From contig JAQWFN010000034.1 in assembly GCA_029238785.1 (NCBI GenBank), forward strand, positions 1 through 49,199: a stretch of 49,199 nucleotides of DNA, given 5' to 3'. Source of the stretch: Flavobacteriales bacterium. Its GTDB lineage: Bacteria > Bacteroidota > Bacteroidia > Flavobacteriales_D > Sanyastnellaceae. Position numbers and translations under genes: made by a program. The notes beneath the pieces were generated by a model. It ran no database searches and was not told the DNA's origin. It worked only from the letters and a program-made list of their open reading frames with translations. This document shows, piece after piece, positions 1-49,199 of the stretch (its first letter is position 1; every line of letters starts with the position of its first letter).

Positions 1-409
1 AGTACAAAACTTTCACGCCCAAGCGAACGCCAATCATCAAGAAAATTGTAACCAAGAAATCGATGAATATAATCGAGAAAGGAACAAAGTATTTCTCATC
101 GTAGAAGAAGAAACGGAGTCCGTTTGCCGCTGAGAAGATTAAACTACCAATGAGCACATAGATGGTAATTCTTTGAGCGTCTTGCGTTCCCGTATAGCGA
201 ATGATACCGGCATAGGTTTTACCTAGGTAGAACAGGGCAATTCGAATAAGCAGGAAAAGCGGTAAAAAGGCAAGAGCTATTTGAACCTCTTCGCTGGGTG
301 GATTGAATTCAAACCGCAACAAATAGGCACTGCCCAAGGAGAAGAGGCATATCAGGACGTCTAAAAGAAAGATCATCCATCGCGGCGTGTTGCGGTTGGG
401 TAAAAACAT
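1..409 (-). CDS. CapD/FlaA1-type membrane protein, N-terminal part (runs off window)
   Basis: The reverse strand reads as an open frame from an ATG at 407-409 to the window edge (136 codons, C-terminus missing). It begins MFLPNRNTPRWMIFLLDVL and shows four hydrophobic segments separated by short loops, with LLRFEF after the first and GKTYAGIIRYTG after the second. This pattern is typical of the membrane part of polysaccharide-biosynthesis nucleotide-sugar epimerase/dehydratases (CapD/FlaA1/WbpM family), whose Rossmann catalytic domain would follow outside the window. The family makes UDP-sugar precursors for surface polysaccharide at the inner face of the membrane. The catalytic domain is not visible, so the family call rests on the N-terminal segment only. 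It lies 24 bp downstream of the PorT-like gene on the same strand and may be cotranscribed with it. Confidence 0.65.
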   Translation of the reverse strand, partial: MFLPNRNTPRWMIFLLDVLICLFSLGSAYLLRFEFNPPSEEVQIALAFLPLFLLIRIALFYLGKTYAGIIRYTGTQDAQRITIYVLIGSLIFSAANGLRFFFYDEKYFVPFSIIFIDFLVTIFLMIGVRLGVKVLY

Positions 410-433
410 GGCGCGAAGATAAGAGAAAGCTGC

Positions 434-1141
434 TTAACCTTCGAAGGCGATAGAGAAGACAAACATTCGTGTTCTCAATGATTCTAGCGGCTCAGCAAAA
501 ATTGTTGGCTCTTGAATCAGCAAGTTTTGGAAACCAAAGGCGGTTTTCATTTCAATAGACAGTTTAAAGAAAGGAAGGAAGAAGTCAAATCCACCGCCCA
601 CTTCCATTGCAAAGTCGTTGTCTCTCAGTCGGATAATGACTTCATCACCACCAAGATTGTTCACGTCTTTCTGCGATTGCATTTCTCTACCATACTTCCC
701 ACCAATCAAACCATAAGCAGCAAAATTGTTCACTCTGTTGGTTCGCAGCTTGAGTAGTAAAGGGAATTCAAGGAACACACTTTCGGTTCTTTTTAAAATG
801 CTTACCGGTTCGTTTTCTCGCAGAAAACGGTAATCCAGGCCTCTGTCTTGAAACGAAAGTCCAGGTAAGAAGCGCAGGTGAATGTTTGGGGTGAGGTCTA
901 AAGAAGCAAGCAGTGCTAAGTTAAAACCGCTTTGTGCTTGGTTTGAGATTCCTTGAAGTGAGTCAGCAAAGGTATAATCTGGCTTGTACTGAAATGCAAA
1001 ATCAGAGGAATTGATGCTCAACAAGAATCCAAAGTGGTACTTCTTCATGTCAAAGTTGGGCAAATTGCGCATTCGCTGGCTTTGAGCCGAACATCCGAGA
1101 GCGATGGAAAGTAAAACGATGGCCAGGGCGGCGTGCTTCAT
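434..1141 (-). CDS. porT: PorT-family outer membrane beta-barrel (type IX secretion)
   Basis: This 235-residue protein has a signal peptide (residues 1-19, cleavage near CSAQ) followed by alternating amphipathic strands, as in an eight-stranded outer-membrane barrel. The segment KKYHFGFLLSINSSDFAF near residue 33, the LPGLSFQDRGLDYRF stretch and the FEFPLLLKLRTNR strand are the usual landmarks of PorT/SprT proteins. PorT is needed for the Bacteroidota type IX secretion system, which matches the many T9SS cargo proteins further along the window. Length agrees with the family. General barrel proteins of the PorT clan (outer-membrane-beta-barrel family) are the main alternative, so the specific T9SS role is likely but not certain. 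A 74-bp gap separates it from the DUF4199-like gene upstream. Confidence 0.7.
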   Translation of the reverse strand: MKHAALAIVLLSIALGCSAQSQRMRNLPNFDMKKYHFGFLLSINSSDFAFQYKPDYTFADSLQGISNQAQSGFNLALLASLDLTPNIHLRFLPGLSFQDRGLDYRFLRENEPVSILKRTESVFLEFPLLLKLRTNRVNNFAAYGLIGGKYGREMQSQKDVNNLGGDEVIIRLRDNDFAMEVGGGFDFFLPFFKLSIEMKTAFGFQNLLIQEPTIFAEPLESLRTRMFVFSIAFEG

Positions 1142-1215
1142 TGGTGTTTGTTTGAACTGTTCAAAGGTAGAAAACGATTTTCGAACTTCGATATTGTCTG
1201 AATCGTCTCACGTGA

Positions 1216-1761
1216 TTATGTCATAAAAGTTCTCCAAAGAACGGTAATCAGTATTCCATAAATCAAAGCGCAAACCACGAGTGCAATTAGACTCAGGGTA
1301 ATTTGAATTACAGGGGAGTACATCCAATAGGCATTATCGAGCTGTTGTTGCTTGTAATCTTCAAGAACGAGACTTTCCAAAACGGGATTCTCGGCCTTCA
1401 TTTGATTCAAGTAGTCTTCGGTAATGACTTCTTCGATTTGTTGTTCTGCAAGTGCTTTTCGCTGTTGCACTTCGGTTGGCGAAATCACAAAATAGTAGGA
1501 ACCTACCAAGATGGTGGCAATGACGGCGTAAGTAACGCTTGCCTTGCAGGTGTCTTTGATGCTATCGAGTAGCGTGCTTTCTCCTTCTGGGGTGTTCAAG
1601 TACTTGTAGCGAATGGCAAATACCGCAATGAGGATAATGAAGAACATGTTCATCATCACCCCTATAATCACATTATCTTCTATGCTTACCCACGATCGCA
1701 TGGCGAGCTTGATGATGAGCCAAAGGGCGGCGCAGATCCAAATGAGTCGAGTGCTTGTCAT
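1216..1761 (-). CDS. DUF4199-like four-helix membrane protein
   Basis: This is a 181-residue protein with four hydrophobic segments, around residues 5-25, 33-52, 74-92 and 152-175. A charged, Glu-rich loop (about residues 98-140, AEQQIEEVITEDYLNQMKAENP) sits between helices three and four. The layout, with a long acidic periplasmic or cytoplasmic loop before the last helix and a C-terminal ILWR-type end, is that of Bacteroidota DUF4199 proteins, whose function is unknown. The start codon lies only about 10 bp beyond a strong intrinsic terminator that follows rho, so the gene needs read-through or a promoter inside that short interval. No enzymatic motif is visible. Confidence 0.55.
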   Translation of the reverse strand: MTSTRLIWICAALWLIIKLAMRSWVSIEDNVIIGVMMNMFFIILIAVFAIRYKYLNTPEGESTLLDSIKDTCKASVTYAVIATILVGSYYFVISPTEVQQRKALAEQQIEEVITEDYLNQMKAENPVLESLVLEDYKQQQLDNAYWMYSPVIQITLSLIALVVCALIYGILITVLWRTFMT

Positions 1762-1795
1762 AAAGAAAAAACCCCGTCAAAGACGGGGTTGTTTT
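1762..1795 (-). terminator. Intrinsic terminator after rho
   Basis: Perfect nine-base-pair stem AACCCCGTC / GACGGGGTT (1770-1778 and 1782-1790) with an AAA loop. On the minus strand it is followed by TTTTTTCTTTA, a good U-tract; on plus there is a shorter GTTTT tract. It lies 20 bp after the rho stop codon and directly before the start codon of the next minus-strand gene, so it both ends the rho transcript and insulates the downstream gene. Confidence 0.85.
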
Positions 1796-1814
1796 AATGG
1801 GTCAATACTATTTA

Positions 1815-3656
1815 TTAAGAATTCATTGAAACCAAGAATTCTTCGTTACTTCTTGTATTGGTAATGCGGTCTTTAATGAATTCCATTGCTTCGATAGGAT
1901 TCATATCGGCCAAGTGTCTGCGCAAGATGTCTACACGTTGCAAGATTTCTTTATCGAGCAACAAATCATCTCTACGTGTTCCAGAGGCGAGGATATCGAT
2001 TGCAGGGAAGATTCTTCGGTTCGAAATTCTTCTATCCAATTGCAATTCCATGTTACCTGTTCCCTTAAATTCTTCAAAGATCACTTCGTCCATTTTAGAA
2101 CCGGTTTCAGTAAGTGCAGTAGCAATGATTGAAAGCGATCCACCATTTTCGATGTTTCTTGCAGCTCCAAAGAATCGTTTTGGTTTGTGCAATGCGTTCG
2201 CATCAACACCACCGGTGAGTACTTTACCAGAGGCTGGTGAAACGGTGTTGTAAGCACGCGCCAAACGGGTAATACTGTCGAGCAAGATGCACACATCATG
2301 TCCGCACTCCACCATTCTTTTCGCTTTCTCGAGAACGAGGTTGGCAATTTTTACGTGACGCTCAGCAGGTTCATCGAAAGTTGAAGCAATCACTTCTGCG
2401 TTAACAGAACGCTTCATATCGGTTACCTCTTCCGGACGCTCATCAATCAAAAGAATGATCAAATACGTTTCTGGGTGATTTGCTGAGATGGCATTGGCCA
2501 CATCTTTCAACAAGGTGGTTTTACCTGTTTTAGGTTGTGCTACCAACATACCACGCTGACCTTTACCGATAGGGGCAAAGAGGTCCATGATGCGCGTTGA
2601 AATGTTTTTCGATTTCCCAGCGAGGTTGAAACGTTCGTTCGGGAAAAGAGGGGTAAGGTATTTGAAGGGAACACGGTCTCTCACCACTTCTGGGCTGCGA
2701 CCATTGATGGTATCTACTTTAATAAGCGGGAAGTACTTTTCTCCTTCACGTGGAGGACGAATAGCACCTACAACGGTGTCTCCAGTCTGGAGTCCGAACA
2801 ACTTCACTTGAGCTTGAGATACGTATACGTCGTCTGGAGAATTGAGGTAGTTAAAATCACTACTTCTCAAGAATCCGTAGCCGTCTTGCATCATTTCAAG
2901 AACACCTTCCGCGATAATCAGTCCGTCAAAGTTATAACCGTGTTCATCGGCTTTTCCTTTATTTTGGTGTTGATTGCGGTTGTTTTGGTTTCTGTTGTTG
3001 CGGTCGCCGTTGTTGTTATTACGCTCGCTATTGTTCTGATTGCGCTCGTTGTTTCTTGGCTGACGTTCGCCTTGTTCTCTTGGCTGATCGCGGTTCTGAT
3101 CGTTACGAGCCGGCCTGTCGTTATTGCGGTTGTTACGATCATTGTTTCTTGGCTGACGCTCAGTTTTGTTGCGATCGTTATTTTGATTGCGCTGCTCGGT
3201 TTTTTCTTCACCAGAGGCTTCAGCTTTCTCCTCACTCCCAGCTTCTACAGCTGCTTTATCGTTTGAACGATTCTGTTGAGGACGTGGTTTGCGTTCACGT
3301 TGGTTTCGTTGACGATTTTCTTGTGGCTTATCCTCACTTGAGGCAGCAGGTTTATCTGTTCCTGCTTCCTCGCTAGCTGGCGTTTCCTTAGAACTGTCTT
3401 TGCTTGGCGCATTTTCATTTCTTTTGGGAGCTGGCCTTTTGGGACGGGGAGTTCTCGCTGGTTGTTCAGCGGCAGGCGTTTCAGTGTTTTGAGGGGCTGC
3501 TTTAGCAGTTTTGCTTGGGTTGATGGCTTGTTCGTCCAAGATGATATAAACCAAATCTTGTTTCTTTAACTTCTCAACCTTTTTGATGTCCAATTCTTTG
3601 GCTATCTCGCGAAGTTCGGCAACTTTCTTACCGTTCAATTCAATAATGTCGTACAT
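1815..3656 (-). CDS. rho: Transcription termination factor Rho with Asn/Arg-rich insertion
   Basis: Hexameric RNA-dependent ATPase that ends transcription. At 613 residues it is about 190 longer than E. coli Rho. Order of parts: Rho_N helical domain (1-48, with the SAP-like [21 protein letters not shown]), a low-complexity insertion (about 50-240) first rich in Ala/Pro/Glu/Lys and then in Asn/Arg/Gln, the OB-fold RNA-binding domain (about 243-325, [14 protein letters not shown]), and the ATPase domain with Walker [11 protein letters not shown] (near residue 375), Walker [14 protein letters not shown], and the R-loop [20 protein letters not shown]. All catalytic landmarks are present. Long disordered insertions of this type are known from Bacteroidota Rho and have been linked to RNA binding and condensate formation. 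It is transcribed divergently from the DUF4293 gene, an arrangement common in this phylum. Confidence 0.97.
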
Positions 3657-3839
3657 GCAGTATAAATAAGACTAACTTTTTTGGAGTCTGTTTTGTTTAA
3701 GGAAATTGCGCTGAGCGAGAAGATCTATCGTTCTAGCGGTCGGAATCGACTGGGCAATAATACGACTTTTTTCTCCCATAGTTCCGATTCAGCTCCTTTT
3801 TTCTCAACAGCGGGCTGTCATTAAGCTTATTTCTTCTCT

Positions 3840-3847
3840 TATCTTTG
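3840..3847 (+). promoter_or_regulatory. Candidate Bacteroidota -7 element (TATCTTTG) for the DUF4293 operon
   Basis: The octamer TATCTTTG is an exact match to the Bacteroidota TAnnTTTG -7 consensus and ends 15 bp before the start codon at 3863. I see no clear TTTG -33 element at the usual 19-21 bp upstream, so support is partial. The remaining rho/DUF4293 intergenic DNA (3657-3862) contains T-rich runs but no other recognisable feature. Confidence 0.4.
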
Positions 3848-3862
3848 GCGAAAATTTAGATT

Positions 3863-4333
3863 ATGATTCAGCGCGTTCAATCGCTTTACTTTTTGCTCGG
3901 AGCCTTGGCTTTATTCCTTGTGTTTGTTTTTGATATAGTGGTGTTTAAGGACTTAGCAGAGCTGCATTATCACTTATCTGCACTGAGTTTTTATCAAGGT
4001 GAAGAGCAATTGGTTGTGAAAGGGAATATGTTCATGAACTTACTCTTGTCCCTAGGAGGAGGAGTCATGCTTGGAAATATTTTGATGTTCAAAAACCGCA
4101 GCCTTCAACGAAGTATTGGTCGTTTGATTTACATCCTTATTTTGGCCATCATTGGATGCATGTTCTACTTTATCATCACCAATCAAAACAGCCCTGAAGT
4201 GAACGAGCTTAGCGTCAATCATTACAGTGTAGGTTTTTATTTGCCGTTTTTTGCTTTAATCATGACTTTCATGGCCAACCGTGGTATTCGTAGAGATGAG
4301 CAATTGGTGGCTTCTTTAGACCGACTCCGATGA
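3863..4333 (+). CDS. DUF4293 family membrane protein
   Basis: This 156-residue protein begins MIQRVQSLYFLLGALALF, the characteristic start of DUF4293 proteins. It has four predicted membrane helices (about residues 6-27, 52-73, 85-105 and 120-141) and a charged C-terminal tail (NRGIRRDEQLVASLDRLR). The family is confined to Bacteroidota and its function is unknown. Its position divergent to rho is a recurring arrangement in this phylum, which adds weight to the assignment. Its stop codon overlaps the start of the next gene (ATGA), indicating translational coupling. Confidence 0.85.
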   Translation: MIQRVQSLYFLLGALALFLVFVFDIVVFKDLAELHYHLSALSFYQGEEQLVVKGNMFMNLLLSLGGGVMLGNILMFKNRSLQRSIGRLIYILILAIIGCMFYFIITNQNSPEVNELSVNHYSVGFYLPFFALIMTFMANRGIRRDEQLVASLDRLR

Positions 4334-5166
4334 AAAGAGAGCAAGTCCTTTTATTCTTTGCCCTTGTTCTATTGGCGTGTAACTCAAACATCGAGGCTTT
4401 TCAAGAATGGTCGAAGGACGAGAATGCTGCGCTGATGGAGAAGGAGATGGGTGTATTGGGAAAACATAGTCAAGCACTCGAATTTCACCGAATGATGCTG
4501 ATGGAATGTACCGATCAATCTCAAGCTCCATATCCCGAAATGAGGCTGCTTTTGGATAGCATGACCATCTTGCGAAATACCATTCAGCAGCGTCGAATGG
4601 ACTTAAAAGCGGAAAGGGCTGCCTTGTGGGAAAACGGAGATGCTTCAAAAAAGAAAATGGAGGAAGAGAAGGAAAGAGCGGCAGAAGCACACCGAAGAAC
4701 GGTTGCAGATACTTTGGCCTTCAGCAAGAAATATGAAGCTTACCAAGGCTTAATCAAAGCGCACGGGATTGTGTTTATTTCACACAGCATGTACGCAGAC
4801 AGCCTGCTCAATCGACTGATTCAATGGGAAGACAGCCTCGAATACCAGGGGGGGAGTATCGCAAAGTCAAAACGACGCTTGGATGAACTGGGAATGAAAA
4901 ACACAAGTAAAATCTACTTGGATTACTACCAACCCATTTCTCAAATGCAACGCATTCATAAGGAGTTTCAAGGGATGTTGATTGGACTAGAAAACGCGCA
5001 TTCGAGGTACTTGACTGCTCGTCCGGATGAAGGCTTCTTTTACGGTCCGTATTTGGTAGACCGACCAGATGTGCTCATGACCGAGCGCATTTTTGATCGT
5101 CTCGACAGCACCATGGGCGTGTTCCGACAAGAAGAGCGCAATGCCCTTCTTAAGCTTCGTCGATAA
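4330..5166 (+). CDS. Coiled-coil lipoprotein of unknown function
   Basis: I do not recognise a family. The 278-residue product has a short signal sequence with a lipobox ending LLAC (Cys about residue 17), so it is probably a lipoprotein. The mature part is almost wholly helical and strongly charged, with a Lys/Glu/Arg-rich stretch near residues 85-130 (KAERAALWENGDASKKKMEE) suggesting a coiled coil, and more amphipathic helix near 150-240. It overlaps the DUF4293 membrane gene by 4 bp (ATGA), so the two are likely made together and may act in the same envelope process. Its last 17 bases overlap the convergent phosphoesterase gene. Confidence 0.6.
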   Translation: MKREQVLLFFALVLLACNSNIEAFQEWSKDENAALMEKEMGVLGKHSQALEFHRMMLMECTDQSQAPYPEMRLLLDSMTILRNTIQQRRMDLKAERAALWENGDASKKKMEEEKERAAEAHRRTVADTLAFSKKYEAYQGLIKAHGIVFISHSMYADSLLNRLIQWEDSLEYQGGSIAKSKRRLDELGMKNTSKIYLDYYQPISQMQRIHKEFQGMLIGLENAHSRYLTARPDEGFFYGPYLVDRPDVLMTERIFDRLDSTMGVFRQEERNALLKLRR

Positions 5167-5665
5167 CTTGTCCGCGCTTGCCCAATTCCACCACCTGCAT
5201 GTTCTGCAACTTGCCTTCGTGAATTTCAAACTTGATTAAGGTGCGCATTTTGTGAAATCCATGGATTCCAGCTGCTCCGGGGTTAATGTACCAAACCCCC
5301 AATTGCTGATCTTTCTGAACTTTTAGAATGTGACTGTGCCCGCAAATAAACACATCAGGTCTTAAACGCTGAAGTTGCTCTCGAATACCTTTAGCATAAC
5401 GCGGAGGCCTTCCACCAATGTGGGTCATCCAAATATTCAATCCTTCGCATTTGATGTACAGGTTTTCCTTGTGCATTCTCCGAAGTTCGTGCCCATCGAT
5501 GTTTCCATACACAGCGCGATAGGGTTTCAATGCCCCAAGTTGATCAGAAACAGCCGCTGTACCAATATCACCAGCATGCCAAATTTCATCGCAATCAGAG
5601 AGGTGATGCATGATGCGTTCATCGAGATGACCGTGGGTGTCGGATAATAAACCTATTCTTTTCAT
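5150..5665 (-). CDS. YfcE/MJ0936-type metallophosphoesterase
   Basis: This is a 171-residue calcineurin-like phosphoesterase. The metal-binding motifs occur in family order: SDTHG (D9, H11), HAGDIG (D33), YGNIDGHE (N55), THIGG (H82) and GHSH (about residues 109-112). Together they bind two metal ions for phosphodiester hydrolysis. Proteins of this size and pattern belong to the YfcE/MJ0936 group, usually cytosolic phosphodiesterases of unsettled natural substrate. There is no signal peptide. The gene is convergent with, and overlaps by 17 bp, the preceding lipoprotein gene; such a small tail-to-tail overlap leaves no room for a separate terminator. Confidence 0.88.
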   Translation of the reverse strand: MKRIGLLSDTHGHLDERIMHHLSDCDEIWHAGDIGTAAVSDQLGALKPYRAVYGNIDGHELRRMHKENLYIKCEGLNIWMTHIGGRPPRYAKGIREQLQRLRPDVFICGHSHILKVQKDQQLGVWYINPGAAGIHGFHKMRTLIKFEIHEGKLQNMQVVELGKRGQVIDEA

Positions 5666-5755
5666 GTTATTCAGTGAGCGAAGTTCATAAAAGCCGAGCG
5701 ATTTTGAATGAAATCGGTAAGGTATTTGATTACTTTGAAGAAATAAATTTGCCCT

Positions 5756-7693
5756 ATGCGTCTATCGATCGTCATTACGATTCTTCTCGTTTCAATTTCT
5801 AGCCTTCTTTTAGCTCAGCCGCCCCGGAGTTTTTCCGTTGACGATAAAAAAGCCATCAACGCTTATACTGAAGCAGAGCAGCATTACCGCCTCCGCCTTT
5901 TTAACGAAGCGGAAACATTGATTGATAGAGCCTTGGATCGAGCGCCTAACTTTGTAGAGTGCTACTTGCTTCGCGCACAGATCCAGACCGACTTGAACAA
6001 CGACGAGGCCGCAAGACAAGCACTAACAAAGGCTGTTGACATTAATGCTGCATTTTTTCCACCATCCTTGTTTTATCTCGCCGCCTTGGAACAGCGCATG
6101 GAGAATTATGAAAAGGCAAGAGAATATTATTTGCGTTTCGCAAGGGCGTCTAGCGACGAAGAACCGCTGAAAGCTAAAGCGCAATTGGGCATCGAAAGTT
6201 GCGACTTTGCGGTTCAGGCAAAAGCCAACCCCGTTCCTTTTAAGCCCGTGAATTTGGGTCCGGAAATCAATTCAGACCGTCCAGAATACTTCCCGTGCAT
6301 GACCGCCGATGGAGAAACCATATTGTACACCCGTTTGGTGGAAGACCGAAGATCATTACAAGGAAAACAAGAAGACTTTTACATCGCCCAGAAAAAAGAT
6401 GGGAAATGGCTGCCCAGCTTGCCTTTGACAGAGGTGAATACTGTGCAAAATGAGGGGGCACCTACTTTAAGTTTAGACGGACAAGTATTGATTTTTACCG
6501 CTTGTGAGAACATCGATGGTTGGGGTTCTTATTCTGGTTTGGGGAGTTGTGATTTGTTTTTTACCCAGCGCAGTGGAGATTTTTGGGACACACCAAGAAA
6601 CATGGGCAAAGTGAATTCTTATAAGTGGGATTCACAACCTTCTTTTTCAGCCGATGGTCGCACCTTGTTCTTCGTAAGAGGGGTGAGTGGTGCTAAGGGA
6701 ATTTCTAGTCAGGACATCTATACCTCGCACATCGGGGAAGACGGTACTTGGACCAAGCCGGAGAAGATCAAAGGATCGGTGAATACCCCTTATGAGGAGG
6801 AGAGTGTTTTGATACATCCTGACGGACAAAGTTTGTATTTTGCTTCTAATGGTCACCCAGGCATGGGCGGGATGGATCTTTTTGTGAGCCGCAAACTCAG
6901 CGATGGCACTTGGGGAACACCAGAGAATTTAGGTTATCCCATCAATACCGGAGGAAGTGAGAACAGTATATTGGTGGCTGCTAATGGTAGTTTGGCCATG
7001 TTTGCCAGCGATCGAGAAGGCGGATATGGCGATTTGGATTTGTACTCTTTTGAACTACCAGAAGCCCGAAGAGCCGGCATGGTAAGCTATGTGAAAGGGG
7101 AGGTGTTTGATGCCGTTTCGTTTAGAAAATTACAAGCCAATTTTGAATTGATTGACCTTGCCAATGGTGAAGTGGTGGTTTCGTCTTACAGCAATGAAGG
7201 CGATGGAAGCTTTCTCGTTTGCTTACCGCCCAATAGAAACTACGCCTTGAACGTGAGCAGACAAGGGTATCTTTTTTACAGTGATCATTTTTCTCTGGGT
7301 GAAAGCACCTCAACTCCTTTTGAACTAGAAGTGCCCTTGAAGAAAATACGTGAAGGTTCGTCGGTTGTTTTGAACAACGTGTTTTTCGACACAGACAGTT
7401 ACACCTTGCGCGATGAATCAAAGATTGAGCTCGAAAAATTAGTGCAGTTTTTGCAAAGCAATTCTCAAGTTTCGATTGAGATAGGCGGGCATACTGATGA
7501 TGTGGGTTCAGGCAGCGATAACCAAGTGCTTTCAGAGCGAAGAGCGGCCGCCGTAGTGGATTATTTGGTCTCTAGAGGAATTGCTCAAGAACGATTGAGT
7601 TCAGTAGGATATGGTGAGACAGCACCACTAGTATCAAATGATTCTCAGGAGAATAGGGCTAAAAATAGACGTACTGAGTTCAAAATTCGTTGA
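5756..7693 (+). CDS. PorE-like OmpA-family protein (TPR, beta-propeller, OmpA C-domain)
   Basis: This 645-residue protein is built of a signal peptide (1-20, ending LLLAQ), TPR repeats (about 35-160), a PD40/WD40-like beta-propeller (about 170-440, repeats such as YFPCMTADGETILYTR and QPSFSADGRTLFFVRG), a carboxypeptidase-regulatory-like sandwich (about 445-530), and an OmpA C-terminal peptidoglycan-binding domain (about 535-645) with the landmark motifs FFDTDSYTL, IGGHTDDVG, LSERRAAAVVDYL and NRRTEFKI. PorE of the type IX secretion system has this same domain order and anchors the machine to peptidoglycan. Several paralogues with this architecture are usual in one flavobacterial genome, so a T9SS role is likely but unproven. 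A TAAATTTG element (5744-5751) almost abuts the start codon, so if used it would give a nearly leaderless mRNA. Confidence 0.82.
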   Translation: MRLSIVITILLVSISSLLLAQPPRSFSVDDKKAINAYTEAEQHYRLRLFNEAETLIDRALDRAPNFVECYLLRAQIQTDLNNDEAARQALTKAVDINAAFFPPSLFYLAALEQRMENYEKAREYYLRFARASSDEEPLKAKAQLGIESCDFAVQAKANPVPFKPVNLGPEINSDRPEYFPCMTADGETILYTRLVEDRRSLQGKQEDFYIAQKKDGKWLPSLPLTEVNTVQNEGAPTLSLDGQVLIFTACENIDGWGSYSGLGSCDLFFTQRSGDFWDTPRNMGKVNSYKWDSQPSFSADGRTLFFVRGVSGAKGISSQDIYTSHIGEDGTWTKPEKIKGSVNTPYEEESVLIHPDGQSLYFASNGHPGMGGMDLFVSRKLSDGTWGTPENLGYPINTGGSENSILVAANGSLAMFASDREGGYGDLDLYSFELPEARRAGMVSYVKGEVFDAVSFRKLQANFELIDLANGEVVVSSYSNEGDGSFLVCLPPNRNYALNVSRQGYLFYSDHFSLGESTSTPFELEVPLKKIREGSSVVLNNVFFDTDSYTLRDESKIELEKLVQFLQSNSQVSIEIGGHTDDVGSGSDNQVLSERRAAAVVDYLVSRGIAQERLSSVGYGETAPLVSNDSQENRAKNRRTEFKIR

Positions 7694-7735
7694 TTTTTTT
7701 TGCCATCTTTAGGGGTATTACTTGAAAGATCATCG

Positions 7736-8308
7736 ATGAGAAACCAGTATTCCCCCAAAGCCCTAGTACTCTTAGTTATCCTAATTTTCGGAGGATTTTA
7801 TTCGTGTTGTGAAGATCCAACTCCCTTGTATTTTGAGCCGGAGCGGATTGTGAGCGTTCATATGCAAAATGAAGGAGCTTAGCCTGTAATTGAACCTAGC
7901 AATCAAATTCCCGCAGTAGCTTATGTCTTGCAAGGACTCATTAAGATGGGACCCAAGGGTTTGGTGGACCGAAATCCAAGCAAATCGCCTAATTTTCAAT
8001 TTGGGATGATAGCTAGAGCAGATGGATGTTATGATTACGTGCACATCAATGATTATTGGGTAGAAGGTTGGGACATCTATACTGTAAATGATTTTGACGC
8101 TACCCACCCCGCTGGAAGTAAGCTAAGTGACTATTTCGAATTGTATAGCAACAGATGCATGTACACCGAAATGTCGTCTGCAGATGTAGCAATGCAGTTT
8201 GCCCTTTATGCAACACCAGAGAAAATCGAGCAGCAATTCATCTTGGATATCTATTTCAACGAGGGCATTGTTTTACGCGATACAACTGAAGTGGTATGGC
8301 TAGATTAA
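7736..8308 (+). pseudogene. Cys-rich lipoprotein, copy 1, interrupted by an in-frame amber codon
   Basis: A frame from ATG 7736 to TAA 8308 (191 codons including stops) encodes a homologue of the intact lipoprotein at 9476-10039, but codon 49 is TAG (7880-7882). Before it are the lipoprotein-type signal and the SCCEDP motif. After it, in the same frame, the protein continues with PVIEPSNQIPAVAYVL, matching PVLSSSNVIPAEAYVL in copy 2, and ends DTTEVVWLD against DTTEVVWLN. There is no frameshift and no other stop, so one substitution explains the break. It may be a young pseudogene, an amber read-through gene or a sequence error. The remainder overlaps the next gene by 13 bp exactly as in copy 2. 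Function unknown. Confidence 0.8.
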
Positions 8309-9111
8309 ACAAATTTTGGGCAGTTTTGATTTTATGCGCTTTTGTGGCAAATGCTGCTGCCCAGTCTGAAGAAAAGGCAGCTTGGGCCGATTTGGAATTC
8401 GATGCTGGAATCCTCGGGTTGAGCAGCATGATGATGAGTAGCTCGAGTCCACTCACCATTTACGATCCGCAGGATTATTCTGGCATGGTCAGCTTCCAGT
8501 TATCACGAGTGAAAAAGGATAAATGGGGAATGTGGTTTGGGATATTGAACTCATGGTCAGAGGCTGATTTAAGAGAAGAGGCCATTGAATTCAGAAATAG
8601 ACTCCTATCCCAGCATCCCAACGACTTTATTTTCAGTGTTCGTGATGCTTCTTATTCGATTAAATATAAGCAAACACACTTCCACTTTGGAGCGCTTCGT
8701 CGAAAGAAATTGGGCGCAGTTCATCTCAATTTTGGAGCTGGATTGGGAGCATACAAAATGGTTTCTGAATCTGGTCTTCGCTTCGTAGTAAAGGAACAAG
8801 GGAGTAATGTCAGAAGCGAATACACATATAATTACGGAGAAGAAAACAAATGGAACTGGAGTGCTACGGCTTATGTCGACGCCGACATGAACCTTTACCG
8901 AAGCGGCAGGATGGAGTGGAATGTTTTTGGAAGAGTTTCTTGTTTGGGCTTCGGCAAGATTAGCACTTTTGAAGAGCGAAAGGCCCCCTTGCATGTGCCT
9001 GCAAGGTCTACATTTATAGAAGATGAAGGCCAAACTCTGCGCGCAGATGTAGTTTTTGGTTTGCGCATGAGAATCATCAATATGCAAGGCTGGAAAATGT
9101 TCAATCGTTAG
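8296..9111 (+). CDS. Outer-membrane-type protein, copy 1 of duplicated cassette
   Basis: This 271-residue protein has a clear signal peptide (residues 1-22, ending NAAAQ) and a mature region with alternating amphipathic strands, compatible with a small beta-barrel. I do not recognise a named family. It is clearly paralogous to the 10027-10854 product: shared landmarks are AAWADLEFDAGILG / ARWADIELDAGILG, NFQLSRVKTGKWGMWLG-like text near residue 70, FGAGLGA near residue 150, a TYNYG / TYDYG segment, and the C-terminal LRMRIINMQGWKMF / LRLRLVNMEKWKMF. The start codon lies inside the end of the lipoprotein gene (13-bp overlap), so translation is probably coupled, and the amber codon upstream may therefore lower its expression. 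Confidence 0.72.
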   Translation: MARLNKFWAVLILCAFVANAAAQSEEKAAWADLEFDAGILGLSSMMMSSSSPLTIYDPQDYSGMVSFQLSRVKKDKWGMWFGILNSWSEADLREEAIEFRNRLLSQHPNDFIFSVRDASYSIKYKQTHFHFGALRRKKLGAVHLNFGAGLGAYKMVSESGLRFVVKEQGSNVRSEYTYNYGEENKWNWSATAYVDADMNLYRSGRMEWNVFGRVSCLGFGKISTFEERKAPLHVPARSTFIEDEGQTLRADVVFGLRMRIINMQGWKMFNR

Positions 9112-9475
9112 CTGAAATGCGGCTTTTGTTAGGTGAATAAAGCAGAGGTATCGTGCACTTAAGGCCCGGTTCAGAATTAAAAAAGTTTGTTATTCTTGAA
9201 AAGCAATCTTGGAGTGTGGTTAAGGTGATTCTTGTGTATGGCTTAATCTTCAGTCAAAATTTCGTTCTGAACTATTCTCGAGATACACGAAACAACGCTA
9301 GAGTTGGTGCTTGTTTCAGGTAAGCATCATGAGAAGAACAAGCGAGGAGTTGAAGTTAAACCCAGCTGATGTGATAATCATTGAATCTTACGAGAACAAG
9401 TTTAGAAATTGGTGTTCTGCGACTAAAATACTTTCAACTTTCTGAACGTTCTTTGCCAAGAATAAGGCCCCCAAC
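9112..9475 (+). other. 364-bp spacer between the two cassette copies; two tiny unassigned frames
   Basis: I find no recognisable RNA, promoter pair or terminator. Two short plus-strand frames exist: GTG 9153 to TAA 9323 (56 residues, containing VKVILVYGLIFSQNF) and ATG 9329 to TGA 9445 (38 residues, containing KLNPADVIIIESYENKF). Neither resembles the flanking cassette proteins or a family I know. They could be decayed remnants or chance frames; I do not call them genes. Confidence 0.35.
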
Positions 9476-10039
9476 ATGAACCAAAGATTTACACTTAAAG
9501 TCCTTTTATTTTTCACGATACTCTTTTTTGGAGGATGTTCGGGATGCTGTGATGAAAGCATCGAAATTCTAATTGAAGCCTCAGACGTCCACGGCGTTCA
9601 TTTAAACAATGCAGGCCAATTTCCTGTACTTTCGAGTAGCAATGTAATTCCAGCAGAAGCTTATGTCTTGGGCGCTTATTTTGACTTGGAAGATTACCTT
9701 GCCGCGAAGCGCGAAATTGCACCCTTTTGTTTGGGGCAGAAAGCATTTGCTTTGTCTTGTTGGGAAGAATATAGAAGCGTACACAACATTGCGCGCTGGG
9801 ATATCAGCAGCTTATATGATTTTGATGAAGCACATCCAGCAGGAACGCTCTTGAACGAGTACTTTGTGGTCTATAATAGTTTGGATATTAACACCAGCAT
9901 TTGGGATTACCAAAGCGATACCGTGCAGTTTGCCTTGTTTGCTACTCCGGATTCTTCACGACAACAATTTGTACTCGATATTTATTTTGACAACGATTCG
10001 CTCGTGCGCGATACAACAGAGGTGGTATGGCTAAATTAA
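9476..10039 (+). CDS. Small Cys-rich lipoprotein, copy 2 (intact)
   Basis: This 187-residue product has a hydrophobic leader followed by FFGGCSGCC, a lipobox-like Cys cluster, so it is probably a lipoprotein. I do not know the family. Visible features are VHGVHLNNAGQFPVL, a conserved NVIPAEAYVLG, ISSLYDFDEAHPAGTLLNEYF and a C-terminal LDIYFDNDSLVRDTTEVVWLN. All of these have counterparts in copy 1 at 7736-8308. The last 13 bases (ATGGCTAAATTAA) form the start of the next gene in another frame, an overlap preserved in both cassette copies. This argues that lipoprotein and outer-membrane protein are produced as a pair and act together at the cell surface or in the periplasm. Confidence 0.72.
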   Translation: MNQRFTLKVLLFFTILFFGGCSGCCDESIEILIEASDVHGVHLNNAGQFPVLSSSNVIPAEAYVLGAYFDLEDYLAAKREIAPFCLGQKAFALSCWEEYRSVHNIARWDISSLYDFDEAHPAGTLLNEYFVVYNSLDINTSIWDYQSDTVQFALFATPDSSRQQFVLDIYFDNDSLVRDTTEVVWLN

Positions 10040-10854
10040 TGAAATGGGCATTTTTCTTTTTACTGTGCTTCGCGATGCAGGGGGTGGAGGCCCAAAATGA
10101 GGCAAGATGGGCCGATATTGAGCTGGATGCGGGTATTTTGGGTTTTGGTACTCATTTAGGGAATGCTTCGAGTGAGGATGCCATCTATCAGCCTGGTACT
10201 TTTGGGACAGTGGTGAATTTTCAGTTATCCCGGGTAAAAACAGGTAAATGGGGGATGTGGCTGGGTGTTGTAGGATCAAGCAGCAGCAATACCACATCTC
10301 TGGAAAATTTTTGGCTGAGTGAAATTGAAGCAATCCATCCCAATGCCTTCATTTCTTCCACGAACACAAATGCGGTTACTTTTTCAAGAACACATTACTT
10401 GGCAGGTGTGCTAAAAAGAAAGCAAATCGGGAGTTTCAATTTGAATTATGGAGCGGGCTTGGGGGCTGCACGTTTGAGTGGAATAGGAAACATAGAAATT
10501 CAAACAAAGGATTTGGGGAGTAATCATCGAACGACATATACCTACGATTATGGCGTCTATGATGCTTGGACTTGGAGTGCCAATGTGTATGCCGATCTAG
10601 ATGTGAAGCTTTACAGAAGTGGGGAACTCCAGTGGATGGCTTTTTTCAGAACTTCTGCGATCATGCACGGTCAAAATGGTGAGATGAATGCAAGTGTAAC
10701 ACCTATTTTAGGAGAGTTACGCCGTGATGCTTTTACTGATAGTGGAACATCTTTCCACCTCGACATGAACTTGGGCATTCGACTGAGGTTGGTGAACATG
10801 GAAAAGTGGAAAATGTTTCGCTTTGCACACAAGCATGAACCGGCGCAGCCGTAA
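10027..10854 (+). CDS. Outer-membrane-type protein, copy 2 of duplicated cassette
   Basis: This 275-residue protein has a signal peptide (about residues 1-22, ending GVEAQ) and a beta-strand-rich mature part, predicted to be a small outer-membrane barrel. It is a full-length paralogue of the 8296-9111 product and shares its length, beginning (WADIELDAGILGFG), middle (NLNYGAGLGAARL, DLDVKLYRSGELQW) and end (LGIRLRLVNMEKWKMFRF). No known family or catalytic motif is recognised. Its start overlaps the upstream lipoprotein gene by 13 bp. It ends within a small inverted repeat shared with the convergent gene at 10867. Confidence 0.72.
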   Translation: MAKLMKWAFFFLLCFAMQGVEAQNEARWADIELDAGILGFGTHLGNASSEDAIYQPGTFGTVVNFQLSRVKTGKWGMWLGVVGSSSSNTTSLENFWLSEIEAIHPNAFISSTNTNAVTFSRTHYLAGVLKRKQIGSFNLNYGAGLGAARLSGIGNIEIQTKDLGSNHRTTYTYDYGVYDAWTWSANVYADLDVKLYRSGELQWMAFFRTSAIMHGQNGEMNASVTPILGELRRDAFTDSGTSFHLDMNLGIRLRLVNMEKWKMFRFAHKHEPAQP

Positions 10855-10873
10855 CACACTCTTGTGTTATTTT
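10853..10873. terminator. Possible bidirectional terminator between convergent genes
   Basis: AACACA / TGTGTT stem (10853-10858 and 10863-10868) with a CTCT loop, followed on plus by ATTTT. It overlaps the stop codons of both convergent genes. The stem is short and AT-rich, so termination strength is doubtful. Confidence 0.4.
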
Positions 10874-11598
10874 GTCACCCAATAGTTAAAACAGTGCCGT
10901 AAAGGATCCCAATAAATGTGGTAGGTATACGCACTAATTTCGCTGTATTGATCTTCAGTAACACTGCAATCAATAGGGGTGGGTTTTAAAATGATTTCAG
11001 CACCTTTCACTTCGATGTCCATCCAAGTCTGAATGTTTTCACCGTCATATTCCAGCTCAGGCTCTTCGTCATCCTCCCATAAGTAAAGGTTTTCTTCGTC
11101 AAAGACCTCAGAATTGACCACCCACCGAGATTCATAGGAATAATCCACAGGAATGATGCCCAAGCAGCGCCTTTGACTAAAATCCCAAACCAAGGCTATA
11201 GATGTTTGTTCATGAAATCCACTTTGCCAGCCAGAACGACCATTAATGCTCTCAAATACAGCAATCATCTCGTTTCGACCATCTCCATTTAGGTCGGAAA
11301 AAAACAGTTCACCCAAACTTGAATCAGGATAGTCTAAGTATTCAGAAAGTTCAGTCGAAAGCCAACTGCTGTCTTTCCAAGCTAGATGAATGCCCATGTT
11401 CAATGAGTCGGCATAGATGAGCACATTTTCCATTTCATTGAAATGAAGCACATCGTGTACTGGGAGCGAATTAAGCTCAGCAACTCTGGTGACTTCTGCT
11501 GAAAATTCTGGAGTGTAAATAAGGAGCGAATCCCCTTCTCCTTGTGCAAAAATGGAGTTAGAAATCAACAGAAAGGGAAGACAAAAGAGCTTGTTCAT
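10867..11598 (-). CDS. Secreted hypothetical protein with an FG-GAP-like calcium motif
   Basis: This 243-residue protein has a signal peptide (1-18, ending SIFAQ). I do not recognise a complete family. Around residue 100 it contains FFSDLNGDGRNEMIAVFES, the D-x-N-x-D-G pattern found in FG-GAP/VCBS repeats and dockerin-like calcium loops, here as a single copy. The C-terminal half is acidic (LWEDDEEPELEYDGE) and ends with aromatic-rich strands. There is no T9SS tail and no lipobox, so it is probably periplasmic. The upstream 100 bp (11599-11701) holds a T-rich tract but no convincing promoter. Confidence 0.6.
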   Translation of the reverse strand: MNKLFCLPFLLISNSIFAQGEGDSLLIYTPEFSAEVTRVAELNSLPVHDVLHFNEMENVLIYADSLNMGIHLAWKDSSWLSTELSEYLDYPDSSLGELFFSDLNGDGRNEMIAVFESINGRSGWQSGFHEQTSIALVWDFSQRRCLGIIPVDYSYESRWVVNSEVFDEENLYLWEDDEEPELEYDGENIQTWMDIEVKGAEIILKPTPIDCSVTEDQYSEISAYTYHIYWDPLRHCFNYWVTK

Positions 11599-11701
11599 GC
11601 TCGAAAACTAAGCATGTTCAAACAAATTCATCTAAGCCAATCATTATTTAAGATCAGTTCTCTTTTCTGCGTGTGGGTTTTTCTTTTTTTCGTGAAGGGA
11701 C

Positions 11702-14023
11702 CTACTTGATGGTCCACTTCACTCGAAGTCCAGCAAATTCGTTTCGGGGAGGGGCGGGATTGTAATAGCGCCCAAAACCGGCATTCACCTGAAGGAAGTC
11801 AAAATAAAATTCATCTAAAACATTGTTCACCCCTCCAAAAACATCCACACTCAAAGCCAATTTTTCCATTTCAAAGGAGTAAGCAACATAGAGGTTCACC
11901 AAATGGTAGCTTGGCGTAAACACGGTGTTCTCATCGTTCAAGGCAATTTGGTCGAACCATTGATGCGCCACCCTTAGGTTGAAGCGATCGAGCACATTCA
12001 AGCTGAGTTGTTGATTCCAGCGGTGCACAGGAACACCAGGAATGAGCTTATTGGTGGGCAAGCCAAGTTCTTCAGCGCTTCCCGCAAATTTGCTGCTTAG
12101 ATAGGCGTAATTGCTTGAGTAAACCAAAGATGAAAGCCATGAAACCTCCTCGCAAGGGATGTTGAGGTCGATTTGCGCTTCTAAACCTTCCTGTTTTATT
12201 TCGCCCCGATTGGTGAAGATGCTTTGATCTCCATCGAGGGTTTGAGGTAAAATAGCGTTAGTAATGGTGTTTGTGAAAACCAGCACTTCGTAACGAAGCC
12301 AATTAGAAAGCTTGTTGCGTGTCCCCAACTCAAAGTTCAAGGCTTGTTCTGCACTCAGTTCAGAAGAAAAGCGACCAGTTTCGGTGTTCACGTATTCAAA
12401 AATGCTTGGGAGCGAATTGCCTGTAGAGAGGTTCATGAAATATACTCCTGCTTTTTTGGCGTTCTTGCTTATGCCTAATCGAGGCAGCAAGCTGTAGAGC
12501 GTAATGTTGGTGTCTAAGCGAAATCCATCGGCAATGTTTTCCCCTTCATTGATGTAGGCATTGCGATTCGCAGAAAGGCCGCTTTCAAAGGCCCAGTTTT
12601 TCCAATCAAGCCGTAAACCAAGAACGGCGAAGGCTTCTTGACTTTTTGTTGTGTTGTTGTAGCGATCGTAAATCGGCGGACTTGCTAAAGGGTTCGGACC
12701 TTCTTGTACTTCGTTGTCGTCTTGATGCACTTCTATGGAGCCGTTCAATCGAATTTGAATTTCTTCTTTATCGGTGATGAGGTAGTTGGCTTGAGATCTT
12801 GCTCCAAGGCCCTTTCCAAGTTCGTCTTTTGTTCCGTTAAAAAAGGGCGAGGTACCGTAGGGATTCGATTTGCTTGTGCTGTGCACGTAAACCGAGGTTT
12901 CATGATTGAAGTACCTGCCGGTATGTGCGTACTGCAAGGAAAGGCGATCGCGCACTCGGCTTACAAAAGTGTTGTTTTCCACACTAAATACTCGGGCTTG
13001 TTGTGGGTTTTCAATGGCATCGTCTAAGTTGATGGCACCCGGCAGGGCCCATTTTCCGGAGTAATGCGTGTACCAGAGTTTAAGGGCGTTTTTAGGGTTG
13101 ACTTGCTTCTTCAACCAGAGGTTTCCTTGTCGCTTGCTGTTGTATTCTTGTTCGCGGTAGCCATCGAATTCTTGGTAAATGCCCGACAATCGAGCTTCCC
13201 AAGTTCCTTGTTTTACACTGAGTGAAAGGGCGTTTCTCAAGAAACCATAATCGCCTGCGCTGATCTCGTTTTGAAGGCGAACACCTTCGAGTGCTTTTTT
13301 GGTGTTGAAGAACATCGCTCCGCCATTGGTGCTTCCGTAAGCGCCTCCAATCGGGCCTTTAAGTATTTCTATACTTCCGATATCGATGGGGTCGATAAGT
13401 TCTAAAGGCGCACTTCCATCGGGATTCGTGAGCGGGATTCCATCAACATACAGTTTTACGTTTCTTACGGCAAACGGAGAGCGAATGCCCGAACCACGAA
13501 TACTGATTCTTCGCGAGCCACCAGCTCCTCGGCTTTCCATGAGTACACCTGGAGATTGATTTACCGCGTTTTGTAAAGAGGCTTGTTGATCTTGTTGAAG
13601 GGTAGTGGCCCCGATGTAATTGATCGAAGCAGGAGCCGTATAGCTTGAAGATGGAGTGGTGTTGAAGGCTTGTACCAAAGTGGAACTCAACTGGTACACC
13701 GCAGGTTTGAGCTCGATGAGGAGTTCTTTTGGTTCAAGCGGATCGATGAGTAGGTTTACACTGAGGTAGTTGATGTGGTGAACAGTAAGCGTGCTTGAAG
13801 TGCTGTCGCTAAGTACAATCGCAAATTCACCTAACAAATCGCTTGTTTTTGCGCTAATGGCATCTCCATTAATTAGGATGATGGCATTCACCACAGCCTC
13901 ACCGGTGGTGCTGTCGATAAGCTTACCGTTAATCACCTCTTGAGTGCTCCCTAAAAAAGGAGTTAAAAGAAAACAGCAAAGCCCAAAGAGCCTTGCCGAT
14001 CCTAAAAAGTTAAATTGGAGCAT
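11702..14023 (-). CDS. TonB-dependent receptor, PqqU/YncD-like (possible PQQ importer)
   Basis: This 773-residue outer-membrane receptor has a signal peptide (about 1-27), a carboxypeptidase-regulatory-like domain (about 30-110), a plug (about 120-245) and a 22-strand-type barrel to the C-terminus. The plug carries ISIRGSGIRSPFAVRNVKLY, LYVDGIPLTNPDG (near residue 193) and ILKGPIGGAYGSTNGGAMFF. The barrel ends with GRYYNPAPPRN near residue 755. From memory, E. coli PqqU (YncD), the TonB-dependent PQQ importer, has LYVDGIPATMPDG and GRYYEPSPGRN at the same places, a closer fit than typical siderophore receptors. It lies 3 bp after a PQQ-type dehydrogenase gene, so the two are almost certainly cotranscribed. 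Iron-chelate uptake (FecA-like) remains the alternative. Confidence 0.8.
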   Translation of the reverse strand: MLQFNFLGSARLFGLCCFLLTPFLGSTQEVINGKLIDSTTGEAVVNAIILINGDAISAKTSDLLGEFAIVLSDSTSSTLTVHHINYLSVNLLIDPLEPKELLIELKPAVYQLSSTLVQAFNTTPSSSYTAPASINYIGATTLQQDQQASLQNAVNQSPGVLMESRGAGGSRRISIRGSGIRSPFAVRNVKLYVDGIPLTNPDGSAPLELIDPIDIGSIEILKGPIGGAYGSTNGGAMFFNTKKALEGVRLQNEISAGDYGFLRNALSLSVKQGTWEARLSGIYQEFDGYREQEYNSKRQGNLWLKKQVNPKNALKLWYTHYSGKWALPGAINLDDAIENPQQARVFSVENNTFVSRVRDRLSLQYAHTGRYFNHETSVYVHSTSKSNPYGTSPFFNGTKDELGKGLGARSQANYLITDKEEIQIRLNGSIEVHQDDNEVQEGPNPLASPPIYDRYNNTTKSQEAFAVLGLRLDWKNWAFESGLSANRNAYINEGENIADGFRLDTNITLYSLLPRLGISKNAKKAGVYFMNLSTGNSLPSIFEYVNTETGRFSSELSAEQALNFELGTRNKLSNWLRYEVLVFTNTITNAILPQTLDGDQSIFTNRGEIKQEGLEAQIDLNIPCEEVSWLSSLVYSSNYAYLSSKFAGSAEELGLPTNKLIPGVPVHRWNQQLSLNVLDRFNLRVAHQWFDQIALNDENTVFTPSYHLVNLYVAYSFEMEKLALSVDVFGGVNNVLDEFYFDFLQVNAGFGRYYNPAPPRNEFAGLRVKWTIK

Positions 14024-14026
14024 GTT

Positions 14027-15424
14027 TTATTTGACGATAAAAGTCTTCGTTACTGTTCCTAAATGTGTGCTTGAAACAAAGTAGTATTTCCCAGCAGCCC
14101 ATTCAGAAACGTCAATATTCATTTTTTGAGCATCAACAATTCCTTTTTGAACTGTTTGTCCGTTAAACGAAATGATTTCAAAGGCTGTACCGAGGAAACT
14201 GTCGTCCAATTCGATGTTCATGTTGTCGCTCGCTGGGTTGGGGTAGAGCTTTACATTTTGATCTTTAACGCTCACATAATCAACAGAAACCCCAAAATCT
14301 TCATTCACAAATTCTTTGATGATATTTGGTCCACTACCCGGGTAAGAAGAGCCATTCAAAGCAACATATACCGCTCCAGTGTAAGGGTTCACGCAAATGT
14401 CTCTAATGCGTTGGTTGAATTCAGAGAAGAACTGGTCTTCACTTTCTACAGCTGTTCCGTCGTCGTTCATGTGGAGTACAGAAAGGCGCTCGTATTGCGC
14501 TCCTAATCCACCCAAAACGGCCATAAGAATGCTGTTTTGCCATTCGGGAATTGCAGGATGGTTGTAATATTCAATGCCGTTCACCGCGATGCAAGGCGAC
14601 CATGAATCGATAGGTAAAACCACATCGTTATTGTCGCAATAATTTTGCTCTGATGCAAGGTTACACATCCCTTCAACAGATGGCCATCCGTAATTACCAT
14701 TCATTTCAAGGATGTTCAATTCATCTTCCGCATTTTGACCGTGCTCCGATGCGTAAATGAGTCCGTTCGGACCTAAACACAATCCTTGTGAGTTACGGTG
14801 ACCGAAGGAGTAAACATAGCTGCTCGGGTCTGGGTTATCGCTTGGAATGCTTCCGTCGAGGTTCAAACGAAGGGTTTTACCACTCAATGAGTTCATGTTC
14901 TGAGCGGTGTTTCCACTTCCTGTATCTCCAGTGGTCATCAACAAGGTGTTATCATCCAAAACCAAAAGACGGGATCCATTGTGAATACCACCTGCGGGCA
15001 TGTTGTCTATGATGAACTCTTCATTGATCAAATCAGTACCGTTCCATTCCCAGCGAGAAAGACGTTGTCTGTAGTTTGGCCATGAACCGTAGTTGTATGC
15101 AATATAGATGTAAGGGTTATTGTCAAAATCCGGGTGTGCCGCCATCCCGAGCATTCCTGCTTCGCTACTTCCACCGCCAGCAATCGAGCTTTGAATGTTT
15201 AAAACGGTAGTGAAATTTCCAGTCTCAGGGTTGATTCTCAAAACCCGACCACGACGTTCGGTTGTCCAAATAAAGTCGTCAGGACCCCACATGATTTCCC
15301 ATGGGACTTGAACTCCTGTAACAAGGTCGTACTCCGTGAGTGTTGTTGTTTCTAAGTCCCAAGTATCTTGGGCAAAGGTATTTAGCGAGAATAGGGCTAA
15401 AATTGGTAGGATGAAACGTTTCAT
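14027..15424 (-). CDS. Secreted PQQ-dependent sugar (glucose/sorbosone-type) dehydrogenase with T9SS tail
   Basis: I take the start at 15424, giving a proper signal peptide (MKRFILPILALFSLNTFAQ) and 465 residues; the frame remains open upstream to 15499, but that extension lacks a signal-sequence form. The glucose/sorbosone dehydrogenase beta-propeller spans about residues 30-365, with VQVPWEIMWGPD, HPDFDNNPYIYIAYN, the catalytic-type HNGSRLL, FGHRNSQGLCLGPNG and YASEHGQNAEDELN, NYGWP. Known relatives use pyrroloquinoline quinone and calcium to oxidise aldose sugars. The last 75 residues (LYPNPASDNMNIEL to KTFIVK) form a T9SS type A sorting domain, so the enzyme should be secreted or held on the surface. 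It leads an operon with the PqqU-like receptor and is divergent from a multihaem cytochrome. Confidence 0.85.
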   Translation of the reverse strand: MKRFILPILALFSLNTFAQDTWDLETTTLTEYDLVTGVQVPWEIMWGPDDFIWTTERRGRVLRINPETGNFTTVLNIQSSIAGGGSSEAGMLGMAAHPDFDNNPYIYIAYNYGSWPNYRQRLSRWEWNGTDLINEEFIIDNMPAGGIHNGSRLLVLDDNTLLMTTGDTGSGNTAQNMNSLSGKTLRLNLDGSIPSDNPDPSSYVYSFGHRNSQGLCLGPNGLIYASEHGQNAEDELNILEMNGNYGWPSVEGMCNLASEQNYCDNNDVVLPIDSWSPCIAVNGIEYYNHPAIPEWQNSILMAVLGGLGAQYERLSVLHMNDDGTAVESEDQFFSEFNQRIRDICVNPYTGAVYVALNGSSYPGSGPNIIKEFVNEDFGVSVDYVSVKDQNVKLYPNPASDNMNIELDDSFLGTAFEIISFNGQTVQKGIVDAQKMNIDVSEWAAGKYYFVSSTHLGTVTKTFIVK

Positions 15425-15550
15425 AATAACTGCAGTTTGTGCGAATATACTAAAGATGCAAACGTAAATCAGTACCGCGCATGAGTAAGAATGGTCCAAT
15501 GATGGAAAGCCAAAATCAATTCTCCTTTACAAGAATGTCGATTCATCGAC

Positions 15551-15581
15551 TTGCGGAGGGGCAGAAGAGGGCGTATCTTTA
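15551..15581 (+). promoter_or_regulatory. Candidate Bacteroidota promoter for the multihaem cytochrome
   Basis: A -33-like TTG (15551-15553, in context CTTG) lies 20 bp before TATCTTTA (15574-15581), one base from the TAnnTTTG consensus and with the expected spacing. Initiation would fall about 15 bp before the start codon at 15603. Confidence 0.5.
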
Positions 15582-15602
15582 GCACAACTTGCAACTTTTA
15601 GA

Positions 15603-17543
15603 ATGAAACTGAAACACCTGATCCTTTTTTCTGGACTAAGTCTGTCAACGCTTGTGGCCTATCAATGGGTTCCTGCAGAACAGGCAGCTGCTTTCCATCG
15701 TGCCGATGATGTGGCTCACTTTAAGATGCTCCAAGCAGATTTGCCGGTGCTTTACAATGGCTTGTTTTCAGGTTCGGGTGCTTGTGTTCAATGTCATGGT
15801 TCCGATCCTAATGGTATTGCCAGCACAACGAGTTTGGGTGAAGATGTGAATGTAGTTGATGATTGGAAAGGTTCCATTATGGCCAATTCAGCCAAAGATC
15901 CCTATTGGAAGGCGAAGGTTCGTGAATCGGTGCTGATTAATCCAGAACATCAAGAGTTGATTGAAGACAAGTGCACGAGTTGTCATGCTCCTTTAGGAAG
16001 ACATTCCAAAGCGGTGCTGGAAGGGGAGGCATACAGTATGATTCACCTTTCAACAGATAGCCTCGGACAAGATGGTGTTTCTTGCGTGGCCTGTCATCAA
16101 CAATCGCCACAAAACATTGGAAGTGCTTTTTCTGGAGAATTGAATTTTGAAACGTCGCCACTGGCTTATGGTCCGTTTGAAAGCCCACTCATCAGTCCAA
16201 TGGCTGAAGCTACGGGCTATATTCCTGAGTACAGTGAGCACATTACAAAGAGTGAAGTATGCGCGGGTTGCCATACCTTAATCACGAACACCTTGGACCT
16301 CGATGGAATGTACACCGGGACCACTTTTGTTGAGCAAGCGACGTATCACGAATGGTTAAATAGTGAATATTCTCAAGGAGAGCTGACCACCGAGTGCCAA
16401 GCGTGCCACATGCCTTCTTTGGGTGGTAAGCAGCCCATCATTCTCGCTGCTGGCTTTGATACGCCTCCAAGATCTCCTTTTTCGATACATACTTTTAGTG
16501 GTGCGAACACCCTCATGTTGAACATCTTAAAAGACAATGCTGAGGTCTTGAACGCATCGGGAACCACGGAAGACTTCGAGGCGAGCATTGCGGCTACTAC
16601 GGCACTTTTGCAGCAACAGAGCTTGTTGTTGAATACCAGTTTTGTTGATCGCACTGCCGACACCCTTTTTGCAGCCGTGGAGCTGAGTAATTTGGCCGGA
16701 CACAAATTTCCATCCGGTTATCCAGCGCGAAGGCTTTTCCTTCAAATCAGTTTGGTGGATGCTGAAGGCAACACCGTTTTTGAAAATGGATTGTGGGATG
16801 ATCAATTCTACTTGGTAAATGAAGACCAAGGGTATGAGCTTCACCACGAAACAATACGAAGCGAAGAAGACGTTCAGATCTACGAAATGGTGATGGGAGA
16901 TGCCGAAGGGAATTACACCAGTATCCTTGAAAGAGGTTACAATAAGTTGAAGGATAACAGGTTGGTTCCTAGAGGGTTTAGTTCGACGCACAGTGCTTAT
17001 GATACCACCCGTGTTGATGGACTTGCTTTGGGTGATGATAACTTCAACTTAGATGACTTTGGCAATGAAGGGAATGGCAAGGACCTGCTCTTTTTAAACC
17101 TTCCAACAAATGGGAACGATCTCGCTTTGACTTTAGAAGTGAAGGCCTATTACCAAAGCATTCCTCCAAAGTTTGTTGATGAACTTTTCGCCTTTGAAGA
17201 TTCAAGCATTACCGCTTTTGAGAACATGTATAATGCCGCAGATAGAACCCCTGTTTTGGTGAGATCGAGTGCTTTAGAAACGGGTCCCTTCGTTGGATTA
17301 GAAGAAAGTGAAGCCTCGTCTGGAATCCAATTTTTCCACCAGAGCGGAACCCAGGAAATCCAGCTATTTACAAAAGATGTAGTGGGCTTGAAAGTATATA
17401 GTGCAAATGGGAGTTTGGTGCTTGAACGAGATAATTTATTGGGGATGAATCAAGTGTATTTAGGATTGAGTACAGGCGTTTATTTAGTGCACTTGACCAC
17501 GAACAAGGCTTCCTCTATTGAGCGCATATGGGTTCAACAATAA
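15603..17543 (+). CDS. Five-haem cytochrome c with T9SS sorting domain
   Basis: This 646-residue protein has an N-terminal signal sequence and five CxxCH haem c sites: C61-H65 (CVQCH), C124-H128 (CTSCH), C161-H165 (CVACH), C220-H224 (CAGCH) and C265-H269 (CQACHMP). All lie in the first 270 residues. The region resembles the cytochrome c554/NrfA-like multihaem fold (HSKAVLEGE, QDGVSCVACHQQ, TYHEWLNSEY). Residues about 320-560 form a beta-rich domain with no haem. The C-terminal 75 residues (EIQLFTKDVVGLKVYSANGS to IERIWVQQ) look like a T9SS type A sorting domain. Export by T9SS would put haems on the cell surface, suggesting electron transfer with an extracellular or outer-membrane partner. 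The divergent sugar dehydrogenase is a candidate donor. Confidence 0.85.
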   Translation: MKLKHLILFSGLSLSTLVAYQWVPAEQAAAFHRADDVAHFKMLQADLPVLYNGLFSGSGACVQCHGSDPNGIASTTSLGEDVNVVDDWKGSIMANSAKDPYWKAKVRESVLINPEHQELIEDKCTSCHAPLGRHSKAVLEGEAYSMIHLSTDSLGQDGVSCVACHQQSPQNIGSAFSGELNFETSPLAYGPFESPLISPMAEATGYIPEYSEHITKSEVCAGCHTLITNTLDLDGMYTGTTFVEQATYHEWLNSEYSQGELTTECQACHMPSLGGKQPIILAAGFDTPPRSPFSIHTFSGANTLMLNILKDNAEVLNASGTTEDFEASIAATTALLQQQSLLLNTSFVDRTADTLFAAVELSNLAGHKFPSGYPARRLFLQISLVDAEGNTVFENGLWDDQFYLVNEDQGYELHHETIRSEEDVQIYEMVMGDAEGNYTSILERGYNKLKDNRLVPRGFSSTHSAYDTTRVDGLALGDDNFNLDDFGNEGNGKDLLFLNLPTNGNDLALTLEVKAYYQSIPPKFVDELFAFEDSSITAFENMYNAADRTPVLVRSSALETGPFVGLEESEASSGIQFFHQSGTQEIQLFTKDVVGLKVYSANGSLVLERDNLLGMNQVYLGLSTGVYLVHLTTNKASSIERIWVQQ

Positions 17544-17626
17544 AAATAAGACTTCAAGAATTACAAGCTCAGCATTCAAATAAGTTCTTGAAGAGTAGTA
17601 TATTAACGGCAAATTAAACCAAATTA

Positions 17627-20368
17627 ATGATGAGAAACCTTTACAAACCTGCAAGTTTGGTAATTGCTTTGATGGCTTTCCTTGGTGGAAGCGCTCAAGT
17701 GGCTTTTACCAACCAAGCTGGATCACTTGGCGCTATCAATGGATTTAGCTACGAAGATTGTGCAGCTGACATGAACAATGACGACCTGGATGACATTGTG
17801 CGTGTAGTTGGGAACGGTATTTATATCGATTTTCAGCAAGCTGACGGATCATTCAGTCAAACCTTTTTTCCAATGAACGTACAGAACCCACCATCGTGGA
17901 GTATTTGTGCTGGTGATTTGGATGAAAACGGATATACCGATTTACTTTTCGGAAACGGTTCTAGAGTGTCTTTCGCTATGGCGAGTGATGATGGAACAGC
18001 GTACACCGAAATCACATACCCTGAGTACATCTTCTCTCAACGTACAACGCTTTCAGACATCGATAATGATGGAAACCTGGATGCCTTTGTTTGTCATGAC
18101 GTTGATCAATCTCACCCATACAGAAACGATGGAAATGGAAACATGATCCTCGATCAATCCTTGATTAATACCTTGGATATTGGTGGTAACTACGCGGCTA
18201 TCTGGTGTGATTACGATAACGATTGGGATGCTGATTTGTACATCACAAAATGTCGTGGTGGAGCAGCAGTTGGAGATCCACAGCGTATCAACTTGTTGTA
18301 CAGAAATAACGGCGACGGTACATTCACTGAAGTAGGAGAAGAGGCCAACATGAACGATGGTGACCAATCTTGGACAACCGTTTTTGAAGACTTTGATAAC
18401 GATGGTGATTTTGATGCCTTTACTGTTAATCACGCATGGGCAAACCGTTTGATGGAGAACAATGGCGACGGAACGTTTACTGATATTATCGCTGGTTCTG
18501 GAATCAATGCGAACGATCTTGGTGCTTGGAATTGCGACGCTGGAGATTTTGATAACAATGGTTTCGTAGACATCTTCTCGGAAATGGGAACGGAATTGTG
18601 GTTGAACAATGGTGACGGAACATTTACCGGACAACAATTGAACTTCAACTCTGGTGGTATTGGAGACTTTAATAACGATGGTTTCCTTGACGTGGTGAAC
18701 GGAAACAACATGTTCATCAACAACACTAACGATAACAATTGGGTGAAGTTTAACCTTGAAGGTTTGGTTTCAAACAAAGATGCTATTGGCGCTCGTATTG
18801 AGATTTATGGCGACTGGGGTGTTCAAATTCGCGAGGTTAGAGCAGGTGAGAGTTTTGCACCTTTCAGTTCTACTATGAGTCACTTTGGTTTAGGAACCGC
18901 AACGTCTATTGATCAAGTAATTGTGCGTTGGCCTTCTGGAATGGTCACCACTTATGACGATGTGGCCATTAACGAATCACACCACTACTTGGAAGTTGGA
19001 TGTCTTTTAGATCCAAACGAAATTAATACAAACGGCGGAACAGCTTTGTGTGTTGGTGAAACACTTACACTTACTGCTGACCCTGGTTTTGAATACACTT
19101 GGTCTAACGGAGCTACCACTCAAAGTATTGAGGTGTCAGAGCCAGGTAACTACAATGTTATCCTTTGGCAAGACGACTGTGCATCTGTTTCAAATAATGT
19201 TGCAGTAACCGTAATCACCCAAGAAGAACCAGTACTTACAGTTAATGGAGAAACCACTTTCTGCGAAGGTGAGTCTGTTATCCTTTCAGCTTCTAATGGT
19301 TCTGGATACACTTGGTCGAACGAACAAACTGGTCAGAACATCGAAGTCACTGAGTCAGGAACATACTATGTTGAAATTGAAGCTTTATGCTCTAATCAAC
19401 AAATGCTTTCTGAATCGGTTGATATTGTTGTTCTTCCGGCGGCGGTTGCAGGTATTGATGCGGTACAAGAAATTGGTACTCCATCTTCAATTCAGCTTGT
19501 AGCCACAGGAGATAACATCATGTGGTACGAAACTGCCAATGCAGACGAGCCAATTGCAACAGGAAACACTTACGACACACCGGTAATTAACGATACTTAC
19601 TCTGTGTGGGTAGAAGCAAATACCATGTATGAAGGACAAGAGCAACAGGGTGGTATGGTTGTTTCAGATTACATCTTGAACGGTGGTGTACCTTCAACAG
19701 GAGCCTACACTTACTTTGATGCCTACGAGCCATTTACTATTGAACGCGTTGAATTGAACGTTCCACAATCAGCAGGAGCTGGTGTTAGAACGGTTCAGTT
19801 GTTTGACGCTAACGGTGTCATGATGCAAGAAACTAGCTTTGATCTTGCAGTAGGAACACATGTTGTTGATTTGAACTTCGAAGTACCTGTAGGTACTGGA
19901 ATGAGCTTGAGATGTCCTGAAAACAACTTGTTTAGAAGTAATGCAGGGGTTTCTTACCCTTATGCCATTGGAACTGTAGGTGCAATGACTGATTCGTTCT
20001 ATGGCGGTACTTACTACTATTACTTCTACAACTGGGAAATCCGCACTCAAGAGTGGATGTGTCCTTCAGACAGAATTGAAGTTGTTGTAAACGTTGTTGG
20101 AGTAGAAGAGATTGAAGCTTTGAACAGCTTGAATGTTTATCCTAACCCAGCAGTAGATCAATTGAACGTTCAGCTTGATTTGAACAGCAACGTAGCATTG
20201 ATCGTTGAGTTGAGTGACATTACTGGAAGAACAGTATTCACGAAGCAAAATACGGCGAATGGTGTTCAAAACATCCAAATTCCAGTTCAACAACTGGCTG
20301 CAGGAATGTACAACCTAGAAGTAACTATTGATGGTCAACGCTTGAGCCGCAAGGTAATTGTGAAATAA
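17627..20368 (+). CDS. FG-GAP/VCBS repeat surface protein with ASPIC/UnbV domain and T9SS tail
   Basis: This 913-residue secreted protein starts at 17627 or at the adjacent ATG (17630). After the signal peptide come FG-GAP/VCBS propeller repeats (about 40-375) with many calcium-loop sequences such as DIDNDGNLDAFV, DFDNDGDFDAFTV and the repeated NNGDGTFT. An ASPIC/UnbV domain follows (about 380-460, GARIEIYGDWGVQIREVRAG, WPSGMVTTY). Two copies of an Ig-like module (about 465-545 and 545-625) share CVGETLTLTADPGFEYTWSN / CEGESVILSASNGSGYTWSN. The end (about 840-913, LNVYPNPAVDQLNV to SRKVIVK) is a T9SS type A sorting domain. It is probably a surface adhesin or binding protein; no enzymatic residues are apparent. 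A strong terminator follows. Confidence 0.88.
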   Translation: MMRNLYKPASLVIALMAFLGGSAQVAFTNQAGSLGAINGFSYEDCAADMNNDDLDDIVRVVGNGIYIDFQQADGSFSQTFFPMNVQNPPSWSICAGDLDENGYTDLLFGNGSRVSFAMASDDGTAYTEITYPEYIFSQRTTLSDIDNDGNLDAFVCHDVDQSHPYRNDGNGNMILDQSLINTLDIGGNYAAIWCDYDNDWDADLYITKCRGGAAVGDPQRINLLYRNNGDGTFTEVGEEANMNDGDQSWTTVFEDFDNDGDFDAFTVNHAWANRLMENNGDGTFTDIIAGSGINANDLGAWNCDAGDFDNNGFVDIFSEMGTELWLNNGDGTFTGQQLNFNSGGIGDFNNDGFLDVVNGNNMFINNTNDNNWVKFNLEGLVSNKDAIGARIEIYGDWGVQIREVRAGESFAPFSSTMSHFGLGTATSIDQVIVRWPSGMVTTYDDVAINESHHYLEVGCLLDPNEINTNGGTALCVGETLTLTADPGFEYTWSNGATTQSIEVSEPGNYNVILWQDDCASVSNNVAVTVITQEEPVLTVNGETTFCEGESVILSASNGSGYTWSNEQTGQNIEVTESGTYYVEIEALCSNQQMLSESVDIVVLPAAVAGIDAVQEIGTPSSIQLVATGDNIMWYETANADEPIATGNTYDTPVINDTYSVWVEANTMYEGQEQQGGMVVSDYILNGGVPSTGAYTYFDAYEPFTIERVELNVPQSAGAGVRTVQLFDANGVMMQETSFDLAVGTHVVDLNFEVPVGTGMSLRCPENNLFRSNAGVSYPYAIGTVGAMTDSFYGGTYYYYFYNWEIRTQEWMCPSDRIEVVVNVVGVEEIEALNSLNVYPNPAVDQLNVQLDLNSNVALIVELSDITGRTVFTKQNTANGVQNIQIPVQQLAAGMYNLEVTIDGQRLSRKVIVK

Positions 20369-20730
20369 ACCATCTTTGCTTAAACATATTCAAGGGGCCA
20401 GGCTAAATACAGCTTGGTCCCTTTTTTTGTTTCCTGAATTGCGACGCTCTTCTCCAAGCATAAAACAGGAAGGTCTCTCGAATCTAAACCAGCTCATTAC
20501 TTAAACTCACTGAATAAATTGAATTGTACCTAAAATTGATCAAATTGTATCTAAATCTATGGCAGTAGCTGTTGTCAATCTCTGAGGAGCTCTTTACCTT
20601 GAGCAAAGATTCATCCCCTCTCAAGTTTGTGGAGTAAGAAGGAATGGGAAAAGAATCAATAACAGCGCTCCCATTTGGAATTGAGGTTTTAAGAGGTCAC
20701 TTTCAAAATCAGTGCTCAAAACGATATACG
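20369..20730 (+). promoter_or_regulatory. acs: Intergenic region upstream of acs with a direct repeat (20522-20534, 20543-20555)
   Basis: Besides the terminator at 20392-20428, this 362-bp stretch contains AATTGTACCTAAA and AATTGTATCTAAA, identical in 12 of 13 positions and exactly 21 bp apart, two helical turns. They sit about 190 bp before the acs start, a layout typical of a protein dimer or two monomers bound to one DNA face. I see no standard promoter pair with confidence. Confidence 0.45.
20392..20428 (+). terminator. Intrinsic terminator after the FG-GAP gene
   Basis: Stem AAGGGGCCA / TGGTCCCTT (20392-20400 and 20415-20423, one G-U pair) closed by an inner GCT/AGC helix, followed by a run of seven T. 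It lies 24 bp after the stop codon at 20368. Confidence 0.88.
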
Positions 20731-22626
20731 ATGGATTTACGAATCAAATCATTTGAAGAATACAAAGCGAAATATGCTCAGAGTGTTGAAGATCCTGAGG
20801 GTTTTTGGGATGAAATAGCGAAAACCTTTAACTGGCAAAGAGGCTATGATCGCGTTTTAAATTGGGAGTTTGACACACCTCATGTGGAGTGGTTTTCTGG
20901 TGGTAAAATGAACATCACAGAAAATTGCCTCGATCGTCATCTCGCTAAACGAGGAAACAAACTCGCGCTGATTTGGGAACCCAACGATCCTAAAGAACGC
21001 TTTGTGCGCTGGACCTATCGAGAATTGTACGAAAAGGTATGTCAGTTCGCCAATGCCTTGAAGTCGCAAAATATATCCAAGGGAGATCGTGTGGTGATTT
21101 ACATGCCCATGATTCCTGAACTCACAGTTGCTGTCCTGGCCTGCGCACGAATAGGAGCGGTACACTCGGTGGTTTTTGCGGGTTTTTCAGCTTCAGCAAT
21201 GGCCGATCGAATAGAAGATGCTCAAGCCAAAATGGTGATTACTTCTGACGGACTCAATAGAGGCACCAAGCAAATTCCGCTGAAACGAATTGTTGATGAA
21301 GCTCTAGAAACCTGCCCATCTGTGGAAACAGTTGTGGTTTATAATTGCCTCGATTGGATGCCAAACATGAAGGACGGAAGGGACGTGTGGTGGCACGACT
21401 TAATTCAAGACGCCGCTTTATCTTGCCCTGCAGAGCCGATGGATGCGGAGGACATGCTTTTCATACTCTACACTTCAGGTTCAACCGGAAAACCAAAAGG
21501 TGTAGTGCACACTTGTGGTGGATACATGGTTTATGCTGCTTACAGTTTCCAAAATGTATTCCAAGCAGATGAGAGTGATGTTTATTGGTGTACGGCGGAT
21601 ATTGGTTGGATCACTGGGCATACTTACATCGTTTACGGACCATTACTCAGTGGAACAACAACACTCATGTTCGAAGGCGTGCCTACCTATCCAGATCCGG
21701 GTAGATTTTGGCAGGTCTGCGATAAGCACAGTGTGAACATTTTCTACACCGCTCCAACAGCAATTCGGGCTTTAATGGCTTGTGGAGATGATCACGTGCT
21801 GAGCTACAGTTTGGATTCATTAAAAGTGCTTGGAACTGTGGGCGAACCCATTAATGAAGAAGCTTGGAAATGGTACTATTTGCACGTGGGAAAAGAGAAG
21901 TGTCCTATAGTAGATACGTGGTGGCAAACAGAAACTGGTGGAATCATGATTTCAGGTTTAGGCGCGCATAGCCCCATGCATCCCACGCACGCGGGTTATC
22001 CTTTACCGGGCATTCAGCCGGTGTTGCTCGATCAAGAGGGCAATGAGATCAAAGAAAACGAAGTAGAGGGTTATCTCTGCATGAAGTTCCCTTGGCCGTC
22101 TATGATTCGTACCACCTATGGCGACCATGAACGCTGTAAGAACGTCTATTTCTCAAACTACAAAGGGCACTATTTCACTGGAGATGGGGCGAAGAGAGAC
22201 AAAGACGGCATGTACCGAATCATTGGAAGGGTGGATGATGTGATTAATGTTAGTGGCCACCGTTTCGGAACAGCTGAGATCGAAGATGCCATCAATACCA
22301 ATCCAATGGTGGTAGAGAGTGCAGTAGTTGGTTATCCTCACGATATCAAAGGACAAGCTATTTACGCCTACATCATTTGCAATGAACTACCTCGTGATCA
22401 AGACAGTGCCCGAGGTTCCATTGTGGAAACGGTGGTTGAGCAAATTGGTAAAATCGCGAAGCCAGACAAGATTCAATTCGTTAGCGGTTTGCCTAAAACC
22501 AGATCTGGTAAAATCATGCGAAGAATCTTAAGAAAGGTGGCCGAAGGTGAAGCCGATAAATTAGGAGATACCTCCACCTTACTCGATCCTCAGGTAGTTG
22601 ATGAAATTATTGAAGGAGCACTGTAA
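20731..22626 (+). CDS. acs: Acetyl-CoA synthetase
   Basis: AMP-forming acetate:CoA ligase, which activates acetate (via acetyl-AMP) to acetyl-CoA. The start at 20731 (MDLRIKSFEEYKAKYAQ) fits the family; the open frame extends upstream to 20644 but that part is unlike other Acs. The 631 residues show the ACAS N-terminal segment (YDRVLNWEF, ENCLDRHLA), P-loop-like YTSGSTGKPKGVVHT, DIGWITGHTYIVYGPL, WWQTETGG, the hinge/AMP motif YFTGDGAKRD with GRVDDVINVSGHRFGTAEIE, and the PKTRSGKIMRRILRK motif with the catalytic, acetylation-controlled Lys. Length and motifs are standard. It stands alone between two terminators. A direct repeat about 190 bp upstream may be a regulatory site. Confidence 0.95.
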   Translation: MDLRIKSFEEYKAKYAQSVEDPEGFWDEIAKTFNWQRGYDRVLNWEFDTPHVEWFSGGKMNITENCLDRHLAKRGNKLALIWEPNDPKERFVRWTYRELYEKVCQFANALKSQNISKGDRVVIYMPMIPELTVAVLACARIGAVHSVVFAGFSASAMADRIEDAQAKMVITSDGLNRGTKQIPLKRIVDEALETCPSVETVVVYNCLDWMPNMKDGRDVWWHDLIQDAALSCPAEPMDAEDMLFILYTSGSTGKPKGVVHTCGGYMVYAAYSFQNVFQADESDVYWCTADIGWITGHTYIVYGPLLSGTTTLMFEGVPTYPDPGRFWQVCDKHSVNIFYTAPTAIRALMACGDDHVLSYSLDSLKVLGTVGEPINEEAWKWYYLHVGKEKCPIVDTWWQTETGGIMISGLGAHSPMHPTHAGYPLPGIQPVLLDQEGNEIKENEVEGYLCMKFPWPSMIRTTYGDHERCKNVYFSNYKGHYFTGDGAKRDKDGMYRIIGRVDDVINVSGHRFGTAEIEDAINTNPMVVESAVVGYPHDIKGQAIYAYIICNELPRDQDSARGSIVETVVEQIGKIAKPDKIQFVSGLPKTRSGKIMRRILRKVAEGEADKLGDTSTLLDPQVVDEIIEGAL

Positions 22627-22646
22627 TCACAAGGCTCAATGAAATG

Positions 22647-22680
22647 AAAACGGTCGCCTTACATGGCGACCGTTTTGCTT
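22647..22680. terminator. Bidirectional intrinsic terminator after acs
   Basis: Perfect 12-bp stem AAAACGGTCGCC / GGCGACCGTTTT (22647-22658 and 22665-22676) with a TTACAT loop. The T-tract within the stem serves the plus strand and its complement serves the convergent minus-strand gene ending at 22725. Confidence 0.9.
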
Positions 22681-22724
22681 TAATAATGTTTATTTGATTT
22701 GGGAAACCCAAAAGATGTGCCTGA

Positions 22725-24599
22725 CTATTCCTTGATGACTTCCATGGTTTTCGTTCCCAGAGAACTAACAACTTGAGCAAAATAAGTGCCTCGTGGTAAA
22801 TCTCTTAAGGAAAGGTGAACTCGGTCCTTGTCGCCAAATTTCGCTTTCTGAATCACTTGTCCGCTCATACTCATTAAAATCACTTCCCCTTTAATGGGCA
22901 TCGGGCTGTCGATGGTGATGTAGTCTGTACTGGGGTTAGGGAAGAGGCTAAGTTCAAAATCATTATCGCTAATCATTCGCTCAACCACTTTGATTTCTGT
23001 GCTGTTACTCATTCCAGAGTAGTCCATTTGGCGAACTCTGTAGTATGACGTACCGGGTAATGGCGACATATCGTTAACGTTATACGCAATAGGAGTATCG
23101 CTGTTTCCTGCACCATCAACGTAGCTAACACTTGTCCAGTCTTCCGCATTTGCAGAGCGTTCAACAATGAATAAAGAGTTGTTCATTTCACTGGCGGTAG
23201 TCCAATTGATTTTTACATGAGTGACATTCGATTGAACGTCAAAATCCGACCACAATACGGGCAAAAGCAAGAAGCTATAGCCAATAGTAAACGGAACACC
23301 AGGGGCCACATCAATATCAGCAAATCGAATGCTCGTTGTGCTCAGATATTCTGGTCCGCTTAGGATAACTTCTTCGTCTTCATATACGCCATTGTTGTTT
23401 TCATCCACTAAAATCCTGAAGTCATTCGCCGCTGAGATGTTCAATGCATTGAGGTCAACAATTAAATCTACATTTCCTACATCACCGGTTTCATCAATTT
23501 TCCAAGAACGCTCGAGGTATTCATCGATGATGCTTAAGCTGGTGGCGCTTTGCCAGTTCAAAGGAGCATTGTTGTGCGCCCAAATGAAGTATTCGCTTGC
23601 ATCCAGATCGTTTGGGCTATTGAAACGGAGAATACCACGTCCTTGGGCATCTGTTTGTTGAAGTCCAGTAGGGATTTGACCTATTCCAGCCAGTTCAAAA
23701 TCGAAGTTGCCATTAGCGTCATCATCCAAAGAAAAGAAGTCGTAATTACTCAAAGCAATGTTGAACTTAGAGGAAAGGTAATTTTCTAGGATGATGCGTT
23801 CGCAATTGTTGATTGTTTCTCTATAATAAATGAACTCGGCAATTTCGCCTTCGAAATAGGAGTGATTTCCACCAGCTGATGAATTGAAAAAGTAAGAATC
23901 ACCCCTTACAGCTCCAAGTGCAATGGCTCCGCTATGGGCGTAGAGCAGACCGGTGGTGTACAATTCACCCATGCTTGTTCCGTTGAGCCAAGAAGCCATG
24001 AGTCCGGTTTCACTGCTATTTCCATCCAGCAGTCCAGTAAAAATGTACTCGGTATTGGGCTGAATGCTTATGGATAGGGATTGAAAAGGCCAGGGTGCTC
24101 CAGCACTGTCGTTAGTCAAATTGTAAGCCCCGAAGTAGAGGTGGCCATCTTGAATAAACACGTTGACCCCTTTAACAATTCCTCCTTCTTCATAAATCAC
24201 CTGCCTTGTAGTGATATCGCTGCCTGTTTTAAAAACCAAAGCATAGCTTTTCTGAGAAAGGTGACCAGAATGTGTGTTGATGTCAGCACTATTATTGATG
24301 CGCAAAACATCGTCGTTGCCATCAAAGCTGAGCGAGCGAAATCCGTTAAAGGCTCCTGCGCTATTTGCTACAATAGAAGGTCTTCTGTTGCCAGATTCAA
24401 AGGCATTCAAAGGGCCGTTCCCTCCTTGGTTACCCCAAGAAGAAAAGGCAGCGCCTGCGGTAAAAATGCTTAATTGTTCTGGCTTATACCAAACGCGATT
24501 GCTGGTATTGTTTCGAACGCCTGCTGGTCCGGTTTGCGCTAAAAAAGGCGAAAACCATAAACACAACAAAGCAGCTAGTGCGGTGCGAGTATAGGTCAT
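22725..24599 (-). CDS. Large secreted LamG-type surface protein with T9SS tail
   Basis: This 624-residue protein has a signal peptide (1-21, ending FLAQ). The first part is a concanavalin-like LamG/laminin-G fold (about 60-280: SLSFDGNDDVLRINNS, YALVFKTGSD, EGEIAEFIYYRETINNCER). A beta-rich segment common in Bacteroidota surface proteins follows (about 280-440). A fibronectin III-like region comes next (about 450-545: VKINWTTASEMNNSLFIVER, SYYRVRQMDYSG). The last 75 residues (LSLFPNPSTDYITI to KTMEVIKE) are a T9SS type A sorting domain. Glycan binding or adhesion is plausible; no catalytic site is seen. It neighbours the starch locus, but its own upstream gap (24600-24665) lacks the 17-bp operator found there, so coregulation is not supported. 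Confidence 0.78.
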   Translation of the reverse strand: MTYTRTALAALLCLWFSPFLAQTGPAGVRNNTSNRVWYKPEQLSIFTAGAAFSSWGNQGGNGPLNAFESGNRRPSIVANSAGAFNGFRSLSFDGNDDVLRINNSADINTHSGHLSQKSYALVFKTGSDITTRQVIYEEGGIVKGVNVFIQDGHLYFGAYNLTNDSAGAPWPFQSLSISIQPNTEYIFTGLLDGNSSETGLMASWLNGTSMGELYTTGLLYAHSGAIALGAVRGDSYFFNSSAGGNHSYFEGEIAEFIYYRETINNCERIILENYLSSKFNIALSNYDFFSLDDDANGNFDFELAGIGQIPTGLQQTDAQGRGILRFNSPNDLDASEYFIWAHNNAPLNWQSATSLSIIDEYLERSWKIDETGDVGNVDLIVDLNALNISAANDFRILVDENNNGVYEDEEVILSGPEYLSTTSIRFADIDVAPGVPFTIGYSFLLLPVLWSDFDVQSNVTHVKINWTTASEMNNSLFIVERSANAEDWTSVSYVDGAGNSDTPIAYNVNDMSPLPGTSYYRVRQMDYSGMSNSTEIKVVERMISDNDFELSLFPNPSTDYITIDSPMPIKGEVILMSMSGQVIQKAKFGDKDRVHLSLRDLPRGTYFAQVVSSLGTKTMEVIKE

Positions 24600-24665
24600 A
24601 CTGATCGGTTAAATCTTACAAGTCGTGTAGGATTTTACTTACAATGACCTCGGAAGGTTACATTA

Positions 24666-27053
24666 TTACTCTAAATTTAAAATCAAGTAGCCTCGCCCGT
24701 TCATCACCATTTCACCGTCTTTAGATTCACTTCCAACAGCAATCAAAATGTTTTCGGCTTTAGCTTCATCCTTCAAATAATCGGGGAGTGCAGTTGCTGT
24801 TTGATTTTTATTGATGATGATGAGGGTACGTTCGCCAATATAGGAGCGTTCCATCACGAGCAGACCATCGTCTTTCGAAACAATTTTTAAATCGCCATAC
24901 AGCAAGCTCATGCGTTCTTTCCTCAGTTGAATGAGCGCTTTCAGCCGTTTTTGTGTAGCTTGTTCTTGCTCGTTCCAATTGTCAAACCACATCATGCGTC
25001 TGTTGTCCGGATCATTGGCTCCGGGCATGGCTATTTCATCGCCGTAATAAATACAAGGGATACCAGGACTGGTCATTAAAAAGGCGTGGAGCAACTGCAT
25101 TTTCTCATAGCCTTCATCTCCTTGGTGTTCAATGACTCTTGTCCAACCCGCGAGTTTGGGGTCTTCATCAAATTTCACAGCGCCATCGGCATAAGAAGTA
25201 AAACGAGCCCTGTCTTGATTGCCGGTAATGTTGCCCATTTTGTGATGAGCTCCGTAGTATTCAATGCTCTGAGCCAACACTCGAGTAAGGTTGTCGAAAT
25301 TGCTTTCGTCTTTGGCAAAAGCATCCACCATGGCATCGTAGAGGTTGAAATCGAACTGCGCATCCAATTGTCCGCTAGAAACATAACTGCGAATCAATTC
25401 GGGATTTCCATAGGTTTCTCCAATTTGATAGATGCTTCTGTTTTGAGGAATAACCACACGTTCCTTCATTTTTTTGGTCAGCAAACGCCAAAACTCTTCT
25501 GGAATGTGCTTTGTCGCATCGTGTCTGAAACCATCAATGGGGTAGTTCTCAAACCAGAATAGCGCACTGTCGGTCATGGCTTCACGTACTTCTTCTCTTG
25601 AAAAATCCAAGGTAGGGAGGAAGGTATCAAACCAAGTAGTTAAGCGTTCTTCGTCCCAAAGTTCTGTGTTCATTCGTCCATCGGGCAAATATAATGGCGT
25701 GGCCCAATCGGGGTTGTTCTGATAAATGTTGTGTTCTTGGTGAACATGGTTGGCAACATAATCCACCAAGATGTTCATGTCGGCGGCGTGGGTTTTATCA
25801 ATCAACTCGCTGAATTCTTCGCTGTTTCCAAATCGGTAATCAATGGTGGTTGAAGTTACGGGCCAATATCCGTGGTAGCCAGAGAATTTACTTGTAATTC
25901 CTTTATTCCAGAGTCCCCAAGCGCCTTTTGGGTTTTGGGTGATGGGACTAATCCAAAGGGTATTTACACCAAGGTCTTCAAAATAGCCGTCGTTTATTTT
26001 CTGGGTGATGCCGGCCAGGTCTCCTCCATAATGATTGGCAACTGGAAGAATACTGTCGTTCTGAACGGCTTCGTCGTTTGCACTGTTTCCATTGTTGAAA
26101 CGATCAAGCATAATGAAATACATGATCATTTGTTCGTGGTCGTTTCTGTTGAGCTGAGTGCTTTGAGTGATGGGGAATCCGTTTTCGAGAGGGATGAGAG
26201 CGTCGTTGCTTATTTTCCCCTCGCTCACTGCCCAAGCTCTGAGGTGCGAACGCTTTACATTTTTGGCTTCTTCTGGTATGCTAATACTGATAGAAGTGAT
26301 GGCTGTTTCGCTGCTTTCGATAAGTTGGTTGTTCCAAAACACGAAGAATTTGGCCAAGCGATCACAGCTTAACTCGAGCATATTACCGCTTGCACTTGAT
26401 GAAGTGAGAAAGGGAGCGCCTTCATTGGCTGCATCACCAACAAGGAAGGTGCTGTTGAATGCACCTTGTCCATTATCTTTTTTGTTTGGATTTCCTTCAT
26501 CTAGCCCCCACTCGCCATCGCGAACAAGCTGATATTCATACAAACCGGGGTTTAGCACAAAGTCGATGCTCCAAATACCGTTCTTATCTTGAGTGAGTTC
26601 ACTCGCACTCGGGTTCCAGCCGTTCATGTTGCCCGCTAGTTGAACGCTTTTGTAATTTTTTGTTGCTTGATATTTGAGCTGATGAGCCTTTTTCTTTGAG
26701 GCAAATACAGGGATATCATAGGCTTTTCCATCATAAGTTACCTCAAGAACATCGAATGCTCCGTAAGCTTGGTTTAAGACCAGTACTCCATTGCTATCAG
26801 CACTTAAATCCATGCCTGAATGAAGCCTTAAACGGCTGATTTTTTTCATGTCGAGGAAGTAGTCGTGAAGCTCAATCTTGCTTTGATCGTAGTTGAGATA
26901 AATCGGACTAAAGAGCTTGTTCAGTACCGTGCTTTCGCTTGATTGAATAGGTGCGCTTGCTTCGATTTGTTCTTCTGGACTAGGTTTGGACTCAGTGCAG
27001 GCATAGAGCAATGAGAAGGCCAACAAGAGGTGGAGTGAGTGGATGAGCTTCAT
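24666..27053 (-). CDS. Lipoprotein GH13 alpha-amylase family enzyme (SusA/cyclomaltodextrinase-like)
   Basis: I place the start at 27053 (MKLIHSLHLLLAFSLLYAC); 27059 is also possible, while the longer frame opens with TTG inside a terminator hairpin. The lipobox LLYAC makes it a lipoprotein of 795 residues. An E-set domain like CBM48/glycogen-binding domains lies near 120-200 (AGNMNGWNPSASEL, GLYEYQLVRDGEW). The GH13 barrel has region I DYVANHVHQEH, region II GFRHDATKHI (nucleophile Asp near residue 513), region III IGETYGN (acid/base Glu near 546) and region IV TGNQDRARF (near 613). In region IV the usual NHD is NQD. It should cut maltodextrins at the outer membrane or in the periplasm, after capture by SusC/SusD, with maltose feeding the phosphorylase. 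Confidence 0.85.
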   Translation of the reverse strand: MKLIHSLHLLLAFSLLYACTESKPSPEEQIEASAPIQSSESTVLNKLFSPIYLNYDQSKIELHDYFLDMKKISRLRLHSGMDLSADSNGVLVLNQAYGAFDVLEVTYDGKAYDIPVFASKKKAHQLKYQATKNYKSVQLAGNMNGWNPSASELTQDKNGIWSIDFVLNPGLYEYQLVRDGEWGLDEGNPNKKDNGQGAFNSTFLVGDAANEGAPFLTSSSASGNMLELSCDRLAKFFVFWNNQLIESSETAITSISISIPEEAKNVKRSHLRAWAVSEGKISNDALIPLENGFPITQSTQLNRNDHEQMIMYFIMLDRFNNGNSANDEAVQNDSILPVANHYGGDLAGITQKINDGYFEDLGVNTLWISPITQNPKGAWGLWNKGITSKFSGYHGYWPVTSTTIDYRFGNSEEFSELIDKTHAADMNILVDYVANHVHQEHNIYQNNPDWATPLYLPDGRMNTELWDEERLTTWFDTFLPTLDFSREEVREAMTDSALFWFENYPIDGFRHDATKHIPEEFWRLLTKKMKERVVIPQNRSIYQIGETYGNPELIRSYVSSGQLDAQFDFNLYDAMVDAFAKDESNFDNLTRVLAQSIEYYGAHHKMGNITGNQDRARFTSYADGAVKFDEDPKLAGWTRVIEHQGDEGYEKMQLLHAFLMTSPGIPCIYYGDEIAMPGANDPDNRRMMWFDNWNEQEQATQKRLKALIQLRKERMSLLYGDLKIVSKDDGLLVMERSYIGERTLIIINKNQTATALPDYLKDEAKAENILIAVGSESKDGEMVMNGRGYLILNLE

Positions 27054-27067
27054 GACCATGTTGAGGT

Positions 27068-27094
27068 AAAAAAAAGGCCGCAAATGCAGCCTTT
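27068..27094 (-). terminator. Intrinsic terminator between the starch-binding gene and the amylase gene
   Basis: On the minus strand AAAGGCTGC / GCGGCCTTT (27086-27094 and 27073-27081, one T-G pair) with loop ATTT is followed by a run of T. It begins 6 bp after the stop codon at 27100 and ends 15 bp before the amylase start, so it should reduce transcription of the amylase from the susC promoter. Confidence 0.78.
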
Positions 27095-27099
27095 CAAGA

Positions 27100-27969
27100 T
27101 TATTGACAATCGAGTATACTTAATATTTCGTAGGGTAATGATCCCGGAGGGTATGTGAATCCAGGACTAACAATAACAAAGCGAATGACTTTGATTTCTT
27201 CTCCTTCAGGGACGTTGGTGAAGAGGTCTTCAGGAATAAACGTAAACCTGAACTTACCAGCATCATCGCCCATAAGTGGAACCATTTTCAAGTCAGGGTT
27301 GCTAGTAGCCTCAGCAATTGGACTAACATCGTAGTTAAAGAAAAAGAATTCATCAGTAGAAGCAAGAAGGAAAATGTAGCAATCATCTGCACCCAGGTTC
27401 TGAAGTCCTTCGATACTTTCTTGAGTATTGTCGTAAGTAATTGATACAAAATCATCAGATTGTCTGATTTCCGGGAAAATGCAAATTTTGCGATCGCACA
27501 ATTTCGGAATCACCTCAACCATAAGGTCTTCAGTTTTTGCTTCACCGTTGTATCCGTCATCAGCGTAAGCATTACCGTCTTTCAATTTGGCTAAACAGCT
27601 AATACCGTTAGCAAAAAGAGTAGCTCCATCAACACCGTAAAATTCAGTTGGAATAAAAGAAATAGCGTAGAGCATTGGTCCGATTTTCTCCAATTTGTTC
27701 AACTCGTTAGAATCTCCCCATTCGCCGTTACCTCCGGCGTGTGCCGGACCAGCAGGCATCCATGTCCACAAGTAAACGTCATCGTCTGGATGATCAGTTA
27801 GCATGGCTTTCAAGGCGTTGTTTGATGTGCCATCAGTGCTTAAGCTGATATCGATGTACAAGGTAATTTCCTCATTCGCATCTGTTGGAGAGGGAAGGAT
27901 GTATGCCGCTTGAGCAGCGACGAGGCCAGATAAACAAACCAAGCAGGCACTTAAAAATAGGTTCTTCAT
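27100..27969 (-). CDS. Secreted putative starch-binding protein of the Sus locus (SusE/F position)
   Basis: This 289-residue protein has a signal peptide (1-19, ending VAAQ) and no lipobox. I do not know a named family for the whole chain. Its N-terminal half (about 20-150: PTDANEEITLYIDI, VYLWTWMPAG, GEWGDSNELNKLEKIG, FIPTEFYGVDG) resembles the N-terminal module of the secreted GH13 at 33038-35872 (PTQDDEVILYYDA, VYIHTGV, GNWGTADANVL, LAQFYGVNVG), so both probably bind the same glucan. The second half may be a diverged second copy (ITYDNTQES, FNYDVSPIAE, FTFIPEDLF). It occupies the place of SusE/SusF after susC and susD, with a 2-bp gap from the lipoprotein gene. A terminator follows. Confidence 0.65.
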   Translation of the reverse strand: MKNLFLSACLVCLSGLVAAQAAYILPSPTDANEEITLYIDISLSTDGTSNNALKAMLTDHPDDDVYLWTWMPAGPAHAGGNGEWGDSNELNKLEKIGPMLYAISFIPTEFYGVDGATLFANGISCLAKLKDGNAYADDGYNGEAKTEDLMVEVIPKLCDRKICIFPEIRQSDDFVSITYDNTQESIEGLQNLGADDCYIFLLASTDEFFFFNYDVSPIAEATSNPDLKMVPLMGDDAGKFRFTFIPEDLFTNVPEGEEIKVIRFVIVSPGFTYPPGSLPYEILSILDCQ

Positions 27970-27971
27970 GA

Positions 27972-28475
27972 TTATTCTGTTACTCGGTTGAAATTAAAAA
28001 TATAGATAACAGTTTCTGTTTCATTTTCACCTCCAAGACATCCTCTGAGCAATTCAAGATTGAGTTGGTTATCAAAGGGGCGAACCATTGAGCCGAGATC
28101 AAAGCTAAGCACTTGGTTACCGTCATCTAAAAAAAGTTGTGAAGGCACTTCATCATTGTCGAAAGACCAAGTTCCATTTTCACCAAAGTAGTTTTTACCA
28201 TTGGTTAACTCAACATCATAGGAACGATCTGAGGTGCTAAAAGAAAGGCGCAAAGGAACATCTACACCATTGTCGTAAATGTAGCTGAGGTCGCGTTCTT
28301 CTTTAATGGGGTTGTTGAGGTCTTTTTGGATGAACTGACTTAATTGCCAAGTTCCTGCCATACCCTGTACTTTATCAAAAGGTTCTCCTAATTCTCCTTC
28401 GAGTTTAGGTTTACACTGCCCTAGTAGGAGCGCAAGGCTCAAGAGCATAAAGGTATTTATAAATGTGCTTTTCAT
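27972..28475 (-). CDS. DUF5004-like lipoprotein of the Sus locus
   Basis: This 167-residue product has a lipobox (LLLGQC, Cys about residue 21). The mature chain includes VQGMAGTWQLSQFIQKD, then GENGTWSFDNDEVPSQLFLD and a C-terminal ETVIYIFNFNRV, the lipocalin-like plan of Bacteroidota DUF5004 proteins that are often seen in flavobacterial starch loci. The function is unknown; a surface or periplasmic role in glucan binding is a reasonable guess from context. It follows susD by 12 bp and precedes the next gene by 2 bp, so it is part of the same transcript. Confidence 0.68.
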   Translation of the reverse strand: MKSTFINTFMLLSLALLLGQCKPKLEGELGEPFDKVQGMAGTWQLSQFIQKDLNNPIKEERDLSYIYDNGVDVPLRLSFSTSDRSYDVELTNGKNYFGENGTWSFDNDEVPSQLFLDDGNQVLSFDLGSMVRPFDNQLNLELLRGCLGGENETETVIYIFNFNRVTE

Positions 28476-28487
28476 GATCTTTCCTTA

Positions 28488-29855
28488 TTAATTACAACCT
28501 CCTTCAGGATTCAATTGGAAACCAGATACTGAGGTTTCGCCGTTAGGGAATTGAAGGGCCATTCCTGGACAATCGTAAGGTGCATTTCTAATGGTGATCT
28601 CTTCACCAAGAGTGCCACGTCGTTTAAGATAATCAATCCAGACTCCTTCACAGATGGTTTCTTTGAACATTTCTTCACGAGCAGCATTGATAATGACTTC
28701 TGCAGCAGCGTCCATCGGAAGTTGGTTGATTCCTTCTCCAAAGGCTCTGGTTCTAATGGCATTTACATCAGCAACAGCCACGTCTAAGTCAATGTTCTGT
28801 GCAGCCAAAGCCTCAGCTCTCAAAAGGTGTAAGCCTGTAAGATGAACTAAAGGTACGTTGAAGTAGTTTGAACCGTTAAAACGAGTACTGAAATAGCTTC
28901 CGTTGTTGTTCTCAATCCAGTCGTTACGCATGTCGCTAGGGTTCAAAGAGAAGGTACTAAATACACTTTCACTCATACTTAAAACGGGAGTTCCAATATC
29001 AGAACGGTAGTTGTTGCTGAAACCGTCGTTTCTAAAGTCGTTGCTAAAGCTTACGATTCCAAAAACAGTTTCGGTGGAAATATTGTCTTGCTCATAACGG
29101 TCGAGGTCACTGTCCAAAGAGAAAGCATTGCTGTTAATCACTTCGGAAGCATAAAGCGAGGCATTCGGTAAATCGTTCATCAAGAAATAAACATGAGCCA
29201 GATATCCTGCCGCACTTAATCGACTTGCGTAGAAGCTGTTTTCAATAGGTAAGTTATCGTGAGCAAACCTCAAATCGGCAACAACAGCATCATACACTTC
29301 GCCAACAGTGTTTCTTCCAAGAGGCTCTTGAGAAGCTTCTAGGCGCAGTACAATTCCTAAGTGACCGTTGTTTGCAGTGTTGTTGTATGGTTGGGCGTAG
29401 AGCTTAACGAGAGACCAATGACAAAGTGCTCGAATAAATCGCGCTTCAGCTTCAATTCTACTCCGTTCAGCGTCGTCTAGTCCTTCAATAAAATCAAAAC
29501 TCTCTAGAACGGTGTTGCAACGATAAATAGCTCTGTAGAAATCAGAGTAAACTCCGTTGGTGGTAGAGGTAAAGAAGTTGGTTTGTCGGCCATAAACAGC
29601 GGCGTAATCGTTGTTGTCTTCTGGAAAGCTCAAGTTGTCTGTGAGCAATTCGCTCAAAACTTGAACTCTTCCATCGAAAAGGTTTCCAATAACGTCGTAG
29701 TTAGAATTGAGTAAGCGTTGTAGATCTTCTGGAGTCTTTAAAGCGTCTTCAGCAAGAATAACATCTCCAGGTTCAAATTCAAGTAGTTTATCACAAGCAC
29801 TCAAGGTCATTAAACCACAAGCGAGTATCAAAAGGTATTTATAGTTGATCTTCAT
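28488..29855 (-). CDS. susD: SusD/RagB-family glycan-binding lipoprotein
   Basis: This 455-residue lipoprotein (lipobox TLSAC, Cys21) acts with SusC as the lid of an outer-membrane glycan importer. Family signs: early LEFEPGDVILAEDALKTPED, the TPR-like helices (YSDFYRAIYRCNTVLESF, EARFIRALCHWSLVKLYAQP), VYDAVVADLRFAHDNLP and the later LHLLRAEALAAQ with NAIRTRAFG. The C-terminal end has the usual MFKETICEGVWIDYLKRRGTL. Neighbouring amylases and maltose phosphorylase indicate a starch or maltodextrin substrate. It is 12 bp after susC. Length is slightly shorter than B. thetaiotaomicron SusD but usual for flavobacterial maltodextrin loci. Confidence 0.93.
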   Translation of the reverse strand: MKINYKYLLILACGLMTLSACDKLLEFEPGDVILAEDALKTPEDLQRLLNSNYDVIGNLFDGRVQVLSELLTDNLSFPEDNNDYAAVYGRQTNFFTSTTNGVYSDFYRAIYRCNTVLESFDFIEGLDDAERSRIEAEARFIRALCHWSLVKLYAQPYNNTANNGHLGIVLRLEASQEPLGRNTVGEVYDAVVADLRFAHDNLPIENSFYASRLSAAGYLAHVYFLMNDLPNASLYASEVINSNAFSLDSDLDRYEQDNISTETVFGIVSFSNDFRNDGFSNNYRSDIGTPVLSMSESVFSTFSLNPSDMRNDWIENNNGSYFSTRFNGSNYFNVPLVHLTGLHLLRAEALAAQNIDLDVAVADVNAIRTRAFGEGINQLPMDAAAEVIINAAREEMFKETICEGVWIDYLKRRGTLGEEITIRNAPYDCPGMALQFPNGETSVSGFQLNPEGGCN

Positions 29856-29867
29856 GATAGTTAATGA

Positions 29868-32800
29868 TTAAAAGGCGAATGATAAGGTGAAGTTATAAGA
29901 ACGCTCTTGAGGCGGAGTGAGGTAAGTCACGTTCGGACTCAAGTTACGGTCCTGTGCATTTTCGAAGTCACGCGCCACTTCCGGGTCAAGCCCTGGGAAG
30001 TTTGTTAAGGTGAACAAGTTGGTTACATTCACGGCCAAACGCAGGTTGTTGAAGGTCATGTTCTTCACTTTCAAGTTCTGGAAAGTATAACCAAGGGCTA
30101 GGTTTCTCAAACGGAGGTAAGAAGCATCATAAACAAACAAGCTGGTGTTCCACCAAGGGAATCCTTCATCTAAGCCGTACTTGGTTTCATCCAGAGTAAG
30201 GATTGGGAATTCAGCAACATCGCCCGGTTGTCTCCAACGATCAAACTTATCCGTTCTCATGTTCCAAGAAGAAACAACTCCAAGTTGACGCTTGGCTGAA
30301 GAATCAAAGATTTTAGCACCAACGCTAAAGATGGCTAGAGCTTGTAGGTCCCAGTTCTTATAGCGGAAGCTGTTGGTCATACCACCGATGAAATCCGGCA
30401 ATCCATCACCAACATACTTTCTAATGGCGTTGTCGTAATCATAGGTTTCGTTTCCATTCAAGTCGAGGTAAACAGGCAATCCGTTTGCTTGATCCACATG
30501 GGAGAATTCAACCAAGTAAAAGCTACCTATAGGTTTTCCTACTATAACACGAGAATCGTTGGTACCACCAGATACAGCATCGGGAGTATAATTGCCGATG
30601 TCAACCAATTCATTATAGTTTCTTGCAATGTTGAAGTCGGTTGTCCACTCGAATTTACCAACAATGTTTCTCGACTTGATAGAGAATTCAACCCCACGGT
30701 TAAGGATTTGAGCTACGTTATCCCAGTAGTTGGTGAAACCAGTACTTGGCGATACGTTCACGTTCATCAAAACATCGTTAGACATTTTGTTGTAAACGCC
30801 CAATTCGAAGGTAACGCGGTCTTTCCAAAGTCCCATTTCAACCGACGCATCGATAACTCTTGAGGTTTCCCATTGCAAGTTCGGGTTGGCCAACTGTAAA
30901 GGGAAGAGGATGGCTTCATTACCATACAGAATTCCATTATCAGCAGCAGAGTAGGTTCCAAAACGCGCATAATCTGGAATATTTGCATTTCCTGTTAGTC
31001 CCCAAGAAGCTTTCACTTTCAAGAAAGAGATGTTTTTGCTGTCTTTTAAGAAGTCTTCTTCACTCACAATCCATCCTGCGGAAACAGAAGGGAAGAAGCC
31101 GTAACGGTTGTTTCTACCAAAACGAGAAGAGCCATCAACACGAGCGGTTGCTTGCACGAGGTAACGGTCTTTATAGGTGTAGTTTGCTCTACCGAAGTAA
31201 GACAAGAAACTAAACTGAGAAGGGTTTCCATTACGCTGTGGAGTAGGTACTTCTGCGGTAACTTCTTCAGAGTAACCATAGCTGTCTGAACGCTGAAACT
31301 CGGTTCCGGCCAAGAAGCCAAACTTATGATCTTCAAGCAAATCCCAATCGTAATTTGCGGTAAGTGAGTAGTTCCAGTTCAAGATGTAGTTGACATTCAA
31401 GAACGATTGAGAGAAGTCGCGAACGGTTGGAATAGGTTCTTCATCGATCTCTTCACGCAAAAACATCCAATCGAAACCACCACTGGCAACAATGTTGAGG
31501 TTCTTCACCGGATTCATGATCAGCCTCAAGTTGTTAACCGATCTGTTTTCGATGTTTCTCCAGCTTTTGAACGACTCTCGGTATCCAACAGGGTTCTTTG
31601 CTCCTCCAAATTCATCTCTCCAAATAAAGTATTCATCAGCGGGGTGAAGAATGTTTCCATCGGCATCAAAAACGGCATCTTCATAACGTTCAGGGTAGAA
31701 GGGGAGTGCATTCGACATGGCATCGCCTAATCCACCACTCCAAGCGGCATCAATACGGCTATTAACTCCTCGAGAAAGCGAAGTCGAAACCATGGCTTTC
31801 AACCATTTGTTTACGGTGTAATCGAAGTTAATTCGGCCACTAATACGCTCATATCCATTCCCAAGAAGGTAAGATTGATTGTCGTCATAAGACAAACCGG
31901 CATAGAGTCCATACTTCTCTCCACCTTTTCGAATTCCAACGCTGTACATTTGTTTCACACCGGTGCCAATGGTACGGTCAACCCAGTCGATGTCTCTTGT
32001 CATGGCCTCTTTATAAGCTAAGGCACGTGTTTCGGCATCATCGTCAGCAGTGGTGTAATTCGGCAACCACACATATCCTGTACCGCCGTCGTTTTCCCAG
32101 GCTTCTTGACGAAGTTGCAAATACTCTTCGGTATTGGTCATGTTTGGAAGTGTAGCTGGTGTAGAAATACCCACTCGAGAGGTGAAATCGATGGTGAGTC
32201 CTTTCTTCTTAGCACCTCTTTTTGTGGTGATGAGGATTACCCCATTTGCTCCTCTAGAGCCATAGATAGCGGTGGCAGAAGCATCTTTTAAGATTTCTAC
32301 AGACTCGATATCGTTGGGGTTTAAAGTAGCCAAGGGGTTGTTGTTCATGGCTCCTCCGTTTCCACGAATGAAATAGTCTTGTGTAATTGGAATACCATCC
32401 ACAACGTAAAGTGGATCACCACCGGCAGATACCGATGCCGTTCCACGCACACGAATGGTTGAAGCCGAGCCGGCCAAACCAGATCCTTGTGTTACTTGAA
32501 CACCAGCTGCTTGTCCTTGCAAAGCAGCTTCAAAACTTGGCGTTGGAAGCGCGGTAAGCGCCTTGGAGTCAACAGTGGCAATATTTCCGGTAACGTCTTT
32601 CTTGCGCTGCACACCGTAACCAACAACCACAACGTCGTCAATAAATACGGCATCAGGTTTCATCGAAATGTTCAGTTCCAAAGTTTGTCCGGCAGCTAAA
32701 TTGACTTTCTTGCTTTGTTTCTGATAACCGATAAAAGTAAATTCAAGGGTGTGTTCTCCTGCGCTTAAAGTAAGTGAGTAAGCTCCGTTCATATCTGTGG

Positions 32801-32954
32801 AAATCCCTTTAGCTCCGCCATCTGCAAGAACAGTGGCTCCGGGAAGTACAAGATTGTTTTCGTCGCTCACAATTCCTTTCACCGTTTGCGCATGCACAAA
32901 CGAGCTCAGAAAAATGACCATACTCGCTCCTAGAAGGAAGATCTTGGTTCTCAT
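29868..32954 (-). CDS. susC: SusC/RagA-family TonB-linked outer membrane importer
   Basis: I choose the start at 32954 (MRTKIFLLGASMVIFLSSF), giving a signal peptide and 1028 residues; the frame remains open 36 bp upstream. Parts in order: carboxypeptidase-regulatory-like domain (about 25-100, VKGIVSDENNLVLPGATVLA), TonB box region and plug (about 105-225) with VVVGYGVQRKKDVTGNI, IRVRGTASVSAGGDPLYVVD and the SusC signature GSRGANGVILITTKRG, then a long barrel ending SYNFTLSFAF. It transports oligosaccharides with energy from TonB. It heads the susC-susD-DUF5004-SusE/F-like operon. A 17-bp inverted repeat shared with the regulator and secreted-amylase promoters sits 48 bp before the start, next to a -7-like element. 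Confidence 0.95.
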   Translation of the reverse strand: MRTKIFLLGASMVIFLSSFVHAQTVKGIVSDENNLVLPGATVLADGGAKGISTDMNGAYSLTLSAGEHTLEFTFIGYQKQSKKVNLAAGQTLELNISMKPDAVFIDDVVVVGYGVQRKKDVTGNIATVDSKALTALPTPSFEAALQGQAAGVQVTQGSGLAGSASTIRVRGTASVSAGGDPLYVVDGIPITQDYFIRGNGGAMNNNPLATLNPNDIESVEILKDASATAIYGSRGANGVILITTKRGAKKKGLTIDFTSRVGISTPATLPNMTNTEEYLQLRQEAWENDGGTGYVWLPNYTTADDDAETRALAYKEAMTRDIDWVDRTIGTGVKQMYSVGIRKGGEKYGLYAGLSYDDNQSYLLGNGYERISGRINFDYTVNKWLKAMVSTSLSRGVNSRIDAAWSGGLGDAMSNALPFYPERYEDAVFDADGNILHPADEYFIWRDEFGGAKNPVGYRESFKSWRNIENRSVNNLRLIMNPVKNLNIVASGGFDWMFLREEIDEEPIPTVRDFSQSFLNVNYILNWNYSLTANYDWDLLEDHKFGFLAGTEFQRSDSYGYSEEVTAEVPTPQRNGNPSQFSFLSYFGRANYTYKDRYLVQATARVDGSSRFGRNNRYGFFPSVSAGWIVSEEDFLKDSKNISFLKVKASWGLTGNANIPDYARFGTYSAADNGILYGNEAILFPLQLANPNLQWETSRVIDASVEMGLWKDRVTFELGVYNKMSNDVLMNVNVSPSTGFTNYWDNVAQILNRGVEFSIKSRNIVGKFEWTTDFNIARNYNELVDIGNYTPDAVSGGTNDSRVIVGKPIGSFYLVEFSHVDQANGLPVYLDLNGNETYDYDNAIRKYVGDGLPDFIGGMTNSFRYKNWDLQALAIFSVGAKIFDSSAKRQLGVVSSWNMRTDKFDRWRQPGDVAEFPILTLDETKYGLDEGFPWWNTSLFVYDASYLRLRNLALGYTFQNLKVKNMTFNNLRLAVNVTNLFTLTNFPGLDPEVARDFENAQDRNLSPNVTYLTPPQERSYNFTLSFAF

Positions 32955-32987
32955 AAGTTGTTTTGGTTTAAAGGCACTTAAATTTAG

Positions 32988-32996
32988 CAAAATATA
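32988..32996 (-). promoter_or_regulatory. susC: Candidate -7 element for susC
   Basis: Minus-strand TATATTTTG is close to TAnnTTTG (one extra base). It lies 5 bp from the 17-bp inverted repeat at 33002-33018, nearly the same geometry as at the secreted amylase promoter. Confidence 0.4.
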
Positions 32997-33001
32997 ACAC
33001 G

Positions 33002-33018
33002 AGTGTTCAAATTACACT
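33002..33018. promoter_or_regulatory. susC: Predicted operator of the Nudix-type regulator, susC promoter
   Basis: AGTGTTCAAATTACACT matches 13 of 17 positions of the near-perfect palindrome between the regulator and pfkA (AGTGTAAAGTTTACACT); the outer AGTGT/ACACT arms are identical. It would cover the region just upstream of the predicted -7 element of susC, so a bound protein should block RNA polymerase. Confidence 0.6.
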
Positions 33019-33037
33019 TTGTGTTTTTCAACAGCTC

Positions 33038-35872
33038 TTAATCGGCCTGAACAAGTAGTGTTTGGCGACTAATTTGCTTGTCGTTTGCTATTTCAATCAC
33101 ATAAACTCCACTAGGCAATTTATCTAATCCATTCAGCTGGTAGTTGTTCATTCCAACACTTACAATGTCAATGACTTTGCTCAGGTTTTTTCCGCTGAGG
33201 TCAAGAATGTTGATTTCTACATCTTGTCCATTCAACCAAGAATCATCTAAAACAATGGTGCTTTGATGACTACTTGGGTTAGGGTAAAGCTTGAAATTAG
33301 CTTCTACGCTTACTTCATCAACATTCACATCAATCACTGGCGTTTCTAAAGGAACTGAGGTGTATAAACGGTACTCGCCTGGTTCGAGGAAGAAGGCATT
33401 GTTCAAATCGTTTACTTGAATCGCTTCCCCGGTAAAGTAATCATACCAAGTTCCAGTATTTTGGAAGCCAGGGATCATGTTGATGCCAACCACATCGAAG
33501 TTCCCAATAATGGTCACATTCATGCTGGCGTGGTTCAAGTGAATGCGCTTACCAAATCCACCCAAGTCGATGTTGTAATCCGTAGTTGAGAAGGCAGGCT
33601 CAGTGATTTTTAGGTTGTTCAAGGCTGCGGTTACATTATACAAACGCTGACGAGCAGATACATCCCAATAATCCCAACGAATAGGTTTGTTGCCTGTTCT
33701 ACAATCTTCATTGATGGTTCCATCTGTGCAGTAGTTGATGGAGTAATCGTAGCCCAATTCGCCAAATTGCCACATCATTTTCGGACCAGGGATTGGGAAT
33801 AGGAAGCACGAAGCCAATTCAACTCGAGCTAAAGCGGTATTGAGTTGCGTAATGTTATAGCCGTTCGCACTGTTTCCGAACAAGAGGTTCTTGTACATCA
33901 AACGCTCTTCATCATGGCTTTCCATGTAGCTAATCAAATTAGGGTTGTTCCATCCACGCTCTTGGTAAGACGCCCAAGAGAGGTTAGAAGAGTAGCCCAT
34001 CGTAGCTTCGTTGTATTCTTGGTTGATGTTTCCCCAAAGCATGAAACCCTGATTGGCCAGTGCGGTTTCTTCACTGTTGTCTGCGAAATGCTCAAGGATC
34101 ATATATGCTCCAGGCTCAACGCTCCAAACATGGTTTTTGTAGTCGTTCAAAATGTCCACACGGCTTTGATCATAAGCGTTCCAAGCTCCAATGTTTCCTA
34201 AGGTATTGTTCTGGGTGAAGCCTTTTGAAAGGTCTAAACGATATCCATCAATATGATACTCTTCAATCCAATGTTCGAGCACACGCTTACAGAATTCGCG
34301 GGTATGCGGACTCTCATGGTTGTAGTCGTATCCTACGTTGAAGTCATGACGAGGAACCGTATTGAACCAAGGGCTTTCAGCTGTTGGAGCTCCAAACTGA
34401 CCGTTATTTGGGTCGAAATACATTCTTACTTGGGGGTTCTGACCAAAACTGTGATTTAAGGCGATGTCCATAATCACTGCAATTCCACGGTTATGACACT
34501 CATTGATAAAAGACTTGTAAGAAGCGCTGTTTCCGTAGTATTTGTCTGGAGCAAAAAAGAACGAAGGATTATAACCCCAGCTCTCGTTGCCTTCGAACTC
34601 GTTCACAGGCATCAACTGAATGGCGTTTACACCTAAATTTTGAAGGTAGTCCAAACTGTCTTGCAAGGTGGCATAGTCATGGGCTTCAACATAATCACGA
34701 ATGAGCGTTTCGTAAATCACGAGTTTGTCGTTTGATGGACGAACATAGCTATCATCTGTCCAATCAAAAGGTACCTGAGCCGTTTGAAGAATGGCAACAG
34801 GTTGCGTAGTGAGTCCGCTTGGGTAATCAATGAGGTTAGGATAAGTATCTTCTGAAATCCATTGATCGTTCCAAGGGTCAAGCATTTTTTCAGTGTAGGG
34901 GTCGGCAATTCTAATGTTGTCTGACTCAATGAAGTACTGAAAACGGTATTCTTGTCCAGCGGTCAAACCACCAATTTCCAACCAAAAAGTTTCACCATCT
35001 GTATCGAGATTCATGAGGTAGTCTTCGTCGAAATTCCAGTTATTGAAATCACCAATTACAAAGATATTCGACTTGTTTGGTGCAAAGATTTGAAGCACTA
35101 CCGTGTTGTCGTCAATGTAGTTGATTCCATCCTGAATTCCAGCTGGAGCTGCTTGCACATTTTGATCACCAATAACGACAATCTGAACTTCATCAATGGC
35201 CGTTTCAACTCCATTGTCTGCTGAGAAGGTAATGATGTAGGTGCCTGCGCTTGTAGGGGTGAAGATGTACTCCAATTCGGTAGTAGCAAGCGCACTTGCT
35301 TCCTCTGTTCCGTTAACTAAAATGCTCAGGTCTGCTGGTGCAGAACACTGTGCGTTGATGGTGGTGCTCTCGTTCTCTTCTAGGATGATACTCTCGGTGT
35401 CAGGACTAATGATTTGTGCTGTGAAGCTACCATCGGTCAAAGAATAAAAAATATCACCTCCATCAGCGGTCTTTCCTTCTTGAGAGCCCGTTTGGTTTCT
35501 GAAAACCATGGCCAAAGATTCAATCACTTCTCCAACATTCACCCCGTAAAACTGAGCAAGTGTTTGTCCACCAAAATCAAAAGAATGGATATTATTCCCG
35601 AGGGGCGACATCAAAACGTTGGCGTCTGCAGTCCCCCAATTTCCCTGTACATGTTGCCAACTTGTTTCAGTGGCAGACAGGTTTGTAATTACGCCAGTAT
35701 GGATATAAACGGGTATTGTTCCTACCAGGCCACCATTACCTTGTGTAGCGTCGTAGTACAATATTACTTCATCATCTTGGGTAGGGAAAGCAGGTTCAGT
35801 CCAAACAATCTGTGCGTTTAATCCGCTTAAAATCAGGCAGAAGAGCGCTAGTAGTGATAGCTTTTTCATCAT
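33038..35872 (-). CDS. T9SS-secreted multidomain GH13 alpha-amylase
   Basis: This 944-residue enzyme (start at 35872 or the adjacent ATG 35869) has a signal peptide, an N-terminal putative starch-binding module (about 20-150), an Ig-like segment (about 155-230), a CBM48-like module (about 245-345, VVLQIFAPNKSNIFVIGDFN), then the GH13 barrel (about 380-770). Active-site regions: MDIALNHSFG, GYRLDLSKGF (nucleophile Asp near 547), ILEHFADN (acid/base Glu near 590) and MESHDEER (near 652). A T9SS type A sorting domain (LYPNPSSHQSTIV to SRQTLLVQ) ends the chain. It should digest starch or glycogen outside the cell, releasing maltodextrins for SusC/SusD. The promoter carries the predicted operator and an exact TATATTTG element. 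Confidence 0.92.
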   Translation of the reverse strand: MMKKLSLLALFCLILSGLNAQIVWTEPAFPTQDDEVILYYDATQGNGGLVGTIPVYIHTGVITNLSATETSWQHVQGNWGTADANVLMSPLGNNIHSFDFGGQTLAQFYGVNVGEVIESLAMVFRNQTGSQEGKTADGGDIFYSLTDGSFTAQIISPDTESIILEENESTTINAQCSAPADLSILVNGTEEASALATTELEYIFTPTSAGTYIITFSADNGVETAIDEVQIVVIGDQNVQAAPAGIQDGINYIDDNTVVLQIFAPNKSNIFVIGDFNNWNFDEDYLMNLDTDGETFWLEIGGLTAGQEYRFQYFIESDNIRIADPYTEKMLDPWNDQWISEDTYPNLIDYPSGLTTQPVAILQTAQVPFDWTDDSYVRPSNDKLVIYETLIRDYVEAHDYATLQDSLDYLQNLGVNAIQLMPVNEFEGNESWGYNPSFFFAPDKYYGNSASYKSFINECHNRGIAVIMDIALNHSFGQNPQVRMYFDPNNGQFGAPTAESPWFNTVPRHDFNVGYDYNHESPHTREFCKRVLEHWIEEYHIDGYRLDLSKGFTQNNTLGNIGAWNAYDQSRVDILNDYKNHVWSVEPGAYMILEHFADNSEETALANQGFMLWGNINQEYNEATMGYSSNLSWASYQERGWNNPNLISYMESHDEERLMYKNLLFGNSANGYNITQLNTALARVELASCFLFPIPGPKMMWQFGELGYDYSINYCTDGTINEDCRTGNKPIRWDYWDVSARQRLYNVTAALNNLKITEPAFSTTDYNIDLGGFGKRIHLNHASMNVTIIGNFDVVGINMIPGFQNTGTWYDYFTGEAIQVNDLNNAFFLEPGEYRLYTSVPLETPVIDVNVDEVSVEANFKLYPNPSSHQSTIVLDDSWLNGQDVEINILDLSGKNLSKVIDIVSVGMNNYQLNGLDKLPSGVYVIEIANDKQISRQTLLVQAD

Positions 35873-35892
35873 GTTTTCTTAATGGTGAGTTT

Positions 35893-35900
35893 CAAATATA
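35893..35900 (-). promoter_or_regulatory. Candidate -7 element (TATATTTG) for the secreted amylase
   Basis: On the minus strand TATATTTG is an exact match to TAnnTTTG, ending about 20 bp before the start codon at 35872. The 17-bp inverted repeat begins 6 bp further upstream. Confidence 0.55.
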
Positions 35901-35906
35901 CAACAA

Positions 35907-35923
35907 AGTGTCGCTCGTACACT
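35907..35923. promoter_or_regulatory. Predicted operator of the Nudix-type regulator, secreted-amylase promoter
   Basis: AGTGTCGCTCGTACACT shares the AGTGT/ACACT arms and 17-bp length of the sites at 33002 and 38955. It lies in the 53-bp gap between the CotH gene stop and the amylase start, over the expected -33 region, with an exact -7 element 6 bp downstream. Confidence 0.6.
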
Positions 35924-35925
35924 AT

Positions 35926-38163
35926 CTAAGATTTCACCAATCTATATGTCCTATGATTTACTCGGAGCAAATAAATACCAGGTGAAAGCCTTGATAAATC
36001 TAAGCTAGATTGCTCTTTGAAAGTAAGAATTTGACTTCCTTGGATGTTCATAAGCTGCCCTGAACAGGCCTGAGAGAAGTTCAATTGGTCAGAAAAGGGG
36101 TTTGGGTATAAAATGAAGTCTGAAACAAAGTCTTGATCGGCCACACTAATGACAGCGGAATTGCTCAAATCAGGAGTTGGCGTAGTGAAAAGTACCCACT
36201 CATCAGCACCATCTGTAATTCTTCCAATGCTGCTGTTGCTGCTAAGGTTACCAAAGGCGCGTTCATCCATTAATCGATATTCACCTTGCTCTACGGAGTA
36301 AAGGTACAGTTCATCGCCACTGTTCTGAAGGTTGAAATTGGCATGGAACGGACCTTGTTCTGCGTCGTTATCGAGCCAAAACAACACCCAATCTCCTGCT
36401 TCTAAGGTGAGGTTGGGCATTTGCCATTTATTGGGTTCTGAGGCCGAATTACTGAGGTACTTATTTCCTAAGAAGATGGCGGAAGTACCCGCGTTGTATA
36501 GTTCACACCAGTCGTCAAACTCTCCAAACTCATCGCTAATGAAGTTGGTGTTGGAAGACATGATTTCATTAATTACCAAAGGAGTTTCGCTTTTGCTTGT
36601 CCACATGATTTCTTCACAGCTCCATTCGCTCCACTGTCCCTCATACAATGCCCGAGCGCGATAGGTGATTTGTTGAACATTGGTTTCGACAATGACATCA
36701 GCACTCCACCATTGGTCGTTAGCAAAAAGGTCAGACTCTAGTCCGTCATCGAGCATCTCAACATTAATAACTTCCTCGGGAGTAGTGCTGTTCCAGTATT
36801 GTAACTGGACCCCCGTAGCGCCATTCGTTTCGGCTTGAATAAGTGCGTTGCCGCTGGATAAGTTGTTCTGATAATATAGACTCAAACTGAAATCATCATC
36901 CTGTTCTTCAAGTTGGTTCAAGGCAAAGCTGGCTCGGGATGTAACAAATTCTGTTATACTCATGGGGATGTGTCCTCCCCAGGCCTCTGAAATGGCGTCG
37001 CTAAAATCGTCATTCGTAAAACCATAATCCAAAGCTTTGTATTCATCTGCTAAGGCATCAGGCAAAATAAGGGCTTGCATTTCTTCAAGTCGCTCATTGA
37101 CCAAGGTTGAAGAATAAATTTGCGCCAAGGCCTCATCCATATATGCGGTAAAACGAGATCGATATTCGGGCACTTCCATGATGTTGTCGTAGAGCGGACG
37201 ATCGCCAAAACTCCACTCATAAATATTCCGTTCATCCCAAGCTTCTCCGAAAAAGTCTACGCCCAAAGAGTTGTCCAAATCATAACTGAGAAAGTAGAAG
37301 CGGTCGTCAGCCGGATTGTGATAGAGATAATAGTTGTTTTGATTCACTGAGTAGCCGTCCCAATGACCAAATAGAATTTCATACACCAAAGTTTTTAAGT
37401 AGGCATTCACGTTAAAAACAGCTTCTAAATCGCATTGAAAGTTTTCTTCTGGGCTGTTGTTGAGTACATCTATAAAGCGAGCGAGGCCGCTGTAATCGTC
37501 TGCTTCGGTATTGGTTTTTAGTTCATAAATACGTTGGCCCCATGGAGCTAACTTATAGGCATCAGGATTGTCGCCAAGAAATTCAAGATTGGTGCCGTAG
37601 ATGCATTTGTAGAGGTTTCCGCTCTTGTTCCCAAATCGCTTTTCAATGAATTCTTCGTCGATGTGCTCCACATTGAGATAGAGTCCGCAGTATTCTTCAT
37701 TAATATATAAGGCAACATGACTGGTACGAGAGGAGGGAAGGTTTGCTTCGCGAAGCATTTCCCAACAAATTTTCGAACGCATAATCGAAACATCGTTGTG
37801 CTCCCCATTGAGGTTCATCTTCTCTAAACCTCGATAACTTTGATTGTTGTCGAAGGTGTTGAACGACACTTTAAACGATTTCTTAGCGGCTTGTCTTGAG
37901 GTGTTTCCCCTCAAGCGAAAACCGATGTTGAGAATGGTGTCTTGAATTTCTTCGCTACTATAAATAAATGTAGCAGGGTATTCATGGTCGAGAAACAAGT
38001 TCTCTTCCAAGAGCATTTCGGCCAAGCTATCAGGATGGATTTCTACCTTAATAATGGCCACTTCATTTTGTAAAAAAGCTTCGTTGTATTCTGGCTGAAG
38101 CAATTGCCCATGACTGAGCAAAGTAAGTATCAAACATGATATGGCCAGAGCGAATTTTCTCAT
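35926..38163 (-). CDS. CotH-kinase-like surface protein with lamin-tail domain and T9SS tail
   Basis: This 745-residue secreted protein starts with a signal peptide (1-19, ending LSHGQ). Residues about 55-370 are a CotH domain: FRLRGNTSRQAAKKSFKVSF, KMNLNGEHNDVSIMRSK, YINEEYCGLYLNVEHID, and FLSYDLDNSLGVDFFGE. Spore-coat CotH proteins of this family are atypical protein kinases. A lamin-tail domain follows (about 520-650: LVINEIMSSNTNFISDEFGE, WCELYNAGTSAIFLG). The end (FILYPNPFSDQLNF to HRTYRLVKS) is a T9SS type A sorting domain. Its start codon overlaps the stop of the regulator gene (ATGA), so it is in the regulator's operon, and it ends just before the amylase promoter. A role in glucan use is possible from context only. 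Confidence 0.85.
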   Translation of the reverse strand: MRKFALAISCLILTLLSHGQLLQPEYNEAFLQNEVAIIKVEIHPDSLAEMLLEENLFLDHEYPATFIYSSEEIQDTILNIGFRLRGNTSRQAAKKSFKVSFNTFDNNQSYRGLEKMNLNGEHNDVSIMRSKICWEMLREANLPSSRTSHVALYINEEYCGLYLNVEHIDEEFIEKRFGNKSGNLYKCIYGTNLEFLGDNPDAYKLAPWGQRIYELKTNTEADDYSGLARFIDVLNNSPEENFQCDLEAVFNVNAYLKTLVYEILFGHWDGYSVNQNNYYLYHNPADDRFYFLSYDLDNSLGVDFFGEAWDERNIYEWSFGDRPLYDNIMEVPEYRSRFTAYMDEALAQIYSSTLVNERLEEMQALILPDALADEYKALDYGFTNDDFSDAISEAWGGHIPMSITEFVTSRASFALNQLEEQDDDFSLSLYYQNNLSSGNALIQAETNGATGVQLQYWNSTTPEEVINVEMLDDGLESDLFANDQWWSADVIVETNVQQITYRARALYEGQWSEWSCEEIMWTSKSETPLVINEIMSSNTNFISDEFGEFDDWCELYNAGTSAIFLGNKYLSNSASEPNKWQMPNLTLEAGDWVLFWLDNDAEQGPFHANFNLQNSGDELYLYSVEQGEYRLMDERAFGNLSSNSSIGRITDGADEWVLFTTPTPDLSNSAVISVADQDFVSDFILYPNPFSDQLNFSQACSGQLMNIQGSQILTFKEQSSLDLSRLSPGIYLLRVNHRTYRLVKS

Positions 38164-38873
38164 TTGAGTTCCTCGTCGCGTTCAAATCTGAATAACTGCG
38201 CCGGTTTGTGCAGCACGCCTTGTTGTTTTTCGTCTAAAGGAATCACTTGGTCCATCTTTTTGATGTTCTTTCTAAAATTCCGTTTATCGAGTTTTTTATC
38301 GAGGATGATTTCGTACAAAAGCTGTAGCTGACCTAGGGTGAATTTGTCGGGCAAGAGTTCAAATCCAATGTACTTGCTGTCTAACTCTTCGCGAAGGGTC
38401 TTAATGCCTTCATCAACGATATCGTTATGATCAAAAGCCAGAGAAGGAACGTCGTTTACATCAATCCAACTAGCATTTCTAGCAAAACTTGATGCTTCTG
38501 GTTGATAATCCTCCATGCGCACAAGGCTATAATATCCAACAGTAATCACGCGCTGATCCGGATTGGCTCGAAACGTCCGCAGCCAATCTTGATCTTTTAG
38601 TCCTTTTACTCTGTTGGGGTCGCCAAAGGTGTGGAACTGCTTTAAATAGATTCCTTCCAAAGAGGTTAACTCTTTTAAAACACGGGCTGCACTGTCGTCT
38701 AATCCTTCCTCTTCTTGAACCAAATCTCCCGGTAAAGCGAACTGTAGCTTTTCTTTTGGGAAGTTTTCTGCCGGACTCTGCTCAATAAGAAGTAATTTCA
38801 AGGACTCACCATCGAATCCAAAAACAACACAGTCCACTGAAATGTCGACACCATTAACAGCATACTTATTCAT
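38160..38873 (-). CDS. Nudix-fold transcriptional regulator (NrtR/AraR type), likely sugar regulator
   Basis: This 237-residue protein has an N-terminal Nudix-like domain (about 8-150) and a C-terminal winged helix (about 165-237, FTLGQLQLLYEIILDKKLDK, FRKNIKKMDQVI, GVLHKPAQLFRF), the architecture of NrtR and of Bacteroidota AraR regulators. The Nudix box region reads G49-x5-E55 then AARVLKELTSLEGI, so the REUxEE core needed for hydrolysis is not kept; the domain is probably a ligand sensor rather than an enzyme. In Bacteroidota this family controls sugar genes. It lies between the Sus/amylase genes and the diverging glycolysis/maltose operon, and a 17-bp palindrome in the intergenic region recurs before susC and the secreted amylase, so it is the natural candidate to bind all three. 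Confidence 0.82.
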   Translation of the reverse strand: MNKYAVNGVDISVDCVVFGFDGESLKLLLIEQSPAENFPKEKLQFALPGDLVQEEEGLDDSAARVLKELTSLEGIYLKQFHTFGDPNRVKGLKDQDWLRTFRANPDQRVITVGYYSLVRMEDYQPEASSFARNASWIDVNDVPSLAFDHNDIVDEGIKTLREELDSKYIGFELLPDKFTLGQLQLLYEIILDKKLDKRNFRKNIKKMDQVIPLDEKQQGVLHKPAQLFRFERDEELK

Positions 38874-38894
38874 AAAGTCTCATTTACTTTCGGA

Positions 38895-38902
38895 CAAAGT
38901 TA
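38895..38902 (-). promoter_or_regulatory. Candidate -7 element (TAACTTTG) for the regulator gene
   Basis: Minus-strand TAACTTTG matches TAnnTTTG exactly and ends 21 bp before the start codon at 38873. No good -33 element is seen at the ideal spacing. Confidence 0.45.
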
Positions 38903-38954
38903 CTAAACAAAAGCGAAGGAGGAGAGTGATAAAAACAAGACTTAAATTTCAATA

Positions 38955-38971
38955 AGTGTAAAGTTTACACT
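38955..38971. promoter_or_regulatory. Predicted operator, near-perfect palindrome between regulator and pfkA
   Basis: AGTGTAAAGTTTACACT has 8-bp arms and one central base, the best copy of the motif in the window. It is 29 bp before the pfkA start, and touches a weak -7-like TAACTTCG (38971-38978) on plus. It lies about 80 bp from the regulator start on minus, so autoregulation and control of the pfkA operon are both possible. Confidence 0.65.
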
Positions 38972-39000
38972 AACTTCGATTTCTCGATTATTTTATCTGC

Positions 39001-39972
39001 ATGAAAAAAATAGGAGTATTAACATCAGGGGGAGATGCCCCAGGCATGAACGCTGCAATTAGAGCAGTGGTTCGTGCGTGTGTTTATAAAGACATAGAAT
39101 GCGTGGGCATTTTCAAGGGGTATGACGGATTAATCAACGGTGATTTTAAAAAGTTGAATGTTCGTTCGGTAGCTAAGATTCTTGGTAGAGGAGGCACCAT
39201 ATTGAAAAGTGCGCGTTCTGACGAGTTTAGGACAAAAGAAGGTAGAAAACAAGCCTTCGAAGCCTGTCAAAAACAGGGCATTGATGGTTTAATTACTATT
39301 GGTGGAAATGGAACGTTCACTGGAGCTAAGATTTTTCATGAGGAGTATGGAATTCCTGTTGTAGGTATTCCGGGAACCATCGACAACGACCTTTACGGAT
39401 CAGATAATACCATAGGTTATGACACAGCTACCAATACAGTAGTTGAGGCCATCGATAAGATTAGAGATACGGCCAACAGCCACAATCGCTTGTTTTTTGT
39501 TGAAGTGATGGGGCGTGATGCAGGCTTCATCGCTTTGAGAGCGGGAATCGCTACTGGTGCTATCGCAGTGATGTTGCCAGAAGAAGAATTGAGCATTGAT
39601 GAGCTCATTGCAATCCTTGAAAAAGGAGCGGAAAGCAATAAAACCAGCTCAATAGTTATTGTGGCTGAAGGCGATGCAAATGGCGGTGCCTACGAAGTAG
39701 CTAAAAAGGTGAATGCGAAATATGCCCAGTATGAAACAAGAGTAACAGTTCTGGGACACATACAAAGGGGCGGTTCTCCTTCTGCTTGGGACCGAGTATT
39801 GGCCAGCCGATTAGGAGTTGCGGCTGTGGAAGGTTTAGTTGCAGGAGAAACCAACTCAATGGCCGGTTTGGTCAATGATCAAATCAAATACACCCCGCTG
39901 GAAACTTCCATCAGCATGAAATTCCAATTAAATAAAGAAGAGTTAAGAATAGCTAAGATACTTTCTATATAA
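39001..39972 (+). CDS. pfkA: 6-phosphofructokinase (ATP-type, Asn at position 103)
   Basis: Phosphorylates fructose 6-phosphate to fructose 1,6-bisphosphate in the cytosol. At 323 residues it has the normal length. Motifs: TSGGDAPGMNAAIRAVVR, GGTILKSARS, PGTIDNDLYG (catalytic Asp), FVEVMGRDAG and LGHIQRGGSPSAWDR. The nucleotide site, usually GGDGS in ATP-dependent enzymes, reads GGNGT: residue 103 is Asn (codon AAT, 39307-39309) in place of the Asp that contacts Mg-ATP in E. coli PfkA. Gly104, which marks ATP rather than PPi use, is present. First of six genes in a tight plus-strand run (gap to gapA 6 bp), downstream of the predicted operator. In this operon it serves glucose 6-phosphate made from maltose. 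Confidence 0.93.
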   Translation: MKKIGVLTSGGDAPGMNAAIRAVVRACVYKDIECVGIFKGYDGLINGDFKKLNVRSVAKILGRGGTILKSARSDEFRTKEGRKQAFEACQKQGIDGLITIGGNGTFTGAKIFHEEYGIPVVGIPGTIDNDLYGSDNTIGYDTATNTVVEAIDKIRDTANSHNRLFFVEVMGRDAGFIALRAGIATGAIAVMLPEEELSIDELIAILEKGAESNKTSSIVIVAEGDANGGAYEVAKKVNAKYAQYETRVTVLGHIQRGGSPSAWDRVLASRLGVAAVEGLVAGETNSMAGLVNDQIKYTPLETSISMKFQLNKEELRIAKILSI

Positions 39973-39978
39973 ACAAAC

Positions 39979-40968
39979 ATGATAAAGAGAATTGCAATCA
40001 ACGGTTTCGGACGAATTGGTCGTCTTACTTTCAGAGCACTATTAGCAAATCCTAAAGTAACAGTAGTTGCTATCAATGATTTGACTGATGTTAAAACACT
40101 TGCTCACTTGCTTAAGTATGATAGTGTGCAAGGTGCATTTAAAGGAGAAGTTGAAGTTGAAGGGAACGACCTTCGCGTAAATGGTGAGTTGGTGAAAGTT
40201 TGCGCCAATAGAAATCCTGAAGAATTGCCTTGGGGCGAAATGAATATCGATGTTGTGGTTGAATCAACAGGAGTGTTCACCAACAGAGAAGGGGCTTCTA
40301 AGCACATTACTGCTGGAGCTAAGCGAGTTGTTATTTCAGCTCCTGCTAAAGGCGATATCAAAACCATTGTTTTGGGTGTGAACGACGATGAACTTACTCC
40401 AGAAGATGACATCGTTTCTAATGCATCTTGCACCACCAATTGCCTCGCTCCAATGGCGAAAGTTTTGGACGATACCTTTGGGATTGAAAAAGGATACATC
40501 ACAACAATTCACGCCTACACGGCAGATCAACGTTTGCAAGATGCACCACATAGCGATTTGAGAAGAGCCCGTGCTGCCGCTTTAAGCATGATTCCAACAA
40601 CTACAGGAGCAGCTGCTGCAGTAGGTTTGGTATTGCCTCAGTTGAAAGGTAAACTCGATGGTATGGCGGTTCGTGTTCCTACACCAACCGGATCTATGAC
40701 CGACCTTACTGCTGTGTTGAAAAAAGAGGCAACAGCAGAAGAAATAAATGCAGCCATGAAAGCAGCGGCAGACGGACCAATGAAAGGGATTCTTCAGTAT
40801 GTTACTGACCCGATTGTTTCAATAGATATTGTAGGAAATACACATTCATGTATTTTTGACAGCGATTTAACCGCAGCGAATGGTACCTTGGTCAAAGTAA
40901 TGTCCTGGTACGACAATGAAGCAGGTTATGCAACGCGTGTTGCTGATTTGCTAGATAGAATGGGATAA
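39979..40968 (+). CDS. gapA: Glyceraldehyde-3-phosphate dehydrogenase, type I
   Basis: NAD-dependent enzyme converting glyceraldehyde 3-phosphate to 1,3-bisphosphoglycerate. The 329 residues include the Rossmann start [16 protein letters not shown], the active-site [12 protein letters not shown] (catalytic Cys near 151), IHAYTADQ (His near 178), GRAAA-type [20 protein letters not shown], and the C-terminal [12 protein letters not shown]. No residue changes stand out. It follows pfkA by 6 bp and precedes the kinase gene by 18 bp. Placement of the main GAPDH in a maltose operon suggests that glycolytic flux is set together with starch supply. Confidence 0.97.
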
Positions 40969-40986
40969 TTGACTTAATAAGTAAGA

Positions 40987-41859
40987 ATGATACTAATTGC
41001 GGATAGCGGATCGACAAAGTGCGATTGGTTGTTGATAGATGAAAAGGGAGAGCGATTGAACGAATACCGTTCAATCGGTCTCAATCCGTATTTCCACAGT
41101 GCAGATTTTATTGCAAAAACCCTTTCGGAAAACACAGAAATGATGCTAACGGCAAAGGACATCGAGAAAGTTTATTTCTACGGTGCCGGAGCTTCTACAT
41201 CGCGTTTGTGTAAAATTATTGAAGAGGGCTTGGCAAGCGTATTTGTTAATGCGGAAGTAATTGTAGATCACGATTTGGTAGGCGCGGCTTACTCGGTTTA
41301 CGACGGACGAACAAACATCACCTGCATCATTGGAACAGGATCAAATTCTTGCCGCTTCGATGGCAAAGAGGTATATGAAGAGGTGCCTGCACTGGCCTAT
41401 ATTTTGGGCGATGAAGCCTCAGGATCGTACTTTGGGAAAATGCTTATCGCTAACTATTTCTATAAACGCCTTCCAGAAGAACTCATGAAACGTTTCGAAG
41501 AGACCTATCATCTGACTAAAGATGATATGATCGATGCGGTTTATAAAAAAGACAATGCCAACGTGTACCTGGCGTCATACATGAAGTTCTTTACTCAGAA
41601 TGGTGGTCACCCGCTTTTAAGAGAGTGGGTGAAAGAAGGAATTCGCAAGTTCATCGACATTCATGTGAAGTGTTTTGATAATTGGAAAGAACTTCCAGTG
41701 CACTTTATTGGTAGTGTAGGTTACTATTTTGAAGATACCCTAAAAGCGGTTTGTAAGGAAGAAGGAGTTCATTTAGGCACCATCATCAAAAAACCGGTTT
41801 ACACTTTGGCAGACTATCACGTCAAGTATATCTTCGCCAAGAAACAAGAAAACGTATGA
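40987..41859 (+). CDS. BadF/BadG/BcrA-type sugar kinase, possible glucokinase or GlcNAc kinase
   Basis: This 290-residue ASKHA-fold kinase has the phosphate-1 loop at the start (LIADSGSTKCDWLLID), the connecting segment YFYGAGAS, phosphate-2 IIGTGSNSCRFDG, a LGDEASGSYFG motif (as in N-acetylglucosamine kinases) and an adenosine-type loop VHFIGSVGYYF. Most Bacteroidota members are annotated as N-acetylglucosamine kinase. Maltose phosphorylase, three genes downstream, releases free glucose, and no other glucose kinase is present in this operon, so a glucokinase activity is the simplest explanation here; the substrate is unproven. The stop codon overlaps the start of the following gene by 4 bp, indicating coupled translation. 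Confidence 0.72.
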   Translation: MILIADSGSTKCDWLLIDEKGERLNEYRSIGLNPYFHSADFIAKTLSENTEMMLTAKDIEKVYFYGAGASTSRLCKIIEEGLASVFVNAEVIVDHDLVGAAYSVYDGRTNITCIIGTGSNSCRFDGKEVYEEVPALAYILGDEASGSYFGKMLIANYFYKRLPEELMKRFEETYHLTKDDMIDAVYKKDNANVYLASYMKFFTQNGGHPLLREWVKEGIRKFIDIHVKCFDNWKELPVHFIGSVGYYFEDTLKAVCKEEGVHLGTIIKKPVYTLADYHVKYIFAKKQENV

Positions 41860-42278
41860 TTAAGAACATTGCCGTTGTTGCACATAACAAAATGAAGCCC
41901 GCGCTGGCGGCATTTCTTCAGGAAAGGAAAGACTGGTTGTGGGGAAGAAAAATCATTGCAACAGGTTTAACGGCAGATGCCTTAGTCAGTGCAGATATCG
42001 ACCTTGACATCATGCACCTCAGCGAAGGTAAATCAGGCGGCTATCTTGAACTTAAAAAGATGGTAGAAGAAGGAGAGATTGCCATGGTGCTCTATTTCCG
42101 TGATTCAGACCTCAGCCAAGAATACGAAGATGAAGTTTCGGCTTTCATCAATGCCTGTAATCGCCAAAATATTCCCCTTGCTACAAATCCAGCAAGTGCA
42201 GAACTATTGATTCTTGGTTTAATCAAAAAAGAAGCAGCAGAATTGATCAAAAGCAGAACCGAAGCAGACTTAAGCTAA
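41856..42278 (+). CDS. Methylglyoxal synthase-like protein, catalytic residues altered
   Basis: This 140-residue MGS-fold protein aligns with methylglyoxal synthase, which turns dihydroxyacetone phosphate into methylglyoxal. IAVVAHNKMK keeps the His (H10, E. coli H19); IATGLTADAL keeps most of the phosphate-binding Thr loop; IPLATNPASAELLI is the usual end. But the catalytic GGDQQ is GGYLE (Y63 at E. coli D71), the FWDPLNAVPHDPDV segment is FRDSDLSQEYEDEV (D83 kept, H98 to Y90, D101 to E93) and VAHD is VAHN. Enzyme activity is therefore doubtful; it might sense triose phosphate or have another role. It overlaps the kinase gene by 4 bp and sits in a pfkA-gapA operon, where such a sensor would make sense. 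Confidence 0.78.
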   Translation: MIKNIAVVAHNKMKPALAAFLQERKDWLWGRKIIATGLTADALVSADIDLDIMHLSEGKSGGYLELKKMVEEGEIAMVLYFRDSDLSQEYEDEVSAFINACNRQNIPLATNPASAELLILGLIKKEAAELIKSRTEADLS

Positions 42279-42290
42279 GCCAGAAAAACC

Positions 42291-42944
42291 ATGAGCATTA
42301 AAGCATGTATTTTTGATATGGACGGAGTTATTGTTGACTCCGCTAAGTACCATTTTATCGCATGGCAAGAGCTCGCTGCAGAAATTGGTGTGAGTTTTAC
42401 AGAAGAAGATAACGAACAACTCAAAGGATTGAGCAGGGTAGATAGCCTTGAACGTATCCTAAAAATGGGAGATCTTTATCTCGACAACGACACAAAGTTG
42501 GCGCTCATGGATAAAAAGAACGAGTCTTATCTAAAATACATTGAGTCGATGAACGAGTCGGAAATCCTCCCCGGTGTGGCTCAGTTTATCAACGAACTCG
42601 AAGCGGCAGGAATTAAAATTGCCTTAGGAAGTTCGAGCAAAAATGCAACGGTGATCCTCGAAAGAATCAATCTGCTCTCAAAATTTGGAGCTGTGATCGA
42701 TGGTAATAAAGTCACCTTCTCCAAGCCAGACCCGGAAGTATTCCTCCGAGGGGCAGAGGCTTTGCAAGTAGAAGCTCACGAATGTGTTGTCTTTGAAGAT
42801 GCAACTGCAGGAGTTAAAGCGGCCATCGACGGCGGCTTTAAATGTGTCGGAATTGGTGATGAAAAGGTACTAAACCAGGCCCATTTCGTTATCCCAGGCT
42901 TTGAGAACTTCAGCCTGAAAAACCTTATTGAACGTTTTAACTAG
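42291..42944 (+). CDS. pgmB: beta-Phosphoglucomutase (HAD superfamily)
   Basis: Converts beta-glucose 1-phosphate, the product of inverting maltose phosphorylase, to glucose 6-phosphate. The 217 residues have the HAD motifs in order: FDMDGVIVDS (nucleophile D10 and general acid/base D12), the cap domain with EEDNEQLKGLSRVDSLERIL, GSSSKNATVIL (motif II Ser/Thr), FSKPDPEVFL (Lys of motif III) and VVFEDATAGVKAAIDGG (motif IV). The cap GxSR and the GSSSKNA signature are those of PgmB rather than of other HAD phosphatases. It is 17 bp upstream of the GH65 gene that makes its substrate. Confidence 0.93.
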   Translation: MSIKACIFDMDGVIVDSAKYHFIAWQELAAEIGVSFTEEDNEQLKGLSRVDSLERILKMGDLYLDNDTKLALMDKKNESYLKYIESMNESEILPGVAQFINELEAAGIKIALGSSSKNATVILERINLLSKFGAVIDGNKVTFSKPDPEVFLRGAEALQVEAHECVVFEDATAGVKAAIDGGFKCVGIGDEKVLNQAHFVIPGFENFSLKNLIERFN

Positions 42945-42961
42945 TATTAGACTCACTTGCA

Positions 42962-45241
42962 ATGATCAAGTATCTCGACGCAAACGAGTGGAAGGTGATC
43001 GAATCATCTTTTCACCCTGAATACCAACGCAGCTCAGAATCGATCTTCTCTATCGGTAATGGAAAGTTCGGACAACGAGCTAACTTCGAAGAACACTACT
43101 CTGGAGATCACCACCAAGGTGCCTACATCGCTGGTATTTACTACCCCGACAAAACAAAAGTGGGCTGGTGGAAAAACGGGTACCCGGAGTACTTCGCTAA
43201 GGTACTCAATAGCGTCAACTGGATTGGTCTCGACCTCAAAATTAATGGGCTTCAACTCGATTTAAACACCTGGAAAGTGGAAGCCTTCGAAAGGGTCTTG
43301 GACATGAAATCGGGCGTTCTTCAACGTTCATTCAAAGCCAGCGCTCCACAAGGAATGCTCGCTGTTGAAGTGGAAGCACGACGCATTTGTAGCATGGCTG
43401 ATGACGATTGTGGGGTGATGCAATACAAAATCAAAGCAAACGAAGCCTGCTCAATTGAAGTGGTCTCCTACCTCGATAGCGATGTTGAAAATCAAGATAC
43501 GAATTGGGACGAAAAATTCTGGAACTTGCTCGAAGCAGAAGCTGAACCAGATTTGGCTTGGGTAAAAGCAAGCACGAAAAAAACAAACTACTTTGTGGCT
43601 GCTGCAATGGTCACAAATTGCACAACGGCCAAAAAAGCCCACAAACCACATAGCGCAGATTCAAGCAATTCTCTGGCTTCTCAATCTTTCCTGGTGGAGG
43701 TAGAGGCGAATGAATGGCTCAACATTGAAAAGCACGTTGGGATTTGCAGCTCTTTGAACCATGAAGAAAGTGCTTTGGTAGACGTCGCTTCTGAGGCTGC
43801 ACAAGGATCTGCCAATAAAGGTGTGGATGCAATGTTCAAGGCACACGCTGCTGCATGGGATCGCATTTGGGAAAACGGCGATATCGTTATTGAAGGTGAT
43901 GCAGAAGCACAACAAGGCATTCGATTCAATATCTTTCACCTCAATCAAACCTACACGGGAGAAGATGCCCGTTTAAATATTGGTCCGAAAGGATTCACAG
44001 GTGAAAAATATGGTGGTTCTACCTATTGGGATACAGAAGCCTATTGCTTGCCTTTCTACTTGAGCACCCATCCCCAAAAAGTAGCAAAACAATTGCTGAA
44101 ATACCGCTTTGAACAATTGGGTAAAGCCATTGAAAATGCGGAGAAGTTGGGCTTTAAAAATGGCGCAGCGCTCTACCCAATGGTAACCATGACGGGGGAG
44201 GAGTGCCACAACGAATGGGAAATTACTTTCGAAGAAATACACCGAAATGGGGCCATCGCTTTTGCAATCTATAACTACACCCGTTTCACTGGTGATAAAG
44301 ATTACATCGCTGAATCGGGATTCGATGTGGTATTGGGTATCGCGCGTTTCTGGGCACAACGCGTGAACTGGTCGGAAAACAAACAAGCCTATGTGATGCT
44401 TGGGGTAACCGGACCAAATGAGTACGAAAACAACGTCAACAACAATTGGTACACGAATTACATCGCCAAATGGTGCTTGTCTTATGCACTAAAATGTATT
44501 CTTTACCTGAAAGACAGTCACGAAACTGCTTATGCAGAAAAGTGCAAGTTGTATAGTTTTAAGGAGTCGGAAGAAACACAGCATTGGGCAGACATCATTG
44601 AAAAGATGTATTTCCCGAAGAAAGCCAACTCAAAAGTGTTTTTGCAACAAGACGGCTTCCTCGATAAAGAACTCATTCCAGTGGCGGAGCTTCCGGAGGC
44701 AGACCGACCAATTAACCAGAAATGGTCTTGGGACAGAATCTTGAGAAGTGTTTACATCAAGCAAGCCGATACCCTTCAGGGCATCTACCTTTTCGAAGAT
44801 CATTTTGACCTCGAAACAATCAAAGAAAACTTCGACTTTTATGAGCCTTTCACGGTGCATGAAAGTTCTTTGAGTCCATGCGTTCACGTGGTCATAGCGG
44901 CGCTACTTGGCTACGAAGAGAAAGCTTACGAAATGTACTTACGCACTTCACGCCTCGATCTCGACGATTACAATCATGAAGCTTATCAAGGTCTGCACAT
45001 CACCAGTATGGCCGGAACTTGGATGTCTGTGGTTGAAGGTTTTGGCGGATACCGCGTGAAGAATGGCGTGCAGCACTTCAATACCATGATCCCGAAGCAA
45101 TGGACGTCTTACTCTTTCAGCGTGATGTTCAAAGGAAGAAAAATGCAGGTTGAAGTAAGCAAGAACAAAACAGCGGTGAAATTGATTGAAGGAGAAGCGA
45201 TCACTGTATTCGTTAATGGTCAGGAAGAAACATTGTCCTGA
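42962..45241 (+). CDS. mapA: GH65 maltose phosphorylase
   Basis: Phosphorolytic, inverting enzyme: maltose plus phosphate gives beta-glucose 1-phosphate and glucose in the cytosol. The 759 residues have the N-terminal super-sandwich (about 1-270), linker and (alpha/alpha)6 barrel (about 310-680). The barrel carries YGGSTYWDTEAYCLPFYL, then VTGPNEYENNVNNNW with the catalytic acid Glu487, QKWSWDRILRSVYIKQ and MAGTWMSVVEGFGG. GPNEYE instead of GPDEYH points to maltose rather than trehalose phosphorylase, and the pgmB neighbour and amylases agree; kojibiose- or nigerose-type specificity is less likely. Last gene of the pfkA operon. Its final 22 bp overlap the convergent DUF962 gene. Confidence 0.92.
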   Translation: MIKYLDANEWKVIESSFHPEYQRSSESIFSIGNGKFGQRANFEEHYSGDHHQGAYIAGIYYPDKTKVGWWKNGYPEYFAKVLNSVNWIGLDLKINGLQLDLNTWKVEAFERVLDMKSGVLQRSFKASAPQGMLAVEVEARRICSMADDDCGVMQYKIKANEACSIEVVSYLDSDVENQDTNWDEKFWNLLEAEAEPDLAWVKASTKKTNYFVAAAMVTNCTTAKKAHKPHSADSSNSLASQSFLVEVEANEWLNIEKHVGICSSLNHEESALVDVASEAAQGSANKGVDAMFKAHAAAWDRIWENGDIVIEGDAEAQQGIRFNIFHLNQTYTGEDARLNIGPKGFTGEKYGGSTYWDTEAYCLPFYLSTHPQKVAKQLLKYRFEQLGKAIENAEKLGFKNGAALYPMVTMTGEECHNEWEITFEEIHRNGAIAFAIYNYTRFTGDKDYIAESGFDVVLGIARFWAQRVNWSENKQAYVMLGVTGPNEYENNVNNNWYTNYIAKWCLSYALKCILYLKDSHETAYAEKCKLYSFKESEETQHWADIIEKMYFPKKANSKVFLQQDGFLDKELIPVAELPEADRPINQKWSWDRILRSVYIKQADTLQGIYLFEDHFDLETIKENFDFYEPFTVHESSLSPCVHVVIAALLGYEEKAYEMYLRTSRLDLDDYNHEAYQGLHITSMAGTWMSVVEGFGGYRVKNGVQHFNTMIPKQWTSYSFSVMFKGRKMQVEVSKNKTAVKLIEGEAITVFVNGQEETLS

Positions 45242-45558
45242 TCATCACCACTAAGGGATTCTTTAAACGCTAAAATCTCGAAGTACAATTTGAAGTCGCC
45301 CATCAAACTCCAAAGCGGATATTGAAAAGTGGCAGGTTTGTTTTTCTCGATGAAGAAATGGCCAATCCATGCCATTTTATAGGCACTAATAATTCCTATC
45401 AACACGAGCCACCACTTACCTAGTACAATGGCTGCAGCGATGAACACAAAGAAAAGGCTAGTACCTATAAAGTGGGTAATGCGCGTTCCTGTGGCGCGGT
45501 GTTCCGACAAGTAGTAGGGGTAGAAGTCTTTAAAAGAAGTGTACTTTCTTTCGCTCAT
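45220..45558 (-). CDS. Mpo1/DUF962 (YGL010w-like) membrane protein
   Basis: This 112-residue integral membrane protein contains the family pattern FYPYYLSEHRATGTRITHFI, with the conserved H-R-x-T/N-R-x-x-H-x-x-G arrangement, two central hydrophobic helices (about 32-52 and 53-70), and WIGHFFIEKNKPATFQYP followed by LWSLMGDFKLY. In yeast, Mpo1 is an iron-dependent dioxygenase in fatty acid alpha-oxidation and uses such His residues; bacterial members lack an assigned role. The gene lies 30 bp after exonuclease III on the same strand and overlaps the convergent GH65 gene end by 22 bp. Confidence 0.85.
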   Translation of the reverse strand: MSERKYTSFKDFYPYYLSEHRATGTRITHFIGTSLFFVFIAAAIVLGKWWLVLIGIISAYKMAWIGHFFIEKNKPATFQYPLWSLMGDFKLYFEILAFKESLSGDDQDNVSS

Positions 45559-45588
45559 GGTAGTAAGTTACAAGACAATGTGCAGATA

Positions 45589-46353
45589 TCAAAAACTCAT
45601 TTGCACTTCAACTGGGCAATGGTCTGAGCCCATCACTTCATTCAGAATGTCGCTATGGGCAATGGCATCTTTCAAAGCCTGATCAACCAGCCAATAATCG
45701 ATGCGCCAGCCAATGTTCTTTCCGCGAGCACCTGCGCGGTAGCTCCACCAAGAATACTTTACCTTTTCGGGGTGAAGGCTTCTGAAACTGTCGATCATAT
45801 CTACGGCCAAAATTCCATCCAAACCATCAATTTCGGTTTGGGTGTATCCGGCCGACTTATTATAATTCGGTTTTGGTCGGGCCAAATCAATATCGCGATG
45901 GGCCACATTAAAATCACCACAGGCTAAAACAGGCTTTTTCGCTTTTAATTTCTTGATGTACTGTGCGAAATCCTTATCCCATTGAGATCGGTAATCTAAA
46001 CGAGCGAGTTCACTTCCAGAGTTGGGAGTGTACACAGTTACAACGAAGCACTTTTCCAATTCAACACAAATTACCCGTCCTTCCTGGTCGTGCTCCTCAA
46101 TACCCATATCATAACTAACAGATATAACAGGCACTCTGCTCATCACAGCTGTTCCTGAGTATCCCTTTCTTTCGGCCTCGTTGGCATACACCTCGTATTT
46201 AGAAGCAAAGGCCAAGGTCTCTTTCACTTGTTCTACTGTGGCCTTTGTTTCTTGAAAACAAATGATGTCGGCATCGAGCTCATGGATTATTTGATCTAAG
46301 CCTTTTTTGGCAACAGCGCGAATGCCGTTCACATTCCAAGAGATTAGTTTCAT
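45589..46353 (-). CDS. xthA: Exodeoxyribonuclease III (AP endonuclease family)
   Basis: Base-excision-repair nuclease that incises DNA at abasic sites and acts as a 3'-5' exonuclease. At 254 residues it is a compact ExoIII/APE1 enzyme. Active-site motifs: MKLISWNVNGIRA (Asn8), CFQETKAT (metal-binding Glu near 35), YTPNSGSELARLDYR (Tyr), ACGDFNVAH (Asp and Asn near 146-148), and MGSDHCPVEVQM (Asp-His near 245-246). All are intact. Its start overlaps the stop of the arginyltransferase-like gene by 4 bp, so the two are translationally coupled. Confidence 0.95.
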   Translation of the reverse strand: MKLISWNVNGIRAVAKKGLDQIIHELDADIICFQETKATVEQVKETLAFASKYEVYANEAERKGYSGTAVMSRVPVISVSYDMGIEEHDQEGRVICVELEKCFVVTVYTPNSGSELARLDYRSQWDKDFAQYIKKLKAKKPVLACGDFNVAHRDIDLARPKPNYNKSAGYTQTEIDGLDGILAVDMIDSFRSLHPEKVKYSWWSYRAGARGKNIGWRIDYWLVDQALKDAIAHSDILNEVMGSDHCPVEVQMSF

Positions 46354-47432
46354 GAAGTCTGGTTTTTTATGTTTTTCTGATAGTAATTAGCCATTTCTGA
46401 AGGACTTGAAGTAGAGAACATGAGTTCGTCCAAGTGGAGCAATTCCATCAGATATTTATCTGATCTTTGAAATTCTTGCGATACTTCCATGTTCACCAAA
46501 TGGTCATAAGCAGGCGTGCTTTGGCAGAGGAAAAGATCTAATCGTCGCTCCTCTGAATCAAATCCAATGGCCAAAATACGGTCGGCTTTAATTTCTAAAA
46601 TGAGAATACGAGGGTACTTGATGAAGTTCATTTTCCAATACCCCATGTAACCCATCGAAAAATAGGGATAGAGTTTTGAAACGCTGGCGATGCCTAAACT
46701 ATTCAATTCATCTTGAGTGATGTCGAGCTCCTCATTAATGGTATACGCCAAGCTCGAAGCGGGGTCATATTGATCGTAGCTCACCCAACGTTTGTTGTGG
46801 TTGTAATGCTCGAAATCCCCCAAATTTAATTTATAGCTGAAGGACGATTCTTTGTCTAAAATGTAGCCGGGATAATACCACTTAAAGCCCATTTTCTTAG
46901 CAAAATCAACTTCTTTCAACATGGTGAAAACGCCAAGTGAAAAGCTGCCATAATCTTCATCGTACAAACCCAACAAACTGGCAATAGACTTCTCCGCCAC
47001 GTCAAAAAAACTAACGGCAATGAGTCGCTTACCATCATAAACACAAACTTCCTGTGTGTTAAATACGGTATTGGGGAATCCGCTAGAGAGGTAGTCTTCC
47101 AAGGTGGCATGAATGAATCCACGGAATTTATGCTTGTGCTTCTGGTATAAGCTGTCTTTTTCTTCATCAACACTAGCAGTCCTCACCTCTACGCGAAAAC
47201 GATCGTTTACTTTCTTGAACTTCTTTCGTTGCCCGCGACTCATGGAAAAGTGGTCTAAATTCAAACGAATGTTCACCACAGAATAGAGGTCGTCTTCAAT
47301 ACACAACAAATCCATTTTATACAGCATCACAGAACCGCGAAACCATCCACTTGCGAGGAAGGTGTCATAACGGCTGGGCGAAAGTCGCTGGGGGAAATAG
47401 GTTTGTACAAGCATATTCTGGTTCTCCCACAA
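46350..47432 (-). CDS. Arginyl-tRNA:protein transferase-like protein (ATE/Bpt family), no N-terminal Cys cluster
   Basis: This 360-residue protein starts at 47432 or at the internal ATG 47414 (MLVQTYFPQRLSPSRYDTFL). It follows the ATE/Bpt plan: YDTFLASGWFRGSVMLY near residue 25, a segment like SRGQRKKFKKVNDRF, then the acyltransferase fold with YDGKRLIAVSFFDVAEKSIA, SFSLGVFTMLKEVDFAKKMG and WYYPGYILDKESSFSYKLN. Family enzymes transfer Arg or Leu from tRNA to protein N-termini to mark them for degradation. The Cys-x2-Cys cluster found near the N-terminus of many ATE enzymes is not visible; only a lone LLCIEDD remains. Substrate and activity are therefore uncertain. It overlaps xthA by 4 bp. 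Confidence 0.65.
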   Translation of the reverse strand: MWENQNMLVQTYFPQRLSPSRYDTFLASGWFRGSVMLYKMDLLCIEDDLYSVVNIRLNLDHFSMSRGQRKKFKKVNDRFRVEVRTASVDEEKDSLYQKHKHKFRGFIHATLEDYLSSGFPNTVFNTQEVCVYDGKRLIAVSFFDVAEKSIASLLGLYDEDYGSFSLGVFTMLKEVDFAKKMGFKWYYPGYILDKESSFSYKLNLGDFEHYNHNKRWVSYDQYDPASSLAYTINEELDITQDELNSLGIASVSKLYPYFSMGYMGYWKMNFIKYPRILILEIKADRILAIGFDSEERRLDLFLCQSTPAYDHLVNMEVSQEFQRSDKYLMELLHLDELMFSTSSPSEMANYYQKNIKNQTS

Positions 47433-47477
47433 ATATACTTTTCTCGCCCAATGGATACTAACGATTGTACCTCAAGA

Positions 47478-48890
47478 TTAGAAAAAACGTATCATAAAGT
47501 CGCTGAGCTTTTGCTTCAAAGGCGTGTAAGGTGGGGTGATGAGGCGCAGGGCGTTGAATTTAGATTTTTGCTTGATGAAGCTCCTTTGGTTGGAGAACAA
47601 ATCGAATCCCGACTTCCCGTGCGCTTTGCCCATTCCACTCCAATTGATTCCACCAAAAGGCAGCTCAGGATGGTTGAACTGAACCAAACTCTGATTAATA
47701 CAAGTACTACCAGCACGTGTGCTTTCAATCAAGAAACGCATGTTCTTTTGTGAAGTACTGAAGTGATACAAAGAAAGCGGTCGCTCAAACTGATTGATAA
47801 AGCCCAAACATTCATCCCAATCTTTATAAGTGAGGATGGGGAGTATCGGACCAAAAATCTCTTCTTTCATCACCCGCATTTCTAAATTCACCTTGGTCAA
47901 TAAGGTGGTAGACAAATAACGTTTGGAATCGTTTTTATTTCCTCCAGCGATTATCTGTGCGCCCTTTTCTACAGCATCATCGAGAAGCTCACATTGACGC
48001 AAATAGTGCTTTTCTGAAACAATGGAGGCGTGATCTTCTGGCAGAGCAGCACCTTTGTAGAAATCTTGTAGCACCAATTTCATTGCTTCAAGCAAGGCGT
48101 CTTTTTTGCTTTCGTGAACCAAAACGTAGTCGGGAGAAATACAGGTCTGACCAGCATTCATGCCCTTGCCCCAAATAATTCTGTTCGCGGCTTCTTTGAT
48201 TTTGGCGCTTTCGTCAACCACTGCCGGACTCTTACCACCGAGTTCTAAAGTAATTGGCGTCAGCGTTTCTACCGCACTTTGCATCACCAATTTTCCAATT
48301 TCCGGAGATCCTGTAAAGAAGATGTGATGCCAGGTTTTAGAAAGCAAATGTTGTGATGTTTCCACACCTCCGCAAACCGTTACAACTTGCTCAGAAGGAA
48401 AGGCTTCGCTTACAATTGAAGCAATAACTTCAGCGCTTTTTGGGGCGATTTCAGAAGGTTTAAGCACAACGGCATTTCCAGCTGCAATGGCACTAATTAG
48501 CGGACCAAGTGTTAGGGCAACAGGGTAATTCCAAGGCGCAATAATGAGCACCACGCCCTTCGATTCAGGTCTAACAAAAGCCTTCATGCCAAACATACTT
48601 AATGGGTTGGGAACACTATTTTCTCCGGTCCAATCCCGAAGGTGCTTATTGGCATGACGCAGCGCAGCTAGGGTGACATAAATTTCAGAGAGATCGCTTT
48701 CCATTGGAGGCTTTCTGAAATCCTCGTGGAGCGCCGTTTTAATGGCTGTTCGGTGCTTTAGAATCGACTTCTCCAGTGCCTTGAGGTCGTTTATCCTTTC
48801 TTTATAAGAGCGCTGGCCCAAGCCAATATAACGCTGCATGAGTTCTCGATGTACGCGGTCGATATCGTCTGAACTAAGAAAGTGATTCAT
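47478..48890 (-). CDS. Aldehyde dehydrogenase, class 3-like
   Basis: This 470-residue NAD(P)-dependent aldehyde dehydrogenase shows the VLIIAPWNYPVALTLGPL cofactor-site segment, VVLKPSEIAPKSAE, FTGSPEIGKLVMQSA, TLELGGKSPAVVDESA (general base Glu near 216), GMNAGQTCISPDYVLVH (catalytic Cys near 249) and EEIFGPILPILTYKDWDE. Its short length and the class 3 pattern (like YwdH and fatty aldehyde dehydrogenases) favour medium- or long-chain aldehydes as substrates. The C-terminus has basic, hydrophobic residues (TPLKQKLSDFMIRFF) that might touch the membrane. It lies 12 bp after the transporter fragment on the same strand. Confidence 0.92.
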   Translation of the reverse strand: MNHFLSSDDIDRVHRELMQRYIGLGQRSYKERINDLKALEKSILKHRTAIKTALHEDFRKPPMESDLSEIYVTLAALRHANKHLRDWTGENSVPNPLSMFGMKAFVRPESKGVVLIIAPWNYPVALTLGPLISAIAAGNAVVLKPSEIAPKSAEVIASIVSEAFPSEQVVTVCGGVETSQHLLSKTWHHIFFTGSPEIGKLVMQSAVETLTPITLELGGKSPAVVDESAKIKEAANRIIWGKGMNAGQTCISPDYVLVHESKKDALLEAMKLVLQDFYKGAALPEDHASIVSEKHYLRQCELLDDAVEKGAQIIAGGNKNDSKRYLSTTLLTKVNLEMRVMKEEIFGPILPILTYKDWDECLGFINQFERPLSLYHFSTSQKNMRFLIESTRAGSTCINQSLVQFNHPELPFGGINWSGMGKAHGKSGFDLFSNQRSFIKQKSKFNALRLITPPYTPLKQKLSDFMIRFF

Positions 48891-48902
48891 AACTAGAGGA
48901 CT

Positions 48903-49199
48903 TTATTTGAGCTTAATATAGATAAAAACAAGGCAGAAAGCACTAAGGAATACAATACCTAGAATACTTAAAATCCGCAACCAAGCTTTCGGGCGTGCTG
49001 CTTGGGGAAAGTCTTTATTAGTCACCAATCGAAAATTCGCAATGGCCACCACAGGAGCAATGAGAAAGGAAAGGGTAGTGGCAATATCCACTAAAGTCAA
49101 AAGCTGCTGTTTCGCAAAAAGTACAATGGAGAGGCTAACGACCAATAAGGTAATGAGACTCATTCTATAGTAAGGGAATTTCTTTTTTCTGGGTGATGC
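48903..49199 (-). CDS. C-terminal end of a membrane transporter (Nramp-like), 5' part outside window
   Basis: The frame stays open from the stop near 48903 through the ATG at 49161-49163 to the window edge, adding ASPRKKKFPYYR before MSLITLL, so the ATG is probably internal and the gene is cut off. The 98 visible residues hold three hydrophobic helices (about 1-22, 27-47 and 63-83 from that Met). VDIATTLSFLIAPVVAIANF and the following charged loop with PQAARPKAWLRILSILGI resemble the last part of Bacteroidota Nramp-type divalent-metal transporters. Only the end is present, so this is tentative. Confidence 0.5.
   Translation of the reverse strand, partial: ASPRKKKFPYYRMSLITLLVVSLSIVLFAKQQLLTLVDIATTLSFLIAPVVAIANFRLVTNKDFPQAARPKAWLRILSILGIVFLSAFCLVFIYIKLK

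Follow-up and report, generated by a model that had tools for sequence, protein, structure and literature searches.

A Nudix-derived regulator predicted to govern a global sugar regulon in a Flavobacteriales lineage

Background

Why does the same 17-bp palindrome stand upstream of starch genes and, in the same locus, between pfkA and the gene of a Nudix-type regulator? The window that raises this question is the whole stretch of 49,199 nucleotides analysed here, and the original prediction was that the regulator joins starch digestion, uptake and upper glycolysis in one regulon. On the whole, we consider it quite probable, from comparison of sequences, that this protein acts through AGTGT-N7-ACACT as a global sugar regulator of a Flavobacteriales lineage. 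The claim is based on the motif, its targets, its conservation, its co-occurrence with the regulator, the promoter geometry and a recognition helix identical to that of a solved relative.

The locus and its palindromes

The genes, sites and putative -7 elements of the locus are collected in Table 1. The CotH and regulator genes share 4 bp, and the ATG start of susC, near 32955, was read from the sequence, with the mechanical ORF extending to 32990.

Table 1. Features of the starch and glycolysis locus, with positions in the window
Feature	Position	Strand	Evidence
GH13 alpha-amylase family enzyme, locus end	24666..27083	-	PF00128, 161.7 bits
Two proteins in SusE/F position	27100..28475	-	DUF5004; DUF4961 below its cut-off
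SusD-like lipoprotein	28488..29855	-	PF14322, PF07980
SusC-type TonB-dependent transporter	29868..32955	-	PF13715, PF07715
Putative susC -7 element TATATTTTG	32988..32996	-	read from sequence
Site AGTGTTCAAATTACACT, upstream of susC	33002..33018	.	exact match
Secreted GH13 alpha-amylase, type IX sorting tail	33038..35872	-	PF00128, PF18962
Putative amylase -7 element TATATTTG, 6/6 consensus letters	35893..35900	-	6 bp from site
Site AGTGTCGCTCGTACACT, upstream of secreted GH13 amylase	35907..35923	.	exact match
Secreted CotH protein, type IX sorting tail	35926..38163	-	PF08757, PF18962
NrtR/AraR-type regulator, degenerate Nudix domain and winged HTH, 237 aa	38160..38873	-	PF21906 NrtR_WHD 90.7 bits, AraR_C, NUDIX
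Putative regulator -7 element TAACTTTG	38895..38902	-	read from sequence
Site AGTGTAAAGTTTACACT, between regulator and pfkA, perfect palindrome about central base	38955..38971	.	exact match
Putative pfkA -7 element TAACTTCG, 5/6 consensus letters	38971..38978	+	overlaps last palindrome base
pfkA, 6-phosphofructokinase	39001..39972	+	PF00365, 373.7 bits
ORF downstream of pfkA, presumably a gapA-like glyceraldehyde-3-phosphate dehydrogenase	39979..40968	+	translation; gene order kept in relatives
ORF in pfkA gene row, presumably a BadF/NagK-type sugar kinase-like protein	40987..41859	+	translation; order kept in relatives
140-aa ORF, same row as pfkA	41856..42278	+	ORF list
ORF in pfkA gene row, presumably a beta-phosphoglucomutase-like HAD protein	42291..42944	+	translation; order kept in relatives
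GH65 maltose-phosphorylase-type enzyme	42962..45241	+	PF03632, 441 bits

All three predicted palindromes are exact matches, and the window has none elsewhere. They are intergenic, as had been proposed, lying in the susC/amylase gap, the amylase/CotH gap and the divergent regulator/pfkA gap. An expectation of 0.05 exact matches applies to the window, and three never occurred in 100 dinucleotide-preserving shuffles; with up to two mismatches allowed there is no excess in the window (25 found, 20.6 expected). The proposed spacing of 5-6 bp between site and -7-like element likewise holds: the amylase has 6 bp and susC 5 bp, the susC string TATATTTT agreeing with the consensus at 5/6 positions. Counting against the regulon reading, the regulator/pfkA site is 52 bp upstream of the regulator's own putative -7 element.

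Sites in the whole genome and in related genomes

A genome-wide search for the motif, and a look at its frequency in coding regions, had been proposed as checks. The whole genome contains 12 exact sites against about three expected from the window rate, and five matches of the backwards control motif. The sites are mostly found at sugar and central carbon genes: the genes 3' of them are pfkA-gapA, pgi, pyk, pckA, pdhB, gdhA, a HAD gene, a sugar transporter and four starch genes. None of the 12 lies within a gene body, although two overlap a stop codon. Starch digestion, uptake and upper glycolysis are thereby supported as targets, but as a description of the regulon they are too narrow, since pgi, pyk, pckA, pdhB, gdhA and more starch genes have to be added. 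One-mismatch sites show no excess in the whole genome (59 vs 70 for the control) and were therefore dropped as a means of widening the regulon. In 14 stretches chosen by eye among the matches listed, of 59, there are 16 sites with at most one mismatch, eight inside ORFs, two at an ORF edge (L332 and L337, scored as coding by the script) and six called intergenic, one of which (L328) overlaps an ORF 3' end. Two of the 16 look real, one (L333) upstream of the gene of a CBM48/SusE-like protein and the other (L327) upstream of dnaA.

Conservation beside orthologous genes differs from target to target. Of the close loci, all 14 that have a PFK motif next to the regulator carry the exact site between the two genes, and the site is exact beside the regulator in 22 of 30 loci, two counts that are not independent because loci L014-L034 overlap the genomes of the G series (several are the same contigs, for instance L014 = G001, L015 = G006, L017 = G002). 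Three g9 genomes have no site beside the regulator, even with one mismatch allowed. The amylase site is exact in six of six orthologous loci, each time 5-6 bp from TATATTTG. The nine genomes read across the locus had been drawn from those with a known site beside the regulator; finding the pfkA site in them is therefore no test, whereas the amylase site is one. The susC site is exact in none of six orthologous loci, with one mismatch in two, so that the expected conservation stands for the regulator/pfkA gap and the amylase but fails for susC. Exact sites occur at pgi in 8/29 genomes and at gdhA in 8/30. With an exact site in only 4/30 genomes, pdhB was rejected as a core target and is regarded as peripheral. 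The MFS transporter has an exact upstream site in 6/30 genomes (G000, G001, G051, G008, G020, G021), and in three genomes (G000, G013, G010) one site stands at the 3' end of its gene. G013, a genome in one contig, again has nine of the 12 targets.

Promoter geometry

At the starch and glycolytic genes the site lies on the core promoter, that is, in the position of a repressor, an observation new here. At pckA and gdhA, also newly seen, the arrangement looks like that of an activator: a conserved -7 element is present, and most sites are 77-112 bp upstream of it. The repressor geometry of the original prediction therefore stands for the first set of targets and not for the second. In the first automatic choice, the -7 element was sought within the 12-70 bp ahead of the start codon; since a long distance then follows from the limit itself wherever the site is far upstream, the geometry was repeated with no preset promoter position. 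A -7 element of 5/6 or better is then found at the site for 44/45 pfkA/pyk/pgi sites vs 7/20 pckA/gdhA sites, and one of 6/6 for 15/45 vs 1/20, while near the start codon a 6/6 element is found for 20/20 pckA/gdhA sites vs 12/45 of the glycolytic ones. A glycolytic count of 37/38 leaves out seven of the 45 sites whose best -7 scores below 5/6 (5/22 pfkA, 2/15 pyk). Among those omitted, the pfkA sites L106 and L109 (g8) are 64 and 81 bp from their best -7, which scores 4/6, and the pfkA outlier L112, at 153 bp from its best -7, is kept within the 38. For pyk, the best string of the 12-70 bp search is probably a wrong choice where it overlaps the site; in the alignment the site is soon followed by a conserved string, TATYTTTA or TATTTTTA, while seven other genomes have a 6/6 element just upstream of the site.

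Enterobacterial Cra/FruR, a protein of the LacI family, represses glycolytic and activates gluconeogenic genes, and the geometry found here fits this type of control. We tentatively propose, giving it slightly less than an even chance, that the AraR-like Nudix-derived protein is a single dual regulator, a repressor of starch digestion and glycolysis and an activator of gluconeogenesis (pckA) and of glutamate dehydrogenase, in a role that arose separately from that of the LacI and RpiR regulators of Proteobacteria. The distances from site to -7 element are 100-102 or 111-112 bp at pckA, with one outlier of 168, and 77-78, 89, 102 and 44 bp at gdhA. Helical phasing of these sites is suggestive only: tested per genus, a period of 10.5 bp has p 0.03 at pckA and p 0.12 at gdhA, and other periods fit equally well or better.

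The same protein could instead be a plain repressor everywhere, with a second promoter at the site or distant repression at pckA and gdhA, and with pckA being anaplerotic during growth on sugar. This is a real possibility, which we nevertheless lean against. The pckA site of the own genome is abutted by a -7-like TTAGTTTG (5/6), but this string is not kept in G001, G016 and G018, and near the pckA start codon TAATTTTG is kept in 11/14 and TAnnTTTG in 14/14 aligned genomes, including G042. In favour of plain repression, a 5/6 element stands at the site in 4/12 pckA and 3/8 gdhA cases, and for BtAraR, a solved relative, arabinose binding is described as causing a loss of affinity for DNA, upon which the operon is upregulated; the two narrow sets of pckA distances speak against plain repression.

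The regulator and its relatives

That the protein is a Nudix-type regulator was correctly foreseen, and Pfam profiles, phmmer and fold comparison place it among the NrtR/AraR-type Nudix-winged HTH proteins. A Nudix-like N-terminal domain is followed by the NrtR winged HTH (PF00293 and PF21906, both above cut-off), phmmer against BtAraR gives 1.1e-40, and the AlphaFold model (pLDDT 81.8) has its best fold match in BtAraR 5bs6 (Z 24.9, 209 aligned, rmsd 2.5). It is the sole NrtR_WHD protein found in the genome at E up to 0.01.

According to PMC4666351, BtAraR (BT0354) is the L-arabinose regulator of Bacteroides and a member of the NrtR family (PDB 5bs6, 5dd4, 5ddg, 5deq), its gel-shift probes include AGTGTAAAAAAGACACT, and the Nudix signature is given as GX5EX7REUXEEXGU. 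The two proteins have in common the Nudix-like domain with winged HTH, a degenerate Nudix box, the recognition helix, sites of the form AGTGT-N7-ACAC[TC], and control of SusCD and glycosidase genes, predicted from the sites for the present regulator. By eye, REUXEE reads ARVLKE in the latter, two of three E being lost, and the following G is T. The recognition helix DKRNFRK is identical, and all four DNA-reading residues of the BtAraR helix (K179, R180, N181, K184) are the same. The differences lie in the wing, where K204 and R205 are H and K, in a 15-residue insertion of the present regulator, and in the arabinose contact R34, which is Q32 here (among 12 close sequences, counting that of the window, 11 have Q and one has R); R88 and H149, standing for R86 and H131 of BtAraR, are invariant in 19 sequences. 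Moreover, the present sites belong to central metabolism and starch genes, and no arabinose gene was seen adjoining the 12 exact sites of the own genome. With R34 replaced and no such neighbour, the regulator was rejected as an L-arabinose AraR proper. XylR (BT0791), the xylose regulator of Bacteroides, also of the NrtR family according to PMC3878776 and PMC4666351, is likened by description only: it shares family, phylum Bacteroidota and the control of a sugar regulon, and differs in being described for xylose.

NrtR of Shewanella (PDB 3gz5/3gz6) and NadQ (PDB 7q91-7q94) have the same fold and domain order, and differ in that no NAD gene was seen adjoining the 12 exact own sites, for which reason an NrtR of NAD metabolism was rejected. 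The regulator might still sense a nucleotide (ADP-ribose, NAD or ATP) as these relatives do, and so report the energy or redox state, not sugar; we think this unlikely, yet deserving of some weight. Two Patescibacteria relatives with the same motif (L054, L056) adjoin what we take to be NAD synthesis genes, SoNrtR and NadQ come soon after BtAraR in the fold comparison, and NAD(P)H is used or fed by the targets gapA, gdhA and pdhB. Against nucleotide sensing stand two results: no NAD gene was seen beside the 12 sites, and among solved structures the sugar-binding BtAraR is the nearest both in sequence and in fold.

As predicted from its sites, the regulator shares with Cra, HexR and CceR the global control of glycolysis and gluconeogenesis. 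Cra and CceR are LacI proteins and HexR an RpiR protein, whereas the present regulator is of the NrtR family, in another phylum, and was therefore rejected as Cra/FruR proper. For HexR and CceR of Proteobacteria, this global control, with pckA named for HexR, is described in PMC5507952.

Co-occurrence of sites and regulator

Among 80 related genomes, those 28 with a regulator of at least 64% identity have on average 8.2 sites and the 17 without a match 0.88 (p 1.9e-7, the genomes being phylogenetically non-independent); the control motif shows no link to regulator presence (p 0.31). Two results count against the regulon reading: 16 genomes with a 55-63% ortholog average 2.5 sites, and G029 has none despite a regulator fragment (59 aa), whose identity was set by hand to 71%. 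The exact pyk site occurs in 15/19 genomes with a regulator of at least 60% vs 0/11 without, five of the 11 having a 51-54% homolog, and the exact pckA site in 12/21 vs 0/9; the regulator-positive set of this count includes G044, a fragment (73%) placed in the 64-73% group. In the congener G042, which has no regulator match, the pyk and pckA sites are absent and the -7 elements of both are kept.

It is very improbable that another transcription factor reads the palindrome and the Nudix protein merely adjoins one site, since its recognition helix is that of BtAraR, which binds a motif of the AGTGT-N7-ACACT type, site counts track the regulator as the control motif does not, the pfkA loci all keep the site, and one family member was found in the genome. 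A chance set of 12 sites with a coincidental link to sugar genes, for which the control matches and the missing one-mismatch excess might plead, is in our view refuted by conservation in other genera, where the same targets carry sites with different spacer letters, and is further opposed by the excess over expectation and the empty gene bodies.

Proposed mechanism and significance

For the dual regulator we infer binding, effector, repression and, above all, activation as follows. By analogy with its relatives it would be dimeric and bind AGTGT-N7-ACACT, about 21 bp including A/T flanks. When the sugar signal is absent, it would sit on the core promoters of the starch genes, pgi, pfkA-gapA and pyk and block them; a sugar or sugar phosphate in the former Nudix active site would make it release DNA, upon which digestion, uptake and glycolysis would rise together. 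At pckA and gdhA, where most sites are 77-112 bp away from the core promoter on its upstream side, the bound protein would more likely activate, so that both genes would be expressed in the absence of sugar, a Cra-like logic.

In the papers considered here, the reach of sugar regulators of Bacteroidota is limited to single sugars or to polysaccharide loci, and one alone has a global role, a Crp-like factor of Bacteroides. Among the matches listed in open-access full texts, the literature covered here, a Nudix-type global sugar regulon is not described. The named sites, their targets and the loss case G042 make the regulon prediction directly testable. A conserved regulator joining polymer digestion, uptake, glycolysis and gluconeogenesis would explain how the choice between sugar polymers and protein is made. 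If true, the NrtR family would join LacI and RpiR in the role of global carbon control, and the dual regulator would let the cell change over from living on polysaccharide to living on amino acids and back.

The regulator and the palindromes of the starch locus

The original prediction placed three copies of the palindrome AGTGT-N7-ACACT in short intergenic gaps, two of them a few bases from a -7-like element, and named an NrtR/AraR-type regulator as their reader. A motif scan of the window finds exact matches at all three positions and no fourth, with a shuffle expectation of 0.05. The ORF map and the sequence reading bear out the short gaps, and the spacing to the -7-like element is correct for the two genes concerned (susC 5 bp, amylase 6 bp). 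The -7-like TAACTTCG of pfkA shares the last base of the palindrome. The -7 element of Bacteroidota promoters has the consensus TAnnTTTG; putative matches to it are scored here as letters out of 6.

Features of the starch locus in contig JAQWFN010000034.1
Feature	Position	Strand	Description
Site	33002-33018		Palindrome at susC
Site	35907-35923		Palindrome at the amylase gene
CotH gene	35926-38163		CotH-kinase protein, secreted and bearing a type IX tail, after the regulator gene with a 4-bp overlap
Regulator gene	38160-38873	-	Nudix-winged-helix protein, predicted reader of the site
Site	38955-38971		Palindrome at pfkA

In profile search the regulator matches NUDIX and, after it, the NrtR winged helix; it is the single NrtR_WHD protein found at E up to 0.01 in its own genome, which is 99.57% complete. 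On one side lie pfkA and GH65, and on the other CotH, a GH13 amylase, SusC, SusD and a second GH13; the locus also includes what we take to be GapA, a sugar kinase and beta-phosphoglucomutase. The CotH protein stands beside the regulator in 6 of the 9 genomes read across the locus and was not found there in G012, G016 and G031; by eye, CotH-like ORFs also follow the regulator at three related loci where pfkA is gone (L025, L028, L032).

Genome-wide sites and their targets

The own genome has 12 exact sites, where the window rate predicts about 3 and the reversed motif gives 5. None of the 12 lies inside a gene body; two overlap an upstream gene's stop codon. By family search the targets are four starch genes (susC, the secreted amylase, a GH13 lipoprotein and a CBM-rich starch-binding protein), an MFS sugar transporter, six genes of central carbon and nitrogen metabolism (pfkA, pgi, the IPExxxVDY-pyruvate kinase pyk, the ATP-PEPCK pckA, the NADP-glutamate dehydrogenase gdhA, and pdhB, divergent from an etfB-like gene), and a 139-residue HAD-like protein of no assigned role. 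Matches are mostly upstream of sugar or central carbon genes, as the check set out in the original prediction asked, and the proposed regulon of starch and glycolysis genes gains support from sequence and widens to pgi, pyk, pckA, pdhB, gdhA and others.

The related one-contig genome G013 has 17 sites, nine of them at own-genome targets (GH13 lipoprotein, gdhA, pckA, HAD, pyk, CBM-rich protein, amylase, pfkA and pgi), orthology being assigned by search hits, family membership and visual inspection. Among the other eight, six are assigned by family search to GlgE, monomeric isocitrate dehydrogenase, serine hydroxymethyltransferase, dnaA, a histidine kinase and an aminotransferase-type gene, one (L312) is flanked by two further genes, and one (L314) falls within coding sequence. 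G006 has 9 sites, of which 6 belong to shared targets (pyk, pgi, pfkA, amylase, gdhA, pckA). The HAD-like protein, of 139-140 residues, has an exact promoter site in two genera (loci L005/L324 and L311). A site between a thioesterase-like gene and dnaA also occurs in two genera, with one mismatch in the own genome (L327, C50) and exactly in G013 (L313), which hints at a link of carbon state to replication initiation.

Conservation in related genomes

A PFK motif adjoins the regulator in 14 of 21 close loci (L014-L034), with an exact site between them in all 14; among the regulator loci from the relatives search, 22 of the 30 read have an exact upstream site. The two counts are not independent, several contigs being the same, and both bear out the conservation expected beside orthologous regulators. 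In the remaining seven close loci the PFK motif is not seen beside the regulator (the stretch of L029 being too short to judge), and a site stands upstream of the regulator with one mismatch in six and two mismatches in L027. In the sister group L025, L027-L032 the regulator has no pfkA next to it; its divergent neighbour is instead a flavin-oxidoreductase-like ORF in L025, L028 and L032, and one-letter site variants occur near GH65 in L025, L027, L028, L030 and L032. Two MAGs, L020 and L028, are titled Chryseobacterium gleum; they have the regulator at 67-69%, as other Flavobacteriales MAGs do, and the label seems doubtful.

The amylase site is exact in all six relatives whose fetched stretch spans the whole starch locus, each with TATATTTG 5-6 bp after it; the exact susC site is found in none of the six, and its one-mismatch form in two. 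G008, G012 and G031 have the pfkA site, with no amylase in the stretch read. Counted over the best matches of each search (up to 30; 80 genomes searched, 49 for gdhA and MFS), exact sites occur at pgi in 8/29 genomes, pyk in 15/30, pckA in 12/30, gdhA in 8/30 and pdhB in 4/30, and upstream of the MFS transporter in 6/30 loci. The sites of one gene mostly keep a near-constant position across genomes, with changed spacer letters.

When the 80 genomes are grouped by best regulator identity, with kinship uncorrected, exact sites average 12.25 at ≥74% (n=8), 6.6 at 64-73% (n=20), 2.5 at 55-63% (n=16), 3.6 at 44-54% (n=13), 1.7 at 30-43% (n=6) and 0.88 in the 17 genomes lacking a match. The control motif does not differ between genomes at ≥64% and those lacking a match (p 0.31). 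Of 19 genomes whose regulator reaches 60% identity, 15 have the exact pyk site, against 0 of 11 whose does not or that lack one; for the pckA site the counts are 12 of 21 and 0 of 9. G013 and G032 have 17 and 19 sites, and their congener G042 (two contigs, 99% complete), with zero regulator matches, has one; its pyk and pckA -7 elements are kept and the sites are gone. Since G042 has no pgi match either, its loss may reach further into sugar metabolism.

Comparison with BtAraR and origin of the motif

Among solved structures, the regulator is closest in sequence to Bacteroides BtAraR (1.1e-40). The predicted regulator model (mean pLDDT 81.8) aligns best with BtAraR (Z 24.9, 209 residues, rmsd 2.5), followed by Shewanella NrtR (Z 22.4). 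The gel-shift probes used for BtAraR contained AGTGTATTTGATACACC, AGTGTTACTTTTACACC and AGTGTAAAAAAGACACT, the same motif as the present sites; in its DNA complex K179, R180, N181 and K184 contact the GTGT half sites through the major groove, wing residues K204 and R205 the minor groove, and R34, R86 and H131 contact arabinose (PMC4666351). The helix DKRNFRK is identical in both proteins, but the wing pair is H, K in the regulator. Relatives from Flavobacterium and Mesonia (L036, L043) have NRGNFYRK instead, and their loci have zero sites at up to one mismatch.

In the ligand pocket, R86 and H131 are kept as R88 and H149, invariant in 19 sequences, whereas 11 of 12 close sequences, the window one among them, have Q in place of R34. 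Directly after the R86 equivalent, all 12 share a 15-residue insertion relative to BtAraR, missing in L035, L048, L052, L054 and L056 and replaced by a different one in L036 and L043. The regulator is therefore a separate branch, not AraR, and its ligand is probably other than arabinose.

The Patescibacteria relatives L054 and L056 have exact palindromes near NAD-synthesis-like genes, presumably nadE, pncB and a nadK-like gene. There the operator apparently works in NAD control, so the motif may date from early in the family and the sugar regulons from later. In L048 (Ignavibacteriales), GGTGT-N7-ACACC, with one letter changed per arm, stands upstream of a 42% relative.

Promoter geometry and proposed dual control

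With the -7 sought only 12-70 bp upstream of the start codon, 37 of 38 pfkA, pyk and pgi sites (those with a -7 of at least 5/6) lie -34 to +25 bp from it, and all 20 pckA and gdhA sites precede a 6/6 -7 by 44-168 bp, mostly by 77-78, 89, 100-102 or 111-112 bp. Because this limit favours long distances for far sites, the geometry was recomputed without it: a -7 of at least 5/6 is then at the site in 44/45 glycolytic versus 7/20 pckA/gdhA sites, and a 6/6 -7 in 15/45 versus 1/20, with a 6/6 -7 near the start codon for 20/20 of the latter. The pckA -7 reads TAnnTTTG in 14/14 aligned genomes, including four that lack the site. At the own-genome starch genes, counted from the end of the site, the -7 (at least 5/6) starts at -1 for the GH13 lipoprotein, 0 for the CBM-rich protein, +5 for susC and +6 for the amylase.

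Such positions suggest that the regulator would most likely repress starch and glycolytic genes, where it would sit on the core promoter, and would more likely activate pckA and gdhA, from about 100 bp upstream. Cra has the same arrangement. HexR likewise covers glycolysis and pckA (PMC5507952).

Among the matches listed from open-access full-text literature, none describes an NrtR-family regulator of glycolysis in Bacteroidota. What is new is the regulon and the dual geometry; the protein family and the motif are already known. Without sugar, glycolysis and starch genes would be off and PEPCK and GDH on, and with sugar this pattern would be reversed.
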